A stretch of DNA of 64,000 nt from Pseudomonas typographi (GTDB lineage: Bacteria > Pseudomonadota > Gammaproteobacteria > Pseudomonadales > Pseudomonadaceae), in contig NZ_JAAOCA010000001.1 of the NCBI RefSeq assembly GCF_014694385.1, positions 1 through 64,000 of the forward strand. Reading direction: 5' to 3'. A program made the translations under genes and the position numbers. Shown here one piece after another: positions 1 through 64,000 of the stretch (positions within the stretch are counted from its first letter, which is position 1; each line of letters opens with the position of its first letter). The notes under the pieces are model-generated. The model was given only the letters and a program-made list of their open reading frames with translations. It made no database searches and had not been told where the DNA came from.

Positions 1-396
<396 letters not shown>

Positions 397-471
397 ATAC
401 AGTTATTTCATCATCTTCATCGTCATGTTCACCATTTCCCGTCCATCTATTTCATTTTCAAAGCCAAAATC

Positions 472-2983
<2,512 letters not shown>

Positions 2984-3004
2984 CAACCGGGGTAACGCCG
3001 GCCC

Positions 3005-3355
3005 TCAGATCGAAAACGACTGGCCACAGCCGCAAGTGGTGGTGGCATTGGGGTTGTTGATCACGAAACGCGAGCCTTCCAAGCCCTCCTGGTAGTCCAC
3101 CTCGGCACCGGCCAGGTACTGGTAGCTCATTGGGTCCACCACCAGGCTCACGCCCTCGCGTTCCACAAGGGTGTCATCCTCGGCAATGTCTTCGTCGAAG
3201 GTAAAACCGTATTGGAAGCCCGAGCAGCCGCCCCCCGTGACGAACACGCGTAACTTCAGGCGCTCGTTACCTTCTTCCTCGACCAGGGTCTTCACCTTGT
3301 GCGCGGCACCCTGGGTGAATTGCAAAGCCGTTGGGGTAAAGGACTCGACGCTCAT
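3005..3355 (-). CDS. erpA: Iron-sulfur cluster insertion protein ErpA
   Basis: A-type carrier that hands Fe-S clusters to apo-enzymes, notably those of isoprenoid synthesis and respiration. It has 116 residues, the usual family length. The three cluster-binding cysteines are present: C44 in [10 protein letters not shown] and C108/C110 in the C-terminal TCGCGQSF. The start is supported by a GGGAGAG sequence shortly upstream on the minus strand. It converges with anmK and diverges from hemJ. Confidence 0.95.
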
Positions 3356-3512
3356 GTTGACTCTCTCCCGGCGCTAGCCGACGTGTTGCGAAAAGGCTGG
3401 CATTATCCGCTTGCCTGAGTAAATTGGTCAAGAATCAACCACTCATTGAGAAGTGGCGCCCGCCGCCCGTGGCGTCTACCATCGGCGCACCGTGACCCTG
3501 GAATACACCACT

Positions 3513-3938
3513 ATGCTCTATCTTTGGCTAAAGGCCCTGCATATCGTCGCCGTCGTTTGCTGGTTCGCCGGCCTGTTCTACCTACCCCGCCTGTTCGTTT
3601 ACCACGCCATGAGCGAAGACGCCACCAGCCGCGACCGCTTCAAGGTCATGGAGCGCAAGCTTTACCGCGGCATCATGGGGCCTTCGATGATCGCTACCCT
3701 GCTGATCGGCGGCTGGATGCTCTACCTCAACCCTGGCTGGCTGAGCCAGGGCTGGTTGCACGCCAAGTTGGCGCTGGTGGTGGTATTGATCGGCTACCAC
3801 CATGTGTGCGGTGCCCAGCTCAAGCGATTCGCCCGTGACGAAAACCGACGCAGCCACACCTTTTACCGCTGGTTCAACGAGTTGCCCGTGCTGATATTAC
3901 TGGCCGTAGTCATATTGGCGGTAGTAAAACCGTTCTGA
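3513..3938 (+). CDS. hemJ: Protoporphyrinogen IX oxidase HemJ
   Basis: Membrane enzyme for the penultimate haem step, protoporphyrinogen IX to protoporphyrin IX. It has 141 residues and about four hydrophobic helices. It starts MLYLWLKALHIV, with the conserved His at position 10 and the FAGLFYLPRLFVYH motif of the HemJ/UPF0093 family. I place the start at the ATG at 3513; the longer in-frame start at 3453 adds a charged, non-conserved tail ahead of the first helix. The gene stands alone between erpA and a DUF805 gene. Confidence 0.88.
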   Translation: MLYLWLKALHIVAVVCWFAGLFYLPRLFVYHAMSEDATSRDRFKVMERKLYRGIMGPSMIATLLIGGWMLYLNPGWLSQGWLHAKLALVVVLIGYHHVCGAQLKRFARDENRRSHTFYRWFNELPVLILLAVVILAVVKPF

Positions 3939-4007
3939 CCGTCAGTGGAAAGCGGCGCTGCGACCTTGTATCTTGCGCCGCTCGTCAGATGACAAGGACT
4001 TGTCGAC

Positions 4008-4511
4008 ATGCAGCCTCCCTCCCCATTCGAGCCGCCCAAGGCCGACCTTGTAACGACCCCAGTGTACGCCGAACTCAACTGGACAACCCGCAACGGCCGT
4101 ATTGGCAGGTTGCGCTACCTGGCCTGGACATTCGTCTTCATGCTGGTGGGGTTTCCCATCACATTGGCCCTATTGAAGGTGGTGTATTCGCTCAACGCCG
4201 CGGTAAGCCTGCTGCTCCTTGGCACGGTGGGGGTAGCCGCACTGGTTGTCGGGGTTCGCATCTGTGCCCAGCGGCTGCACGACATTGGCTGGTCTGCCTG
4301 GTGGTTGCTGCTCTATCTAGTGCCATTGGGTAACAATATCTTCGCGCTGGTGATGCTGGTGATGCCTGGCGACCCTGGGCGTAACCGTTTCGGCCCACCG
4401 CCGCCACCGAACAACACGGCAGTGAAGCTGTTGGCGGTACTGGGCCTGGCGGCGTTCATCGGCCTATTCTTGCTCGCGGTTCTTGGCGACCTACCTTCGC
4501 TCTTGCGCTGA
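4008..4511 (+). CDS. DUF805 family membrane protein
   Basis: Small inner-membrane protein of unknown function, 167 residues. Several hydrophobic helices span about residues 40-125, with the family motif RNGRIGRLRYLAW before the first helix and AQRLHDIGWSAWW in the middle. A proline-rich cytosolic N-terminus (QPPSPFEPPKAD) precedes the membrane part. The ATG at 4008 has an AAGGA sequence upstream. DUF805 proteins resemble YhaH/YhaI of enteric bacteria; no reaction is known, and neighbours give no clue. Confidence 0.8.
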   Translation: MQPPSPFEPPKADLVTTPVYAELNWTTRNGRIGRLRYLAWTFVFMLVGFPITLALLKVVYSLNAAVSLLLLGTVGVAALVVGVRICAQRLHDIGWSAWWLLLYLVPLGNNIFALVMLVMPGDPGRNRFGPPPPPNNTAVKLLAVLGLAAFIGLFLLAVLGDLPSLLR

Positions 4512-4593
4512 TGCCTGCGTGGGGCCGCCGTTGCGATTACACTGGCCGGGGTAGAGGCGCCGCTTCGGTAGCGCCCGGCTGGAGAACCTTGCA

Positions 4594-5367
4594 ATGCCCC
4601 CTTACGCTTTGATCACCGGTGCGTCCAGCGGCCTTGGCCTGGCCTTGGCCGAGGCGCTGGCACGCCAGGGCCGCTCGCTGATCCTCGTCGCCCGCCAGCG
4701 TGATGCGCTGGAAACCATTGCCCTGGAGCTTACCCAACGCTTCGGTGTCGAGGTGCTGTTCCGGGCCTGTGACCTGGGCGAGCCGCTGCGCCTGTCGGGC
4801 TTCTTGCTCGAGCTTGAAGAAAACCAAACCCGCATCAACCTGCTGGTCAATTGCGCTGGGGTACGCTCCCATGGGCACTTCCTGGCGCAAGATTGGGGCC
4901 AGGAACAGGACCTGCTCGAGCTCAACGTGCTGGCCCTTGCCCGCCTGCGCCATGCCCTGGGTAACAGCATGGCGGTGCAGGGTGGCGGGCAGATTCTCAA
5001 CGTTGCGTCGGCCGCCGCCTTCCAGCCGGGGCCGTGGATGAGCAGCTATGCGGCCAGCAAAGCCTTCGTGCTGCATTTTTCCGAAGGCCTTCGCGAGGAG
5101 CTCAAGCAAACGGGCATTCGGGTGTCGGTGCTTTGCCCCGGCCCGGTTCGGTCGCCGCTGCGCAACACCCCTCGATTAGAACGCAGCGCCTGGCCGCAGC
5201 GCGCCGACGAAGTGGCACTTTACACAGTGCGGGCATTGGCCAAAAATCGCGCGCTGATCATTCCCGGCTGGCGTAACCGTTGGCTGCTGCGTGCCGGGTG
5301 CCTTGGCCCACGCTGGCTGCGTCGCAAGCTGGCTGCCTGGGCCAACCGCCGGTACGCACCGTATTGA
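4594..5367 (+). CDS. SDR family NAD(P)-dependent oxidoreductase
   Basis: Classical short-chain dehydrogenase of 257 residues. The cofactor loop TGASSGLGLALAEA is at the N-terminus, NCAG in the middle, the catalytic serine region NVASAAAF and then YAASK (Tyr and Lys). The C-terminus is unusually basic and aromatic (RRKLAAWANRRYAPY), as in SDRs that sit at the membrane. The substrate is unknown. The gene sits between the DUF805 gene and a HIT gene with no shared pathway evident. Confidence 0.85.
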   Translation: MPPYALITGASSGLGLALAEALARQGRSLILVARQRDALETIALELTQRFGVEVLFRACDLGEPLRLSGFLLELEENQTRINLLVNCAGVRSHGHFLAQDWGQEQDLLELNVLALARLRHALGNSMAVQGGGQILNVASAAAFQPGPWMSSYAASKAFVLHFSEGLREELKQTGIRVSVLCPGPVRSPLRNTPRLERSAWPQRADEVALYTVRALAKNRALIIPGWRNRWLLRAGCLGPRWLRRKLAAWANRRYAPY

Positions 5368-5439
5368 CGCAAAGCACTGGGCGGCGCAGCCTGGGCTCAG
5401 TACACTGGGGGCACTAACATCCACCCTGGAGGACCCGCT

Positions 5440-5778
5440 GTGGATACTCTCTTCACCAAGATCATCAACCGGGAAATACCGGCGAAGTTCATCTACGAAG
5501 ACGATCAAGTGGTCGCCTTCCACGATATAGCCCCACAGGCGCCGGTGCATTTTTTGGTCGTGCCGAAACAGCACATCAGAACCCTGGCCGACGTCACCGA
5601 GCAGGATATACCCTTGCTCGGCCATATCGTTTTTACCGCCCAGCGCCTGGCCAAAGAACTGGGTTGCGAAGAGGGCTTCAGGGTTGTGATGAATACCAAC
5701 GAAGACGGTGGCCAAACGGTCTACCACATTCATATGCACGTGCTCGGCCAGCGCCAGATGCACTGGCCGCCGGGCTGA
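5440..5778 (+). CDS. Histidine triad (HIT) nucleotide-binding protein
   Basis: HINT-type purine nucleotide phosphoramidase, 112 residues. The catalytic triad H96-x-H98-x-H100 near the C-terminus is intact (VYHIHMHVLG), and the N-terminal TLFTKIINREIPAKF is typical of the HinT branch. The start is GTG at 5440 with CTGGAGGA placed well upstream. The short C-terminal tail ends WPPG as in many HinT proteins. Substrate in the cell is unproven for most members. Confidence 0.92.
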   Translation: MDTLFTKIINREIPAKFIYEDDQVVAFHDIAPQAPVHFLVVPKQHIRTLADVTEQDIPLLGHIVFTAQRLAKELGCEEGFRVVMNTNEDGGQTVYHIHMHVLGQRQMHWPPG

Positions 5779-5841
5779 CCGCCCTCTTCGCGCCGCGCAT
5801 CGCTTGCGCGGCTTCGCCAGCCTTGCCCAACGGAGGTTCTC

Positions 5842-6489
5842 GTGGCCGTCGAACGCCAGTATTCCCCTCTCGATAAACTGCTGCTTCAGGCCGATACTGC
5901 GGCCCGCACACTGCTGCCCTTCAGTGGCCAGCCGGCACGGCCTTCACCGGCGGTGCTGCAACCCAACGCCGACATGAGCGAACGCGACAGCCGCCATGCG
6001 GCCGGCCTGATGCGCATCAACCACACCGGCGAGGTGTGTGCGCAAGCGCTGTACCAGGGCCAAGCCCTGACCGCCACGCTGCCCACCGTGCGCAACGCGA
6101 TGGAGCATGCAGCCGCGGAAGAAGTCGACCACCTGGCCTGGTGCGAGCAGCGGATTCGCCAACTGGGCGGCCGCCCTAGTGTGCTTAACCCGCTGTTCTA
6201 CGGTATGTCGTTTGGTCTCGGCGCGTTAGCCGGGTTGATCAGCGACAAGGTCAGCCTTGGGTTCGTGGCGGCCACCGAGCATCAGGTGTGCAAGCACCTG
6301 GATGAACACCTGCAAAAGCTGCCAGCCGAAGACCGCCAGTCGCGGGCGATTCTCGAGCAGATGCGCCTTGATGAAGCCCAGCACGCCGAAGTGGCACTGG
6401 GCGCCGGTGGCCTGCGCTTCGCCGCGCCGGTCAAGTTCGGCATGAGCTTGTTGGCCAAGGTGATGACCACCACCACCTACCGCGTATAA
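5842..6489 (+). CDS. coq7: 2-polyprenyl-3-methyl-6-methoxy-1,4-benzoquinone monooxygenase
   Basis: Di-iron hydroxylase of ubiquinone synthesis, acting at the inner-membrane surface on demethoxyubiquinone. It has 215 residues. Ferritin-like iron ligands are visible in [29 protein letters not shown], and later [12 protein letters not shown] and [11 protein letters not shown]. The start is GTG at 5842 with a strong CGGAGG eight bases upstream. A hairpin terminator follows at about 6,607. Confidence 0.94.
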
Positions 6490-6606
6490 CGTGGCGCCTC
6501 AGAAGTTGGCTGTGCCTTTTACTGCGAGGCCGCATCATCGCTGCCCTTGCGGCAGCAGCGTCACGCGATAACACCTGTGCGTGCTTCAAGGCGTGCCACG
6601 CATATG

Positions 6607-6638
6607 AAAAAAGCCCAGGGCAATGCCTGGGCTTTTTC
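6607..6638. terminator. Bidirectional rho-independent terminator between coq7 and speD
   Basis: AAAAAAGCCCAGG and CCTGGGCTTTTT form a long perfect stem around a short loop, with A-run on the left and T-run on the right. It can therefore end transcripts from both converging genes. Confidence 0.85.
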
Positions 6639-6652
6639 GTTTGGGCGAGACG

Positions 6653-7444
6653 TCAGGCGACGTTGCGGCCATAAAAGATTTCGAGCATTTCGTGGCGTAC
6701 ACGTTCAGTGACCTGCTCGCGCTGCTGCGAGGATAAATTGTTGGTGGCATCACCAAACAGGTAGTTATCCAGTTCGAATTGCTTGAGCAGCATCTTGGTG
6801 TGAAACAGGTTTTCCTGGTACACGTTCACGTCAAGCATCTGGTAGGCGCCCCGGGTATCGTCCGAAAGGTAATTCTGAATAGAATTGATCTCATGGTCGA
6901 TGAAATGCTTGCGCCCCTCGATGTCGCGGGTAAAGCCGCGTACGCGATAATCCACGGTAACGATGTCTGAATCGAATTGATGGATCAGGTAATTCAATGC
7001 CTTAAGCGGCGAAATCACCCCACAGGTCGACACATCGATGTCGACACGGAATGTGGCGATGCCGTTGTCCGGGTGAATTTCCGGGTAGGTATGAACGGTG
7101 ATATGGCTTTTATCCAGATGCGCCAGAATAGTATCGGGCAATGGGCCCGGCGATTCCTCGATCTGGCTATCGGTCGGGGTGACCGGTTGCTCGGAGATCA
7201 GGATGGTCACACTGGCGCCTTGCGGTTCGTAATCCTGCCGGGCGATATTCAGGATATTGGCACCAATGATATCTACAACATCAGTCAGAATCTGCGTCAG
7301 GCGCGCGGCGTCGTACTCTTGGTTGATGTACTCCACATACGCCTGTTGGTCTTGCGGAGTTTGCGCATAGCAGATGTCATAGATGTTGAAGCTCAAGGTC
7401 TTGGTCAGGTTGTTGAACCCGTGGAGCTTGAGTTTGCTTTTCAC
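6653..7444 (-). CDS. speD: S-adenosylmethionine decarboxylase proenzyme
   Basis: Makes decarboxylated SAM, the aminopropyl donor for spermidine. It has 263 residues, as in the long enterobacterial-type (class 1A) enzyme. The self-cleavage site that yields the pyruvoyl group is K112-S113 in [13 protein letters not shown], so the proenzyme should process normally. The start is GTG at 7444 with a GAGAG about ten bases upstream. About 240 bases of upstream sequence separate it from osmC-like DNA; I see no clear promoter consensus there. Confidence 0.94.
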
Positions 7445-7685
7445 CGTTTAAAACTCTCTGTGCAAGTGCGGCCTGGCCGCGTGATCGAGCATGCCCGTCA
7501 GGTGTGTACTGCACACCTGCGTAGGGCGATTTACACCTCTTCGCATTGGCGATTTTGGTTGTTTGGCCGGACACCGTCCGATCGGGGCCCGGCGTGCAAC
7601 CGGGCCTCGAAAAAGGGGCGCATTATGCAGCCGCCGGCCACGCACTGCTAGAGCATCGGGTACTTTTATGACCGGTGTGTATCAC

Positions 7686-8108
7686 TCAGCCCAATTCGAC
7701 GATTTCGTAGGTGTGGGTAATCTCGACGCCGGCGCGGCCGAGCATGATCGAAGCCGAGCAATACTTCTCGGCAGACAACTCCACCGCACGCTTGACCTGG
7801 GCCTCTTTCAGGCCGCGGCCCTTGACCACAAAGTGAAGGTGCACCTTGGTGAACACCTTAGGGTCTTCGCCCGCGCGCTCGGCTTCGACGAACGCCTCAC
7901 AGCTCTCCACCGGTTGGCGAGCCTTCTTGAGGATGCTCACCACGTCGAAGTTGCTGCAGCCGCCCAGGCCGATCAGCACCATTTCCATGGGCCGCACGCC
8001 GAGGTTGCGCCCGCCGGCTTCGGGCGGGCCGTCCATCACCACCACGTGGCCGCTGCCGGATTCACCCAAAAACATGGCCTCGCCGGCCCATTGAATACGC
8101 GCCTTCAT
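7686..8108 (-). CDS. OsmC family peroxiredoxin-like protein
   Basis: OsmC/YhfA-type protein of 140 residues. The two conserved redox cysteines are C51 in GLGGCSNFD and C117 in AEKYCSASIM, so thiol-peroxidase chemistry is possible, though the YhfA branch is uncharacterised. The start has a very strong GAGGAGG site. It is divergent from crp/vfr across about 156 bases, a conserved arrangement in Pseudomonas. Confidence 0.88.
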   Translation of the reverse strand: MKARIQWAGEAMFLGESGSGHVVVMDGPPEAGGRNLGVRPMEMVLIGLGGCSNFDVVSILKKARQPVESCEAFVEAERAGEDPKVFTKVHLHFVVKGRGLKEAQVKRAVELSAEKYCSASIMLGRAGVEITHTYEIVELG

Positions 8109-8264
8109 ATCGGCCTCCTCTGGGAAAAATGCGCCAGCTTAGCACAGCGCGCTCCCCGAGCATTTGCCCAGGCTCGCCGTATCGCATCGCGCATCGATTC
8201 TGATACAGTGGTGCCAATTTGATGGCGCCAAACATGCATACACAGCACTAGCCGAGACCCCGCG

Positions 8265-8903
8265 ATGGCCCTCCCAGCTTCGAAGATCAAGTGCATCGAT
8301 AAGTTATTGGCCTACAGCCAGCGCCGCCGGTATGCGGCCAAAAGCAACTTGATCTGCGCAGGGAATCAATCACAAACCCTTTCGTACATCATCAAGGGCT
8401 CGGTCACCGTGCTGATCGAGGATGACGAGGGCCGCGAAATGATTATCGCCTACCTCAATGCTGGCGACTTCGTAGGCGAACTGGGCTTGTTCGATCCGCC
8501 GCCAGGCGACGGACAGCGCAGCGCCTGGGTCCGCACCCGAACCGAATGCGAGGTGGCCGAGATCAGCTATGGGCGCTTTCGCGAACTGGCCGAGCAGGAA
8601 CCTGACATGCTTTACGCCATCAGCGGTCAAATAGCCCAGCGCCTGCGCAACACCACCCGCAAGGTGGGCGATTTGGCGTTCTTCGATGTAACCGGCCGGG
8701 TCGCACGCTGCCTGCTCGAATTGTGCAAGCAGCCTGATGCCATGACCCACCCCGACGGTATGCAGATCAAAATCACCCGCCAGGAAATTGGCCGGATCGT
8801 CGGCTGCTCTCGGGAAATGGTCGGCCGGGTGCTAAAAGACCTGGAAATGCAGCGCCTGATCGCCGTGAAGGGCAAAACGATGGTGGTTTACGGCACGCGC
8901 TGA
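8265..8903 (+). CDS. vfr: cAMP-activated global regulator Crp/Vfr
   Basis: Cytosolic dimeric transcription factor of the CRP/FNR family, 212 residues. The cyclic-nucleotide domain covers about residues 15-125 ([28 protein letters not shown]) and the winged helix the C-terminus, with the recognition helix in [15 protein letters not shown]. Its likeness to P. aeruginosa Vfr is high throughout, and the synteny with speD and trpC matches Pseudomonas. In P. putida-type species it is usually called Crp. Its end overlaps the convergent ligase gene by 16 bases. Confidence 0.93.
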
Positions 8904-9604
8904 GGCATGGCCCGCAGTGTTTCGAGCAACGCCTGGTAGGCATGCGCTAAGGGTTGCACCACCTGGGCAGCGGGGAACCGTTCCCAGAGGCCAATGTGGC
9001 TGGCGGCGTTGCAGCGCTGGGGTAGCCCACACACGTGGTTGAAGCGGTTGACCGCCGCCACCATCGCTTGGCGCTCGTCGCCCATCAGCATGGCGCCGTG
9101 CGCTAATACCACCGGCCGTGAACCGCTGAGCCCCTGCCGCCAGCGCTGGGCCGTACCCACCCACTTGCGCCCGCCCAGGTTTACGTTGTAACGGCCGTCG
9201 CAAAAGGCTCCGGGCACCTCGCCCACGGTTGGCTCCCCACCCAGGCTGTGCAGCAGCTGGCACAGTGGTTGGCAGAGCCGTTCATAGGCGGCCTCGATAC
9301 GGTTGCGATCACCCTCGCTGCGTGGGGCGGCATACACCAAGGCCACATTGATCGTCGCCGCCGACTGCGGTACCGGTTCACCGCCGGTTTCACGCAACAG
9401 CACCGGCCAACCGGTGGCTGCCACGGCGGCGCTGGCCGCATCGAAGCCCTCCAGCCGGCTCATACGCCGCGGCATCACCAGCGCCCGGTCCGTGGCTTGC
9501 CAGAACAACACGCCATCGGTGGCTTTACCGGCACACACGTCCGCCAGCAGCTGTTGTTCAGCAGCCAAGCCCGCCTCGGTGGTTACCCGCAGCACCGGCG
9601 CCAT
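8888..9604 (-). CDS. Lipoate--protein ligase family protein
   Basis: Member of the LplA/BPL catalytic family, about 238 residues from the ATG at 9604, which lies one base beyond the trpC stop. Family features include [11 protein letters not shown] near the N-terminus, [11 protein letters not shown] (the RRxxGGG-like loop, here RETGGE) and the active-site lysine in [12 protein letters not shown]. Whether it attaches lipoate, octanoate or biotin is not evident. A longer start at 9688 would run into trpC and has no family support. It looks like the last gene of the trpGDC transcript. Confidence 0.8.
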
Positions 9605-9605
9605 G

Positions 9606-10439
9606 TCAATCCAACGGCTTGGGCAGGGCCGAAGGCACCTGCTCGGGAAAGAACAAGCGCTGCAGTTCCAGCCCGGGGTTTTCTGCACGCATGAACGCCT
9701 CGCCTACCAGGAAGGCATACACGTCATTGATTTCCATCAGCTCGACATCGGCGCGGTTGACGATGCCACTCTCGGTGATCACCAGCCGATCACGTGGGAT
9801 ACGCGGCAGCAGATCGAGGGTGTTTTCAAGGCTTACATCGAACGTATGCAAGTTGCGGTTATTGATTCCCACCAGCGGCGTGTCGAGCTTGAGCGCACGC
9901 TCCAGTTCATCGCCATTGTGCACCTCGACCAACACGTCCAGGCCATGTGCCTTGGCAACGGCAGCGAGTTCGGCCATGCGTGCGTCTTCAAGTGCAGCCA
10001 CGATCAGCAGAATGCAGTCGGCGCCCAGGGCCCGTGCCTCGGCAACCTGGTACGGGTCGATCATGAAATCCTTACGAATCACCGGCAAGTCGCAGGCGCC
10101 CCGCGCTTGCTGCAAGTAGGCATCGGCACCTTGGAAAAAGTCGATGTCGGTGAGCACCGACAAGCACGTCGCGCCGCCTTTGGCATAGCTTTGGGCAATG
10201 GCTTGCGGTACGAAATGTTCACGAATCACGCCTTTGCTCGGCGATGCCTTCTTCACCTCGGCGATCACCGCCGGCTGCTTGCGCGCCGCCTGGGCTCGCA
10301 GCGCCTGGGCAAAGCCGCGCACCGGGCTTGCCGCGGCGGCCAGGCGTTCGACTTCAGCCAGGCTGATCCGGCCGCGGCGCTCGGCGACTTCCTCAGCCTT
10401 GCGGGTGAGGATTTTCTCCAACACCGTGGGCACACTCAT
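9606..10439 (-). CDS. trpC: Indole-3-glycerol phosphate synthase
   Basis: Closes the indole ring from CdRP in tryptophan synthesis. It has 277 residues and a TIM-barrel fold. Signature stretches are [51 protein letters not shown] and [11 protein letters not shown], containing the catalytic lysines and glutamates. Its ATG overlaps the trpD stop by four bases. There is no fused PRA isomerase domain, the normal state in Pseudomonas. Confidence 0.97.
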
Positions 10440-11485
10440 GCTTGGTTCTCCTGCTTGAATACGGCGGTGAATGCGCCTAGCTCTTCGAGTTTTTCCCGGG
10501 CAAGGCCGGTGTGCAACGCGTCATGGGCCAAGGCCACGCCTTCTTTGAGGGTTTTGGCATGGTCGGCGGCGTAGAGCGCCGCGCCGGCGTTGAGCACGAT
10601 CATCTCGGCGGCCTTCTGCCCACTCGGCGTTTTGCGCCGGCCCAGGGCATCGCGAATGAGCGCCAGGGAAGCCTGCGGGCTGGCTACGTCCAGGCCGTAG
10701 AGGCTTTGGCTCTGGATGCCCAGGTCTTCAGGCTGCACCCAGTACTCGGCCACCTCGCCACCTTTGAGTTCCACCACAAAGGTGGGCGCCGCCAAGCTGA
10801 ATTCGTCCAGGCCGTCTTTGGAATGCACCACCAGCACATGCTTGCTGCCCAGGCGCAGCAACACCTCGGCAACCGGGCGGCACAGCGCCTGGGTGAACAC
10901 ACCGACCACCTGATGCACGACCCCGGCCGGGTTGGTCAGCGGGCCGAGCATGTTGAACAGCGTGCGCAAGCCCAGCTCCCGGCGCGGCCCGGCGGCATAC
11001 TTCATTGCGCCATGGTGGGCCTGGGCAAACATGAAACCCACCCCGACGCTTTCAATGCAGCGCGCCACTTGCACCGGTTCAAGGTTCAAGTACACCCCGG
11101 CAGCTTCGAGTAAATCGGCGCTGCCACTTTTACCCGACACCGCCCGGTTGCCATGCTTGGCCACGGTGCAGCCGGCGGCGGCAGCCACCAACGCCGACGC
11201 GGTGGACACATTGAAGATATTGGCCCCATCGCCACCGGTGCCCACGATATCGACCACGCGGTCCAGCGATTGCAAGTGAACCTTGCCGGCGAGCTCTCGC
11301 ATGGCCGACACCGCACCGACGATCTCATCGATGCTTTCACTTTTCATCCGCAAGCCCATCAGCAGGGCGCCAACCTGCGCATCGGTGCATTGGCCGGTCA
11401 TGATCTGGCCCATTACATCGCGCATTTCGTCCGTGCTCAGGTCCAACTGCTCGACGACACGGGCCAGGGCGCTCTTGATATCCAT
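10436..11485 (-). CDS. trpD: Anthranilate phosphoribosyltransferase
   Basis: Joins anthranilate and PRPP in the second committed step of tryptophan synthesis. It has 349 residues. The PRPP/glycine loop is [17 protein letters not shown], followed by [18 protein letters not shown] and the anthranilate-site region [10 protein letters not shown]. It lies between trpG and trpC with ten-base or shorter gaps, forming trpGDC. Confidence 0.97.
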
Positions 11486-11494
11486 GCTCGCTCC

Positions 11495-12094
11495 TTAAGC
11501 TTGGCGTGCGCCGCCGGCTTGCTTGAGAAAATTGGCCAGCAGGGCGTGGCCCTGCTCGGTCAGAATCGACTCGGGGTGGAATTGTACGCCCTCGACGTTA
11601 AGCGTTTTGTGGCGCAGGCCCATGATCTCGTCGAAGCTGCCATCGGCGTGCTGGGTCCAGGCGGTCACCTCCAGGCACGGGGGCAAGGTGCTGTGCTTGA
11701 CCACGAGCGAATGGTAGCGCGTCACGGTCACGGGGTTGTTCAAACCGCTGAACACGCCCAGGCCCTTATGGTAAACGGGGCTGGTTTTGCCGTGCATCAC
11801 TTGGCGCGCACGCACCACCTCGCCACCGTAGGCCTGGCCAATGGCCTGGTGGCCCAGGCATACACCCAGGATCGGTAGCTTGCCGGCAAAGTGCAGAATG
11901 GCCTCTATGGAAACGCCCGCCTCGGTGGGCGTGCACGGCCCAGGAGACACGACGATGCGCTCCGGCGCCATGGCCTCGATGTCGGCAATGCTCACCTCAT
12001 CGTTGCGCACTACTTTCACCTCGGCCCCTAGCTCGCCCAGGTACTGCACCACGTTGTAGGTAAAGGAGTCGTAGTTGTCGATCATCAGCAACAT
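11495..12094 (-). CDS. trpG: Anthranilate synthase component II (glutamine amidotransferase)
   Basis: Supplies ammonia from glutamine to TrpE. It has 199 residues and begins [14 protein letters not shown]. The class I amidotransferase nucleophile is in [16 protein letters not shown], and the His-Glu pair is in [10 protein letters not shown] use the ATG at 12094, preceded by AAGAGGTT; the open frame extends further upstream to 12367 but that part has no similarity. The trpE stop is 83 bases upstream, so trpE and trpGDC may be one transcript here. Confidence 0.96.
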
Positions 12095-12177
12095 CGGGTT
12101 AACCTCTTGAATCGTCTGACTGTGGCTTGGCGCCTTCGAATACGTGCGGCGGGCGATGCCCCGTGCCGTGTTCGGAT

Positions 12178-13659
12178 TCAACCACCCGGGGTTTGCTCGG
12201 CCAAGGCCACGGCACGGAACATCGCCCGCCGCTTGTTCAGGGTTTCTTCCCATTCCAAGGCCGGCACCGAGTCGGCGACGATACCCCCACCGGCCTGCAC
12301 GTGCAGTTGCCCTTGCTTGATGACCGCGGTGCGAATCGCGATCGCGGTATCCATGTTGCCGTTCCACGCGAAGTACCCCACCGCACCGCCATAAACCCCA
12401 CGCTTGACCGGCTCGAGCTCGTCGATGATTTCCATTGCGCGGACTTTCGGCGCGCCCGACAGCGTACCCGCCGGCAAGATCGCCCGCAGCGCGTCCATCG
12501 CCGTCAACCCCGCCTTGAGCTTGCCGGTCACGTTCGACACGATGTGCATCACGTTCGAGTAACGCTCGATCACCATCTTCTCGGTCAAACGCACGCTGCC
12601 CACTTCCGATACGCGGCCCGTATCGTTACGGCCCAGGTCGATCAGCATCAGGTGCTCGGCGATTTCCTTATCGTCGCTGAGCAGGTCCACCTCCAGCGCT
12701 TGGTCGGCCTCCTCGGTGGCGCCGCGTGGGCGGGTACCCGCGATAGGACGCACCGTTACATCGCCCTCTTCCACCCTTACCAATACCTCCGGCGAGCTTC
12801 CCACTACGTGGAAGTCGCCGAAGTTGAAGAAGTACATGTACGGGGTGGGGTTAAAGCAACGAAGCGCCCGGTACAGGTCGATGGGCGCGGCGCTAAAGTC
12901 GATCGACATCCGCTGTGAAGGCACCACCTGCATGCAGTCGCCAGCGAGGATGTACTGCTTGATCGTGCCCACCGCGCGCTCGTAGTCGGCCTGGGTAAAA
13001 CTCGAACGGAAGGCCGGTTCGGCCGCTGCGGCCTTGGCAAAGTCCAAGCCCAGCCGTGGCGCCATCGGCTGGCGCAGTTGTTCCAGCAAGCCGTCCAGGC
13101 GTGCCTGGCCCGCCTCGAAGGCGCCAGCCTCGGCGGGGTCGGCCAAAACGATCGCATGCATCTTGCCGGCCAGGTTATCGAACACCACCACCGCGTCAGA
13201 CACCATCAGCAGAATATCAGGTACGCCGATCGGGTCTGGGTTCGGGCATTTACCCAGGCGGGTTTCCACGTAACGAACGCAGTCGTAACCGAAGTAGCCC
13301 ACCAACCCACCATTGAAGCGCGGCAAGCCGGGCAGGGACGGCACATTGTAACGGGCCTTGAACTGCTCGACGAATGCCAACGGGTCGGCCACCTCGGCGT
13401 GCTCGATCACTTCGCCGTCGCGGCTCACTTCGATACGGTGGTCGTTAACCCGCAATACCGTGCGGCATGCCAGGCCGATGATCGAATAACGGCCCCACTT
13501 TTCACCGCCCTGCACAGACTCCAGCAGATAGGTGTTGGGTTGGTCTGCCAGCTTCAAGTAGATGGACAGCGGGGTGTCGAAGTCAGCGAGAGTTTCGCGG
13601 GCGAGCGGAATGCGGTTGTAGCCGGCCTCGGCCAGGTGCAGGAATTCTTCGCGGGTCAT
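12178..13659 (-). CDS. trpE: Anthranilate synthase component I
   Basis: Converts chorismate to anthranilate with ammonia from TrpG. It has 493 residues from the ATG at 13659 ([15 protein letters not shown]), chosen because a GAGG site sits seven bases upstream and Pseudomonas TrpE begins this way; an in-frame ATG lies ten codons earlier. The tryptophan feedback motif LLES is in [16 protein letters not shown]. Catalytic motifs include [26 protein letters not shown] and [16 protein letters not shown]. Confidence 0.96.
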
Positions 13660-13726
13660 GATCTGCCTCGTGGCGGATAAAAGGGACAATCAGGCAAACG
13701 CGCCGGCCAGGCCGGCAAGGCAAACG

Positions 13727-14545
13727 TCAAGCGCGCCAGCGCCAACGGGCCAGAGCCTTGATCACTTTCATCCAGAGTTTGCAGGTGCCCGCCACGATAG
13801 GTTCCCGGCCAGGTTGAGCATTGAGGTCGGCCAACGTTACCTGAGTGGGCGAGGCCAGGCAACCGGGCAACAACTGGCGCAGGTCGCCGAGCACCAGCGC
13901 CGGCCCCTCTTCGGCAATCGGCCGACCATGGTTATAGCCATAGGTAAGCCCGACACTGGCCACGCCCGCGGCCTTGGCAGCGAGGATGTCGTTGCGTGAA
14001 TCGCCTACGAACAACGACTGCTCGGGGGTAACGCCGGCCATTTTCATCACGAAGAACAACGCTGCCGGGTCTGGCTTTTGCTGTGCCAAGGTATCGCCGC
14101 CGATGATCCAACGGAAATACCGCCCCAGCTTGAGCTGGTCGAGCAAAGGCGCTACAAATTGTTCCGGTTTGTTGGTGATCAGGGCCATTTCCACACCCTG
14201 GCCCTTCAACCACTTGAGGGTTTCGCGCACGCCGGGGTACACCTCGGTGTGCGCATGGTCGCCGGCGTATGCCTGCATGAACAGCGCCAGCGCCTGCTCG
14301 GCCTCGGCATCATCTACGGCGCTGTGGTCGAGACCTCCGGCCAGGGCGCGGCGTACCAGCACCTTGGCGCCATTGCCGATCCACAGTTTGACCCGCTCGA
14401 TACCCGCGGGCTCGCGGCCCATTTGCCGTAAGGTGGCATCCACGGCGGCGGCCAAATCCGGCACCGAATCGACCAGTGTGCCATCGAGATCGAACATCAC
14501 CAGGCGCGGCAACTGCCCGGCACACAACCGCTCGAAGCCGCTCAT
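13727..14545 (-). CDS. gph: Phosphoglycolate phosphatase
   Basis: HAD hydrolase that removes 2-phosphoglycolate. It has 272 residues. Motif I is [14 protein letters not shown], motif II ALITNKP, motif III lysine in [10 protein letters not shown], and motif [14 protein letters not shown]; all four are intact. It has a C-terminal extension of about 45 residues ([12 protein letters not shown] to the end), basic and not part of the HAD core. It overlaps rpe by four bases, the common Pseudomonas rpe-gph-trpE order. Confidence 0.93.
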
Positions 14546-15216
14546 TGGCGCGCCAGAGCCAGTTCGGCATGCATGCTGGCGATCACCGCCGCGTAATCCG
14601 GGGCGGTGAAAATCGCCGAGCCGGCCACGAAGGTGTCGGCACCTGCTTCGGCAATGTCCCGGATGTTGTGCAGGTTCACCCCGCCGTCGATTTCCAGGCG
14701 AATATCGCGCCCGCTGGCGTCGATGAGTGCGCGCGCTTCGCGCAGCTTGTTCAACATGCCGGGAATGAACTTTTGCCCGCCAAAGCCTGGGTTGACGCTC
14801 ATGATCAGGATCATATCGACCTTGTCCATCACATATTCAAGCAGGCCCAACGGCGTTGCCGGGTTGAACACCAACCCCGACTTGCAGCCGCCCTCACGCA
14901 CCAACTGCAGCGAGCGGTCGACATGCTGGGTGGCCTCAGGATGAAAGGTGATATAGCTGGCGCCCGCTTCGATGAAGTCGCCGACGATGCGGTCAACCGG
15001 GCTGACCATCAGGTGCACGTCGATCGGTGCCGTTACGCCATATTTGCGCAGCGCCGAACATACCATCGGGCCGATGGTGAGGTTGGGCACGTAGTGGTTG
15101 TCCATCACGTCGAAATGGATAATGTCGGCGCCAGCGGCAAGAACGTTGTTCACTTCCTCGCCTAAACGGGCGAAGTCAGCGGAAAGAATGGACGGAGCAA
15201 TGGCATAAGGTTGCAT
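14542..15216 (-). CDS. rpe: Ribulose-phosphate 3-epimerase
   Basis: Interconverts ribulose-5-phosphate and xylulose-5-phosphate. It has 224 residues and a TIM barrel. Motifs are [28 protein letters not shown] (metal His and Asp), [19 protein letters not shown] and LEIDGGVN, all typical. I chose the ATG at 15216, which has AGGTG upstream and fits the family; the frame stays open to 15318 without similarity. Confidence 0.96.
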
Positions 15217-15418
15217 GACGCACCTGCTGGCTAGGTTCACAGTGCCGCGCATTGTACCCCAGCCACCCACCTGGGGCGATGACGCACCTCGACCGGCCAT
15301 GCGGGCAAACCGCGGCAAGACTGCTGCCCGGCCAAAGGCAGCGCAACAGCGTTTTGGGTTGTCTCATTTATCAATAGCCGTAGTAGGCTCGGCAAACCAA
15401 GTTGACCAGGAAAGCTCG

Positions 15419-16396
15419 ATGCCCCCCATTCGACGTTTGACCCTTTGCGCGGTATGCCTGGGCTTGGCCCTCCCGCTGCCCCCGCTGGCACTGGCCGAAG
15501 ACGCCCCGGCCAAGCCCGCTACCGAAGTGCCCGTGCCACGCGCACCGCTGGCCGAACGCAGCGATGAACAGGCCCAAGACCTCACCCGCTTGCTGCCCAG
15601 CGACGAACAGCAGCAGTTGCAAGCGGGGGGCGACACCTTCCTGGCCCTGTGGAAACCGGCCAACGCACCCGACAGCGATGGCGTTGTGATCATTCTGCCT
15701 GGCGCGGGCGAAAGCGCCGACTGGCCAGCGGTGGTGGCACCGATGCGTAATCGCCTGCCTGATGTGAAATGGGCCAGCCTCAGCCTGAGCCTACCCGACG
15801 CGCTCAACGACGCGGTACAACCGCGCGGCGCCGACACCCAGCCGGCACCACCGAAGGCGGCCAGCACCGCCTCCCCACCCGATGCCAATGCGCCAATCGA
15901 AGCCGCGGCGGCGGCGGGCAGCGAAGGCAGCCCCAGCAGCGGCGGCGAAAGCACCGACGAGCAACTGCAAACCGATGCCCAACGCATTTTCGCTCGCATC
16001 GATGCGGGCATTGCCTTTGCCGGCCAGCAAAAAGCCCGCAGCATCGTATTGCTCGGCCATGGCACCGGTGCTTATTGGGCAGCCCGCTACCTCAGTGAGC
16101 GCCAGCCCTCTCGGGCACAAAAGCTCGCCCTGGTAGAGCCTCGTACCCCTGGCTCCGCGCCCCAAGGCCTGGATGCCCTGGTAGGCGGGCTGAAGCTCCC
16201 AGTGGCCGACTTCTACTACCCCAGCAGCCCAACGCTGACCAACGCCGCCAAAGCCCGCTTGCAAGCCAGCCGCCGGCAACAGGGCAGCCATTACACCCAG
16301 GTAGAAATGACCGCCATGCCTGGAAACCCAGACGCGCAAGAGCAATTGTTCCGCCGGGTACGGGGCTGGCTCACGCCAAAAGCCAACACGGACTAA
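15419..16396 (+). CDS. DUF3530 family exported protein
   Basis: Protein of 325 residues with a clear signal peptide (MPPIRRLTLCAVCLGLALP then ALA-ED). The fold is alpha/beta-hydrolase-like: VVIILPGAGESADWP near residue 85 and a nucleophile-elbow-like IVLLGHGTGAYWAA near 220, where the usual Ser is Thr or is shifted. A low-complexity Ala/Pro/Ser/Gly stretch, about residues 135-180, interrupts the core. ATG 15419 has CAGGAAAG upstream. Function unknown; likely periplasmic. Confidence 0.78.
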   Translation: MPPIRRLTLCAVCLGLALPLPPLALAEDAPAKPATEVPVPRAPLAERSDEQAQDLTRLLPSDEQQQLQAGGDTFLALWKPANAPDSDGVVIILPGAGESADWPAVVAPMRNRLPDVKWASLSLSLPDALNDAVQPRGADTQPAPPKAASTASPPDANAPIEAAAAAGSEGSPSSGGESTDEQLQTDAQRIFARIDAGIAFAGQQKARSIVLLGHGTGAYWAARYLSERQPSRAQKLALVEPRTPGSAPQGLDALVGGLKLPVADFYYPSSPTLTNAAKARLQASRRQQGSHYTQVEMTAMPGNPDAQEQLFRRVRGWLTPKANTD

Positions 16397-16521
16397 TGGG
16401 CGGTTTCAGGGCTCGCCGCACCACTTTGTGTGCGTGCTTTTGCGCCCAGGCCGCGTCGCAACGCCTTACCCGGCAGCAAGGTTTACACGCCAAAGCGTGT
16501 GTAAGCCCCAAGGGCGCCGCC

Positions 16522-17288
16522 TCAAAACCCCTCCCGCTCGCGAATCAGCGCATAGGCGTCGTGCAACCGGCGGGTGTATTCGGTGGCCTCGCGCACGCGG
16601 CCGTCGCTGGCGCCGGCCCCTTCGAGCTTGTCGGGGTGGTGCTTACTGAGCAGGCGGCGATAGGCGCGCTTAACCTGGTCGGGCTCTGCCGCCGCCGGCA
16701 CGCCCAGCAGCCGCAGCGCAGCCTGGTATGGTTCGTCGCGCCGCGCCAATGGTTGGCGTTGCTGCGGTTCGTAATCGGCACTGAGGGCATGCACCTGGGC
16801 GGTCGACCAGCCCATGCAGTGGCCACAGTCTACCAACCACTCACACTCCACCGGGTGGGCGCGGTAATCCGCCCATACCATCCGCCAGCCAGCGCGCAAC
16901 AAGCCCTCGGCGGCGGTCGGCTTGCGCTGCAAGGCACGCAAGTAAGGCCGCAGCGACCGCTTGCCGTCACGCCCGCGGTTGAATGCCTCGATGGCCCGTG
17001 CGGTGGCGGCTGCGTTCAGGCCCAGGCGCTGCATTTCCAGGCGCGCCTGCTCGATATGGCTTTGATCCACCCGGCCATTGACCTTGGCCAACCGGCCCAA
17101 GAAGGTGAACAACAGCTCGTCCTGCTCCATCGCCGGCTTGCCGCCCAGGCGTTCGCGTAGCTGCGGCCAGCTGTATAGCTCTAACCGGCGATCGACCACC
17201 TGGCCAAGCAGGGCCCCGAGAATAGCACCGGGGATATTCGCCACGGCAAAGCCGAGCAGCAGCCCCAACAGAGTCACTGGCCACAACA

Positions 17289-17289
<1 letters not shown>
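16522..17289 (-). CDS. djlA: DnaJ-like membrane co-chaperone DjlA
   Basis: Stimulates DnaK at the inner membrane. It has 255 residues. One glycine-rich transmembrane helix lies at residues 4-28, a TerB-like domain in the middle, and a C-terminal J domain carrying the HPD motif (LLSKHHPDKLEG). The start codon overlaps the murU stop by one base, so djlA is read as the third gene of amgK-murU-djlA. The J domain is complete, so it should contact DnaK. Confidence 0.9.
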
Positions 17290-18973
<1,684 letters not shown>

Positions 18974-19101
18974 TTATACAGGTCTCCGACGGCGCTAGCC
19001 GTCAAGCGGGGCATGCTTTATTATCCAGCATCTTTTTCAGACCATCGAGAGGCGTGCACCCCGCGCGGGAAGATGGCACGCAGGAAGCCCGGATTATAAA
19101 G

Positions 19102-21873
19102 ATGGCATTGAAATCGCCCGCGTTTCGTAGAAAGTTCCCGTTGCTCATTACCGGCAGTTTGCTGGCGATGCAACCCCTGGCCGTGTTGCATGTGGCCGCC
19201 GCTGAGCAGTATGACTGCCAGGTAGCCGCCGGAGGCGGCTGGGCCTGCGCTACCAAGGATACTGCCGCCGCCCTGCCACCACGCCCTGCCCATGATGCCA
19301 GTTCGGTCAGCACGCTGTCTCAGCCCGTCGACGGCCAAGTCGTCGACAGCAACGGCAAAGCCCAAGGCCCGTTGCTGGTCACTGAGAGCAAAGGCCGCGG
19401 CCTGAGGTCGCGCAGCGCCGACTACAGCCACCTGGACTGGGTGCCTCGGGAAAAACTCACCCCCGCGCAACTGGCCGAAACCGGCCCGTACTGCTCAGGC
19501 ACCTACGTCGAGCCCATTCGCCCGGGCATGAACGACACCACGTCCAAGCAGGACGCGCCAACCTACCTGAACGCCAAGGCGTCGCGCTACCAGCAGGCAG
19601 AACAGGTCGCGACGCTGGCCGGCGATGTGGTGATGCGCCAGGGCAGCATGCAGGTCGAAGCCGACGAGGCTAGCTTGCACCAAGCCGAGAACCGCGGTGA
19701 GCTCAACGGTAACGTGAGGCTGCGCGACAACGGCGCGCTGCTCGTGGGCGACCACGCCGAGGTACAACTCGACAGCGGTGCCGCACAGATCGACAACGCC
19801 GAATACGTGCTGCACAAGCAACGTGTGCGGGGTAACGCGTTGTATGCCAAGCGCGCGGAAGACGCCATCATTCGCTTGAAAGACGGCACCTACACCAGTT
19901 GCGAGCCGTCGAGCAACGCCTGGATGGTCAAGGGCAACAACATCACGTTGAACCCGGCCACCGGTTTCGGCACGGCGACCAACGCCACGCTGCGGGTCAA
20001 GGACGTTCCAATCTTCTACACCCCGTATATTTACTTCCCGATCGATGACCGTCGACAGTCCGGTTTCCTGCCGCCCAGCTTCTCGACCAGCAGCGATAAC
20101 GGCTTCACCCTGGTCACGCCGTACTATTTCAACCTGGCGCCGAACTACGACGCCACACTGTACCCGCACTTCATGGCCAAGCGCGGCACCCAGCTCGAAG
20201 GCGAGTTCCGCTACCTGACCCCCACCAGCGAAGGGCAGCTCGGCGGTAGTTTCCTGAGCGACGAGAGCGATGAACGCGACAAGCAGTCCGATTACAACAA
20301 AGACCGCTGGATGGTGAACTGGCAGCACAAGGGGGGCCTGGACTCCCGGCTGTCCAGCTTCGTCGACTACACGAAAATCAGTGACCCGTATTACTACCAA
20401 GACCTGCAATCCGACCAGATTGGCATCGAAAGCCGTGACTTCGTCAACCAGCAGGGCATGCTCACCTACCGTGGCGAGCAGGGCTATACCGCGCAGTTGA
20501 ACGTACAGCAGTTCCAGTTGGCCAGCGTCTCGGACATCACGCCCTATGGCCGGTTGCCGCAGCTCACCCTGGATGGGAGCTTGCCCTTCAACCCAGGCGG
20601 CTTGAAGTTTGACTATCATACCGAGTTGGTGCGCTTCGACCGTGATCTGCGTAACGGCAACTATTTCGACCAAGACGGGGTGGGTACACCACGTCTCGAC
20701 CAAAATATCGCCGGTTTGAACCGCGCCAATGGCGACCGCTTCGACGCGGAGCCGGCGGTGAGCCTGCCCATGAACTGGGCCTGGGGTTTCATCACACCGA
20801 AGCTCAAGTACAAGTACACCCAGTACGAGCTAGACCTCGACAGCCGCGGCAAGCAGCAACTCGGTGGCGACTATGACAAGTCGCCCAGCATTAGCGTCCC
20901 GATCGCCAGCGTAGACAGCGGCCTGTACTTCGACCGTAACACCACGATGTTCGGCACCCCCTACCGGCAAACCCTCGAACCGAGGCTGTTCTACCTCTAC
21001 GTGCCGTATAAGAATCAGGACGACATCCCCGCTTTCGACACCGGCGAGACGCCGTTCAGCTTCGCCTCGCTGTTCCGTGACAACCGCTTCAGCGGCTCGG
21101 ACCGCATCGGTGACGAGAACAAGCTGTCACTGGGGGTAACCAGCCGCTGGATTCAGGAAAACGGCTTCGAACGCCAGCGCTTCAGCATCGGCCAGGCGTA
21201 TTACTTCAAGGACCGCAAGGTTCAGTTGCCAGACATGTCATACCGCGACCGCGACGATTCGCAGTCCGACGTGTCACCCTATGCGCTGGAGTATGAATAT
21301 CACTTCAACCGCGACTGGCGCTTCACCTCGGACTTCAACTGGGACCCCGACAGCCGCAGCACCCGTTCGGGCAGCGGGATGTTCCATTACCAGCCTGAAG
21401 ACAACCCGAACAAAGTGGTCAACTTCGGCTACCGCTACCGTGATGACATCGTTCACTACGACAGCGCCACCGGCCGTTGGCAGTATGGCGGCGACTATGG
21501 CACGCCAGGCCAAGCTAACTACGTGAAGGACTACTACAAGATCCAGCAGCACGACTTCTCGGTGATGTGGCCGATCGTCCCGCAATGGAGCCTGATCAGC
21601 CGCTGGCAGTACGACTACAACCGCAACCGCACGTTGGAAGCCTTCGGCGGGTTCGAGTACGACAACTGCTGCTGGAAGCTGCGGCTAATCAACCGTTACT
21701 GGGTCGATTACGACGAGTACAGCCAAGACGCCCCGGAAAACGAAAAAGGCGACCATGGCGTCTTCCTGCAAATCGTGCTCAAAGGCCTTGGCGGCGTTGT
21801 GGGCAACAAGGTCGAGGGTTTCCTCGATAAAGGCATTCAGGGTTATCGTGAACGTGAAGACCAAGCTATGTAA
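19102..21873 (+). CDS. lptD: LPS-assembly protein LptD
   Basis: Outer-membrane translocon that inserts lipopolysaccharide with LptE. It has 923 residues. A signal sequence occupies about the first 33 residues; a Pseudomonas-type extra N-terminal stretch with a Cys pair ([16 protein letters not shown]) comes before the periplasmic OstA/LptA-like jellyroll near 150-270; the rest is a large beta barrel of alternating aromatic strands. Cysteines in [13 protein letters not shown] and DNCCWKL could form the inter-domain disulfides known from E. coli LptD. The ATG at 19102 is chosen over 18967 because the signal peptide starts there. Its end overlaps surA by 20 bases. Confidence 0.95.
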
Positions 21874-23146
21874 TCTGTTGCGCCCAGCCTTGCTGGGCGC
21901 CTTGCTCGCCACTGGCAGCGCTCATGCGCAGCTTCAACAACTGGATCGCGTAGTGGCCATCGTCGATAACGACGTGATCATGCAAAGCCAACTCGACCAA
22001 CGCATGAGCACCATCGAACAAGACCTCGCCAAGCGTGGCGGCCCTCAGCCGCCGCGCGACGTGTTGCAAAAGCAGGTGCTCGACCGGCTGATCCTCGACA
22101 ATCTGCAACTGCAGATTGGCGAGCGCTCCGGCATCCGCGTCACCGACGAAGAGCTCAACGACGCCATTGGCACCATCGCCCAACGCAATAACATGACCGT
22201 GGATCAATTCCGCGCAGCCCTGGCCCATGACGGCTTGAGCTACGAACAAACCCGCAGCCAGGTACGCGATCAGATCATCATCAGCCGCGTACGCCAACGC
22301 CGCGTGGCCGATCGTATTCAAGTGTCGGAGCAGGAGGTAAAAAACTTCCTCGCCTCCGACCTGGGTAAGGCGCAGTTGTCCGAGGAATACCACTTGGCCA
22401 ACATCACCATCCCGCTGCCGCAGAACGCCAACTCGCAGCAGATCCAGGAAGCCGCGCAGCAGGCGACGGATACGTACCAGCAGCTCAAGCAAGGCGCCGA
22501 CTTCGGCCAGATGGCCCTGGCACGCTCGGCGGCGGACAACGCACTGGACCGCGGCGACATGGGCTGGCGCCAGGCCGCTCAATTGCCACCGCCCTTCGAT
22601 CGCCTGCTCGCGACCCTGCAGCCGGGCGACATCACTCAGCCGGTGCGGGCCCCCGGTGGCTTCATCATCGTCAAGCTGGTTGAAACCCGTGGCAACTCCG
22701 CCGAAGTTCGCGATGAAGTGCACGTTCGCCACATTCTGATCAAGCCCAGCGAGATCCGCAGTTCCACCGAAACCAAGGTACTGATCGATCGCATCTACCA
22801 GCGCCTGATGGATGGCGAAGACTTCGCCGCGCTGGCCAAGGCCTTCTCCGAAGACCCAGGCTCCGCGCTCAACGGCGGCGACATGGGCTGGATCGACCCG
22901 GCCTCGGTGGTGCCACAGTTCCGCGACGTGATGGCACAAACCGCTACCGAGGAAGTGTCCAAGCCGTTCCAGTCGCAATATGGCTGGCACATCTTGCAGG
23001 TGCTGGGCCGCCGCGCCACAGACATGACCCAGCAGGCGCGGGAGCAGCAGGCCATGAATATCCTGCGCAGCCGCAAGTACGATGAAGAGCTGCAGAATTG
23101 GCTGCGTCAGATCCGTGACGAGGCCTACGTAGAAATCAAGCAGTGA
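21854..23146 (+). CDS. surA: Periplasmic chaperone and peptidyl-prolyl isomerase SurA
   Basis: Escorts outer-membrane proteins, including LptD, through the periplasm. It has 430 residues with GTG at 21854, the start that gives [15 protein letters not shown], a signal peptide ending in SAHA, and the usual Pseudomonas length; GTG at 21848 is an alternative two codons longer. The chaperone N-domain starts [16 protein letters not shown]. Two parvulin domains follow: the first around [12 protein letters not shown], the second opened by [13 protein letters not shown]. The start lies inside the lptD end, so the two are coupled. Confidence 0.94.
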
Positions 23147-24129
23147 AGCCATTGCGCTTTGCGTTGACCCCCGGCGAGCCAGCGGGGATAGGGCCCGACC
23201 TGTGCCTGCTGCTCGCTTCGCAACCCCAGCCATACCCGTTGGTCGCCATCACCAGCCGTGACCTGCTCACCGAGCGGGCAGCGCAGTTGGGCCTGGCCGT
23301 TACCCTGCTGGCGGTCACGCCCGGCCAACTACCCGACCAACCAGCCCCCGCCGGTTGCCTTTATGTCTGGGACACCCCCCTGGCGGCCCCGGTGCAGGCC
23401 GGCGTGCTGAACCGTGCCAATGGCCCGTTCGTGATCGAAACCCTCACCCGCGCCGGCCTGGGCTGCCTGAACGGCCAGTTCAACGGGATGATTACCGCAC
23501 CGGTGCACAAAGGCGTGATCAACGATGCCGGGGTTCCGTTCTCTGGGCATACGGAGTTTCTCGCCGAACTTACCGGCACCGAGCAAGTGGTGATGATGCT
23601 CGCCACCGGCGGGCTGCGTGTGGCCCTGGTGACCACGCACCTGCCGCTGCGCGAGGTGGCCGACGCCATCACCGGCGAGCGCCTGCTGCGCGTGGCGCGC
23701 ATTCTGCATGCCGACCTGGTGCACAAGTTCGGCCTGGCACAGCCGCGCATTCTTGTTTGCGGCCTGAACCCCCATGCCGGCGAAGGCGGCCATCTGGGCC
23801 GGGAAGAGATCGACGTCATCGAGCCAGCATTGGCCCAACTGCGCGCCGAAGGCATCGACCTGATTGGCCCGCTGCCGGCCGACACACTGTTCACCCCGAA
23901 ATACCTCGAGCACTGCGACGCGGTACTTGCCATGTACCATGACCAGGGCCTGCCGGTGCTCAAGTACAAAGGCTTCGGCGCCGCGGTCAACGTCACCCTC
24001 GGGCTGCCCATCGTGCGCACCTCGGTCGACCATGGCACTGCCCTGGACCTGGCCGGCACCGGCAAGGTCGACACCGGCAGCCTGCAGGTCGCCCTTCACA
24101 CTGCCTACCAAATGGCCGAGACACCCTGA
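23143..24129 (+). CDS. pdxA: 4-hydroxythreonine-4-phosphate dehydrogenase
   Basis: NAD- and metal-dependent step of pyridoxal phosphate synthesis. It has 328 residues. Conserved stretches include [50 protein letters not shown] and [13 protein letters not shown], which hold the metal-binding histidines. The start is GTG at 23143, overlapping the surA stop as GTGA. Same order as in enteric bacteria (surA-pdxA-rsmA-apaGH). Confidence 0.95.
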
Positions 24130-24968
24130 TGAGCGAGCGAGACCGCGAGCACCACCGCGAGCGAAACCCCGAACAATACCAACACCGGGCGCGCAAGCGC
24201 TTCGGCCAAAACTTCTTGCACGATGCCGGCGTGATCGATCGCATCTTGCGCGCCATCCGCCCGCGCGAAGGCGAGCGGCTGTTGGAGATCGGCCCAGGCC
24301 AGGGCGCCCTCACCGAAGGGTTGCTAAGCAGTGGCGCACAATTGGACGTCATCGAACTGGACAAAGACCTGGTGCCGATTTTGCAGCACCAGTTCGCGGG
24401 GCATGGCCATTTCAACCTGCACCAGGGCGACGCGCTGAAGTTTGACTTCAATACCTTGGGTGCCGCACCCCGCAGCCTGCGGGTAGTCGGCAACCTGCCA
24501 TACAATATTTCCACACCGCTGATTTTCCACTTGCTCAGCCACGCCGCGCTGATCCGCGATATGCATTTCATGCTGCAGAAGGAAGTGGTCGAACGCCTGG
24601 CCGCGGGCCCTGGCGGTGGCGACTGGGGCCGGCTGTCGATCATGGTGCAATACCATTGCCGGGTCGAGCATTTGTTTAACGTAGGCCCAGGTGCATTCAA
24701 CCCGCCGCCGAAGGTCGAGTCGGCTATCGTAAGGCTGGTACCGCACACCACCCTGCCCCACCCCGCCAAAGACCATCGGCTGCTTGAGCGGGTGGTGCGC
24801 GAAGCGTTCAACCAACGCCGCAAAACCTTGCGTAATGCGCTCAAGGCCCTGCTCGGCGCCGACCAGATCGAAGCCGCCGGGGTAGACGGCAGCCTGCGCC
24901 CAGAGCAATTGGACCTGGCCGCCTTCGTGCGCCTGGCAGACAGCCTCGCCCAGCCCACCAACGCCTGA
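24129..24968 (+). CDS. rsmA: 16S rRNA dimethyladenosine transferase
   Basis: Dimethylates the two adjacent adenines near the 3' end of 16S rRNA (KsgA). It has 279 residues. SAM-binding motif I is LLEIGPGQGALTEGL, the acidic motif II is DVIELDKDL, and the catalytic motif IV is VVGNLPYNIST. The first 20 residues are very charged. The ATG shares one base with the pdxA stop. Confidence 0.96.
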   Translation: MSERDREHHRERNPEQYQHRARKRFGQNFLHDAGVIDRILRAIRPREGERLLEIGPGQGALTEGLLSSGAQLDVIELDKDLVPILQHQFAGHGHFNLHQGDALKFDFNTLGAAPRSLRVVGNLPYNISTPLIFHLLSHAALIRDMHFMLQKEVVERLAAGPGGGDWGRLSIMVQYHCRVEHLFNVGPGAFNPPPKVESAIVRLVPHTTLPHPAKDHRLLERVVREAFNQRRKTLRNALKALLGADQIEAAGVDGSLRPEQLDLAAFVRLADSLAQPTNA

Positions 24969-25053
24969 CCCACTTCCTGCTGCTTGGCGGCGGCGCAAAG
25001 TGGCCTAGACTCATGCATGCCGCCTGCAGCGCCGCTGATAAGAAGGTTCCACC

Positions 25054-25434
25054 ATGTCTGACCCGCGTTACCGCATCGATGTCAGTGTCACTACCCGTTT
25101 TCTTGAGGACCAGTCCAGCCCGGAGCAGGGGCGCTACGCCTTCGCCTACACCATCACAGTCAACAATAATGGCCAATTGCCTGCGCAGCTGCTTTCGCGC
25201 CATTGGGTCATCACCGACGGCGACGGCAAGGTCGAACAGGTGCGTGGTGCCGGCGTGGTAGGCAAACAACCGCTGATCGGCGTAGGCGAAAGCCACACCT
25301 ACACCAGCGGTACCGTCATGCCCACCCCGGTCGGCACCATGCAGGGCACCTACCAGATGCGCGCGGCAGATGGCACGCGCTTCGATGCACTCATCGAGCC
25401 ATTCCGCCTGGCCGTGCCGGGGGCACTGCACTGA
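25054..25434 (+). CDS. apaG: Co2+/Mg2+ efflux protein ApaG
   Basis: Small fibronectin-III-like protein of 126 residues, of uncertain biochemical role. It contains the family sequences [20 protein letters not shown] and [15 protein letters not shown]-like [18 protein letters not shown]. The ATG follows AAGGTTCC. Its stop overlaps the apaH start. The efflux name comes from old genetics in Salmonella (CorD) and is not well proven. Confidence 0.93.
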
Positions 25435-26243
25435 TGGCCAGCTACGCCGTGGGCGACCTGCAGGGCTGCCTTGATCCACTCAAATGCCTGTTGGAACGGG
25501 TTCACTTCGAGCCCGCCCACGACACCCTGTGGCTGGTGGGTGACCTCGTGAACCGTGGGCCTCAATCGCTCGAAACCTTGCGCTACCTCTACAGCATCCG
25601 CCAGGCGCTGGTGTGCGTGCTGGGCAACCACGACCTGCATTTGCTGGCGGTGGCGCACGGGTGCCAACCGCTCAAGCGCGGCGACACCCTTAAAGAAACC
25701 CTCGATGCGCCCGACGCTGGCGACCTGCTACAGTGGCTACGCTTGCAAAAACTGTTGCACTTTGACGCACCACGCAACCTGGCGATGGTCCACGCGGGCA
25801 TCCCACCCCAATGGAACATCGCCCAGGCCCTGCGCCTGGCGGCAGAAGTGCACGCCACCCTGCGCGATGACGGGCAATTGGAGGCTTTCCTGGCCGGCAT
25901 GTATGGCAACGAACCCAGCCAATGGGACGACCAACTGCATGGGGTGGAGCGCCTAAGGGTAATCACCAACTACTTTACCCGCATGCGCTTCTGTACCGCC
26001 GACGGGCGCCTGGAGCTCAAGGCAAAGGAAGGTGCCGATACCGCCCCGCCAGGCTTCGCCCCTTGGTTCAGCCATGCTGGGCGCAAGGCGGCCGAGGTGA
26101 ACATTATCTTCGGCCACTGGGCGGCGCTCGAAGGGCGCTGCGATGCACCTGGCGTGTTCGCCCTCGATACCGGCTGCGTATGGGGCGGCAAGATGACCTT
26201 GATGGACCTTGACACCCGGCAGTTGCATCAGTGCAGTTGCTGA
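25434..26243 (+). CDS. apaH: Symmetrical bis(5'-nucleosyl)-tetraphosphatase
   Basis: Splits Ap4A and caps RNA-derived Np4 ends; a calcineurin-type phosphoesterase of 269 residues. Metal motifs are [31 protein letters not shown] and MVHAGIPP. The start at 25434 shares a base with the apaG stop; an upstream open frame exists but overlaps apaG. Domain content is complete. Confidence 0.95.
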
Positions 26244-26284
26244 CCCACCTTTGCAATGCCGCGAGGCAACACCCGGAGCCCACG

Positions 26285-26614
26285 ATGCCCGAATTCAAAC
26301 ATATCACCCCGGCCGATGCACAAGCACTACGGGAAAACGGCGCGGTGTTCGTCGATATCCGCGACCCGCAAACTTTCGCCAGCGGCCACATCAGTGGGGC
26401 GCGCCACCTGGACAACCACTCGGTGCAAGCCTTTATCGACGCGGCCGACCTCGACGCCCCGCTGGTGGTGGTGTGCTACCACGGGAATTCAAGCCAAAGT
26501 GCTGCTGCTTACCTGGCCAGCCAAGGTTTCTCCGAGGTGTACAGCCTTGACGGAGGTTTCGAACAGTGGCGTAGCACCTTCGCCCAGCACATCGAACAAG
26601 GCACGCCCGAATAA
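26285..26614 (+). CDS. glpE: Thiosulfate sulfurtransferase GlpE (rhodanese)
   Basis: Single-domain rhodanese of 109 residues. The persulfide-forming cysteine is C64 in the active loop [14 protein letters not shown], and the CDC25-like [15 protein letters not shown] segment is present. I use the ATG at 26285; the frame is open from 26231 but that extension is not conserved. It ends the lptD-glpE run. Confidence 0.92.
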
Positions 26615-26896
26615 TTTTTTTAGGGCCACGGTGGCCCGTGCCAAGCGGCCCTGAGCACACCTGACGAACGGTTGGGCGCACTTTAATGTGCGCAAGCCCT
26701 TGAACTCCTGGATAACCATCTATTCTTAAGCTCAGGCCATCCAGAATAGGGGAGAGCCGGTACACCGGCGCGCGGGTCATCGGTAGCAATTATAGGTGCA
26801 TTGGGGGATAACGAATGGGTGGAGGACTCACCCATTCGCCAGCATCAGCTGTGTGACCCGGCGTCGGCTCCACGTATCGAGCGAGGTGACGCGTCC

Positions 26897-28819
26897 ATGA
26901 GTATTTTTAGCCACTTCCAGCAACGTTTCGAAACTACTCGGCAGGAAGAACTCTCCCTGCAAGAGTATCTCGAGCTCTGCAAAAAGGACCGCAGCGCTTA
27001 CGCTTCTGCAGCCGAACGTATCCTTATGGCCATCGGGGAACCCGAATTGGTCGATACGTCGGTCGATTCACGGCTGTCGCGGATCTTCTCCAACAAGGTG
27101 ATCCGCCGCTACCCTGCGTTTCAGGACTTCCACGGTATGGAAGACTGCATCGAGCAGATCGTTTCTTACTTCCGCCATGCGGCACAGGGCTTGGAAGAAA
27201 AGAAACAGATCCTTTATCTACTTGGCCCGGTGGGTGGTGGTAAATCTTCGCTGGCCGAAAAACTCAAGCAACTGATGGAGAGGGTGCCCTTCTACGCCAT
27301 CAAGGGCTCACCGGTGTTCGAATCGCCGTTGGGGCTGTTCAATCCGGCCGAAGACGCCGACATCCTCTATGAAGACTTCGGTATCGATCGCCGCTACCTG
27401 ACCTCGATCATGTCGCCGTGGGCATCCAAGCGCCTGGCCGAATTTGGTGGCGACATCAGCCAGTTCAGAGTCGTCAAGCTATTCCCTTCGATCCTCAACC
27501 AAACCGCGATCGCCAAAACCGAACCGGGGGACGAGAACAACCAAGACATCTCTGCCCTGGTGGGCAAGGTGGATATTCGCAAGCTCGAGGAATACCCGCA
27601 AAACGACGCCGATGCCTACAGCTACTCCGGCGCGCTATGCCGTGCCAACCAAGGCATGATGGAATTCGTCGAAATGTTCAAGGCACCGATCAAGGTGCTG
27701 CACCCATTGTTGACGGCCACCCAGGAAGGCAACTACAACAGCACCGAAGGCCTTGGGGCCATCCCCTATTCCGGCATCCTGCTGGCACACTCGAACGAAT
27801 CGGAATGGCACACCTTCCGCAATAATAAGAACAACGAAGCGTTCATCGACCGGATCTACATCGTCAAGGTGCCCTACTGCCTACGGGTGAGCGACGAAAT
27901 CCGCATCTACGAGAAGCTATTGACCAGCAGTTCGCTGTTGAACGCCCACTGCGCCCCCGATACGCTGAAAATGTTGGCGCAATTTACCGTGCTGTCTCGG
28001 CTCAAAGAGCCCGACAACTCCAACATCTACTCCAAGATGCGCGTGTACGACGGCGAAAACCTCAAGGATACCGACCCCAAAGCCAAATCGATCCAGGAAT
28101 ACCGTGATACCGCCGGGGTAGACGAGGGCATGAACGGCCTGTCGACCCGCTTCGCGTTCAAGATCCTCTCGAAGGTGTTCAACTTCGACCCCCATGAGGT
28201 GGCGGCCAACCCGGTTCACCTGCTGTACGTGCTGGAAAACCAGATCGAACAGGAGCAATTCCCGGCCGAGGTTCGCGAGCGTTACGTACGGTTTCTCAAG
28301 GAATACCTGGCCCCGCGTTACATCGAGTTCATCGGCAAGGAGATCCAAACCGCCTACCTGGAATCCTACAGCGAGTACGGCCAGAACATTTTCGACCGAT
28401 ACGTGCTGTATGCCGATTTCTGGATCCAGGACCAGGAATATCGCGACCCGGAAACCGGCGAAATCCTCAACCGGGTGGCCCTTAACGAAGAACTGGAAAA
28501 AATCGAGAAACCGGCGGGCATCAGCAACCCGAAGGACTTCCGCAACGAGATCGTCAATTTCGTGTTGCGCGCCCGTGCCAACAACAATGGCAAAAACCCC
28601 GCTTGGCTCAGCTATGAAAAACTACGGGTGGTAATCGAGAAGAAAATGTTCTCCAACACCGAAGACCTGCTACCGGTGATCAGTTTCAACGCCAAGGCCA
28701 GCAAAGAGGACCAGAAGAAACACAACGACTTCGTGACGCGCATGGTCGAACGCGGGTATACCGAGAAACAGGTTCGCCTGCTTTCCGAGTGGTACCTGCG
28801 GGTGCGTAAGTCGCAATAA
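26897..28819 (+). CDS. prkA: PrkA family serine protein kinase (YeaG-like)
   Basis: AAA-type protein with a PrkA C-terminal domain, 640 residues; members act in stationary-phase, nitrogen-starvation and, in Bacillus, sporulation control. The P-loop is G110-PVGGGKSS-117, and the Walker B/sensor region lies around VRVVKLFPSILN and GILLAHSNESEW. The start ATG at 26897 follows GAGGTGACG. It heads the conserved three-gene set with yeaH and spoVR, which presumably act together. The 282-base upstream gap holds no clear promoter that I can name. Confidence 0.9.
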   Translation: MSIFSHFQQRFETTRQEELSLQEYLELCKKDRSAYASAAERILMAIGEPELVDTSVDSRLSRIFSNKVIRRYPAFQDFHGMEDCIEQIVSYFRHAAQGLEEKKQILYLLGPVGGGKSSLAEKLKQLMERVPFYAIKGSPVFESPLGLFNPAEDADILYEDFGIDRRYLTSIMSPWASKRLAEFGGDISQFRVVKLFPSILNQTAIAKTEPGDENNQDISALVGKVDIRKLEEYPQNDADAYSYSGALCRANQGMMEFVEMFKAPIKVLHPLLTATQEGNYNSTEGLGAIPYSGILLAHSNESEWHTFRNNKNNEAFIDRIYIVKVPYCLRVSDEIRIYEKLLTSSSLLNAHCAPDTLKMLAQFTVLSRLKEPDNSNIYSKMRVYDGENLKDTDPKAKSIQEYRDTAGVDEGMNGLSTRFAFKILSKVFNFDPHEVAANPVHLLYVLENQIEQEQFPAEVRERYVRFLKEYLAPRYIEFIGKEIQTAYLESYSEYGQNIFDRYVLYADFWIQDQEYRDPETGEILNRVALNEELEKIEKPAGISNPKDFRNEIVNFVLRARANNNGKNPAWLSYEKLRVVIEKKMFSNTEDLLPVISFNAKASKEDQKKHNDFVTRMVERGYTEKQVRLLSEWYLRVRKSQ

Positions 28820-28854
28820 AGCTTCAAGCGGCAAGCATCAAGCGGCTACTGGCC

Positions 28855-28917
28855 AGCCAGGCTGGCCCGTTGCTGCCTGAACCATACTTGCAGCTCGAAG
28901 CTTGCGCTTCGAGCTGC
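28855..28917. repeat. Two adjacent palindromes between prkA and yeaH (REP-like)
   Basis: The stretch has GGCCAGCC directly followed by an inverted copy, then a 12-base perfect stem GCAGCTCGAAGC / GCTTCGAGCTGC (28890-28901 and 28906-28917) around TTGC. The preceding AAGCTTCAAGCGGCAAGC resembles Pseudomonas REP elements. It could set prkA-to-yeaH mRNA ratio. Confidence 0.6.
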
Positions 28918-28931
28918 CCCCGGAGGGGCCC

Positions 28932-30206
28932 ATGAGCTACGTGATCGACCGACGCCTTAACGGCAAGAACAAAAGCACGGTGAACCGCCAGCGCTTTTTG
29001 CGACGGTACCGTGAACACATCAAGAAGGCAGTCGAGGAGGCCGTCAGCCGGCGCTCCATTACCGACATGGAACACGGCGAACAGATCAGCATTCCCGGCC
29101 GGGACATCGACGAGCCGGTGCTGCATCACGGCCGTGGCGGCAACCAGACCATCGTCCACCCTGGCAACAAGGAATTCACCGCCGGCGAGCATATCGCTCG
29201 CCCACAGGGCGGCGGTGGCAGCGGCGGTGGCAAGGGTAAGCCGGGCAACTCCGGCGAAGGCATGGACGAGTTCGTGTTCCAGATCACCCAGGAAGAGTTC
29301 CTCGAATTCATGTTCGAAGACCTCGAATTGCCCAACTTGGTCAAGCGCAACCTGGCCGGCATGGACACCTTTAAAACCGTGCGTGCCGGTATTGCCAACG
29401 AAGGCAACCCGTCACGGATCAATATCGTTCGCACGTTGCGTTCGGCGCACGCCCGGCGCATCGCCCTGACCGGCAGTAGCCGCGCGAAACTGCGGGAAGT
29501 GAAAGCTGAACTTGAGCGCCTGCGGCGTGAAGAGCCCGACAATTTTGGCGACATCAAGGCCCTTGAAGCCGAGGTCGAGCGGTTGTCGGCGCGAATTCAC
29601 CGGCTGCCCTTCCTTGATACCTTCGACCTTAAGTACAACCTGCTGGTGAAGCACCCCAACCCCAGTTCCAAGGCCGTGATGTTCTGCCTGATGGACGTGT
29701 CCGGTTCGATGACGCAGGCCACCAAGGACATCGCCAAGCGCTTTTTCATCTTGCTGTACCTGTTCCTGAAGCGTAACTACGACAAGATCGAGGTGGTGTT
29801 CATCCGCCACCACACCAGTGCCCGCGAGGTCGATGAAGAGGAATTCTTTTATTCACGGGAAACGGGCGGCACCATCGTTTCCAGCGCCTTGAAGCTGATG
29901 CAGGAAATCATGGCCGAGCGTTACCCCGCCAACGAATGGAACATCTACGCCGCACAGGCCTCGGACGGCGATAACTGGAACGACGATTCGCCCATTTGCC
30001 GGGATATCCTGGCCAAACAGATCATGCCGTTCGTGCAATATTACACTTACGTCGAAATCACCCCCAGGGAACACCAGGCGCTGTGGTTCGAATATGAGCG
30101 CATCGGCGAACAATTCGCCGATGCCTTCGCCCAGCAGCAACTGGTTACGGCCGCGGACATCTACCCGGTCTTCCGTGAACTCTTCCAGCGCAGGTTAGTG
30201 ACATGA
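28932..30206 (+). CDS. YeaH/YhbH family protein (DUF444)
   Basis: Protein of 424 residues, predicted cytosolic. A von Willebrand A-like domain is in the C-terminal half, with the MIDAS motif DVSGSM in [18 protein letters not shown] glycine-rich linker ([18 protein letters not shown]) lies near residue 100. The ATG at 28932 follows CGGAGGGG. It is the second gene of prkA-yeaH-spoVR and overlaps spoVR by four bases. Family members help long-term survival, and the exact role is unknown. Confidence 0.88.
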
Positions 30207-31765
30207 CCGCTCAAGAGCAAAAACGCCAACCGTTGTCCGTTGGCTCGGAATGGACCTTCGAGCTTATCCAAACCTACGACCGCGAGATCAGCCGTATCGC
30301 CGAGCGTTATGCGCTCGACACCTACCCCAACCAGATCGAGGTCATCACCGCCGAGCAGATGATGGACGCCTACGCGTCGGTGGGCATGCCGCTGGGCTAC
30401 CATCACTGGTCGTATGGCAAGCACTTCCTCAGCACGGAAAAGTCCTACACCCGCGGGCAAATGGGGCTGGCCTACGAGATCGTGATCAATTCCGACCCGT
30501 GTATCGCCTATTTGATGGAAGAAAACACCATGTGCATGCAGGCACTGGTGATCGCCCATGCTTGCTATGGCCATAACAGCTTCTTCAAGGGCAACTACCT
30601 ATTCCGCACGTGGACCGACGCCAGCTCGATCATCGATTACCTGGTGTTCGCCAAGCAGTACATCATGCAATGCGAGGAGCGCCACGGCGTCGATGCTGTA
30701 GAAGAACTACTCGACTCCTGCCATGCCTTGATGAACTACGGCGTAGACCGCTACAAGCGGCCTTACCCGATATCGGCCGAAGAAGAGCGGCGCCGGCAAA
30801 AGGACCGCGAAGAGCACCTGCAGCGGCAGATCAACGACCTGTGGCGAACCATCCCCCGCAGCGCCGGGAAAGCCCATGATGCCGACGAAGGCCGCTTCCC
30901 CGCCGAGCCCCAGGAAAACATCCTGTACTTCATCGAGAAGCATGCGCCACTGCTGGAACCCTGGCAGCGCGAGGTGGTTCGCATCGTGCGCAAGATCGCC
31001 CAGTATTTCTACCCGCAGCGCCAAACGCAGGTGATGAACGAAGGCTGGGCTACCTTTTGGCATTACACGCTGCTCAACGACCTGTACGACGAAGGTTTGG
31101 TCACCGACGGCTTCATGATGGAGTTTCTACAATCGCATACCAGCGTGGTGTACCAACCGGGCTATGACAGCCCCTATTACAGCGGCATCAACCCTTACGC
31201 ACTGGGTTTCGCCATGTTTCGCGACATCCGCCGCATTTGCGAGCACCCCGACGAGGAAGACCGCCAATGGTTCCCCGATATCGCCGGCAGCGACTGGCTT
31301 TCGACGCTGAAGTTCGCGATGGGCAGCTTCAAAGATGAGAGTTTTATCTTGCAGTTCCTCTCGCCCAAGGTGATCCGCGACCTGAAGTTGTTCAGCATCT
31401 TGGATGACGACCAGCGCGATGACCTGCTGGTACCGGCCATTCATGACGAAACGGGCTACCGGCAAATCCGCGAGGCGCTGGCGGCGCAGTACAACCTCGG
31501 CAACCGTGAGCCGAACATACAGATTTGGCGCGTCGACCGCCGTTGTGACCGGTCGCTGACGCTGCGCCATACCCAATACAACCGCAAACCGCTGGGCGAG
31601 TCGACCGAAGACGTGTTGCGCCACCTGCACCGGCTATGGGGCTTCGATGTACACCTGGAAACCGTGCAAGGCGACCAGGTGGTGAAAACTCACCACATGC
31701 CGCCGCGCAGTGATGCCAGTGAGGGCGACTACGGGCGCATGGACATGGCCGTGGTTCATCTCTGA
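30203..31765 (+). CDS. SpoVR family protein
   Basis: Large cytosolic protein of 520 residues, homologous to Bacillus SpoVR and E. coli YcgB; no reaction is known. Recognisable blocks are the N-terminal [20 protein letters not shown], the [16 protein letters not shown] region and [11 protein letters not shown], which has an HExxH-free but His/Glu-rich metal-like look. The start overlaps yeaH by four bases, so the three genes should be made together. Its end has a compact gap of 42 bases to cca. Confidence 0.9.
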
Positions 31766-31807
31766 GCGGCCGTAGGGGTATCCTGTCGCCCCTACGGAGG
31801 TATCCCC

Positions 31808-32899
31808 ATGCAAATCTACAAAGTCGGCGGGGCGGTGCGTGATCGCCTGCTCGGCCTGCCTGTCACCGATATCGACTGGGTAGTGGTGGGCGCGAGCGCC
31901 GAACAGATGCAAGCGCTGGGCTATCGCCCAGTGGGCGCTGACTTCCCGGTGTTCCTCCACCCCCGCAGTGGTGATGAATATGCCTTGGCCCGAACCGAAC
32001 GCAAGAACGGCCGCGGCTACGCAGGTTTCACCTTCCATGCCAGCCCTAGCGTAACGCTGGAAGAAGACCTGGCACGGCGCGACCTTACCATCAATGCCAT
32101 GGCCGAAGACGAACATGGCCAACTCATCGACCCCTACAACGGCCAACGTGACCTGCAACAGCGCGTGCTGCGCCATGTAGCGCCAGCCTTTGCCGAAGAC
32201 CCGCTGCGAGTGCTGCGGGTGGCCCGCTTCGCCGCACGGTATGCCTCGCTGGGCTTTACCGTCGCCGCGCCCACCCTGGAACTGATGCGCCAACTCAGCG
32301 CGTCCGGGGAGTTACAAGCGTTGACCGCCGAGCGCTGCTGGAAAGAAATCTCCCGCGCGCTCATGGAGACCAGCCCGCAGGTGTTCATCGACGTGTTGCA
32401 GGCCTGTGGCGCGCTGGCGCAGCTGATACCGGAACTGGCGCCGCATTGGGGGCCTGAGCGTGCGCAGGTGCTGGCCCGTGCGGCCGCCGAACGACAGCCG
32501 TTGCCGGTGCGCTGGGCGTGCCTGCTGCATGGGCTGGGAAACCCCGTGCAGCCTGTGTGCGAACGCCTCAAGGTGCCGCGCGAATGCCAAGCGTTGGCCC
32601 AGCTGCTGGAACGCTACCTTGGCACCGCGCAACGCGCCGCCAGCCTCGCCCCCGGCGAGTTGGTCGAGCTGCTTCAGCATTTCGATGTGCTGCGCAGGCC
32701 ACAGCGCCTGGAAGCCTTCTTAGCCGCCGCGACGCTGCTGCAGCATGGCCCGTTCCCTGGGGCCGAACGCCTGCGCCAGGCGGCGCGGGCCATGCAGGCG
32801 GTGGATGCCCAGCCGTTGATCGCCCAGGGGTTCAAGGGCCAGGCCCTGGGCGATGCATTGCAGCAGGCGCGGTTGCAGGCCGTCGGCGCTACGCGCTAA
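31808..32899 (+). CDS. cca: CCA tRNA nucleotidyltransferase, HD motif degenerate
   Basis: Adds or repairs the 3' CCA of tRNAs. It has 363 residues. The nucleotidyltransferase head is intact: [24 protein letters not shown] with the two catalytic Asp residues, [11 protein letters not shown] and the template motif [15 protein letters not shown]. Enterobacterial Cca has a C-terminal HD phosphohydrolase domain. Here the equivalent segment reads LLHGLGNP, with H241-G242 in place of HD, and the following His-rich part is missing, so only CCA addition is likely to remain. Convergent with folK, overlapping by four bases. Confidence 0.92.
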
Positions 32900-33420
32900 A
32901 CGGCTTGGAGGCCGGCTGGCGTCAACTGGCGCCCTTGCCAGTTAAAGGGCACCGGCGCCAGTTGTTGATCGATATGCGCCTGTTGCCATAACTGCGCGAA
33001 CGTTTCGCCAACGCCCGGATGCACTTGGGTGGGTGCCAGCAGGCTCAACGGCCAGAGCACGAAGGCATTCTTGAGGATTTCCGCGCGCGGCAGCACCAAC
33101 CCATCGAAGTTGCCGACCTGCTCGCCAAACATCAGCACGTCGATATCGAGCGGCAAACCTACCCGGCTGGGTGCATAACGGCCATTATCGGCCTCGATGA
33201 ACTTGAGTTTGCGATCGAGCGTCATCAGCGGCAGGTCGGTCAGGCCGGTGACCACCAAGTTGTAGAAAGGCCCGCTACGAATGCCCACCGGCTGGCTTTC
33301 GAACACCGGCGAACAGGCCATGGTTTGAAGAAACTGCGCCAACGCATCGAGCCCTGCGCATACATGGCGATGGCGGTCGATGTTACTGCCGACCCCCAGG
33401 TAAACCCGTGTCAGCGGCAT
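32896..33420 (-). CDS. folK: 6-hydroxymethyl-7,8-dihydropterin pyrophosphokinase
   Basis: Transfers pyrophosphate from ATP to the pterin in folate synthesis. It has 174 residues. Motifs are [15 protein letters not shown] near the start, [19 protein letters not shown], and [14 protein letters not shown] with [15 protein letters not shown], all in the proper order. Its start lies inside the end of folB (ten-base overlap), so the two pathway steps are coupled. Confidence 0.94.
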
Positions 33421-33764
33421 CCGCGCTCGATCTCCACGCCCACACCCCGGGCAGCGGCCACTGCGCCGGGCTTGGTGAGCTTAACCCGCAGCCAGGTAAT
33501 GCCAAACTCTTGCATCAGCACCTCGGCCAACCGCTCGGCGAAGGTTTCGACCAGTTGGAACCGAGCCTGCCCGGCGAACGCTTGGACTCGCTCGGCCACC
33601 TTGGCGTAATCGAGGGCCTTGGCCAAGTCGTCGGCGGCCGCCGGCGCGCGGTTATCCCAGGCAAAAACGAGGTCCAGGCACAAGCATTGGCGGATCTCCC
33701 GCTCCCAGTCGTAGGCACCGATCACGGTGTCGACTTCCAGCCTTTCGATGAACACTTTGTCCAA
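33411..33764 (-). CDS. folB: Dihydroneopterin aldolase
   Basis: Acts just before FolK in folate synthesis. It has 117 residues. The protein starts (M)[20 protein letters not shown] and ends [18 protein letters not shown], as in Pseudomonas FolB. I place the start at a TTG (complement at 33762-33764) because GGAG lies eight bases upstream and the family begins there; the nearest in-frame ATG-like start, at 33788, adds eight unconserved residues. It is divergent from plsY. Confidence 0.9.
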
Positions 33765-33839
33765 ACACTTAACTCCACTGCACGACACAGGCGCCAGGCG
33801 CCGTTAGAATCGGGGCGTACCCTGCCCGGAATAGTACGC

Positions 33840-34409
33840 ATGTTTTGGCTACTGGCACTGATCGCCTACCTGCTCGGCTCGCTGTCCTTTGCCATACTGT
33901 TGAGCCGCCTGGCTGGGATGCCCGACCCCCGCGACGCCGGCTCCGGCAATGCCGGCGCCACTAACATGCTGCGCCTGGCCGGCAAGCGCCTGGCCATTCT
34001 CACATTGTTCGGCGACTTGGCCAAAGGTTTACTGCCGGTGCTGTTTGCCAGGTTATGCGGCTTGCCGCTGCAAGCGCAGGCCTGGATTGGCCTGTGCGCG
34101 GTACTCGGGCACATGTTCCCGGTGTATTTTCGCTTTCGCGGTGGCAAAGGCGTGGCCACCGCCGCCGGCATGCTATTGGGCCTATACCCGCCGGCATTGC
34201 TCCTGGCCGTGGCCATCTGGCTATTGGCGTTCTACCTGCGCCGCACCAGCTCGCTGGCCGCGCTGCTGGCCATCCCTCTGACCCTGCCCTTACTGGCGTG
34301 GCAAGCGCCCCAGGCGCTGGTGCCAATGACCGTGCTCACCGCGCTGATCGTGTGGCGGCACCGGGCCAACCTGCGGGACCTGTTCGCCGGGCGCGAACGG
34401 CACTTCTAA
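33840..34409 (+). CDS. plsY: Glycerol-3-phosphate acyltransferase PlsY
   Basis: Integral membrane enzyme that acylates glycerol-3-phosphate from acyl-phosphate, the first step of phospholipid synthesis. It has 189 residues and about five helices. The three conserved loops are visible: [36 protein letters not shown], and [15 protein letters not shown]. It ends convergently 66 bases from tsaD. Confidence 0.95.
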
Positions 34410-34475
34410 ACCCGGCCCCAGGCGTATCCAAGGCCCCAGGCCGAACCCGCCGCGTCTACCCGCCAGGGCGGCTAT

Positions 34476-35501
34476 TCATACCGGCGGCAGCTGTTCCATG
34501 GGCCAACGCGCCTGCACGTGAATCCCCAGCCCTTCGCGCTGCCCCGCCATAAGGCGCTGGCAACCGGCATAGGCGATCATCGCGCCGTTATCGGTGCAAA
34601 ACCGCGGGCGGGCATAGAACACGCTGCCCTCCAACGCCGCGGTCACCCCTTCCAGCGCGGTGCGCAGGGCTTGGTTGGCGCTGACGCCGCCGGCGATCAC
34701 CAAGTGTTTCAAGCCGGTTTGCTTGAGCGCGCGCCGGCATTTGATGGCCAAGGTGTCGACCACCGCCTGCTGGAACGCCAACGCGATGTCACAGCGCGTC
34801 TGCTCACCGTTATCGCCAGCCGCCTGGCAGGCCTGCCAGGTATTGAGGGTAAAGGTTTTGAGGCCACTGAAGCTGAAGTCCAGGCCAGGGCGGTCGGTCA
34901 TCGGCCGTGGAAACACAAAGCGCCCGGCCTCACCCTGTTCGGCCAAATGGGCGATTTCCGGCCCCCCCGGGTACGGCAGGCCCATCAGCTTGGCGGTTTT
35001 ATCGAAGGCTTCACCGGCTGCGTCGTCCAGGCTTTCGCCGAGCAATTGGTATTGGCCAATGCCGTCGACCCGCACCAATTGGGTATGGCCACCCGATACC
35101 AATAGGGCGACGAACGGAAACCGCGGCGGTTGCGCTTCGAGCATCGGCGCCAACAGGTGGCCCTCCATGTGGTGCACACCCAACGCCGGAATACCCCAGG
35201 CAAACGCCAGCGCCTGTGCACAGCAAGCCCCTACCAACAGCGCACCCACCAGCCCAGGGCCGGCCGTGTAAGCTACCGCGTCGATATCGCCGGCCACACG
35301 GCCGGCGTCGCCCAAGACTTGGCGGATCAGCGGCAGCATGCGCTTGGCGTGATCACGCGAAGCGAGTTCCGGCACCACACCGCCGTAGACACGGTGCAGG
35401 TCGATCTGGCTGAATAATGCATCTGCCAACAGGCCGCGCTCACTGTCGTATAGCGCGACACCGGTTTCATCGCAGGATGTTTCCAAACCCAGTACTAGCA
35501 T
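34476..35501 (-). CDS. tsaD: tRNA N6-adenosine threonylcarbamoyltransferase
   Basis: Installs t6A37 in tRNAs that read ANN codons, with TsaB and TsaE. It has 341 residues and the ASKHA fold. Motifs: [19 protein letters not shown], the metal site [21 protein letters not shown] and [14 protein letters not shown] use ATG 35501; the frame remains open to 35543 without similarity. It is divergent from rpsU across 199 bases, which hold the rpsU promoter. Confidence 0.96.
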
Positions 35502-35590
35502 GGGGTGTGTGGCCTTGGCGCGCTTGGTGTCGAAGGCGCGCATGATAGTCGCCGCCCACCGCGCCGACCAGTGGTTTTCGATCAGAGGCT

Positions 35591-35619
35591 TTGCAAAGCC
35601 CTGGTTCTAAGGGTACTAT
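35591..35619 (+). promoter_or_regulatory. Sigma-70 promoter of rpsU-dnaG-rpoD
   Basis: TTGCAA (35591-35596), an exact 17-base spacer and TACTAT (35614-35619), about 80 bases before the rpsU start. Both boxes match the consensus well. Confidence 0.6.
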
Positions 35620-35700
35620 TCGCAACCCTTAAAAACCGACGTATCCAGAGCGAGTCCGCCATGGGGTACGTTGCCCCGGAATGAATGAAGGTAGCTCTGG

Positions 35701-35916
35701 ATGCCAGCCGTCAAAGTTAAAGAGAACGAACCCTTCGACGTAGCTCTGCGTCGTTTCAAGCGCTCCTGCGAAAAGGCCGGTGTACTGGCCGAAGTGCGTA
35801 GCCGCGAGTTTTACGAAAAGCCCACCTCTGAGCGCAAGCGCAAAGCCGCTGCCGCGGTGAAGCGTCACGCTAAGAAAGTCCAGCGCGAACAGCGCCGCGC
35901 CGTTCGCCTGTACTGA
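35701..35916 (+). CDS. rpsU: 30S ribosomal protein S21
   Basis: Ribosomal protein of 71 residues, basic throughout ([19 protein letters not shown], ending EQRRAVRLY). It is the first gene of the macromolecular synthesis operon. Its length and sequence are standard. The Shine-Dalgarno sequence AAGG is about ten bases from the ATG. Confidence 0.97.
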
Positions 35917-35945
35917 TTACAGCCGCACGTCGCAAGCCTTTGCTT

Positions 35946-35969
35946 GGCCCGGCCCTCAAAAGCCGGGCC
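35946..35969 (+). terminator. Hairpin between rpsU and dnaG (attenuator-like)
   Basis: GGCCCGGC (35946-35953) pairs with GCCGGGCC (35962-35969) around an eight-base loop. There is no proper T-run after it, so it may reduce rather than end readthrough, or protect the rpsU 3' end. A terminator here is known in the E. coli operon. Confidence 0.5.
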
Positions 35970-36102
35970 GTTGGCAATTGTGCCGAAAAAATACGACACT
36001 AGACCTATCGCCAGCCGCCGAACCTTTTTCTTCAGCTTTATTCGCCTCGCCCGATAATACTGCACCCGACAGCTCCACGCCTCGCTGCCTGAAGGAACCC
36101 CC

Positions 36103-38079
36103 ATGGCCGGGCTGATTCCCCAAAGCTTCATTGATGACCTGCTCAACCGCACCGACATCGTCGACGTGGTCAGCGCGCGGGTGCAACTGAAGAAAACCGG
36201 CAAAAACTACGCGGCCTGCTGCCCGTTCCATAAGGAAAAAACCCCTTCGTTCACGGTCAGCCCCGACAAACAGTTCTATTACTGTTTTGGCTGCGGCGCT
36301 GGGGGCAACGCCTTAGGCTTCGTGATGGACCACGACAACCTGGAGTTTCCCCAGGCCGTCGAAGAATTGGCCAAGGCGGCGGGCATGGAAGTGCCGCGCG
36401 AAGAAAGCCTGCGCGGCAGCAAGCCCCGCCAGCCCGTCGATTCACCGCTGTACCCCTTGCTGGCCAACGCCGCCGACTTCTATCGCCAGGCGCTCAAAAG
36501 CCACCCGCAACGCCGCGCGGCGGTGGAGTACCTCAAGGGCCGTGGGCTGTCTGGCGAGGTTGCCCGCGATTTTGCCCTCGGCCTTGCACCGCCTGGCTGG
36601 GACAACCTGCTCAAGCACTTCGGCGCCGACAACCTACAGCAAAAAGTCATGATCGATGCCGGGCTGTTGATCGAGAACGCCGAAACCGGCAAGCGCTACG
36701 ATCGGTTCCGCGACCGGGTGATCTTCCCCATCCGCGACAGCCGCGGGCGCGTGATCGCCTTTGGCGGGCGGGTGCTGGGCGACGACAAGCCCAAGTACCT
36801 GAATTCGCCGGAAACCCCGGTGTTTCACAAGGGCCAGGAACTATACGGCCTCTACGAGGCACGCAAACACAACCGCAACCTCGATGAAATCATCGTGGTC
36901 GAAGGCTACATGGATGTCATCGCCCTGGCCCAGCAGGGGCTGCGCAACGCCGTTGCCACCCTGGGCACCGCCACCAGCGAGGAGCACCTCAAGCGCCTTT
37001 TTCGCCTAGTGCCTAGCGTGCTGTTCTGCTTCGACGGCGACCAGGCTGGCCGCAACGCCGCCTGGCGGGCGCTGGAAGCCACGCTGCCGAGCCTGCAGGA
37101 TGGGCGCAAGGCACGTTTTTTGTTCCTGCCTGAAGGCGAAGACCCGGATTCGCTGGTGCGGGCCGAGGGCCTGGATGCCTTCCGCGCACGCATCCATCAA
37201 CATGCGCAGCCGCTGGCCGATTATTTCTTCCAGCAGCTCACGGCCGAGGCCGACCCGCGCTCCTTGGAAGGCAAGGCGCACATGGCCACGCTGGCGCGCC
37301 CGCTGATCGAGCGCGTTCCCGGTGCGAACCTCAAGGCACTGATGCTAGGCCGCCTGGCGGAAATCACCGGCCTTTCGCCCGGCGCCATGGACCGCTTGTC
37401 GCAAAACGCGGGGCCGACAGCGCCGGGGCCCGGGCCGGATTACGACGGTCACATCGACTTCCACGGGCCCGGCGATTACAGCCCGGCCTACGCCGACCCG
37501 GCCGGCCCTTCGCAACGCCATGGAAGCTGGCCGCGCGACGAGCAGGGCGGGAAAAAACAATGGGGCCGGGATGGCAGTAAGCCTTGGCAGCGCGGTAACC
37601 GCCGGCGCGAGTTCGAGCCACGTGCCCCGCGGCCGCCGGCGAGCGTCGAACCCCCGGTACTCAGCGCGCTGCGCAGCTTGCTGCACCACCCACAATTGGC
37701 CACAAAGGTAGAAGATGCCAGCCATTTTGCGGACGAAAACCAAGTTTATTCGCAGTTGCTGGTGGCGCTGCTCGAGGCCCTGCAGAAGAATCCTCGGCTA
37801 CGCTCATTACAACTTATCGCACGTTGGCACGGCACCGACCAGGGCCGCCTGCTGACCGCATTGGCAGAAAAGGAGTGGTTGATCGATGCCGACAACCTTG
37901 AACAACAATTTTTCGACACCATAACCAGTTTGTCGGCGCGCCAACGTGAGCGCGCCCTCGAGCTGCTGCTCAACAAGGCCCGGCAGGGCCAGCAACTCAG
38001 TGCAGAGGAAAAAACCCATCTGCGCGACCTCTTGAACAGCAAGGCGAACGCACAAACCCCGACCTCAACTGGCGTGTGA
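36103..38079 (+). CDS. dnaG: DNA primase
   Basis: Makes RNA primers for replication. It has 658 residues. The zinc ribbon is formed by C40, H43, C61 and C64 (CPFHKEKTPSF, YYCFGCGAGG). The RNA polymerase domain carries RDRVIFPIRDSRGRVIAFGGR, the TOPRIM motif IIVVEGYMDVIAL and FCFDGDQAGRNAAWRA. A linker rich in Pro and Gly near 430-520 leads to the DnaB-binding C-terminal domain. It lies between rpsU and rpoD as expected. Confidence 0.97.
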   Translation: MAGLIPQSFIDDLLNRTDIVDVVSARVQLKKTGKNYAACCPFHKEKTPSFTVSPDKQFYYCFGCGAGGNALGFVMDHDNLEFPQAVEELAKAAGMEVPREESLRGSKPRQPVDSPLYPLLANAADFYRQALKSHPQRRAAVEYLKGRGLSGEVARDFALGLAPPGWDNLLKHFGADNLQQKVMIDAGLLIENAETGKRYDRFRDRVIFPIRDSRGRVIAFGGRVLGDDKPKYLNSPETPVFHKGQELYGLYEARKHNRNLDEIIVVEGYMDVIALAQQGLRNAVATLGTATSEEHLKRLFRLVPSVLFCFDGDQAGRNAAWRALEATLPSLQDGRKARFLFLPEGEDPDSLVRAEGLDAFRARIHQHAQPLADYFFQQLTAEADPRSLEGKAHMATLARPLIERVPGANLKALMLGRLAEITGLSPGAMDRLSQNAGPTAPGPGPDYDGHIDFHGPGDYSPAYADPAGPSQRHGSWPRDEQGGKKQWGRDGSKPWQRGNRRREFEPRAPRPPASVEPPVLSALRSLLHHPQLATKVEDASHFADENQVYSQLLVALLEALQKNPRLRSLQLIARWHGTDQGRLLTALAEKEWLIDADNLEQQFFDTITSLSARQRERALELLLNKARQGQQLSAEEKTHLRDLLNSKANAQTPTSTGV

Positions 38080-38093
38080 GGTCACAGCTCAGG

Positions 38094-38099
38094 TATAAT
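38094..38099 (+). promoter_or_regulatory. Candidate -10 box of an internal rpoD promoter
   Basis: Perfect TATAAT 47 bases ahead of the rpoD start, in the 66-base dnaG-rpoD gap. No convincing -35 is seen, so this is a weak call. Confidence 0.35.
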
Positions 38100-38145
38100 C
38101 CTCGGCTTGTTTTTTGCCCGCCAAGACCTAAGTGGATAGGGTGTT

Positions 38146-39993
38146 ATGTCCGGAAAAGCGCAACAGCAATCTCGTATCAAAGAGTTGATCACCCGCGGTC
38201 GTGAGCAGGGCTACCTGACTTACGCGGAGGTCAACGACCACCTGCCTGAGGATATTTCAGATCCGGAGCAGGTGGAAGACATCATCCGCATGATCAACGA
38301 CATGGGGATCAACGTATTCGAGAGTGCCCCGGATGCGGATGCCCTACTACTCGCCGAGGCCGATACCGACGAAGCCGCCGCCGAGGAAGCCGCCGCGGCC
38401 CTCGCCGCGGTGGAAACCGACATTGGCCGCACCACGGACCCAGTGCGCATGTACATGCGCGAAATGGGCACCGTGGAACTGCTGACTCGCGAAGGCGAAA
38501 TCGAAATCGCCAAACGCATCGAGGAAGGCATCCGGGAAGTGATGGGCGCGATCGCGCACTTCCCTGGCACGGTCGATCACATCCTCGGCGAATACGACCG
38601 CGTGACCACCGAAGGTGGCCGCCTGTCCGACGTGCTCAGCGGCTACATTGACCCCGACGACGTCATCGCCGAGCCGGCCGACCCGCCACCTCCCGTCGAC
38701 CCTAAAGCGGCCCCAGCCGCCGAAAAAGACGACGAAGACGAGGCCGAGGAAGCCAGTGACGACGAAGAAGAAACCGACAACGGCCCCGACCCGGAAATAG
38801 CCCGCCAACGCTTCGGCGCCGTGGCCGAGCAACTCGAGGTGACCCGCAAGGTCATCAAGAAGCATGGCCGCAACAGCAAGGAAGGTATGGCCGAGCTGCT
38901 GGGCCTGGCCGAGCTGTTCATGCCGATCAAGCTGGTGCCCAAGCAGTACGAAGCGCTGGTCGAGCAAGTGCGCGGTTCCCTGGACCGAGTGCGTGCCCAG
39001 GAACGCGCGATCATGCAACTGTGTGTGCGGGATGCCCGCATGCCCCGTGCTGACTTCCTGCGCTCGTTCCCTGGCAACGAAGTCGACACCGGCTGGGCCG
39101 AGGCCCTGGCCAATGGCAAGGCCAAATACGCCGAAGCCATCGCTCGGCTGCAAGCCGACATCCGCCGCTGCCAGGAAAAACTTGCGGCCCTGCAGCAGGA
39201 AACCGGCCTGTCGATCGCCGAGATCAAGGACATCAACCGGCGCATGTCCATCGGTGAGGCCAAGGCCCGCCGTGCCAAGAAGGAAATGGTCGAGGCCAAC
39301 CTTCGCCTGGTGATTTCCATCGCCAAAAAGTACACCAACCGTGGCTTGCAGTTCCTCGACTTGATCCAGGAAGGCAACATCGGCCTGATGAAGGCGGTGG
39401 ACAAGTTCGAATACCGGCGCGGCTACAAGTTCTCGACCTACGCAACCTGGTGGATTCGCCAAGCGATCACTCGCTCGATCGCCGACCAGGCACGCACCAT
39501 CCGCATTCCGGTGCACATGATCGAAACGATCAACAAGCTCAACCGCATTTCCCGGCAGATGCTTCAGGAAATGGGCCGCGAGCCGACGCCGGAAGAGCTG
39601 GGTGAGCGCATGGAGATGCCAGAGGACAAGATCCGCAAGGTGCTGAAGATCGCCAAGGAGCCGATCTCCATGGAAACCCCGATCGGCGACGACGAAGACT
39701 CCCACTTGGGTGACTTCATCGAAGACTCCACCATGCAGTCTCCGATCGACGTGGCCACCGTCGAAAGCCTCAAGGAAGCGACCCGCGAAGTGCTTTCGGG
39801 CCTCACCGCACGCGAAGCCAAGGTGCTGCGCATGCGTTTCGGGATCGACATGAACACCGACCACACCCTCGAGGAAGTGGGCAAGCAGTTCGACGTGACC
39901 CGTGAGCGTATCCGCCAGATCGAAGCCAAGGCACTGCGCAAGCTGCGCCACCCCACCCGCAGCGAACACCTGCGCTCGTTCCTCGACGAGTAA
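38146..39993 (+). CDS. rpoD: RNA polymerase sigma factor RpoD (sigma-70)
   Basis: Housekeeping sigma factor, 615 residues. Region 1.1 fills the N-terminus. A long acidic low-complexity stretch (about residues 185-215, Asp/Glu/Pro-rich) lies in the non-conserved region typical of proteobacterial sigma-70. Region 2 contains [19 protein letters not shown] and the -10 contact segment [18 protein letters not shown]; region 4 ends with the -35 helix [17 protein letters not shown]. It is the third gene of rpsU-dnaG-rpoD and is followed by a strong hairpin. Confidence 0.98.
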
Positions 39994-40003
39994 CCCAGGC
40001 CAG

Positions 40004-40025
40004 CCCCTCCCCGCCCGGGGAGGGG
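40004..40025 (+). terminator. rpoD terminator hairpin
   Basis: CCCCTCCCC (40004-40012) pairs perfectly with GGGGAGGGG (40017-40025) across a four-base loop, followed by TGTTCGTTT. It starts 11 bases after the rpoD stop. Confidence 0.75.
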
Positions 40026-40200
40026 TGTTCGTTTCGCCTCCCCTAAAGCTTCCGCCGGCACCTCAGCGCGCATGCGGATAATCTCAGTGCCTCCTGCCCC
40101 ATCCTGCACAGCCCCAGCTATCGCCGCGAAAGCGTTCGAAACCGCTTCGTGCAACCTCCTGTTACGCCTTTTTAAGATGGCGTAGCAAGCCAACCGTCGT

Positions 40201-40206
40201 TATAAT
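40201..40206 (+). promoter_or_regulatory. -10 box of the tRNA gene
   Basis: TATAAT ends 13 bases before the mature tRNA 5' end. A -35 match is poor. The rest of the 226-base rpoD-tRNA gap holds the rpoD terminator and no gene. Confidence 0.45.
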
Positions 40207-40219
40207 CCGCGGCCAGTCA

Positions 40220-40296
40220 GGGCCTATAGCTCAGTTGGTTAGAGCAGAGGACTCATAATCCTTTGGTCCACGGTTCGAGTCCGTGTGGGCCCACCA
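40220..40296 (+). tRNA. tRNA with CAT anticodon, probably tRNA-Ile2 (lysidine), island target
   Basis: Complete 77-base cloverleaf with encoded CCA. The acceptor stem GGGCCTA pairs with TGGGCCC (one G-U), the D arm is AGCTCAGTTGGTTAGAGC, anticodon CAT is at 40254-40256 in the loop CTCATAA, and the T arm is GGTTCGAGTCC. CAT alone suggests tRNA-Met. However pairs C4-G69 and C5-G68 are the E. coli TilS determinants of tRNA-Ile2, which elongator tRNA-Met lacks. I favour Ile2; this is inference. Its 3' 46 bases are repeated at 52132-52177. Confidence 0.9.
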
Positions 40297-40342
40297 ACTC
40301 CAAAGCCGCGCATTGCGCGGCTTTCGTGTTTCTGGGTGGTTC
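40251..40342 (+). repeat. Direct repeat copy 1: left attachment site (attL) in tRNA 3' half
   Basis: 92 bases identical to 52132-52223. It covers the tRNA from the anticodon loop to CCA, the terminator hairpin and some flanking DNA. Similarity continues at lower identity into the integrase remnants. The repeat is exactly what a tRNA-targeting tyrosine recombinase would leave. Confidence 0.88.
40302..40324 (+). terminator. tRNA terminator hairpin (copy 1)
   Basis: AAAGCCGCGC-ATT-GCGCGGCTTT, a ten-base perfect stem six bases past the tRNA, followed by CGTGTTTCT. It is part of the repeated att block. Confidence 0.75.
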
Positions 40343-40423
40343 CTCACAATTACAGTCCTATGGTCCAAAGGTACAAAATCGGTGCAGTGCTGGTGCGCCA
40401 GTACACCTTTGGAGTCCGCTCAG

Positions 40424-40815
40424 ATGGCAACACTAGTCAAAACTCCTTGCGGCACTTGGAAGGCTTTGATCCGAAAACCGGATGGCCAACAGTAGCCAAA
40501 ACCTTTCTTACCAAGCGTGATGCGGAGGACTGGTCGCGACGTACCGAAGACGAAATGGTCAGAGGTGTGTATATCCAGCGCAGCGGATCTGAACGGCTGA
40601 CACTCGAAAATGCCCTGCGGCGGTATATACGTGAAGTCCGCCCGACCAAAAAGCCCACCACGCATAGGGCCGGGGCGACCAAAGCTCAGCAATTGACCAA
40701 GCACCTGGGTAGGTACTCTCTGGCCGCCCTGTCGTCTGAGGTGATTGCGAACTATCGCGATACCCGCCTGGGCTCACTGACCAACCGCGGCCAACCCACG
40801 AGCAACAAGCCATCC
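40424..40815 (+). pseudogene. Tyrosine-recombinase integrase remnant, copy 1
   Basis: Starts at ATG 40424 as MATLVKTPCGTWKALIRK, the Arm-type DNA-binding domain of P4-like integrases. One base is missing near 40473 (CCG-AAAACC here, CCGCAAAACC in copy 2), after which the matching reading frame continues as TGWPTVAKTF, KRDAEDWSRRTEDEMVRG and YSLAALSSEVIANYRDTR. Similarity stops near 40815, before the whole catalytic domain (R-HxxR-Y). It cannot be active. Confidence 0.85.
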
Positions 40816-40842
40816 TGCAGTCCACGTTTCACCGCTGATATA

Positions 40843-41592
40843 TCACTTCAGCACCAGCACCCCCCGCCCCATTCCGAAAAACTCTATCTCAACCCGCGCG
40901 CCCGCTGGTGCCCAGTAAAGCCCGGTCCAACTGCCGGTTGCCACCAGATCTCCGGCACGTAATGGATTGCCCTGCCCGGCTGCATGTCGGGCGAGCCATG
41001 GCAGGGAGTTCAACGGGTCGCCAAACGGATGGCTGGCGCTGCCGCTGAATTTCGTTTCGCCGTTCACCCTTAACTCGACGCGTTGCTGCGTCCAGTCAAG
41101 TCGCTGCTCAAACGTCCGTGGCGCGCCGAGAATCAATGCGCGATTGAGCTGCTGGTCGGCCAGGCGCAGCAGCGGCGCGGCCTGATCACCCGACAGCCAG
41201 CGTGTATCGCAAAGCTCGATACCCGGCATCCACGAATCGATGGCCGCATACGCCTCGACCAGATCGGCGTGCCCATCCAAGTCGCGGGACAAGCGCACGA
41301 TTACCTCGCCTTCGATGCCGAAGCCAAAGCAATAACCCGGCGGGACCTGCCACCCCGATAGTTGCACTGCGCCGGCCGGCACCGCCGCAGCGCTGATTAA
41401 CCCGCCCGGCGCGCCCCCCAGCTTCCAGGCGCGCGGCGGCGCGCTGTCAAACCAGCCAATGGCGTCGGCTACCTGACGCTGCACCTGATACGCCTCGGCT
41501 TCGCTGGCCAGGTTCAGGTCTGGCAAGGCTTGCTGACGCCCCTCACGCCAGCTGCGGATCAAGCTGGATGCCACTTGTTGTACGGCGCTCAC
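40843..41592 (-). CDS. FAH-superfamily hydratase (2-keto-4-pentenoate hydratase-like)
   Basis: About 249 residues from GTG 41592, which overlaps the upstream hydantoinase stop as GTGA; the frame is open to 41820 but that would overlap far into the hydantoinase gene. Family signs: WKLGGAPGGLISAAAV, FGIEGEVIVRL (the metal-binding acidic residues), SWMPGIELCD, and the C-terminal GNPLRAGDLVATGSW then EIEFFGMG, as in MhpD/XylJ-type hydratases. Last gene of the island 1 operon. It may hydrate or cleave a keto acid made by the upstream enzymes; substrate unknown. Confidence 0.8.
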   Translation of the reverse strand: MSAVQQVASSLIRSWREGRQQALPDLNLASEAEAYQVQRQVADAIGWFDSAPPRAWKLGGAPGGLISAAAVPAGAVQLSGWQVPPGYCFGFGIEGEVIVRLSRDLDGHADLVEAYAAIDSWMPGIELCDTRWLSGDQAAPLLRLADQQLNRALILGAPRTFEQRLDWTQQRVELRVNGETKFSGSASHPFGDPLNSLPWLARHAAGQGNPLRAGDLVATGSWTGLYWAPAGARVEIEFFGMGRGVLVLK

Positions 41593-43025
41593 AGCGGCAG
41601 CTCGGTCTTGCGCCGACGAATCTGCGCGGGTGCCGGACGCTCGCACGGCAGGAATTGACCTCGGCCAACCGCGCCGCGCGGCTCTCCATCCCAGACTACC
41701 TCGCCACGGGACAAGGTCATCGCGGGCCAGGCGCTCAGTTGCATGCCTGCGTAAGGCGTGTAGTCGACGTTGTGGTGCAGCATCTCGTTGCTGATGGGCA
41801 CGGCATGCCCTTCGTCCCAAATCACCAGGTCGGCGTCGGCACCAATCGCGATGCTGCCTTTGCGTGGGTACAGTCCGTACATCTTGGCGGCATTGGTGGA
41901 TGTCAGCGCCACAAAGCTTTGCGGGGTAATGCGCCCGGTGCGCACGCCTTCGGACCAGAGCAAGGCCATGCGGGTTTCGACCCCGGGAATGCCGTTGGCA
42001 ATCTGATCAAACGAAACCTCTTCGCCGTGGGCCTTTTTGCCGTCCGGGCCATCGAAGCGAAACGGGGCGTGATCCGAGGAAAAAATCTCAAACGAACCGT
42101 TTTCCAGCCCATCCCAGATCACTTGCTGATTGGCGGCGTCACGCGGCGGCGGGCTGCAGATGCATTTGGCACCCTCAAAACTGTCATCACAGCCCAGCGA
42201 GTCGGCGGTCAAAAACAGGTACTGGGGACACGTTTCGGCATAGACCTTCAAGCCGTGGCTCTGGGCCCAGCGGATCTGCTCGACGGCCTCCCGGCCTGAC
42301 ACATGCACGATCAGGATGGGCACGTCCACCAGCTCGGCAAAGGCGATGGCTCGGTGGGTCGCTTCACGCTCTACCAGCATTGGCCTTGAGCTGGCGTGGT
42401 AACGCGGCGCGCTCAGCCCGGCGGCGAGCAGACGCTCGGTAAGCCAGGCGATGCAGTCACTGTTCTCGGCGTGGAGCATCACCATGGCACCCTCGCGACG
42501 GGCAACCGACAAGGTTTCGAGGATCTCCCGATCACCCAGCTTGAGCGCATCGTAGGTCATGTAGATCTTGAACGAGGTGTAGCCTTCGGCGATCAACGCC
42601 GGCAACTCGTCACGCAGCACCTGTGGCGTGGGGTCGGTGACGATCAGGTGGAAGGCATAGTCGATCACCGGCTTGTTACCTGCCCGCTGATGGTAATCGT
42701 CGACCGCAGCGCGCAGGCCTTCACCTTTCTGCTGGCAGGCAAACGGGATGACCGTGGTGGTGCCCCCACAGGCTGCCGAGACAGTGCCACTGAAAAAGTC
42801 ATCCGCCATCACCGAGCCGTCGCCCGTCGGCTGGTCTAGGTGTACGTGGCTGTCGATACCGCCTGGGGTGACATGGCGGCCGGCCGCATCGATTTCCTGG
42901 TGGCCTCGCGGCAGGTCCAGGCCAAGGGCGGCGATGCGCCCGTCACGAATGCCGATGTCGCTGGTGAACATGTCCGCAGCGGTGACCACGCGGGCGTTGC
43001 GGATGACCGTATCGAAAGTTTGCAT
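41589..43025 (-). CDS. Dihydropyrimidinase / hydantoinase (cyclic amidohydrolase)
   Basis: Opens six- or five-membered cyclic imides such as dihydrouracil, hydantoins or related N-heterocycles. It has 478 residues. All binuclear zinc ligands are present: HVH in GGIDSHVHLDQP, the carboxylated lysine in SFKIYMTYDALK, His in MLHAEN and LIVHVSG, and Asp in SSDHAPF. The ATG at 43025 follows AGAGG. It lies one base after the decarboxylase-like gene stop. The real substrate could differ from pyrimidines, because neighbours are not the usual N-carbamoyl amidohydrolase. Confidence 0.9.
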   Translation of the reverse strand: MQTFDTVIRNARVVTAADMFTSDIGIRDGRIAALGLDLPRGHQEIDAAGRHVTPGGIDSHVHLDQPTGDGSVMADDFFSGTVSAACGGTTTVIPFACQQKGEGLRAAVDDYHQRAGNKPVIDYAFHLIVTDPTPQVLRDELPALIAEGYTSFKIYMTYDALKLGDREILETLSVARREGAMVMLHAENSDCIAWLTERLLAAGLSAPRYHASSRPMLVEREATHRAIAFAELVDVPILIVHVSGREAVEQIRWAQSHGLKVYAETCPQYLFLTADSLGCDDSFEGAKCICSPPPRDAANQQVIWDGLENGSFEIFSSDHAPFRFDGPDGKKAHGEEVSFDQIANGIPGVETRMALLWSEGVRTGRITPQSFVALTSTNAAKMYGLYPRKGSIAIGADADLVIWDEGHAVPISNEMLHHNVDYTPYAGMQLSAWPAMTLSRGEVVWDGEPRGAVGRGQFLPCERPAPAQIRRRKTELPL

Positions 43026-43026
43026 A

Positions 43027-43755
43027 TCAGGCCTCTTCAACCAGTAACCGACCCCAGCCGGCTAGGCCGCGCGCGTCTACGCCGGTGATTTTCAACATAT
43101 CCCAGACCACCGTGGTCACGGTGTCAAACACTGGCACGCCATGCAGGCGCTCCCAGTGCTCGGCGCGGTGCGCGGCGTGCAGGTTGGTGCAAAAGGTGCT
43201 GATGGCCTGGACTCCGGCCGCCGCCACTTTACTCACCTGGAGGTCCAGGGTGGCCTCGCTCACCTCGGCGAACGAGAAATTGTCCTGTAATGAGAGGTGG
43301 CTCTCGCAGGACGCGTCAATTCCCAGCGCTGCGTAATTGGCGATGATCTTCGCCTGCACATCCGCCAGGTACGGCGACACCAGCCCCAGGCGCTGGATAC
43401 CGAAGGCCTGCAAGGCGCGGTTCAGGGCCAAGACCGAGGTGGTGGCCGGCACGCCGGTCGCGTCGTTGATGGCCGCACATAAATCGATATCGGCGTCAAA
43501 GCCCAGCCACCCGGCCGACGTTCCGCTCCAGCCGATCACATCCACATGGGCATCGGCCAGCAAGCGCGCCGCCTCAAGAATCCGCTCGCGCTGAAACTGC
43601 CCTAGCGCATCGGCGCTGAGGGCAATCTGGGTGACGCTGAAGCGCGAAAAATGCACGCTGACTTCCGGCAGGCCGGCAACCAGCGCCTGGGTCAGCGGTT
43701 CTAGCGCGGTGTTGGAAGAAGGCGTCAATACGCCTAGGCGAATACGACGGGTCAT
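43027..43755 (-). CDS. Asp/Glu-racemase-fold enzyme, arylmalonate decarboxylase / maleate isomerase-like
   Basis: 242 residues. The opening LGVLTPSSNTALEP is the phosphate/carboxylate loop of the maleate isomerase/AMDase branch. Racemases and maleate isomerases use two cysteines. Here the first position is glycine, G78 in GWSGTSAGWLG, while the second, C189 in ISTFCTNLHAAH, is kept. Bordetella AMDase has the same pattern (G74/C188), so a cofactor-free decarboxylation is more likely than racemisation. ATGA overlap with the upstream amidohydrolase. Confidence 0.82.
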   Translation of the reverse strand: MTRRIRLGVLTPSSNTALEPLTQALVAGLPEVSVHFSRFSVTQIALSADALGQFQRERILEAARLLADAHVDVIGWSGTSAGWLGFDADIDLCAAINDATGVPATTSVLALNRALQAFGIQRLGLVSPYLADVQAKIIANYAALGIDASCESHLSLQDNFSFAEVSEATLDLQVSKVAAAGVQAISTFCTNLHAAHRAEHWERLHGVPVFDTVTTVVWDMLKITGVDARGLAGWGRLLVEEA

Positions 43756-45134
43756 GCAGGTACTCCACTGTCAAAACTCGAAGAGGGATAGGCGCGCAAG
43801 GGATTGGGGCAGCGTTGCCAGAGGGCGCGGCACACGCTGGCGGCTTCGGCGCGCACCTGCGCCTCGTCCACCCGCGTCGAGCGGCCCTGCTCGATCACTA
43901 TCTGGCCGTTGACGATGACCGTTTCGACATCGGCGCCGGTAGCGTTGTGCACCAGGCTGCCGAGGGCGTCGATGCACGGGGTGAGGTGCAACTGGCGATA
44001 GTCCAGAATCGCCAGGTCGGCCAGTTGTCCGACCTTCAGGCTGCCCAGCCGGTCGCCCCAGCCCAGCGCGGCGGCGCCGTTTGCCGTGGCCATGCGCAGC
44101 ACATCGGCGGGCTGCCAGTCATCGGCGACCTTACCCGCCTGGAGCCGACCGACCGCCAGAGCCCAGCGCATGACTTCGATCATGTCGCCGTGCATGGTGT
44201 CGGTCGCCAGGCACATCGCAGCGCCAGCTTCGAGCAGCTTGCGGGTGGGCGCGGTGCGCCCGGACATCGCATTGCCCAACGGAATATGCACCACGTGAGC
44301 ACCCGAACGGCCGATGCGCGCGATGTCGTCGTCGCTGACATGGATACAGTGGCCGGCCAGCAGACGCGCATTGAGCATGCCCTGCTCGTCGAGCAACTGC
44401 ACCGGAGTACGGCCATACTTCGCTTGCACCCAGTCCAGTTCATCCTGGCTCTGGGCGAGATGGGTGCTGATTTGCAAACCCAGCCGATGCGCCAACGCGT
44501 TGATCTGGCGCAGGAAATCCACCGAACAGGTGTCCGGCGCGTGCGCGGTCAGGTGCGCTTGGATACGCCCTTCGGCCTGCCCCGCCCAGCGCTGCACAAA
44601 GGTTTCGGCGCGTTCGAGCTGGCGTTCTCCGCGCTGACGATCAAAGCGCCGATCACCTTGCAGCACCGAGGCGAAATCGACATCGGCCAGGCGCTGGCTG
44701 GCGAACAGCCGCACACCGGTTTCGGCCATACCCGCCACGGTATCTTCGGCATGCACAAAGCTGTCTACCAACGTCGTGCAACCGGCTCGCAAGGCCTCCA
44801 GAGCGCCGAGCCGCGACAGCGCCAAGGCTTCTTGCGGGTCCAGCCAGGAAGCCTGGGGCAACCCGGGCGTATAAGACGGCGCGAAACCGCAGTCGGGCGC
44901 CACGCCCCGCACGAAGTTCAGCCCGGCGTGGTAGTGCGTATTGATGAAGCCCGGCACGATCACTCGGCCCGGCAGATGCAAATGACGGGTCGCAGGCGGC
45001 GCTGCGCCGGTGTCCGCGCCTAGGTAAGCGATGCACTGTCCGACGATACCCAGCCTGGCCGGGCGCGCTACGCCGTCGATTGGGTCCAAGGCCAGGGCAC
45101 CGGTGATCAGCAGGTCAAAAGCGCGCTGGTTCAT
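43752..45134 (-). CDS. Amidohydrolase of the Atz/Trz (deaminase/chlorohydrolase) family
   Basis: 460 residues from ATG 45134, which overlaps the SDR stop as ATGA; a start four codons earlier is possible. Metal-binding residues are all there: HYH in INTHYHAGLNFVRG, His in STHLAQSQDELD, GHCIHVSDDD and Asp in CLATDTMHGDM. Relatives deaminate or dechlorinate heterocycles such as cytosine, guanine, triazines and S-adenosylhomocysteine. Together with the hydantoinase it suggests removal of an exocyclic amino or other leaving group before ring opening. Confidence 0.85.
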   Translation of the reverse strand: MNQRAFDLLITGALALDPIDGVARPARLGIVGQCIAYLGADTGAAPPATRHLHLPGRVIVPGFINTHYHAGLNFVRGVAPDCGFAPSYTPGLPQASWLDPQEALALSRLGALEALRAGCTTLVDSFVHAEDTVAGMAETGVRLFASQRLADVDFASVLQGDRRFDRQRGERQLERAETFVQRWAGQAEGRIQAHLTAHAPDTCSVDFLRQINALAHRLGLQISTHLAQSQDELDWVQAKYGRTPVQLLDEQGMLNARLLAGHCIHVSDDDIARIGRSGAHVVHIPLGNAMSGRTAPTRKLLEAGAAMCLATDTMHGDMIEVMRWALAVGRLQAGKVADDWQPADVLRMATANGAAALGWGDRLGSLKVGQLADLAILDYRQLHLTPCIDALGSLVHNATGADVETVIVNGQIVIEQGRSTRVDEAQVRAEAASVCRALWQRCPNPLRAYPSSSFDSGVPA

Positions 45135-45928
45135 GCGGCCATCCACCCACCGTCGACCATCAAGGTGGTGCCGGTGATAAAGCTGGCGTCGGGGCTGGCC
45201 AGAAACACTACGGCTTTGGCTATATCGTCGGGGAGCCCGAGCCGAGGCCAGGGGGTGCGCCGTATCGCACGCTCCATCACCACCGGGTCGAGGGCGCGGC
45301 CGCCAGCCCCGGTCTGCACCTTGCCCGGGGCGACAGCGTTACAGATGATCTGCTGCTCGGCGTAATCGCAGGCCAACTGCCGGGTCAGATAATCAATGGC
45401 CGCCTTGCTTACACCATAGGCGAGGTCTTGCGGCGCCGCGATCATGCCGTGCTGGGACGACAGGTTGATGATGCGCCCACGCGCTTCGTCCAGGGGCGCT
45501 TGCCGGACCATTTGCCGGACCGCCGCGCGACAGCAGCGATACACCCCGCTCAGGTTGACATCGAGTACCCGGTGCCAGTCGACCTCCTCCAGTTCGAGCA
45601 ACGGCCGCGCGTGGCGGATGCAGGCGTTGTTGACCAATACATCCAAGCGTCCGAAGCGCGCGGCGGTGGTCTCGATCAAGTCGTCGACCTGGGCCGTGTC
45701 GGCCACATCTGTCTGCACGAAATAAGCCTGCTGACCTGCCTGGGTAATCAGCTCGGCGGTAGGCTGGCCGCCTTCGATCACCTCGCTGGTGACATCGGCG
45801 ACCACCACGACGGCACCCTGAGCCGCCAATTGACGGGCGATGGCGCGCCCGATGCCAGAGGCGGCGCCAGTGACGATACATACCTTGCCGGCCATCTTCA
45901 GTCCTGACGCTGCAAACGCTGGATTCAT
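45131..45928 (-). CDS. SDR family oxidoreductase (classical)
   Basis: 265 residues. The cofactor motif TGAASGIGRAIA is at the N-terminus, NNACI in the middle, the active Ser in NLSSQHGMIA, the YxxxK pair in AYGVSKAAIDYL, and the C-terminal GTTLMVDGGWMA is standard. ATG 45928 has AAGGTG upstream and overlaps the epimerase stop as ATGA. It probably oxidises or reduces an alcohol/keto group in the island 1 pathway. Confidence 0.87.
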   Translation of the reverse strand: MNPAFAASGLKMAGKVCIVTGAASGIGRAIARQLAAQGAVVVVADVTSEVIEGGQPTAELITQAGQQAYFVQTDVADTAQVDDLIETTAARFGRLDVLVNNACIRHARPLLELEEVDWHRVLDVNLSGVYRCCRAAVRQMVRQAPLDEARGRIINLSSQHGMIAAPQDLAYGVSKAAIDYLTRQLACDYAEQQIICNAVAPGKVQTGAGGRALDPVVMERAIRRTPWPRLGLPDDIAKAVVFLASPDASFITGTTLMVDGGWMAA

Positions 45929-46923
45929 TGCTGCACCTTTTGTTCGATGCCCGCAGTGCACGCGAGCCAGTGGTGAAAATCGTGGTCGGCCGCGGCCAGG
46001 TCGAAGCGCGGCACGAAGCCCGTGTCGTCGCGCAGGCGCTGGATATTCATGCTGGCGCGGTCGTAATCGGCGTACATGTCGATGCTGGCGGCTTCGCCAG
46101 GCGCTGCCAGCCGCCAGCGGAAACCGGGGTGGCGCGCTTCAAGCCGCTCGCACCACTGGCCCAGTCGCCACTCGAAACCGGCCGCCAGGTTGTAGATCGG
46201 GAAGTTCCAGTGCTCATGTTCCAACAGGCAGGCGATAGCCTGCGCGGCGTCGCGCACGTAAAGCCAATCGCGCTGGCTATCGCCGGGCAGCACAGCGGTA
46301 CCGCCTCGACGGGCCGCTTCAAGCAACTGCAACGGCGCGCTGAGCGTGTCGCGCAAACCACTGTCGGCTTCCCATGGGCCGAAGCAGGTGCCCAGCCTGC
46401 CGATCGCCAGCGCCAGGCCGCACAGACTCGCCAACCGCAGCGCCGCTTCTTCGGCCGCGCGCTTGGACATGCCGTACAGCCCTTCAGGCGCCAGTGGCGA
46501 GTTGGCCTCATCGAGCATGGCCGGCTCACGCCCGGTGGCCCCATAGACCGAACCGGAGCTGATATGCAGCAGCCGGGACACGCCACAATCGGCTGCCGTG
46601 CCGATGGCCGCCAGAACGCCGCCTACGTTTACGTCAAAGATCGCCTGGGGCGTCAGGCGCTCACGGCGCGCATCCGCCGTAATGGCCGCCAGGGTGACCA
46701 CTCGCTGCGGCCTCGACTCGCTCATCACTCGGCGCAGCGCCGTGGCGTTGCGTACGTCCCCCTGCTCCTCGCTGAAGCGGCCTGGCAACGCGGCGAATAT
46801 CGCCAAAGCCGCAGGGGGGATGGGGCTGATGTCGAAGCCCACTACATCCTCGCCCTTTGCCAACAGAAGCTCGGCCAGCGCCAGCCCGACAAAGCCACTA
46901 CAGCCGGTGATCAGGGTTTTCAT
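45925..46923 (-). CDS. NAD-dependent epimerase/dehydratase (extended SDR)
   Basis: 332 residues. GxxGxxG is in TGCSGFVGLALAE, and the catalytic tyrosine and lysine are in LYGMSKRAAEEA with SGSVYGATG before. The C-terminal domain is shorter than in sugar-nucleotide epimerases, so a small substrate such as a sugar acid or hydroxyacid is possible, as for extended SDRs in catabolic clusters. It lies between the ABC ATPase and the classical SDR with a one-base gap. Confidence 0.85.
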   Translation of the reverse strand: MKTLITGCSGFVGLALAELLLAKGEDVVGFDISPIPPAALAIFAALPGRFSEEQGDVRNATALRRVMSESRPQRVVTLAAITADARRERLTPQAIFDVNVGGVLAAIGTAADCGVSRLLHISSGSVYGATGREPAMLDEANSPLAPEGLYGMSKRAAEEAALRLASLCGLALAIGRLGTCFGPWEADSGLRDTLSAPLQLLEAARRGGTAVLPGDSQRDWLYVRDAAQAIACLLEHEHWNFPIYNLAAGFEWRLGQWCERLEARHPGFRWRLAAPGEAASIDMYADYDRASMNIQRLRDDTGFVPRFDLAAADHDFHHWLACTAGIEQKVQQ

Positions 46924-46924
46924 A

Positions 46925-47695
46925 TCAGATCGCTTCCCCTACCGGCTCCGGGCGCAGCAGCGACAGGATGTGCCGTTTGTAGTCGTTGAAGACCTTGCTG
47001 GTAGGATCGCGCGGGCGCTCCAGATCAATCGGCAGCAGCTCGCGGATGCGGCCCGGCCTCGCCGACATCACCGCCACGTGGGTGCCCAGGGCGAGAGACT
47101 CGTCGATGCCGTGGGTGACGAAGACGATGGTGCTCTGGCTTTCGCGCCAGATACGAATCAACTCGGCGTGCATGTCCATCTTGGTCTGCTCGTCCAGCGC
47201 GCCGAAGGGTTCATCCATCAGGATCACTTCGGGGTTCATCAGCAGCGCCCGAGCGATACCCACCCGTTGGTTCATGCCACCTGAAAGCTCGCTGGGAAAG
47301 TGATTTTCGAAACCTTTGAGGCCGACCATTTCGATGAACTTATGCGCCTTTTCGCGGCGGATATCCTTGCCCACTCCGCGCATTTTCAGGTGGAACGCAA
47401 CGTTCTCCCACACCGGTAGCCAGGGCATCAAATTGGCCTGCTGGAACACCACCCCCCGGTCAGCGCCGGGCGCGGTCACTGGTTGACCGCCAACCGTCAC
47501 CGCGCCCTCGGTGGGATGATCGAAACCGGCAATCATATTCAGCAAGGTTGACTTGCCGCAGCCACTGGGGCCCAGCAGGCAAAGAAATTCATTGCGCGCG
47601 ACGGTCAGGCTGACATTGTCCAGGGCACGGATGCCGTTAGGCCGCTTGGGGTCATCAAATATCCGGGAAACACGGTCGATGGTAATCAGCGCCAT
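46925..47695 (-). CDS. ABC transporter ATP-binding protein (Ssu/Tau/Nrt type)
   Basis: 256 residues; energises the importer of island 1. Walker A is LLGPSGCGKSTLLNMIAG, the signature ELSGGMNQRVGIARAL, Walker B VILMDEPFGALDEQ and the switch His in VFVTHGIDE. Subfamily features match taurine, sulfonate and nitrate importers. Gap of three bases to the permease gene, so the three ABC genes are coupled. Confidence 0.92.
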   Translation of the reverse strand: MALITIDRVSRIFDDPKRPNGIRALDNVSLTVARNEFLCLLGPSGCGKSTLLNMIAGFDHPTEGAVTVGGQPVTAPGADRGVVFQQANLMPWLPVWENVAFHLKMRGVGKDIRREKAHKFIEMVGLKGFENHFPSELSGGMNQRVGIARALLMNPEVILMDEPFGALDEQTKMDMHAELIRIWRESQSTIVFVTHGIDESLALGTHVAVMSARPGRIRELLPIDLERPRDPTSKVFNDYKRHILSLLRPEPVGEAI

Positions 47696-47698
47696 GGT

Positions 47699-48559
47699 TC
47701 AACCCTCCTTCTGCAAAGTGGAACCGCGCTGCCAGCGCAGAAGATAAGCGCCCACGCGCTTGATCACGTAGTCGCTGAGAAAACCCAACAGACCGATGCT
47801 CACCATGGAGGCGATGACGATGTCGTAGCGCAGAAAGTAATAAGAATCCCACAGCACGTAACCCACGCCACTTTTGACCGCGACCATTTCTGCGGTCACC
47901 GTGAGCATCCAGGCTGAACCAATGGCGATTCGCAGGCCGGAAAAGATGCTCGGCAGCGCGGCCGGGAAAACGATGTAGCGCAGCAGCTTGCTCGGTGTGC
48001 CGCCGGTCATGGCGCCAGCGCGCAGCAGGTTTCGATCACAGTTTTTGACGCCGTGGATGGTGCTGAGCAGCACCGGGAAAAACGAGCCCATGAATACCAG
48101 GAAGATGGCTGGCTTATCGGCGATGCCAAACCAGATGATCGCCAGTGGGATCCACGACACCGGGGGCACCGGGCGCAGTATTTGCAGCACGGGCTCGAAG
48201 AGGTTTTCCACCGTACGCGACCAGCCGATGGCCATGCCTGCGCCAATCCCCAGCACCGCTGCCAAGGCAAACCCGGAGAACACCCTAAACGAACTCGCTG
48301 CCACATCGAACAACCAGTGCCCGCTGTAGCTCTGGGTATTGCCGTCGGTGGCAAAGACCCAATCGGCCCATGCGATCAATACTTGGGACGGCGCGGGCAG
48401 CAATGCCCGGGGCAAGATCCCTGAGCGGGAGAATACCTCCCAACCTACGATCAGCAGCACCGGGACGATGCCGCGTTCGATACTCTTGTAGAGCCGCCAC
48501 ATCATGGACGGGCCCTGCTTGCGCCCGGCCTCGTGAACTTTCATGGCAGTGCTCTTCAT
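47699..48559 (-). CDS. ABC transporter permease (Ssu/Tau type)
   Basis: 286 residues and about six membrane helices, with the EAA-like coupling loop in LLRAGAMTGGTPSKLLRYIVFPAALP. The motif SWIPLAIIWFGI is characteristic of the SsuC/TauC branch. The start at 48559 lies one base after the binding-protein stop; ATG 48544 is an alternative. The open frame extends further upstream but overlaps the binding-protein gene. Confidence 0.9.
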   Translation of the reverse strand: MKSTAMKVHEAGRKQGPSMMWRLYKSIERGIVPVLLIVGWEVFSRSGILPRALLPAPSQVLIAWADWVFATDGNTQSYSGHWLFDVAASSFRVFSGFALAAVLGIGAGMAIGWSRTVENLFEPVLQILRPVPPVSWIPLAIIWFGIADKPAIFLVFMGSFFPVLLSTIHGVKNCDRNLLRAGAMTGGTPSKLLRYIVFPAALPSIFSGLRIAIGSAWMLTVTAEMVAVKSGVGYVLWDSYYFLRYDIVIASMVSIGLLGFLSDYVIKRVGAYLLRWQRGSTLQKEG

Positions 48560-48560
48560 C

Positions 48561-49586
48561 TCAATACCCCAGCTCGGTCTTCGACTTACCTGTAACGGTT
48601 TCCAGGAAGCTGTAGTCCATGTTTTTTTCCACCGCATCGCTGACATCGGTGCTGGTGTACTTGAGGTCACGCATCATTTGCGCGATAGCCACCGCCGAAG
48701 CGCGGTGCATGTCGTAATCGGGGTACAGGTTCTCGACGGCGCCGGTGGCGATTGCCTTATCCAGCCCGGTGACTTTCTGGATCGTGTCGATGAACAAGGG
48801 TTTGTCGCTGGCCATCAGGTCGTTAACCTTGACGATGGCACGTACCGTTTCTTCCACACCCTTGCGATTGTCTTCGATGACGTCCGAGCGGGTGACTATG
48901 AGGTTGGTCAACTTGCCAGCCGCCTGGTCATAGGGAAAATCGAAGAATTTGGCGGCTTTGACTTCACGGATCTGGGTGGCGAAGGGCTCTACCGACGTGA
49001 TCAACTCCACTTCTCCACGTCGCAGTGCCTGCACATGGTCGGAGGGGTTGGGGATGTTGATGAACTGCACATCCTTGTTGATATCGATGCCATGCTTGAG
49101 GAAAGCCCCACGCATATGGATGTCCTGAGCATTGCCACGGGAGGCGGCCACCCTGAACGGCTTGCCCTCGGCTTTGTATTGGCCGATGAGTTTTTTCAGG
49201 CCTTCCCAGTCACCTGCCTGAACGGGTAGATCGTTACCGACCAGAATCTGCGAACCCCCGTTGATCTGGCCGGAGATCGCGACCACATCGAACCCCTTAT
49301 CCAAGGCAGTGGCGTAGTGCAGGTAAGTCACCTGGGCAACGTCGATGCTTTTTGACAGCAGCGCGGTGAGCACATCATTGCCAGTGTTAAAAGCAATGGC
49401 TTCCAGCTTTACGCCTGTGGCGTTCTGCGGGGTCAGCGACAACGGCGTGCAATGGGCGCATTTGGCGTAGCCCAGTTTCACCGGCTTTGCCTCGTCGGCA
49501 TGGGCCATGGTCATGATACCGAGGCTCAACAGCAGTGCCGAAGCAGCGCGTTTGAGTACGTTTACAGACGAGCAAGTCACTGGCAT
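48561..49586 (-). CDS. ABC transporter substrate-binding protein (NMT1/Tau/Ssu-like)
   Basis: 341 residues. The signal peptide runs from MPVTCSSVNVLKRAASALL to MAHA-DEAKPV. The mature protein is a NrtA/TauA-type binding lobe (KLGYAKCAHCTPLSL, ALLSKSIDVAQVTY). ATG 49586 follows GGAGAAG. First gene of the operon, after a 318-base divergent region with three copies of a candidate operator. The bound compound is not evident. Confidence 0.88.
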   Translation of the reverse strand: MPVTCSSVNVLKRAASALLLSLGIMTMAHADEAKPVKLGYAKCAHCTPLSLTPQNATGVKLEAIAFNTGNDVLTALLSKSIDVAQVTYLHYATALDKGFDVVAISGQINGGSQILVGNDLPVQAGDWEGLKKLIGQYKAEGKPFRVAASRGNAQDIHMRGAFLKHGIDINKDVQFINIPNPSDHVQALRRGEVELITSVEPFATQIREVKAAKFFDFPYDQAAGKLTNLIVTRSDVIEDNRKGVEETVRAIVKVNDLMASDKPLFIDTIQKVTGLDKAIATGAVENLYPDYDMHRASAVAIAQMMRDLKYTSTDVSDAVEKNMDYSFLETVTGKSKTELGY

Positions 49587-49598
49587 CGGGCTTCTCCA

Positions 49599-49609
49599 AT
49601 TGTCACTAA
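49599..49609 (-). promoter_or_regulatory. Candidate operator 1 (ATTGTCACTAA)
   Basis: Near-palindrome 13 bases upstream of the binding-protein start. Same 11-base pattern as the next two sites; fits a TTGTnACAA-type FCD/GntR box. Confidence 0.4.
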
Positions 49610-49619
49610 AGGCTAAGGC

Positions 49620-49630
49620 TTTGTCACAAA
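49620..49630. promoter_or_regulatory. Candidate operator 2 (TTTGTCACAAA)
   Basis: Perfect 11-base palindrome TTTGT-C-ACAAA, 21 bases from operator 1, that is two helical turns. It lies in the divergent region between the operon and the GntR gene. Confidence 0.5.
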
Positions 49631-49855
49631 CTGTTTGCAACCGTTGTGCCATGTTTAGTGCCCCCGCGCATTGACACGGCGTTCATAAGGCGATGAACCG
49701 CGCTCACCCCCAGCTGCTAACGCTCGGCGCCTTACGCCAGGTGAATCGCCAGGCTGCCCAGGGATGCACTCCCACAGCTTCGCAACTGCGCAATGAAAGT
49801 GCAGCGCATCAAATAGTGACCACCGAAGGTGCAGCCTTGGACAATTCAGATTCAC

Positions 49856-49866
49856 TTTGTGACAAT
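49856..49866 (+). promoter_or_regulatory. Candidate operator 3 (TTTGTGACAAT)
   Basis: Same pattern in inverse orientation (ATTGTCACAAA), 39 bases before the GntR start. Placed to allow autoregulation. The remaining DNA of the 318-base gap holds no gene that I can see. Confidence 0.45.
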
Positions 49867-49904
49867 AGGATCAACAACTGTAGTAAGTAGCGAGGACTGC
49901 CTAC

Positions 49905-50636
49905 GTGCTGACTGAAGAAACCCCGACTTCTCGCCCACGCAAGGTCCGCACCAGGGACCAGATACTGGGCGCCAGTGACAAGCGTGACGGCATTTATGAA
50001 CGCATCCTCAACGCAGTGATGGAACATCGACTCATCCCGGGTACCAAGCTGGTAGAAGAGAAGCTTGCGGGCGTTTTCCAAGTAAACCGCACGCGTATTC
50101 GCGAAGTGTTGGCGCGCCTGGCCTATGAAGGCATTGTCACGACCATCCCCAATCGCGGAGCCTTTATCGCCAGCCCTTCGGTGGAGGAAGCGCGGCTTAT
50201 TTTCCAAGCACGGCGAATCCTCGAGCCGGCGTTGATCCGCAGCCTTGTTGCCAAGGCAGACGGTGAGCAGTTCCAGCGGCTGCATGCGCACGTAGCCCAA
50301 GAACGCGCCGCACGGGAAGCCGCAGACACGCGCGCGGTCATACGCCTCTCCGGAGAATTCCACCTGCTGATCGCGCAGATGGTCGATAGCCCGCCACTGA
50401 TCAAGCTGATGCGTGAGCTGTCGTTACTGACCTGCCTGATCATCCTGCTGTATGACTCGCCCAACGTACCCGCCTGCCCTAATCACGAACACACCGAGGT
50501 CATCCAGGCCATGGAACAGGGGCAGGTAGACGAAGCGGTGCGCTTGATGCTCGGTCACCTGGATCATATTGAAGCGACCCTGGATCTCTCGTTGGAAGAA
50601 GACACTGAAGTGGACCTGGAACACATCTTCGGCTGA
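49905..50636 (+). CDS. GntR family transcriptional regulator (FCD domain)
   Basis: 243 residues; likely controls the divergent catabolic operon. The winged helix-turn-helix is within residues 28-95 (GIYERILNAVMEHRL, NRTRIREVLARLAYEGIV, PNRGAFIASPS). The C-terminal FCD domain has the metal-site-like region SGEFHLLIAQ and NHEHTEVIQAM. Start GTG 49905 follows CGAGGA by eight bases. Position and operators suggest a repressor relieved by the pathway substrate. Confidence 0.9.
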   Translation: MLTEETPTSRPRKVRTRDQILGASDKRDGIYERILNAVMEHRLIPGTKLVEEKLAGVFQVNRTRIREVLARLAYEGIVTTIPNRGAFIASPSVEEARLIFQARRILEPALIRSLVAKADGEQFQRLHAHVAQERAAREAADTRAVIRLSGEFHLLIAQMVDSPPLIKLMRELSLLTCLIILLYDSPNVPACPNHEHTEVIQAMEQGQVDEAVRLMLGHLDHIEATLDLSLEEDTEVDLEHIFG

Positions 50637-50686
50637 AACCGGCCGCAACCTCATCCTTTACAGCAACCTGCCCGCCAGGAATCGCC

Positions 50687-51430
50687 ATGAGACTGCTGAT
50701 CATCAACCCGAATATCTCGCAAAGCGTCACCGACCTCATCGAAGCCGAGGCTCGACGCACTGTGGCGCCTGATACGCAGATCTTGATGGCCACTGCCCAG
50801 AACGGCGTCGCCTACATCGAGACGCGGTTCGAAGCATTACTTGGCGGGCACGCGGCGGCCGTTATTGCGGGTGAACAACTGGGCAACTATGATGCGGTGA
50901 TCGTCGCCGCGTTCGGCGACCCGGGCTTGCTGGCGCTCAAGGAGGTGCTGGATGTGCCGGTGGTGGGCCTGACCGAGGCCGCGCTGATGACGGCTGCACA
51001 ACTGGGCCAGCGCATTTCCATCATCGCCATTTCTCATCGAATCACCAGTTGGTATCGCGAGTGCGTGGAGCAAAATGGCCTGCTCGGTCGTCTCGCCAGC
51101 ATCCGGCATCTAGATCGCCCGTTACGCGACGCTGGCAGCGTGCAGCAGGACCATGCCCAACGGCTACTGGAGTTAAGCCAGCTGGCGATACGGGAGGACG
51201 GCGCCGACGTGCTGATTCTCGCCGGTGCGCCGCTGGCCGGCCTGGCTCGTGGCCTGGCGGGCCAGTTGCCGGTACCGGTGGTGGACGGGGTGTCCTGCGC
51301 AGTGGCGCAGGCTCAGTTGCTGCACCGGTTGCAAGCTGGCCTGGCACGCGAAGGCAGCTTCGCGCGGCCCCCGGCGAAACCGAACCAAGGACTGCCGGCT
51401 GGCTTGCAGGCCCTGTTGACGCAGGCGTGA
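50687..51430 (+). CDS. Asp/Glu/hydantoin racemase-like protein lacking both catalytic cysteines
   Basis: 247 residues; opens MRLLIINPNISQSVTD as in HyuA-type hydantoin/allantoin racemases. The first catalytic Cys, normally in ACFGDPG, is Ala (A75 in VAAFGDPG). The second, normally in LGCAGM, is Gly (G180 in LILAGAPLAGL). A two-base racemase mechanism therefore seems impossible. It may bind substrate, or catalyse something else. Co-directional with the GntR gene, 50 bases downstream. Confidence 0.75.
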   Translation: MRLLIINPNISQSVTDLIEAEARRTVAPDTQILMATAQNGVAYIETRFEALLGGHAAAVIAGEQLGNYDAVIVAAFGDPGLLALKEVLDVPVVGLTEAALMTAAQLGQRISIIAISHRITSWYRECVEQNGLLGRLASIRHLDRPLRDAGSVQQDHAQRLLELSQLAIREDGADVLILAGAPLAGLARGLAGQLPVPVVDGVSCAVAQAQLLHRLQAGLAREGSFARPPAKPNQGLPAGLQALLTQA

Positions 51431-51436
51431 GGCGAT

Positions 51437-51855
51437 TCAACCCAGCAGCATGGGCGCCTCGAGGCACAGCCCCAGCGAACGCTTCATGGCTGCCGCTGCG
51501 TGCAATACGCGCGCATCCTCATAACGCGCAGCCACCACCTGCATCCCTATGGGCAGCCCGCTGCGGCCGACACCGCAAGGCAATGACAAGGCGGGCACCG
51601 CACATGTTGAATATCGGCGTGTACCCCGCATGGCCCCGAGGGCCCGCAGGCTGCCCGCCGAACGTCGCGGGGCCGAGCTGATCCGCCAGCTACGCCTCCC
51701 CAGGCGCACTAGGGCACAGCAGCAGGTCGTAGTCGCCGAAAAAACCGGCCAGCGTACTCGAGAGCTCATTGCGCAACTGCAGCAACTGGGCGGTGACTAC
51801 GCCTGGAATCGTCAAGCCGGTTTGTACCTGGGCACGGTGTAGAAGCTCAGACTTG
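51437..51855 (-). pseudogene. Amidase (GatA family) C-terminal remnant
   Basis: Matching pieces lie in different frames: LLQLRNELSSTLAGFF and DYDLLLCPSAPGEA upstream, then PALSLPCGVGRSGLPIGMQVVAARYEDARV downstream. At least two frameshifts separate them, and the catalytic Ser-Ser-Lys half is missing. The gene is therefore dead. It may have supplied the missing amide hydrolysis step of the pathway. Confidence 0.7.
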
Positions 51856-52131
51856 ATCAAACGAAATTGGACTATCTTTTCGATCGAATTCAGCAGAAGT
51901 GCCAAAATGGGTCAAACCATGAAGCGTTTATGCCGTTGTAGACCATAGAGCCCGTTAGCGAGCTAAGTTACAGGGCACTCGGGGAGCGAAATCAGTACAT
52001 CTACAGTACAATGCCCAGCTTAAGCAACCTTCTCAAAACTACGCTCAACACCTCGTACTACGGGGCCTACAGCTATGCCGACCTACATTCACCTACGAAC
52101 GAATTCTCTAGGCATAGCACGTCGCCTAGCA
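51856..52131. other. Region with no gene recognised, at the right end of island 1
   Basis: About 276 bases of lower GC look than the surroundings. A 42-codon open frame ends in the repeat but has no likeness to known families. I see no promoter or hairpin worth naming. Confidence 0.4.
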
Positions 52132-52223
52132 ACTCATAATCCTTTGGTCCACGGTTCGAGTCCGTGTGGGCCCACCAACTCCAAAGCCGCGCATTGCGCG
52201 GCTTTCGTGTTTCTGGGTGGTTC
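52132..52223 (+). repeat. Direct repeat copy 2: attR of island 1 and attL of island 2
   Basis: Exact copy of 40251-40342: 46 bases of the tRNA 3' half plus the terminator hairpin. The tRNA 5' half is missing here, so no second functional tRNA exists. Confidence 0.88.
52183..52205 (+). terminator. tRNA-type terminator hairpin (copy 2)
   Basis: Identical ten-base stem AAAGCCGCGC / GCGCGGCTTT inside the second repeat. It would still stop rightward transcription out of island 1. Confidence 0.65.
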
Positions 52224-52303
52224 TTCACAATTACAATCCTATGGTCCAAAGGTACAAAATCGGTACAGTGCTGGTGCGCCAGTACACCTTTGGAGTCCTT
52301 CAG

Positions 52304-52645
52304 ATCGCCACAATCGTTAAAACCCCTGCCGGCACCTGGAGGGCCGCCATCCGCAAAACCGGATGGCCTACGAACGCCAAACCTTCCGCACCAAACGCGA
52401 CGCCGAGGATTGGTCACGGCGTACCGAAGATGAAATGGTGCGCGGTGTGTATATCCAACGCAGCGGGTCTGACCGACTGACGCTCGAAAGTGCCTGCAGC
52501 GATATCTGCGCGAAGTCAGCCCGACTAAAAATCTCCCCATGCAGAAGGCTGAGGCGACCAAGGCTCAGCAATTGATTCAGCACTTGGGGAATACCCCCTC
52601 GCCGCCCTATCGTCCGAAGTTATTGCCAATTATCGCGATACCCGT
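52304..52645 (+). pseudogene. Tyrosine-recombinase integrase remnant, copy 2
   Basis: Homologous to copy 1. The start codon is ATC instead of ATG (IATIVKTPAGTWRAAIRKTGWPT). One base is lost near 52380, after which TFRTKRDAEDWSRRTEDEMVRG continues in another frame, then further shifts near 52490 and 52590 before LAALSSEVIANYRDTR. The gene stops near 52645 without catalytic domain. The lesions differ from those of copy 1. Confidence 0.85.
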
Positions 52646-53025
52646 TGTGGTTCACAAACTGCTTGAGCAATGAGTTCGATGCGTGCACCAGCCGACAATA
52701 GCTCCTTGACCACAACCGTAGCCCGACAGGGATACGGTTCATCAAAAAACTCTGCATACACCTTGTTCATCGCCGCAGCATCGCTTCGTTCAACAAGGAA
52801 TACCTGGACCTGCACGACATTGGCTAGGCTGCCGCCTGCCGCTTGCATCGCCTGGCGCAGGTTGCTCAATGCCTGGCGTGTCTGCTGCTCAATATCCCCG
52901 TCGACGAACATGCCGCTGGAAGGGTCCTTGGAAATGTGCGCCGTGAATATCTGGTGGCCGGCACGCACAGTGCCGTTCAGCGGTGCCGCGGACCGGGCGA
53001 TACCCGTATCAATGACTTCAAGCAT
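52630..53025 (-). CDS. RidA family enamine/imine deaminase
   Basis: 131 residues. Hydrolyses reactive enamines/imines formed by PLP enzymes. Contains the family core RQALSNLRQAMQAAGGSLANVVQVQVFL and the active Arg in CRATVVVKELLSAGARIELIA. The last five codons (QRVSR) and the stop come from the integrase remnant of the island end, so the C-terminus is probably newly acquired. Last gene of the island 2 operon, ten bases after the aldehyde dehydrogenase. Confidence 0.85.
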   Translation of the reverse strand: MLEVIDTGIARSAAPLNGTVRAGHQIFTAHISKDPSSGMFVDGDIEQQTRQALSNLRQAMQAAGGSLANVVQVQVFLVERSDAAAMNKVYAEFFDEPYPCRATVVVKELLSAGARIELIAQAVCEPQRVSR

Positions 53026-53034
53026 GCGAATTCC

Positions 53035-54486
53035 TCAACAAGGGAGTGGGTCAAGCTGGGTGATGAACTTGGTGTTCAGGTAGCCTGCAAAGGTTTCGCT
53101 ACCACCTTCGCTGCCATGGCCGCTGTCATTGATGCCGCCGAAGGGCGTTTCCGGCAGCGCCAGGCCAAAATGGTTGACGCTGACCATGCCCGCGCCCAGC
53201 GCACGGGCGGCATGGTGCGTGCGGGCCGCGTCGCGGCTGAACACGTAGGCGGCCAGGCCGTACGGCAGAGCGTTGGCCTGCTCGATGGCATCGTTGAACC
53301 GTTTGAACGGCGCCACCACTGCCAGCGGCCCGAATGGTTCTTCATGCAGCAGGCGGCAATGGGCGGGGGCGTCGTGCACCACCGTTGGTGCGAAGAAATG
53401 CCCCTGGCGACCCAAGCGCTCGCCACCACAGGCCAGGGTGGCGCCACATTGGCGGGCATCGTCCACCAGGCTCTGCATGGCCTCCACGCGTCGGCCGTGG
53501 CACAAGGGCCCCATCTGCACGCCTTCGTCCAGGCCGTGACCGATACGCGCCGCGGCGATAGCCGGGACAAAACGCTCCAGGAACCGCTCATACACACCGC
53601 ACTGCACAAAGAAGCGGCTGGGCGACACGCACACCTGCCCGGCATTGCGCAGCTTGTTGGCCGCCAGGGCGTCGGCGGTGGCCTCGACATCGGCGTCGTC
53701 GAACACCAGCACCGGCGCGTGCCCACCCAGTTCCAGGGTGCTGCGCTTGAGGTGCTGACCGGCCAAGGCAGCGATCTGCCGCCCTACCGGCACGGAGCCA
53801 GTGAACGACACCTTGCTGACCCGCGGGTCGCCGATCAGCGTACGGGAAATGTGCGCCGGCTCGCCCCACACTAGGTTCAGGCAACCATCGGGCAGCCCGG
53901 CCTCCTGCAGCAGCCGGGCGATGGCCATCACCGCCGATGGCGTATCTTCCGGGCCCTTGAGGATCAGGGTGCAGCCGGCCCCCAGGGCCGCGCAGACCTT
54001 GCGCAAGGCCTGGCTGAACGGGAAGTTCCAAGGTGTGAACGCTGCGCATACCCCCACCGGTTCCAGCACCACGCTTTGCTGCACGCGCAGATCACGGGCG
54101 GGGATCACCCGGCCATACAGGCGGCGGCACTCCTCAGCGTGCCATTGAGCATGTTCGGCGGCAAAGCGCACTTCGCCCAGGGCCTCGGCCAAGGGCTTGC
54201 CCTGATCCAAGGTCAGGTGCCGGGCGATGGTCTCGGCCTGTTCGCCGATCAGGACGGCGAAACGCTGCAGAGTCTGCGCGCGCACCATGGGTGAGCTCAG
54301 GCGCCAGCTGCCAAAGGCGCGGTAGGCGGCAGCCAGGGCCGCCTCTAGGTCACGGTCGTCGGCGTGGGGCAGTTCGCCCAACTGCGCGCCGGTACCGGGG
54401 TCGTATACCGGCTGCCCGGCACGGCCGTCGTGCAACCACTGGCCGTCAATGAACAGCGCCAGCGGCGGATAGGCAGGGGCATTCAT
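53035..54486 (-). CDS. NAD(P)-dependent aldehyde dehydrogenase (succinate-semialdehyde type)
   Basis: 483 residues. Oxidises an aldehyde, plausibly the product of the neighbouring aminotransferase. Active Cys is in NAGQVCVSPSRFFV, the catalytic Glu in STLELGGHAPVLVF, the cofactor loop in SFTGSVPVGRQIA, and FTPWNFPFSQ is present. Its sequence is closest to GabD/SSADH-like enzymes. The ATG at 54486 shares a base with the aminotransferase stop; GTG 54489 is an alternative start. Confidence 0.9.
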   Translation of the reverse strand: MNAPAYPPLALFIDGQWLHDGRAGQPVYDPGTGAQLGELPHADDRDLEAALAAAYRAFGSWRLSSPMVRAQTLQRFAVLIGEQAETIARHLTLDQGKPLAEALGEVRFAAEHAQWHAEECRRLYGRVIPARDLRVQQSVVLEPVGVCAAFTPWNFPFSQALRKVCAALGAGCTLILKGPEDTPSAVMAIARLLQEAGLPDGCLNLVWGEPAHISRTLIGDPRVSKVSFTGSVPVGRQIAALAGQHLKRSTLELGGHAPVLVFDDADVEATADALAANKLRNAGQVCVSPSRFFVQCGVYERFLERFVPAIAAARIGHGLDEGVQMGPLCHGRRVEAMQSLVDDARQCGATLACGGERLGRQGHFFAPTVVHDAPAHCRLLHEEPFGPLAVVAPFKRFNDAIEQANALPYGLAAYVFSRDAARTHHAARALGAGMVSVNHFGLALPETPFGGINDSGHGSEGGSETFAGYLNTKFITQLDPLPC

Positions 54487-55868
54487 CACATCTGCACTCC
54501 CTGTTCAGCACGGGCCCACACCAGCGTATCGTCCAGGGCGCGTTCGATGCGGGCGAACAGGTCGTCGATCTGCGCCTCGTCGATGATCAGCGCCGGGCAC
54601 AGGCTCAACGTGTCACCCAGGCCGCGAGTGATTACGCCATGGGCCTGGGCGCGACGGCCGGCGTAGGCCGCCGCCGAATGCTGCGGGCTGAAGGGCTCGC
54701 GCGTAGCGTTGTTGCGCACGAACTCCAGGCCGCCCACCAGCCCCACGCCACGGGCTTCGCCGATCAACGGGTGCTCGCCCAGGCGTTGCAGGCCGGCCTG
54801 GAAACGCGGCGCCACGCGGCGCACATGACCGAGGATGTCGCGCTCCTGATAGATCTTCTGTGTCTCCAGCGCCACGGCCGCCGCCACCGGGTGGCCGCCA
54901 TAGGTGAAACCATGGGAGAAGCTGCCGATTTTCTCGCTCTGTGCGCGAATCGCCTGGTCGATGCGCTCGTTGATCATCAGCGCCGAGATCGGCATATAGG
55001 CCGCTGACAGTTGTTTGGCCAGGCTGATCATGTCCGGCTTGAGGTCGTAGGTCTGGCTGCCGAACATGTTGCCGGTGCGGGCGAAGCCGCAAATCACTTC
55101 GTCCACCACGAATAGAATGCCATGGCGATGCAGCAGCGCCTGGACCTTCTCGAAATAACCCGCCGGCGGCAGGATCACGCCGCCGGACACCATCACCGGT
55201 TCGGCGAAGAACGCAGCAATGGTCTCGGGCCCTTCGCGCTCGATTAGCGCTGCCAGGTTGCCCACGCAGCGATCGACGAACTGCGCTTCGCTCTCGCCGG
55301 GCAGGGCGTTGCGGTAGTAGTGCGGGCAATCGGTGTGCAGGATGTTGGCGATGGGCAGGTCGAAGTCGCGGTGGTTGTTGGGCAGGCCGGTGAGACTGGC
55401 CGAGGCCACGGTGACGCCGTGGTAGCCACGCTGGCGGGCAATGATCTTCTTCTTCTGCGGTTGGCCGATGGCGTTGTGGTAATACCAGGCCAGTTTGATG
55501 GCGGTGTCGTTGGCTTCGGAGCCGGAGTTGGCGAAGAACACCTTGCTCATGGGCACCGGCGCCATGGCCAGCAGCCGTTCGGCCAGTTGAATGGACGGTT
55601 CGGTCGATTTGTGCGCGAAGCCGTGATAGAAGGGCATGCGCTTGAGCTGGGCGTAGGCCGCCTCGGCCAGGCGCGGCTCGTTGAAGCCCAAGGCGGCGCA
55701 GAACAGCCCGGCGAGGCCTTCAATGTAGCGGTTGCCCTGTTCGTCGATGACATAGATGCCGTCGCCACCGGTGATCACGTGCGGGCCCTGGGTTTGGTGC
55801 AGGTGATGGTTGCTGTAGGGGTGCAGCAGGCTGTCGATATCGCTTTGTTGCAAGGCGCTGTGGGTCAT
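54486..55868 (-). CDS. Class III pyridoxal-phosphate aminotransferase
   Basis: 460 residues; omega-amino acid or diamine type. GSEAND is in FFANSGSEANDTAIK, the PLP-phosphate Asp in LFVVDEVICGFARTG, and the Schiff-base Lys in MISLAKQLSAAYMPIS. FSHGFTYGGHPVAAA is also typical. Relatives include putrescine:pyruvate and beta-alanine:pyruvate aminotransferases. Its place between a PotF-type importer and an aldehyde dehydrogenase indicates transamination of an imported amine. Confidence 0.88.
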   Translation of the reverse strand: MTHSALQQSDIDSLLHPYSNHHLHQTQGPHVITGGDGIYVIDEQGNRYIEGLAGLFCAALGFNEPRLAEAAYAQLKRMPFYHGFAHKSTEPSIQLAERLLAMAPVPMSKVFFANSGSEANDTAIKLAWYYHNAIGQPQKKKIIARQRGYHGVTVASASLTGLPNNHRDFDLPIANILHTDCPHYYRNALPGESEAQFVDRCVGNLAALIEREGPETIAAFFAEPVMVSGGVILPPAGYFEKVQALLHRHGILFVVDEVICGFARTGNMFGSQTYDLKPDMISLAKQLSAAYMPISALMINERIDQAIRAQSEKIGSFSHGFTYGGHPVAAAVALETQKIYQERDILGHVRRVAPRFQAGLQRLGEHPLIGEARGVGLVGGLEFVRNNATREPFSPQHSAAAYAGRRAQAHGVITRGLGDTLSLCPALIIDEAQIDDLFARIERALDDTLVWARAEQGVQM

Positions 55869-55893
55869 GATGGGTTCCAGTTGCGAAGAGGGG

Positions 55894-56955
55894 TCAGGCG
55901 CGCGCCGCGGGGATCACGTGAATGTCGCTGGCGTGCCAGTGCAGAGGCACCTCCTGGCCTGCGCGCAGGTCGCGGGCCTGGGGGCCGGGAATACGTACGC
56001 GCAGGGGCGTGGCGCCGACACGACCGATGGCCAATACGCTGTCGCCGTAATTCACCGCGCTGTCGATGCGCAAGGTGGCGCAGGGCGGTTGGTCGCCGGC
56101 CAGGCGGATCATTTCCGGGCGCAGCAGCAGGTCCACCGGGCTGCCATCGGCCAGGGCCAGATCACAGGCCTGCAACGGGCCCAGTTCTGCCACGCTATAC
56201 CGGCCGGCGCCCAGGGCGGTGGCGCTGATCAGGTTGTTGTCGCCGATGAACGAGGCGACGAATCGAGTGGCCGGGCGCAGGTACATGTCCTGGGGCGCGG
56301 CGATCTGCTCGATGCGGCCCTGGTTGAACACGGCGATGCGGTCGGACATGGTCATAGCCTCGGTCTGATCGTGGGTGACGTAGACCATGGTCACGCCCAG
56401 CTCGCGATGGATGCGCTTGAGCTCCACCTGCATGTGCTCGCGCATGTTTTTGTCTAGCGCGCCCAGAGGTTCGTCCAGCAGGATAAGGTCGGGCTCGAAC
56501 ACCAGGGCGCGGGCCAGGGCCACCCGCTGCTGCTGACCGCCCGACAATTGCGCCGGCTTGCGTGCGGCCAGGGCGCCGAGGCCAACCATCTCCAGCGCGG
56601 CGCCAACCTTGCGGTGTTTCTCAGCCTTGCCCAGGCCGCGCATGCGCAGTGGGAAGCCGACATTGTCGGCCACGCTCATGTGCGGGAACAGCGCGTAGTT
56701 CTGGAACACCACACCGATGTTCCGGGCATGGGCGGGCATCTTGTCAATGGTGCGTCCGGCCAGGTGAATGTCGCCGCTGGTGGGTTGCTGAAAGCCGGCG
56801 ATCATCATCAAGGTGGTGGTCTTGCCCGAGCCCGAGGGGCCCAGGAAAGACACGAACTCACCGGGTTCGATCTGCAGCGACACGCCGTCCACGGCAGGTT
56901 GCAAGTTGTCGTAGCGTTTGACCACATGGTGCAGAGAAAGGGAACGGGCGGGCAT
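55894..56955 (-). CDS. ABC transporter ATP-binding protein (PotA/PotG type)
   Basis: 353 residues. Walker A LGPSGSGKTTTLMMIAG, signature QLSGGQQQRVALARAL, Walker B LILLDEPLGALDKNMRE and switch His in VYVTHDQTEA. The C-terminal TOBE domain follows from about 275. ATG 56955 has CCGGAG upstream; the frame is open to 57612 but overlaps the permease gene. With two permeases and a binding protein it makes a polyamine/opine-type importer. Confidence 0.92.
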   Translation of the reverse strand: MPARSLSLHHVVKRYDNLQPAVDGVSLQIEPGEFVSFLGPSGSGKTTTLMMIAGFQQPTSGDIHLAGRTIDKMPAHARNIGVVFQNYALFPHMSVADNVGFPLRMRGLGKAEKHRKVGAALEMVGLGALAARKPAQLSGGQQQRVALARALVFEPDLILLDEPLGALDKNMREHMQVELKRIHRELGVTMVYVTHDQTEAMTMSDRIAVFNQGRIEQIAAPQDMYLRPATRFVASFIGDNNLISATALGAGRYSVAELGPLQACDLALADGSPVDLLLRPEMIRLAGDQPPCATLRIDSAVNYGDSVLAIGRVGATPLRVRIPGPQARDLRAGQEVPLHWHASDIHVIPAARA

Positions 56956-56972
56956 GACGGTACTCCGGTAAG

Positions 56973-57770
56973 TCAACGGGCAAGGTGGCCGGCGGCGCTG
57001 CCGCTGGAGCGCCGGGTCAGGCGCACGGCCAGCGGCAGCAGCAGGGCGGCCAGTACCAGGATGAACAGGAACGAGGAGGCGGCAGAGATCACCGGGTCTG
57101 CCTCCATGCGGAAGCTGTTGAACATCTGTCGCGGCAGGGTCGCGGTGTCGCGGCCGGAGATGAACACGGCGATCACTGTTTCGTCGAACGACTGGATGAA
57201 CGCGAACAACCCCGCCACCAGCACCGCCGGGCGCAGCACCGGCAGGGTCACCAGCCAGAAGGTCGTTAGCGCCGGCGCGCCCAGGCTGTGGGCGGCATGC
57301 TCCAGGTTGGCGTCGAAGCTGCGCAGGGCAGCCGTTAGTATCAGCGTCGCCACTGGGATGCCCAAGCAGGTGTGGACGATGATGATGCCGGTGAAGCTCT
57401 GGGTCAGGTGCAGGCGGCCGAAGTACAGGTAGTACCCCAGCGCCATAACGATCTGCGGCACGATCATCGGCAGCATCAGCAGCAAGTTCAGCGCCGTGCG
57501 GCCGATGAAGTAATGGCGCACCAGGGCGAACGAGGCCGGGATCGCCAGCGCGAGGGTCAGCAGCGTGGTCGCCAGGCCGATGTACAGGCTGTTGAACAGC
57601 GGCTGCATCCAATTTATGTCACTGAAGAAGTGCTGGTAGTTGCCCCACCAGTAGGCGCTGGGCGGGAACTGCAGCGAGGCATTGGCGCTGAACGACATGG
57701 GCACCACGATGAACAGCGGCACGGCGATGAACAGCGCGATCAGCACGGCAAGGGTCTTGAGGCTTTTCAT
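56973..57770 (-). CDS. ABC transporter permease (PotC/PotI type)
   Basis: 265 residues, about six helices. The EAA loop is in HAAHSLGAPALTTFWLVTLPVL, and SFDETVIAVFISG is typical for PotC. ATG 57770 lies two bases after the PotB-type stop with GGAG nine bases upstream; another in-frame start 15 bases earlier overlaps the previous gene. Confidence 0.9.
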   Translation of the reverse strand: MKSLKTLAVLIALFIAVPLFIVVPMSFSANASLQFPPSAYWWGNYQHFFSDINWMQPLFNSLYIGLATTLLTLALAIPASFALVRHYFIGRTALNLLLMLPMIVPQIVMALGYYLYFGRLHLTQSFTGIIIVHTCLGIPVATLILTAALRSFDANLEHAAHSLGAPALTTFWLVTLPVLRPAVLVAGLFAFIQSFDETVIAVFISGRDTATLPRQMFNSFRMEADPVISAASSFLFILVLAALLLPLAVRLTRRSSGSAAGHLAR

Positions 57771-57772
57771 GA

Positions 57773-58675
57773 TCAGCGACTCCACAGGCGGTCAAGGCCG
57801 ACGAAGCGGTGGTACAGCCAGAACAGGGCAAGCACCACCAGCAGCAGGATCACCGACATGGCCGAGGCTGCACCGAAGTCCAGCACCTGTTCGATCTGAT
57901 CGCCAATGACGCCCGAGATCATCTGCTGGTTGGGGCTGCCCAGCAGCACCGGCATCACGTAGAACCCCAGGGTGGTGATGAACACTAGGGTGCAGCCGTT
58001 GACCACCCCCGGCAGGCTCAGCGGCAGGTACACCAAGGCGAACGCCCGCAGCGGATGGGCGCCCAGGCTCTGTGCGGCGCGCACGTAACGCTCATCGATG
58101 CGCTTCATCACCGCGTACACGGCCATGACCATGAAGGGCACCATGGCGTGGGTCATGGCTACCGTGGCGCCGGTGCTGGTGAACAGCAGGCTGGGCGGTG
58201 GCCTCCAGCCCAAGCTGGCCAGCCAATGGCTGAGCGGGCCCTGGCGGCCGAAGATGACCATCCAGGCATAGGTACGTACCAGAAAGCTGGTCCAGAAGCT
58301 AAGGGCGATCACCCCCAGCAACACCCCGCCCAGGCGCCGCGCGGGACCGGCGGCGACGTAGGCTAGCGGGTAGCCCAGCAGCAGCGCGCAGACCGTCACT
58401 AAAGCGGCGGTTTGCAGGGTTTGCAGCAGCACCATCAGGAAATGCCGCGAACCCAGCAAGGCGGTGAAGTTGCCAAGCCCTGGCCGCGGTTCGGTCAGGC
58501 TCATGACCACTACGTAGCCCAAGGGCACTATAAAAAAGGCAAGCAGGAACAGAGCGGCCGGCAAGTACAGCGGCAGTGGGCCCTTGAGCAGCGCGCGCAG
58601 CAGGCCGGCGGCAGCCGTGGTGCCGCCCGGCCGAGGCACACCGTCGGCGCCCTGCAGGCTGGATGTTTCGTTCAT
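57773..58675 (-). CDS. ABC transporter permease (PotB/PotH type)
   Basis: 300 residues, six helices. The EAA loop reads AAQSLGAHPLRAFALVYLPLSLPG. The N-terminal 30 residues are hydrophilic. The conserved FWTSFLVRTYAWMVIFG block is that of PotB/PotH. Followed by the PotC-type gene at a two-base gap; 76 bases separate it from the binding-protein stop. Confidence 0.9.
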   Translation of the reverse strand: MNETSSLQGADGVPRPGGTTAAAGLLRALLKGPLPLYLPAALFLLAFFIVPLGYVVVMSLTEPRPGLGNFTALLGSRHFLMVLLQTLQTAALVTVCALLLGYPLAYVAAGPARRLGGVLLGVIALSFWTSFLVRTYAWMVIFGRQGPLSHWLASLGWRPPPSLLFTSTGATVAMTHAMVPFMVMAVYAVMKRIDERYVRAAQSLGAHPLRAFALVYLPLSLPGVVNGCTLVFITTLGFYVMPVLLGSPNQQMISGVIGDQIEQVLDFGAASAMSVILLLVVLALFWLYHRFVGLDRLWSR

Positions 58676-58751
58676 GTCGGTCCCCCGGACAACGGGTGAG
58701 TGGAGTGTGCCGGCCCCGCCATGGGGTGCCGGCCTCAGCGGGTCGCGGTGC

Positions 58752-59825
58752 TCAGCTGCTGATCCAGCGGTCGAAGCGCGCGGCGATCTCGTCCAGTTGC
58801 GGTAGCAGCGCCACGCCGTCCAGCACTACAGCCTTGCTCAGGTGGGCCTGGTTGGTGGGGGCGTTGGCCGCACTCTTGGCGTCCATGTGGGCGAAGGCCT
58901 CGGGATTCAGCGGCCCAGATTCGTCCACCGCGCAGAACTTGGCCATGCCTTCGGCGTTGTGGGCGATGGACTCGATCAGCCGCCAGGCGTTATGCGCACG
59001 CGGCGTGCCCTTGGCCACCACCCAGCAGCTCTTGTCGATCAGCGCCTGGTCCCAGATCACCTCCACGGGTTGCTCGGAGCTTTCCTGAATGTTGGTGGCG
59101 TAGTCGTTCCAGATGCCGATCATGTCCACCTCGGTGTCGCGCAACAGTTGCTGGGACTGCGGGCCTTGGGTCCACCACACGCGGATCGCCGGTTTGATGC
59201 GGTCCAGGGCAGCGAAAGCGCGGTCCAGGTCATAGGGGAACAGCTGTTCGGGCGGCACGCCGTCGGCCATCAGGGCAAAGGCCAGTACTCGCACCGGGTA
59301 GCGCTGCAGGCTGCGGCTGCCGGGGAATGTTTGCAGGTCCCAGAAATCCGCCCAGTTGTGCGGATGGCCGTTGGGGAAGCTGTTCTTGTGGTAGGCGATC
59401 AGGTTGGCGAAGGCATGGGTGGCCACGCCATTGGCGTACACTGCGCCGGGCCACAGTTTGCTTTCGTCGATGTTGCCCTGGGCCGGTTTGATCAGGTTGG
59501 CGGCATTGGCCCGGGCGATTTCCGCCAGGCCCAGGGTTGTCACGTCAAACTCGTACTGGCCGCTGCGGGCCTGGGTGGCGAGCTTGGCGAACGAGATAGG
59601 CGAGACGGTGCGAATCTGGATACCGGTGTCGTGTGTAAAGGGGGCGAACAGGAACTCCTGCGCCGCCTTTTCCCAGTTGCCGCCCCAGGTGTTCACGTAC
59701 AGTACGTTGTCGTCGGCTTGCGCCTTACGCATGAACGGCGGCAAGGCGGCCACTGCGGTACCGGCCAGGCTCGCGCCGAGGAAGTGGCGGCGCGACAGTT
59801 CAAACTTGCTTTCACGATCACTCAC
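58752..59825 (-). CDS. ABC transporter substrate-binding protein (PotD/PotF type, Tat signal)
   Basis: 357 residues. GTG 59825 is chosen because AAGGA sits eight bases upstream; the open frame runs to 59885. The N-terminus has a twin-arginine signal, SRRHFLGASLAGTAVAAL, unusual for a polyamine-type binding protein. Mature part: VLYVNTWGGNWEKAA, DVTTLGLAEIARA, and WNDYATNIQESSEQP. The binding pocket cannot be assigned to a compound. Confidence 0.88.
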   Translation of the reverse strand: MSDRESKFELSRRHFLGASLAGTAVAALPPFMRKAQADDNVLYVNTWGGNWEKAAQEFLFAPFTHDTGIQIRTVSPISFAKLATQARSGQYEFDVTTLGLAEIARANAANLIKPAQGNIDESKLWPGAVYANGVATHAFANLIAYHKNSFPNGHPHNWADFWDLQTFPGSRSLQRYPVRVLAFALMADGVPPEQLFPYDLDRAFAALDRIKPAIRVWWTQGPQSQQLLRDTEVDMIGIWNDYATNIQESSEQPVEVIWDQALIDKSCWVVAKGTPRAHNAWRLIESIAHNAEGMAKFCAVDESGPLNPEAFAHMDAKSAANAPTNQAHLSKAVVLDGVALLPQLDEIAARFDRWISS

Positions 59826-59877
59826 GGATGTTTTCCTTATAGAGCTGGTTCGTGGCAGATTCAAAAAAAAGTGGCGT

Positions 59878-60843
59878 TTAGCCAAAGACTTCCTGGTACA
59901 GGCGTAGCCAGTTACCGCCGAGAATCTTGTGCGATTCTTCTTGATTGAAACCGGCGCGGCTCAGGCCATCGGCGACCACGTGCAACTGCCCGGCCTTGAG
60001 CAGCCATTCGGGTTTGCGCGCAGGGCCTGGGCTTGCGGCCGAGCCGGCGCCGTACTGCACAGTGCGGGTCCAGCGGCCCTTGCGCATCCAGTCGTAGTCG
60101 CGCGGCTGCATGTTGTGGCTATAGTCGGTGCCGATGCCCACGTGGTCGATGCCAATCAGGTCCACCGTGCGGGCGACCATCTCGCACCAGCCGTCCACTG
60201 TGTCGCAGGCGGCCTGAGGGGTGATGTTGCGGTAGGCCACGCAGCCGATCACGCCGCCATTGTCGCGCAGGGCGTGCAGCACCGCGTCGCTCTTGTTGCG
60301 CGTGTGGGCGAACAGGCTGGCGGCGTTGGCGTGGGTGATGGCCACCGGCTTCTGGGACCACTGGATGGCTTCCAGGCTGGTGCGATCACCCACGTGAGAC
60401 AGGTCCACCACCATGCCCACGCGGTTCATTGCGCGGATCACTTCGCGGCCGAAGCGTGCCAGGCCACTGTCCACTTCTTCGTAGCAACTGCTGCCCAGTT
60501 CGTTCTGGTTGTTGTAGGTGAGCTGCACCACGCGCACGCCCAGCTCGGCGAACAATTCGACGAAGGCGATGCGGTTGTCGAACAGGTTGCTGTTCTGGTA
60601 GCCCAGTACCACGGCGATGCGGCCGCTGCGCTGGGCTTCGCGGATGTCATCAGTGGCGCGCGCGATCAGCATCAGGTCGCTGCACTCGCGGGCCATGTGG
60701 CGCCAGTGGCCGAGGGCGTCAAGGGACTCGATGGCGCCTTCCCAGAAACCCAGGGTAGGGGTCACGCAAGCGTAGCCGCCGGCCTTGAGCTCTTCGAACA
60801 CCTGACGATCGAAATGGCCGCACTGCAAAGCATCGATAAGCAT
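59878..60843 (-). CDS. M19 membrane-dipeptidase-like protein lacking HxD ligands
   Basis: 321 residues with the renal dipeptidase fold: LTYNNQNELGSSCYEE, GREVIRAMNRVGMVVDLSHVGD, AITHANAASLFAH and IDHVGIGTDYSHN. The usual N-terminal HxD metal pair (family DGHND) is replaced by D4-ALQC, so one zinc site should be changed. The uncharacterised M19 homologue of the P. aeruginosa dimethylglycine cluster has a similar gap, from memory. Activity as dipeptidase is doubtful. Confidence 0.82.
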   Translation of the reverse strand: MLIDALQCGHFDRQVFEELKAGGYACVTPTLGFWEGAIESLDALGHWRHMARECSDLMLIARATDDIREAQRSGRIAVVLGYQNSNLFDNRIAFVELFAELGVRVVQLTYNNQNELGSSCYEEVDSGLARFGREVIRAMNRVGMVVDLSHVGDRTSLEAIQWSQKPVAITHANAASLFAHTRNKSDAVLHALRDNGGVIGCVAYRNITPQAACDTVDGWCEMVARTVDLIGIDHVGIGTDYSHNMQPRDYDWMRKGRWTRTVQYGAGSAASPGPARKPEWLLKAGQLHVVADGLSRAGFNQEESHKILGGNWLRLYQEVFG

Positions 60844-60859
60844 GGTCTTGCCTCCTCGG

Positions 60860-61564
60860 TCAATGGGTGGGCGCAGTGGTACCGGCAGCGACGCCGGCCA
60901 TCAGCAGCGACAAATCGGTTTCGTCTTCGTCGGGGCGGCCCACCAGGCGGCCTTCGGCGTCGACCATGATGGAACCGGCGTGGCGCCGCGATTCGAAGGA
61001 GTCCGGTGCCAGCGCCTCGTTGGCGCGGTTGAACAGCGTCCACCATAGCCCCTCGTCCACGCTCAGGCCCTGGGCTCGTACGCGTTGTAGGGTGGCGGGC
61101 GCAATGGCGGCTCGGGGCTGGGCCTCGAGCGCGATGCCTTGGCCGGTGGTGCTTACGGTCACGTGCAGGCCATAGCGTTCGCCCAGGGCCTGAATCACGC
61201 GTAACTCGTCCGGGGCCTGGACGTTGGTGACTATCAGGCGCGCGCTGCCGTGGCACTGAAAGTCATCGGCCAGCAGGTCCAGCAGGCTGTCGGCCACGCG
61301 CCAGGCGTGCTGGCCGGTGCAGTCGATCACGCCGTGCGGATGGTCCTGGGTCAGGGGCGCCGCGGCGCTGTTTTCCAGCATGTGCAGGTGCTGTTGCAGG
61401 GCGTTGAAGCCGCCCAGCTCGAGTGCGGCCGAGTACAGCGCGCAGTCGCGCAGGGCCGGGACCATGCCGGGTGGGGTGCCGATGACTTGCATCAGGCGCT
61501 CAAGCACCAGGCGGCATTCACGCAGGCTGACCTGCAGGGTGTGGGGGCTGTGCGGTGTGTTCAC
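60860..61564 (-). CDS. Uncharacterised protein (island 2, 234 residues)
   Basis: GTG 61564 overlaps the stop of the preceding gene as GTGA; a longer frame to 62053 is not credible as it covers that gene. No signal peptide or membrane helix. The N-terminus TLQVSLRECRLVLERLMQ is helical, the middle has ARLIVTNVQAPDELRVIQALGERYG, a possible alpha/beta unit. The pattern vaguely recalls DUF3726 proteins, which is a guess. It is inserted between the unknown 571-residue gene and the M19 gene and must belong to this pathway or its regulation. Confidence 0.6.
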   Translation of the reverse strand: MNTPHSPHTLQVSLRECRLVLERLMQVIGTPPGMVPALRDCALYSAALELGGFNALQQHLHMLENSAAAPLTQDHPHGVIDCTGQHAWRVADSLLDLLADDFQCHGSARLIVTNVQAPDELRVIQALGERYGLHVTVSTTGQGIALEAQPRAAIAPATLQRVRAQGLSVDEGLWWTLFNRANEALAPDSFESRRHAGSIMVDAEGRLVGRPDEDETDLSLLMAGVAAGTTAPTH

Positions 61565-63276
61565 AAGCTGGGCTCCGATGGGTAGAACCAGTGGTTGTCG
61601 GCGTTGCCGGCGGCCAGGTCCTCGGGGAGCGGGGCGCCGTGGAACAGCACGCCGCGCAGGTTGCGGTTGAGGTAGTCGCGGGTCTTGTCGATGCCATGCA
61701 GGCCGACATTGAGCAGGCGGGTGATGTGCGCAGGCACGAAGGCCTCGCTCATGATGTCGGCGTGGGGCGAGTGGTAGGGCGTGCCCGCCAGGGCCTGGAC
61801 GCGGGTGACGATCGCCCGGTGCCAGGGGTGCGCCAACAGGAAGCGGGCGCTGCTCAAAGTAGCAGGCTGGCGAGCCAGGTCGGCATTCAGGGCGGTGATC
61901 AGGCGTGGCAGATCCAGGCCTAGGTTGGCTACCTCGCCAACGGCTTCGCGCGGGCCACGCCGTGGCTCTTCGGCGGTGGCCGATTTGTACCACACGTATT
62001 CGCCGGGTTGCTGGCCCAGGTTCATGGCGAAGGCCCAGGGGTATTCGCTGCACAGCAATTCGCGCAGGCGGGCGACCGGCATGGTCGGTTCACCCACCAG
62101 TTCTTCGTCGAGGATCAGCTGGCGGCATAGGCCGTCGGCGGTGTCGGGCACCAGTTCGATCAGCAGGCTGTGCAGGGTTTCCAGGGTTTCATCGTGGATG
62201 CGACCTTGCAGGGAGCGGCACAGGTGGTCGAACGGTAGGTCGGCGCGTGTGGCGAGGGACAGGCGTTGCGCCTCGCTGTGTACCTGGGCCAGCTCTTCGG
62301 CGACTTGGGCGCTGCTGACAAACGATTCGTACACGCCACGGTCCTGGCGGCGAAACACGGCGGCGCGTTGCAGCAGGGTCAGCAGGGTGGGCAGTTGCGC
62401 CAGTGCCTCGGCGGCGGGCAGTCCCTTGGCGGTGGCCAGGGCTTCCTCGCGCGCCCACAGCCACCGTTCGATCAGGCGCGGGTGGTTGTTGACGAACAGC
62501 ATCAGGCCTAGGGCCGAGCCGTTGCCCACGCCCAGAAAGCGGCGCAACTGCGGGTCCATGGCGCAGGCCGTGGGCGAGGCGAGGCGGGCCAGGTGCTGCA
62601 CCAGGTCCTGGGCGTACACGCGCATCATGTAGGCGCACAGCATCTGCGAGGCCAGCGACCAGCGCAGCGGGTGATCGGCCTCGTAGGCCAGGAAGCTCTT
62701 GGTGCCGAAGGTCCCGTTGCCGTCCAGGCCGGTGTTGCGCATCAGGTAGCAGGTTTCGGCCAGCACCCCCACGTCCGGCTGGCGGCCGGCGGCCAGGGCT
62801 TCCACAGCCTGGTTGAAGAAGCGTGCGCTGCGGTTGGAGCGGCACCAGATCAGGGTGCCGGGAGTGGCCCGGCCTTCATACAGCTTGGGCAGCTCTTCGC
62901 CGGTCTTCTTGAAATCCTCGGGGCTGATATCGCCTTCCACCAGGGCGCCGAGCATGTCCCACGAGCGGCCGATGATGCGCCCGGTGCGGCCTTGCGCCGA
63001 CGGCTCGAAGGCGAACACCGGGAAGGAGAAAGTCCAGTCGCCGATGTCGATGCGGTAGCAGGCTTCGCCGCGGCCACGGGTGTCGATGTCGAACCGCGTG
63101 CAACTGATCTTCCAGCGCTGTTCGATGGCCTGGGCCATCAGGGCACGCGAGGCGCTGATGCGCGACGGCTGGATGACCGACAAGCGTTGGGGCGTCATCA
63201 ACTCGGCCGGGCTGCGCATCAGGCGCGCCAGGCGATGGGCCGGCGATTCGGTGAGGGGGTTGGGTAGGGCGGTCAT
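61561..63276 (-). CDS. Uncharacterised protein (island 2, 571 residues)
   Basis: Cytosolic, 571 residues, ATG 63276 overlapping the IclR stop as ATGA. I recognise no domain. Visible blocks: RDIDTRGRGEACYRIDIGDWTF-like RGRGEACYRIDIGDWTFSF near 70, IIGRSWDMLGALVEGDI near 105, LMRNTGLDGNGTFGTKSF near 185, and a C-terminal NRNLRGVLFHGAPLPED. The strong codon quality and coupling show that it is a real gene. A second enzyme of unknown chemistry is likely. Confidence 0.6.
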   Translation of the reverse strand: MTALPNPLTESPAHRLARLMRSPAELMTPQRLSVIQPSRISASRALMAQAIEQRWKISCTRFDIDTRGRGEACYRIDIGDWTFSFPVFAFEPSAQGRTGRIIGRSWDMLGALVEGDISPEDFKKTGEELPKLYEGRATPGTLIWCRSNRSARFFNQAVEALAAGRQPDVGVLAETCYLMRNTGLDGNGTFGTKSFLAYEADHPLRWSLASQMLCAYMMRVYAQDLVQHLARLASPTACAMDPQLRRFLGVGNGSALGLMLFVNNHPRLIERWLWAREEALATAKGLPAAEALAQLPTLLTLLQRAAVFRRQDRGVYESFVSSAQVAEELAQVHSEAQRLSLATRADLPFDHLCRSLQGRIHDETLETLHSLLIELVPDTADGLCRQLILDEELVGEPTMPVARLRELLCSEYPWAFAMNLGQQPGEYVWYKSATAEEPRRGPREAVGEVANLGLDLPRLITALNADLARQPATLSSARFLLAHPWHRAIVTRVQALAGTPYHSPHADIMSEAFVPAHITRLLNVGLHGIDKTRDYLNRNLRGVLFHGAPLPEDLAAGNADNHWFYPSEPSL

Positions 63277-63995
63277 GCTTGGGCTCCACGCAGGCGCGCA
63301 TTCACCACGTCCGCGGCGGCGGAGGCAATAGCAGCGCATTTATCGAGATCGAAACCGGCTTGCGGACCGGAGATCGCCAGGGTGGCGATGCACTGGTCAT
63401 GACTGTCGAAAACGGGCACAGCCACCGCCGACACTGCACGTGGGCCGGACACCCCGGACACCGCATAACCCTGGCGACGGTACAGGGCCAACTCGTCTTC
63501 GCTGGGCAGCTTGACGCCTTCAGCCTGTAGCTGGGCGATGAGTTCGGGGCGAGCGTGGGCCATCAAGATGCGGCCCATTGCGCTCAGTTCCAGGCTCAGG
63601 CGAGCGCCGACGCGCAGGTCGGCGCGCAGTATGCCGTTGGATTCCACTCGCCGCAGGATCACCGCCTCGTGGCCTTCCAGCACCGCCAGCGAGGCGGTTT
63701 CCAGGCTGTCGGTGACCATATCCTGCAGCACGTCCGCCACGCGTTCGCCCAGGTTGCCCTGCTCCATGGCCATGCTGGCGTAACGCACGATGCGCAGTGT
63801 GAGGCGATAGGCGCCTTCCTCGGTCTGCTCGATCCAGCCACCGTCGGCCAGGGTGATCAGCCGCTGGTGGGTGGCGGCGCGAGCCTCCTCCAGCGCCTTG
63901 GCCACTTCGGTCAGGCGCACCGGTCGCGGGGAACTGGCGACGTAGTCGAGTACGGCGAGGGTCTTGGTGACGGAGGAAAGCGTACGTACGGCCAT
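63273..63995 (-). CDS. IclR family transcriptional regulator
   Basis: 240 residues. Winged helix-turn-helix over residues 5-65 (TLSSVTKTLAVLDYVA, VRLTEVAKALEEARAATHQRLITL), then the IclR effector domain (SGILRADLRVGARL-like GILRADLRVGARLSLEL, AVPVFDSHDQCIATLAISG). It is the first gene of the set and would be co-transcribed with the pathway it controls. GAGGAAAG lies further upstream, beyond the start, inside the gene itself; the true upstream region is outside the window. Confidence 0.9.
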   Translation of the reverse strand: MAVRTLSSVTKTLAVLDYVASSPRPVRLTEVAKALEEARAATHQRLITLADGGWIEQTEEGAYRLTLRIVRYASMAMEQGNLGERVADVLQDMVTDSLETASLAVLEGHEAVILRRVESNGILRADLRVGARLSLELSAMGRILMAHARPELIAQLQAEGVKLPSEDELALYRRQGYAVSGVSGPRAVSAVAVPVFDSHDQCIATLAISGPQAGFDLDKCAAIASAAADVVNARLRGAQA

Positions 63996-64000
63996 TTATT

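Follow-up and report, generated by a model that had tools for sequence, protein, structure and literature searches.

Arylmalonate decarboxylase (AMDase) serves as a biocatalyst, and in the accessible portions of two reports its natural role is described as unknown (PMC4996985; PMC4517146). The survey of Maimanakos et al., as far as its accessible part goes, supplies the residues and motifs by which membership in the AMDase family is judged and gives mandelate-racemase/muconate-lactonising genes and tripartite tricarboxylate transporter genes as common neighbours (PMC4996985); in the accessible part of PMC4517146 the leaving carboxylate is thought to occupy a pocket without hydrogen bonds. Maleate isomerase, another relative, usually works by a covalent cysteine route: PDB entry 2xed is titled as a C194S mutant carrying a covalent succinylcysteine, so the first cysteine is the nucleophile. 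The window analysed here, by which we mean the whole stretch of 64,000 nucleotides from Pseudomonas typographi (contig NZ_JAAOCA010000001.1), encodes a protein related to both enzymes, for which a sequence-only reading had proposed an AMDase-like active site within a tight operon of ring-opening enzymes.

According to the list of open reading frames and their translations, the gene is an intact frame on the minus strand (43755..43027) coding for 242 residues, and the plus strand across 43027-43755 is interrupted by stops. In phmmer comparisons the protein matches Bordetella AMDase (3dg9) with an E-value of 6.3e-15 and maleate isomerase with 5.6e-11, it passes the Pfam Amdase domain model (69 bits, cut-off 25.9), and its AF2 model reaches a pLDDT of 94.3. 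The phmmer alignment with 3dg9 sets 'wsGTSagw' opposite 'lmGTSlsf' and 'tfCtnl' opposite 'lsCggl', which puts Gly78 at the position of AMDase Gly74 and Cys189 at that of AMDase Cys188. Profile-profile alignments of 34 window-family sequences against three maleate isomerases and two motif-bearing AMDases agree, with G78 opposite the AMDase glycine and the first maleate-isomerase cysteine, and C189 opposite the AMDase cysteine and the second maleate-isomerase cysteine. A single MAFFT alignment introduced a gap into the maleate-isomerase rows at this point and brought Ala opposite G78; two other alignments put Cys there. The loop P12-S13-S14-N15-T16, G78 and C189 are invariant in all 42 aligned sequences, the window protein included, and likewise in 34/34 once plasmid records are left out, which excludes a chance substitution; across the aligned window family Cys189, Y129, N15, N159, G78 and T79 are all invariant positions. 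In a larger set G78 is found in 94/95 and C189 in 95/95 sequences, and we prefer the 42-sequence count since the larger set held the window gene repeatedly together with the paralogues L001 and L003. The earlier proposals that the first racemase cysteine is replaced by Gly78 and the second retained as Cys189, that the PSSNT loop is kept, and that this is the G74/C188 pattern of Bordetella AMDase thus hold.

The proposed AMDase-like active site stands in part. To its credit are the Gly/Cys pattern, the Amdase domain and three of the four dioxyanion-hole residues, AMDase T75, S76 and Y126 being kept as T79, S80 and Y129 (S80 is Ala in 5/34 sequences); P14 is also kept, as P12. Against it, the protein scores 68.8 bits with the NCBIfam AMDase equivalog NF052327 and so misses the cut-off of 225 by a wide margin, whereas a positive control with the published motifs, L161 from Aminobacter, passes with 303.6 bits. 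No match over the cut-off of this model occurred among 299 sampled genomes of the phylum, and the AMDase comparison sequences were taken from plasmid records (L161, L162). Several defining residues differ: P15 is replaced by S13, the dioxyanion residue G189 by T190 and V156 by Asn159, each in 34/34 sequences, and M159 is replaced by Phe162; the counterparts of L40, V43 and Y48 vary between alignments. Both flanking motifs, LMGTSLSF and ILLSCGGL, are absent, the window protein having GWSGTSAGW and ISTFCTNL where the control has LMGTSLSF and VLISCGGL. Since the AMDase pocket for the leaving carboxylate is thought, in the accessible part of PMC4517146, to offer no hydrogen bonds, Asn159 at the place of V156 argues against decarboxylation of the AMDase type. 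On the score, P15, V156, G189 and the two motifs we reject the strict AMDase label. Nor does the Gly/Cys pattern by itself denote a malonate decarboxylase: a third group, which the tree places on the side of EutA without firm support, has it too, and so does the printed sequence of 5lfd, the crystallised construct of a Pseudomonas fluorescens allantoin racemase, where Gly takes the first position and Cys the second.

The remaining pocket resembles that of maleate isomerase, with whose residues Asn15, Arg38, Tyr129, Asn159 and Cys189 align. In maleate isomerase, Asn, Tyr and Asn have carboxylate-binding roles. The label of maleate isomerase is nevertheless rejected, as the position of the nucleophilic cysteine is occupied by G78; the two-cysteine signature of the Asp/Glu racemases, with Cys on both sides, is likewise absent. 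The same genome also encodes a NicE-type maleate isomerase that retains the two cysteines (L003, 386.4 bits with 4fq7). EutA of ectoine utilisation provides the best-scoring NCBIfam model (TIGR02990), and this assignment was also discarded, at 76.1 bits against a cut-off of 318.

For the phylogenetic placement we used a main tree of 32 rows, comprising ten members of the window family, four maleate isomerases, three AMDases (one partial), twelve EutA-like proteins and, as a second Gly/Cys group, three further proteins. All families come out as clades of their own, that of the window family with a support of 100/99, and the phylogeny proposed by the sequence-only reading places it with neither AMDase nor maleate isomerase. 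The clear grouping with maleate isomerases that would have spoken against that reading was not obtained (support 42/0). A grouping with AMDase is not rejected (AU p 0.509), nor is one with the second Gly/Cys group (AU p 0.325) or of all Gly/Cys groups together (p 0.328). The pattern is spread over three separate clades; the second group that has it lies on the EutA side with 81/92, under the starred level of support. By these trees a single origin of the pattern (AU p 0.328) is neither shown nor rejected, and convergence is not claimed as proven. An earlier tree of 54 rows, which included a single long AMDase row, set the window family beside AMDase with 90/78; this value was not starred, and the tree comes with a long-branch warning. 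The genome itself holds a second Gly/Cys paralogue, L001 on contig C128 (motifs MASS, GGTS and CTN), which the tree sets on the side of EutA and apart from the window family.

The gene lies in an operon on the minus strand (Table 1), which runs from upstream to downstream through an NMT1-like binding protein, a permease, an ATPase, an epimerase-type oxidoreductase, a short-chain dehydrogenase, an SsnA/ATZ-type amidohydrolase, the one-cysteine enzyme, a dihydropyrimidinase and an FAA-hydrolase-family protein; a GntR regulator and an allantoin-racemase homologue are divergently encoded on the plus strand. The start of the one-cysteine gene overlaps the stop of the upstream amidohydrolase gene (ATGA). 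Downstream, the dihydropyrimidinase frame overlaps the end of the one-cysteine gene by 14 bases if read from TTG; an internal ATG near 43025, one base past that end, is the likelier start. The dihydropyrimidinase keeps the HxH, Lys, His, His and Asp motifs when aligned with 1yny, residues that we take to be the metal ligands. A second dihydropyrimidinase elsewhere in the genome also exceeds the TIGR02033 cut-off (542.9 bits), so the operon copy need not be the housekeeping one. The best NCBIfam match of the amidohydrolase is N-ethylammeline chlorohydrolase, at 255.5 bits under a cut-off of 609, and the protein is perhaps a deaminase of an amino-heterocycle.

Table 1. Features of the operon and of the presumed island that surrounds it, with positions in the window.
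Feature	Position	Strand	Evidence
Left copy of direct repeat, left edge of presumed island	40251..40417	+	last 46 nt of tRNA-Met (40220-40296) and following sequence
FAA-hydrolase-family protein, nearest 2-keto-4-pentenoate hydratases	40843..41820	-	Pfam/NCBIfam scans
Dihydropyrimidinase / D-hydantoinase	41589..43040 (TTG start as listed)	-	TIGR02033 541.7 bits over 393.25; NF009941 803.6 over 647
One-cysteine AMDase/maleate-isomerase-related enzyme (G78/C189, PSSNT, WSGTS, CTN), 242 aa	43027..43755	-	alignments, Pfam, NCBIfam, AF2
TRZ/ATZ/SsnA-type amidohydrolase	43752..45146	-	Amidohydro_1 184.1 bits; PDB matches
Short-chain dehydrogenase	45131..45961	-	Pfam/NCBIfam scans
NAD-dependent epimerase/dehydratase-family oxidoreductase	45925..46923	-	Pfam/NCBIfam scans
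ABC transporter ATPase (Sao/Tau/nitrate type by best matches, none over cut-off)	46925..47695	-	family scans
ABC transporter permease (Sao/Tau/Ssu type by best matches, none over cut-off)	47699..48670	-	family scan
NMT1-like substrate-binding protein	48561..49652	-	Pfam/NCBIfam scans
GntR/FCD regulator, divergent	49905..50636	+	Pfam
Allantoin/hydantoin-racemase homologue without both catalytic cysteines (A75, G180)	50687..51430	+	Asp_Glu_race 137.8 bits; 3qvj alignment
Right copy of direct repeat, right edge of presumed island	52132..52298	+	3 mismatches in 167; tRNA part identical

The divergent racemase homologue (AF2 model pLDDT 90.0) carries Ala75 and Gly180 opposite the two cysteines of 3qvj. 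Both residues are invariant, in 20/20 sequences and in 39/39 of a larger set, and the relatives from Methylobacterium and Defluviimonas have the same pair. As both cysteines are missing, racemisation by the usual two-cysteine route appears unlikely for this protein. Just beyond it, at 51437-51769, an amidase C-terminus remnant is suspected, the Pfam Amidase model giving 24.0 bits over 37 residues against a cut-off of 27; a tblastn search of the 64,000-nt window with an amidase of Stutzerimonas gave no match, and a remnant beside the racemase homologue remains a suspicion.

The whole operon is bracketed by 167-nt direct repeats with a start-to-start spacing of 11,881 bases, a layout that presumably reflects an island integrated at a tRNA gene. 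Related sequence, 78-83% alike, runs on past each copy of the repeat. The frame at 40285-40962 beside the tRNA gene looks integrase-like by eye, and as Pfam gives no family for it we do not claim an integrase there. On the right, a RidA-family gene (52630-53025, by Pfam) and, at 53035-60843, a separate group of genes recognised by eye as those of an aldehyde dehydrogenase, a class III aminotransferase, a polyamine-type ABC transporter and a dipeptidase-like protein adjoin the island.

To see how far the setting recurs, a genome collection was scanned; it yielded 109 relatives, of which the best 80 were kept and inspected with flanks of up to 8 kb (full flanks in 63/80), and all counts over 80 below refer to these best 80 of 109. 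A dihydropyrimidinase of at least 50% identity lies within the flanks of 46/80 loci, which, together with the ATGA overlap, bears out the tight operon with ring-opening enzymes that the sequence-only reading had described. The racemase homologue occurs in 36/80 loci, and every one of these 36 also has the dihydropyrimidinase. A 2PAJ-type deaminase is found in 20/80, a UbiD gene in 21/80 and a xanthine-permease-type carrier also in 21/80 loci, and dihydropyrimidinase and 2PAJ-type deaminase never appear together (0/80). Transporters by locus are of the ABC (11), MFS (24), TRAP (9) and xanthine-permease (21) types among the best 80 of 109. The other enzymes of the window are rarer, at 10/80 each for the SsnA-type amidohydrolase (at least 40% identity), the epimerase with the dehydrogenase, and the FAA-family protein, so that the full gene set of the window is one of several versions; in 8/80 loci every one of the counted partners (hydrolase, deaminase, UbiD, amidase) is absent. 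On a tree of 87 rows the partner labels require 11 changes, against a mean of 32.9 for shuffled labels, by a quick method.

On annotated plasmids of Klebsiella, Azospirillum, Paracoccus, Paraburkholderia, Methylobacterium and Defluviimonas the gene adjoins a dihydropyrimidinase gene or lies close to one. Other amidohydrolases or an amidase adjoin it on plasmids of Leptolyngbya, Rhizobium and Caballeronia; on a Burkholderia glumae plasmid it is accompanied by an MFS carrier, the ring hydrolase being absent beside it, and in Sinorhizobium it stands beside genes of an amidase and of an FAA-family protein, with dihydropyrimidinase not among its neighbours. One further record is unannotated. A BhcA-like aminotransferase lies near the gene in 4/80 of the best 80 of 109 loci, a weak hint at glyoxylate; the two plasmid copies scanned, with 425.5 and 455.1, fall short of the cut-off of 650. 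Within the genus sample the gene occurs in 4/298 genomes at E 1e-20, the window's own genome counted in, and our search of the open-access literature found no description of this gene set.

A separate type of locus in Burkholderia and Caballeronia (L028, L033, L044 and others; L097 at 4235-12783) combines the one-cysteine gene with a carrier, a 2PAJ-type deaminase, UbiD and two Amidohydro_2 genes, and in L097 UbiX and CobW are annotated as well. Two family members from beyond the main clade of this type, L027 and L049, also have the UbiD/Amidohydro_2 module at their side, immediately behind the gene in the case of L049. The single xanthine-permease-type carrier that was scanned passes the pbuX model (475.9 over 414.15). 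PDB entry 2PAJ, named 'putative cytosine/guanine deaminase', is presumably an isoxanthopterin deaminase, and on this basis loci of this type perhaps encode a pteridine route. Because the amidohydrolase of the window operon is a different one, we do not extend the idea to it. The accessible part of a paper on a Variovorax pterin deaminase (PMC9513972) mentions neither hydantoin nor a racemase nor a gene cluster.

Within the Asp/Glu racemase superfamily, the window protein most likely belongs to a new, distinct and uncharacterised subfamily of the AMDase/maleate-isomerase branch, made up of one-cysteine, cofactor-free enzymes that act on ring-opened ureido or amido acids. The dihydropyrimidinase/hydantoinase, a metal-dependent cyclic-amide hydrolase, would open a nitrogen ring, and the one-cysteine enzyme probably acts just after it. 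The small acid so released, with a carboxylate and an amide or ureide, could be held by Asn15, Arg38, Tyr129 and Asn159, the T79-S80 loop and Y129 may stabilise an enediolate-like carbanion, and Cys189 alone would serve as acid/base and deliver the proton to carbon. For the reaction itself we tentatively, and narrowly, put first a decarboxylative protonation of a polar malonate-type acid with a ureido or amido substituent, an explanation to which we give somewhat less than even chances. Against it count Asn159 at the place of V156, the Gly/Cys pattern in the printed 5lfd sequence, the lower recurrence of the other window enzymes, the 8/80 loci (best 80 of 109) in which the counted partners are absent, and the Burkholderia glumae plasmid. 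It is also quite possible that the enzyme is a one-cysteine isomerase, tautomerase or racemase, in which Cys189 would protonate (and deprotonate) a ring-opened ene-ureide or ureido acid at its alpha-carbon, with a change of geometry or configuration and with CO2 retained. For this speak the match of N15, R38, Y129, N159 and C189 with maleate isomerase, a predicted structure somewhat nearer to that enzyme, and the occurrence of Gly first and Cys second in the printed sequence of the allantoin racemase 5lfd. A ring hydrolase can moreover release a cis-configured product, so a later isomerase makes chemical sense; maleate isomerase itself acts after ring opening in the nicotinate pathway. However, the nucleophilic cysteine of maleate isomerase is a glycine here, and the T79-S80 loop is AMDase-like where maleate isomerase has CLV. 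This loop favours decarboxylation and the maleate-isomerase-like Asn159 isomerisation or racemisation; decarboxylation and proton-shift isomerisation are about equally likely. As substrates, 5-carboxy-dihydrouracil or 2-(ureidomethyl)malonate, ureidomalonate from hydantoin-5-carboxylate, thiamine pyrimidine, 8-oxoguanine and allantoin-like hydantoins were considered and not adopted.

The other explanations carry far less weight. It is improbable that the protein is non-catalytic and serves the dihydropyrimidinase or the cysteine-less racemase homologue as a binding or structural partner: the latter, a frequent neighbour, has also lost its catalytic cysteines, so non-canonical members do cluster here, but the invariance of Cys189, Y129, N15, N159, G78 and T79 would be unusual in a non-catalytic protein, and some of the best 80 of 109 loci carry the gene and neither partner. 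That the protein is a true arylmalonate decarboxylase (EC 4.1.1.76) with aryl or alkenyl malonates as its substrates is very improbable; the G74/C188 pattern, the Amdase domain and a sister placement that the AU analysis does not reject are outweighed by the equivalog score, far below both cut-off and control, and by the deviations at P15, V156, G189 and both motifs. The operon genes scanned, furthermore, matched none of the common neighbours named in the accessible part of the AMDase survey, neither mandelate-racemase/muconate-lactonising genes nor those of tripartite tricarboxylate transporters (PMC4996985). A maleate isomerase (EC 5.2.1.1) of the usual covalent cysteine route is scarcely credible despite the closest fold and the same pocket residues, for the nucleophile position is Gly in 42/42 window-family sequences and the genome already has its two-cysteine NicE-type enzyme.

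In its widest form our proposal is speculative and rather doubtful: a new family of cofactor-free carbon-acid enzymes, in which the cysteine pattern and the oxyanion loop are those of AMDase and the pocket is that of maleate isomerase, may work with a hydantoinase and a cysteine-less allantoin-racemase homologue in an undescribed route that degrades cyclic ureides or pteridine-like rings. If true, this would be the first physiological setting for chemistry of the AMDase type. The tight and recurrent genomic setting of a related family makes the question of the AMDase role testable, because the ring hydrolase encoded alongside ought to produce the substrate. The operon is thus a lead to the natural role of such enzymes, whose relatives, in the best 80 of 109 loci, often stand beside enzymes that open nitrogen rings; a further puzzle in this operon is the conserved partner that has lost its two racemase cysteines, and the family cautions against reading 'Gly/Cys' as 'malonate decarboxylase'.

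Set beside the known systems, the predicted structure is nearest to the maleate isomerases of Nocardia (2xed, Z 32.6, rmsd 1.9 over 237 residues; 2xec, Z 32.6) and Pseudomonas putida S16 (4fq5, Z 32.2; 4fq7, Z 31.5), with which the protein shares the fold, the PSSNT loop and the positions of Arg38, Tyr129, Asn159 and Cys189; it differs from them in Gly78 at the nucleophilic cysteine, in GTS for CLV and CTN for CVQ, and in an identity of 23-24%. The AMDases of Bordetella bronchiseptica rank after these (3ixl, Z 30.5, rmsd 2.0 over 232 residues; 3dg9, Z 30.1). They have the same fold, Gly/Cys pair and T75/S76/Y126, and are set apart by P15, V156, G189, both flanking motifs, the gene neighbours and an identity of 23-24% in the structural alignment. 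EutA belongs to the same superfamily and offers the best-scoring model, whose cut-off is far from reached by the window protein, and the 11 rows above that cut-off have Cys at both positions without PSSNT. The 2PAJ-type loci of Burkholderia, Paraburkholderia and Caballeronia contain the same one-cysteine enzyme, after the deaminase gene in L097 and L028; unlike the window they are without dihydropyrimidinase and have a xanthine-permease-family carrier, UbiD and two Amidohydro_2 genes. The divergent racemase homologue, finally, has the fold of the allantoin racemases of Klebsiella pneumoniae (3qvj, Z 32.8) and P. fluorescens (AllR; 5lfd, 5lg5), with Z 31.7-32.8 and 32-34% identity across these entries, and where 3qvj has Cys at both sites and 5lfd shows only the second, it has Ala75 and Gly180.
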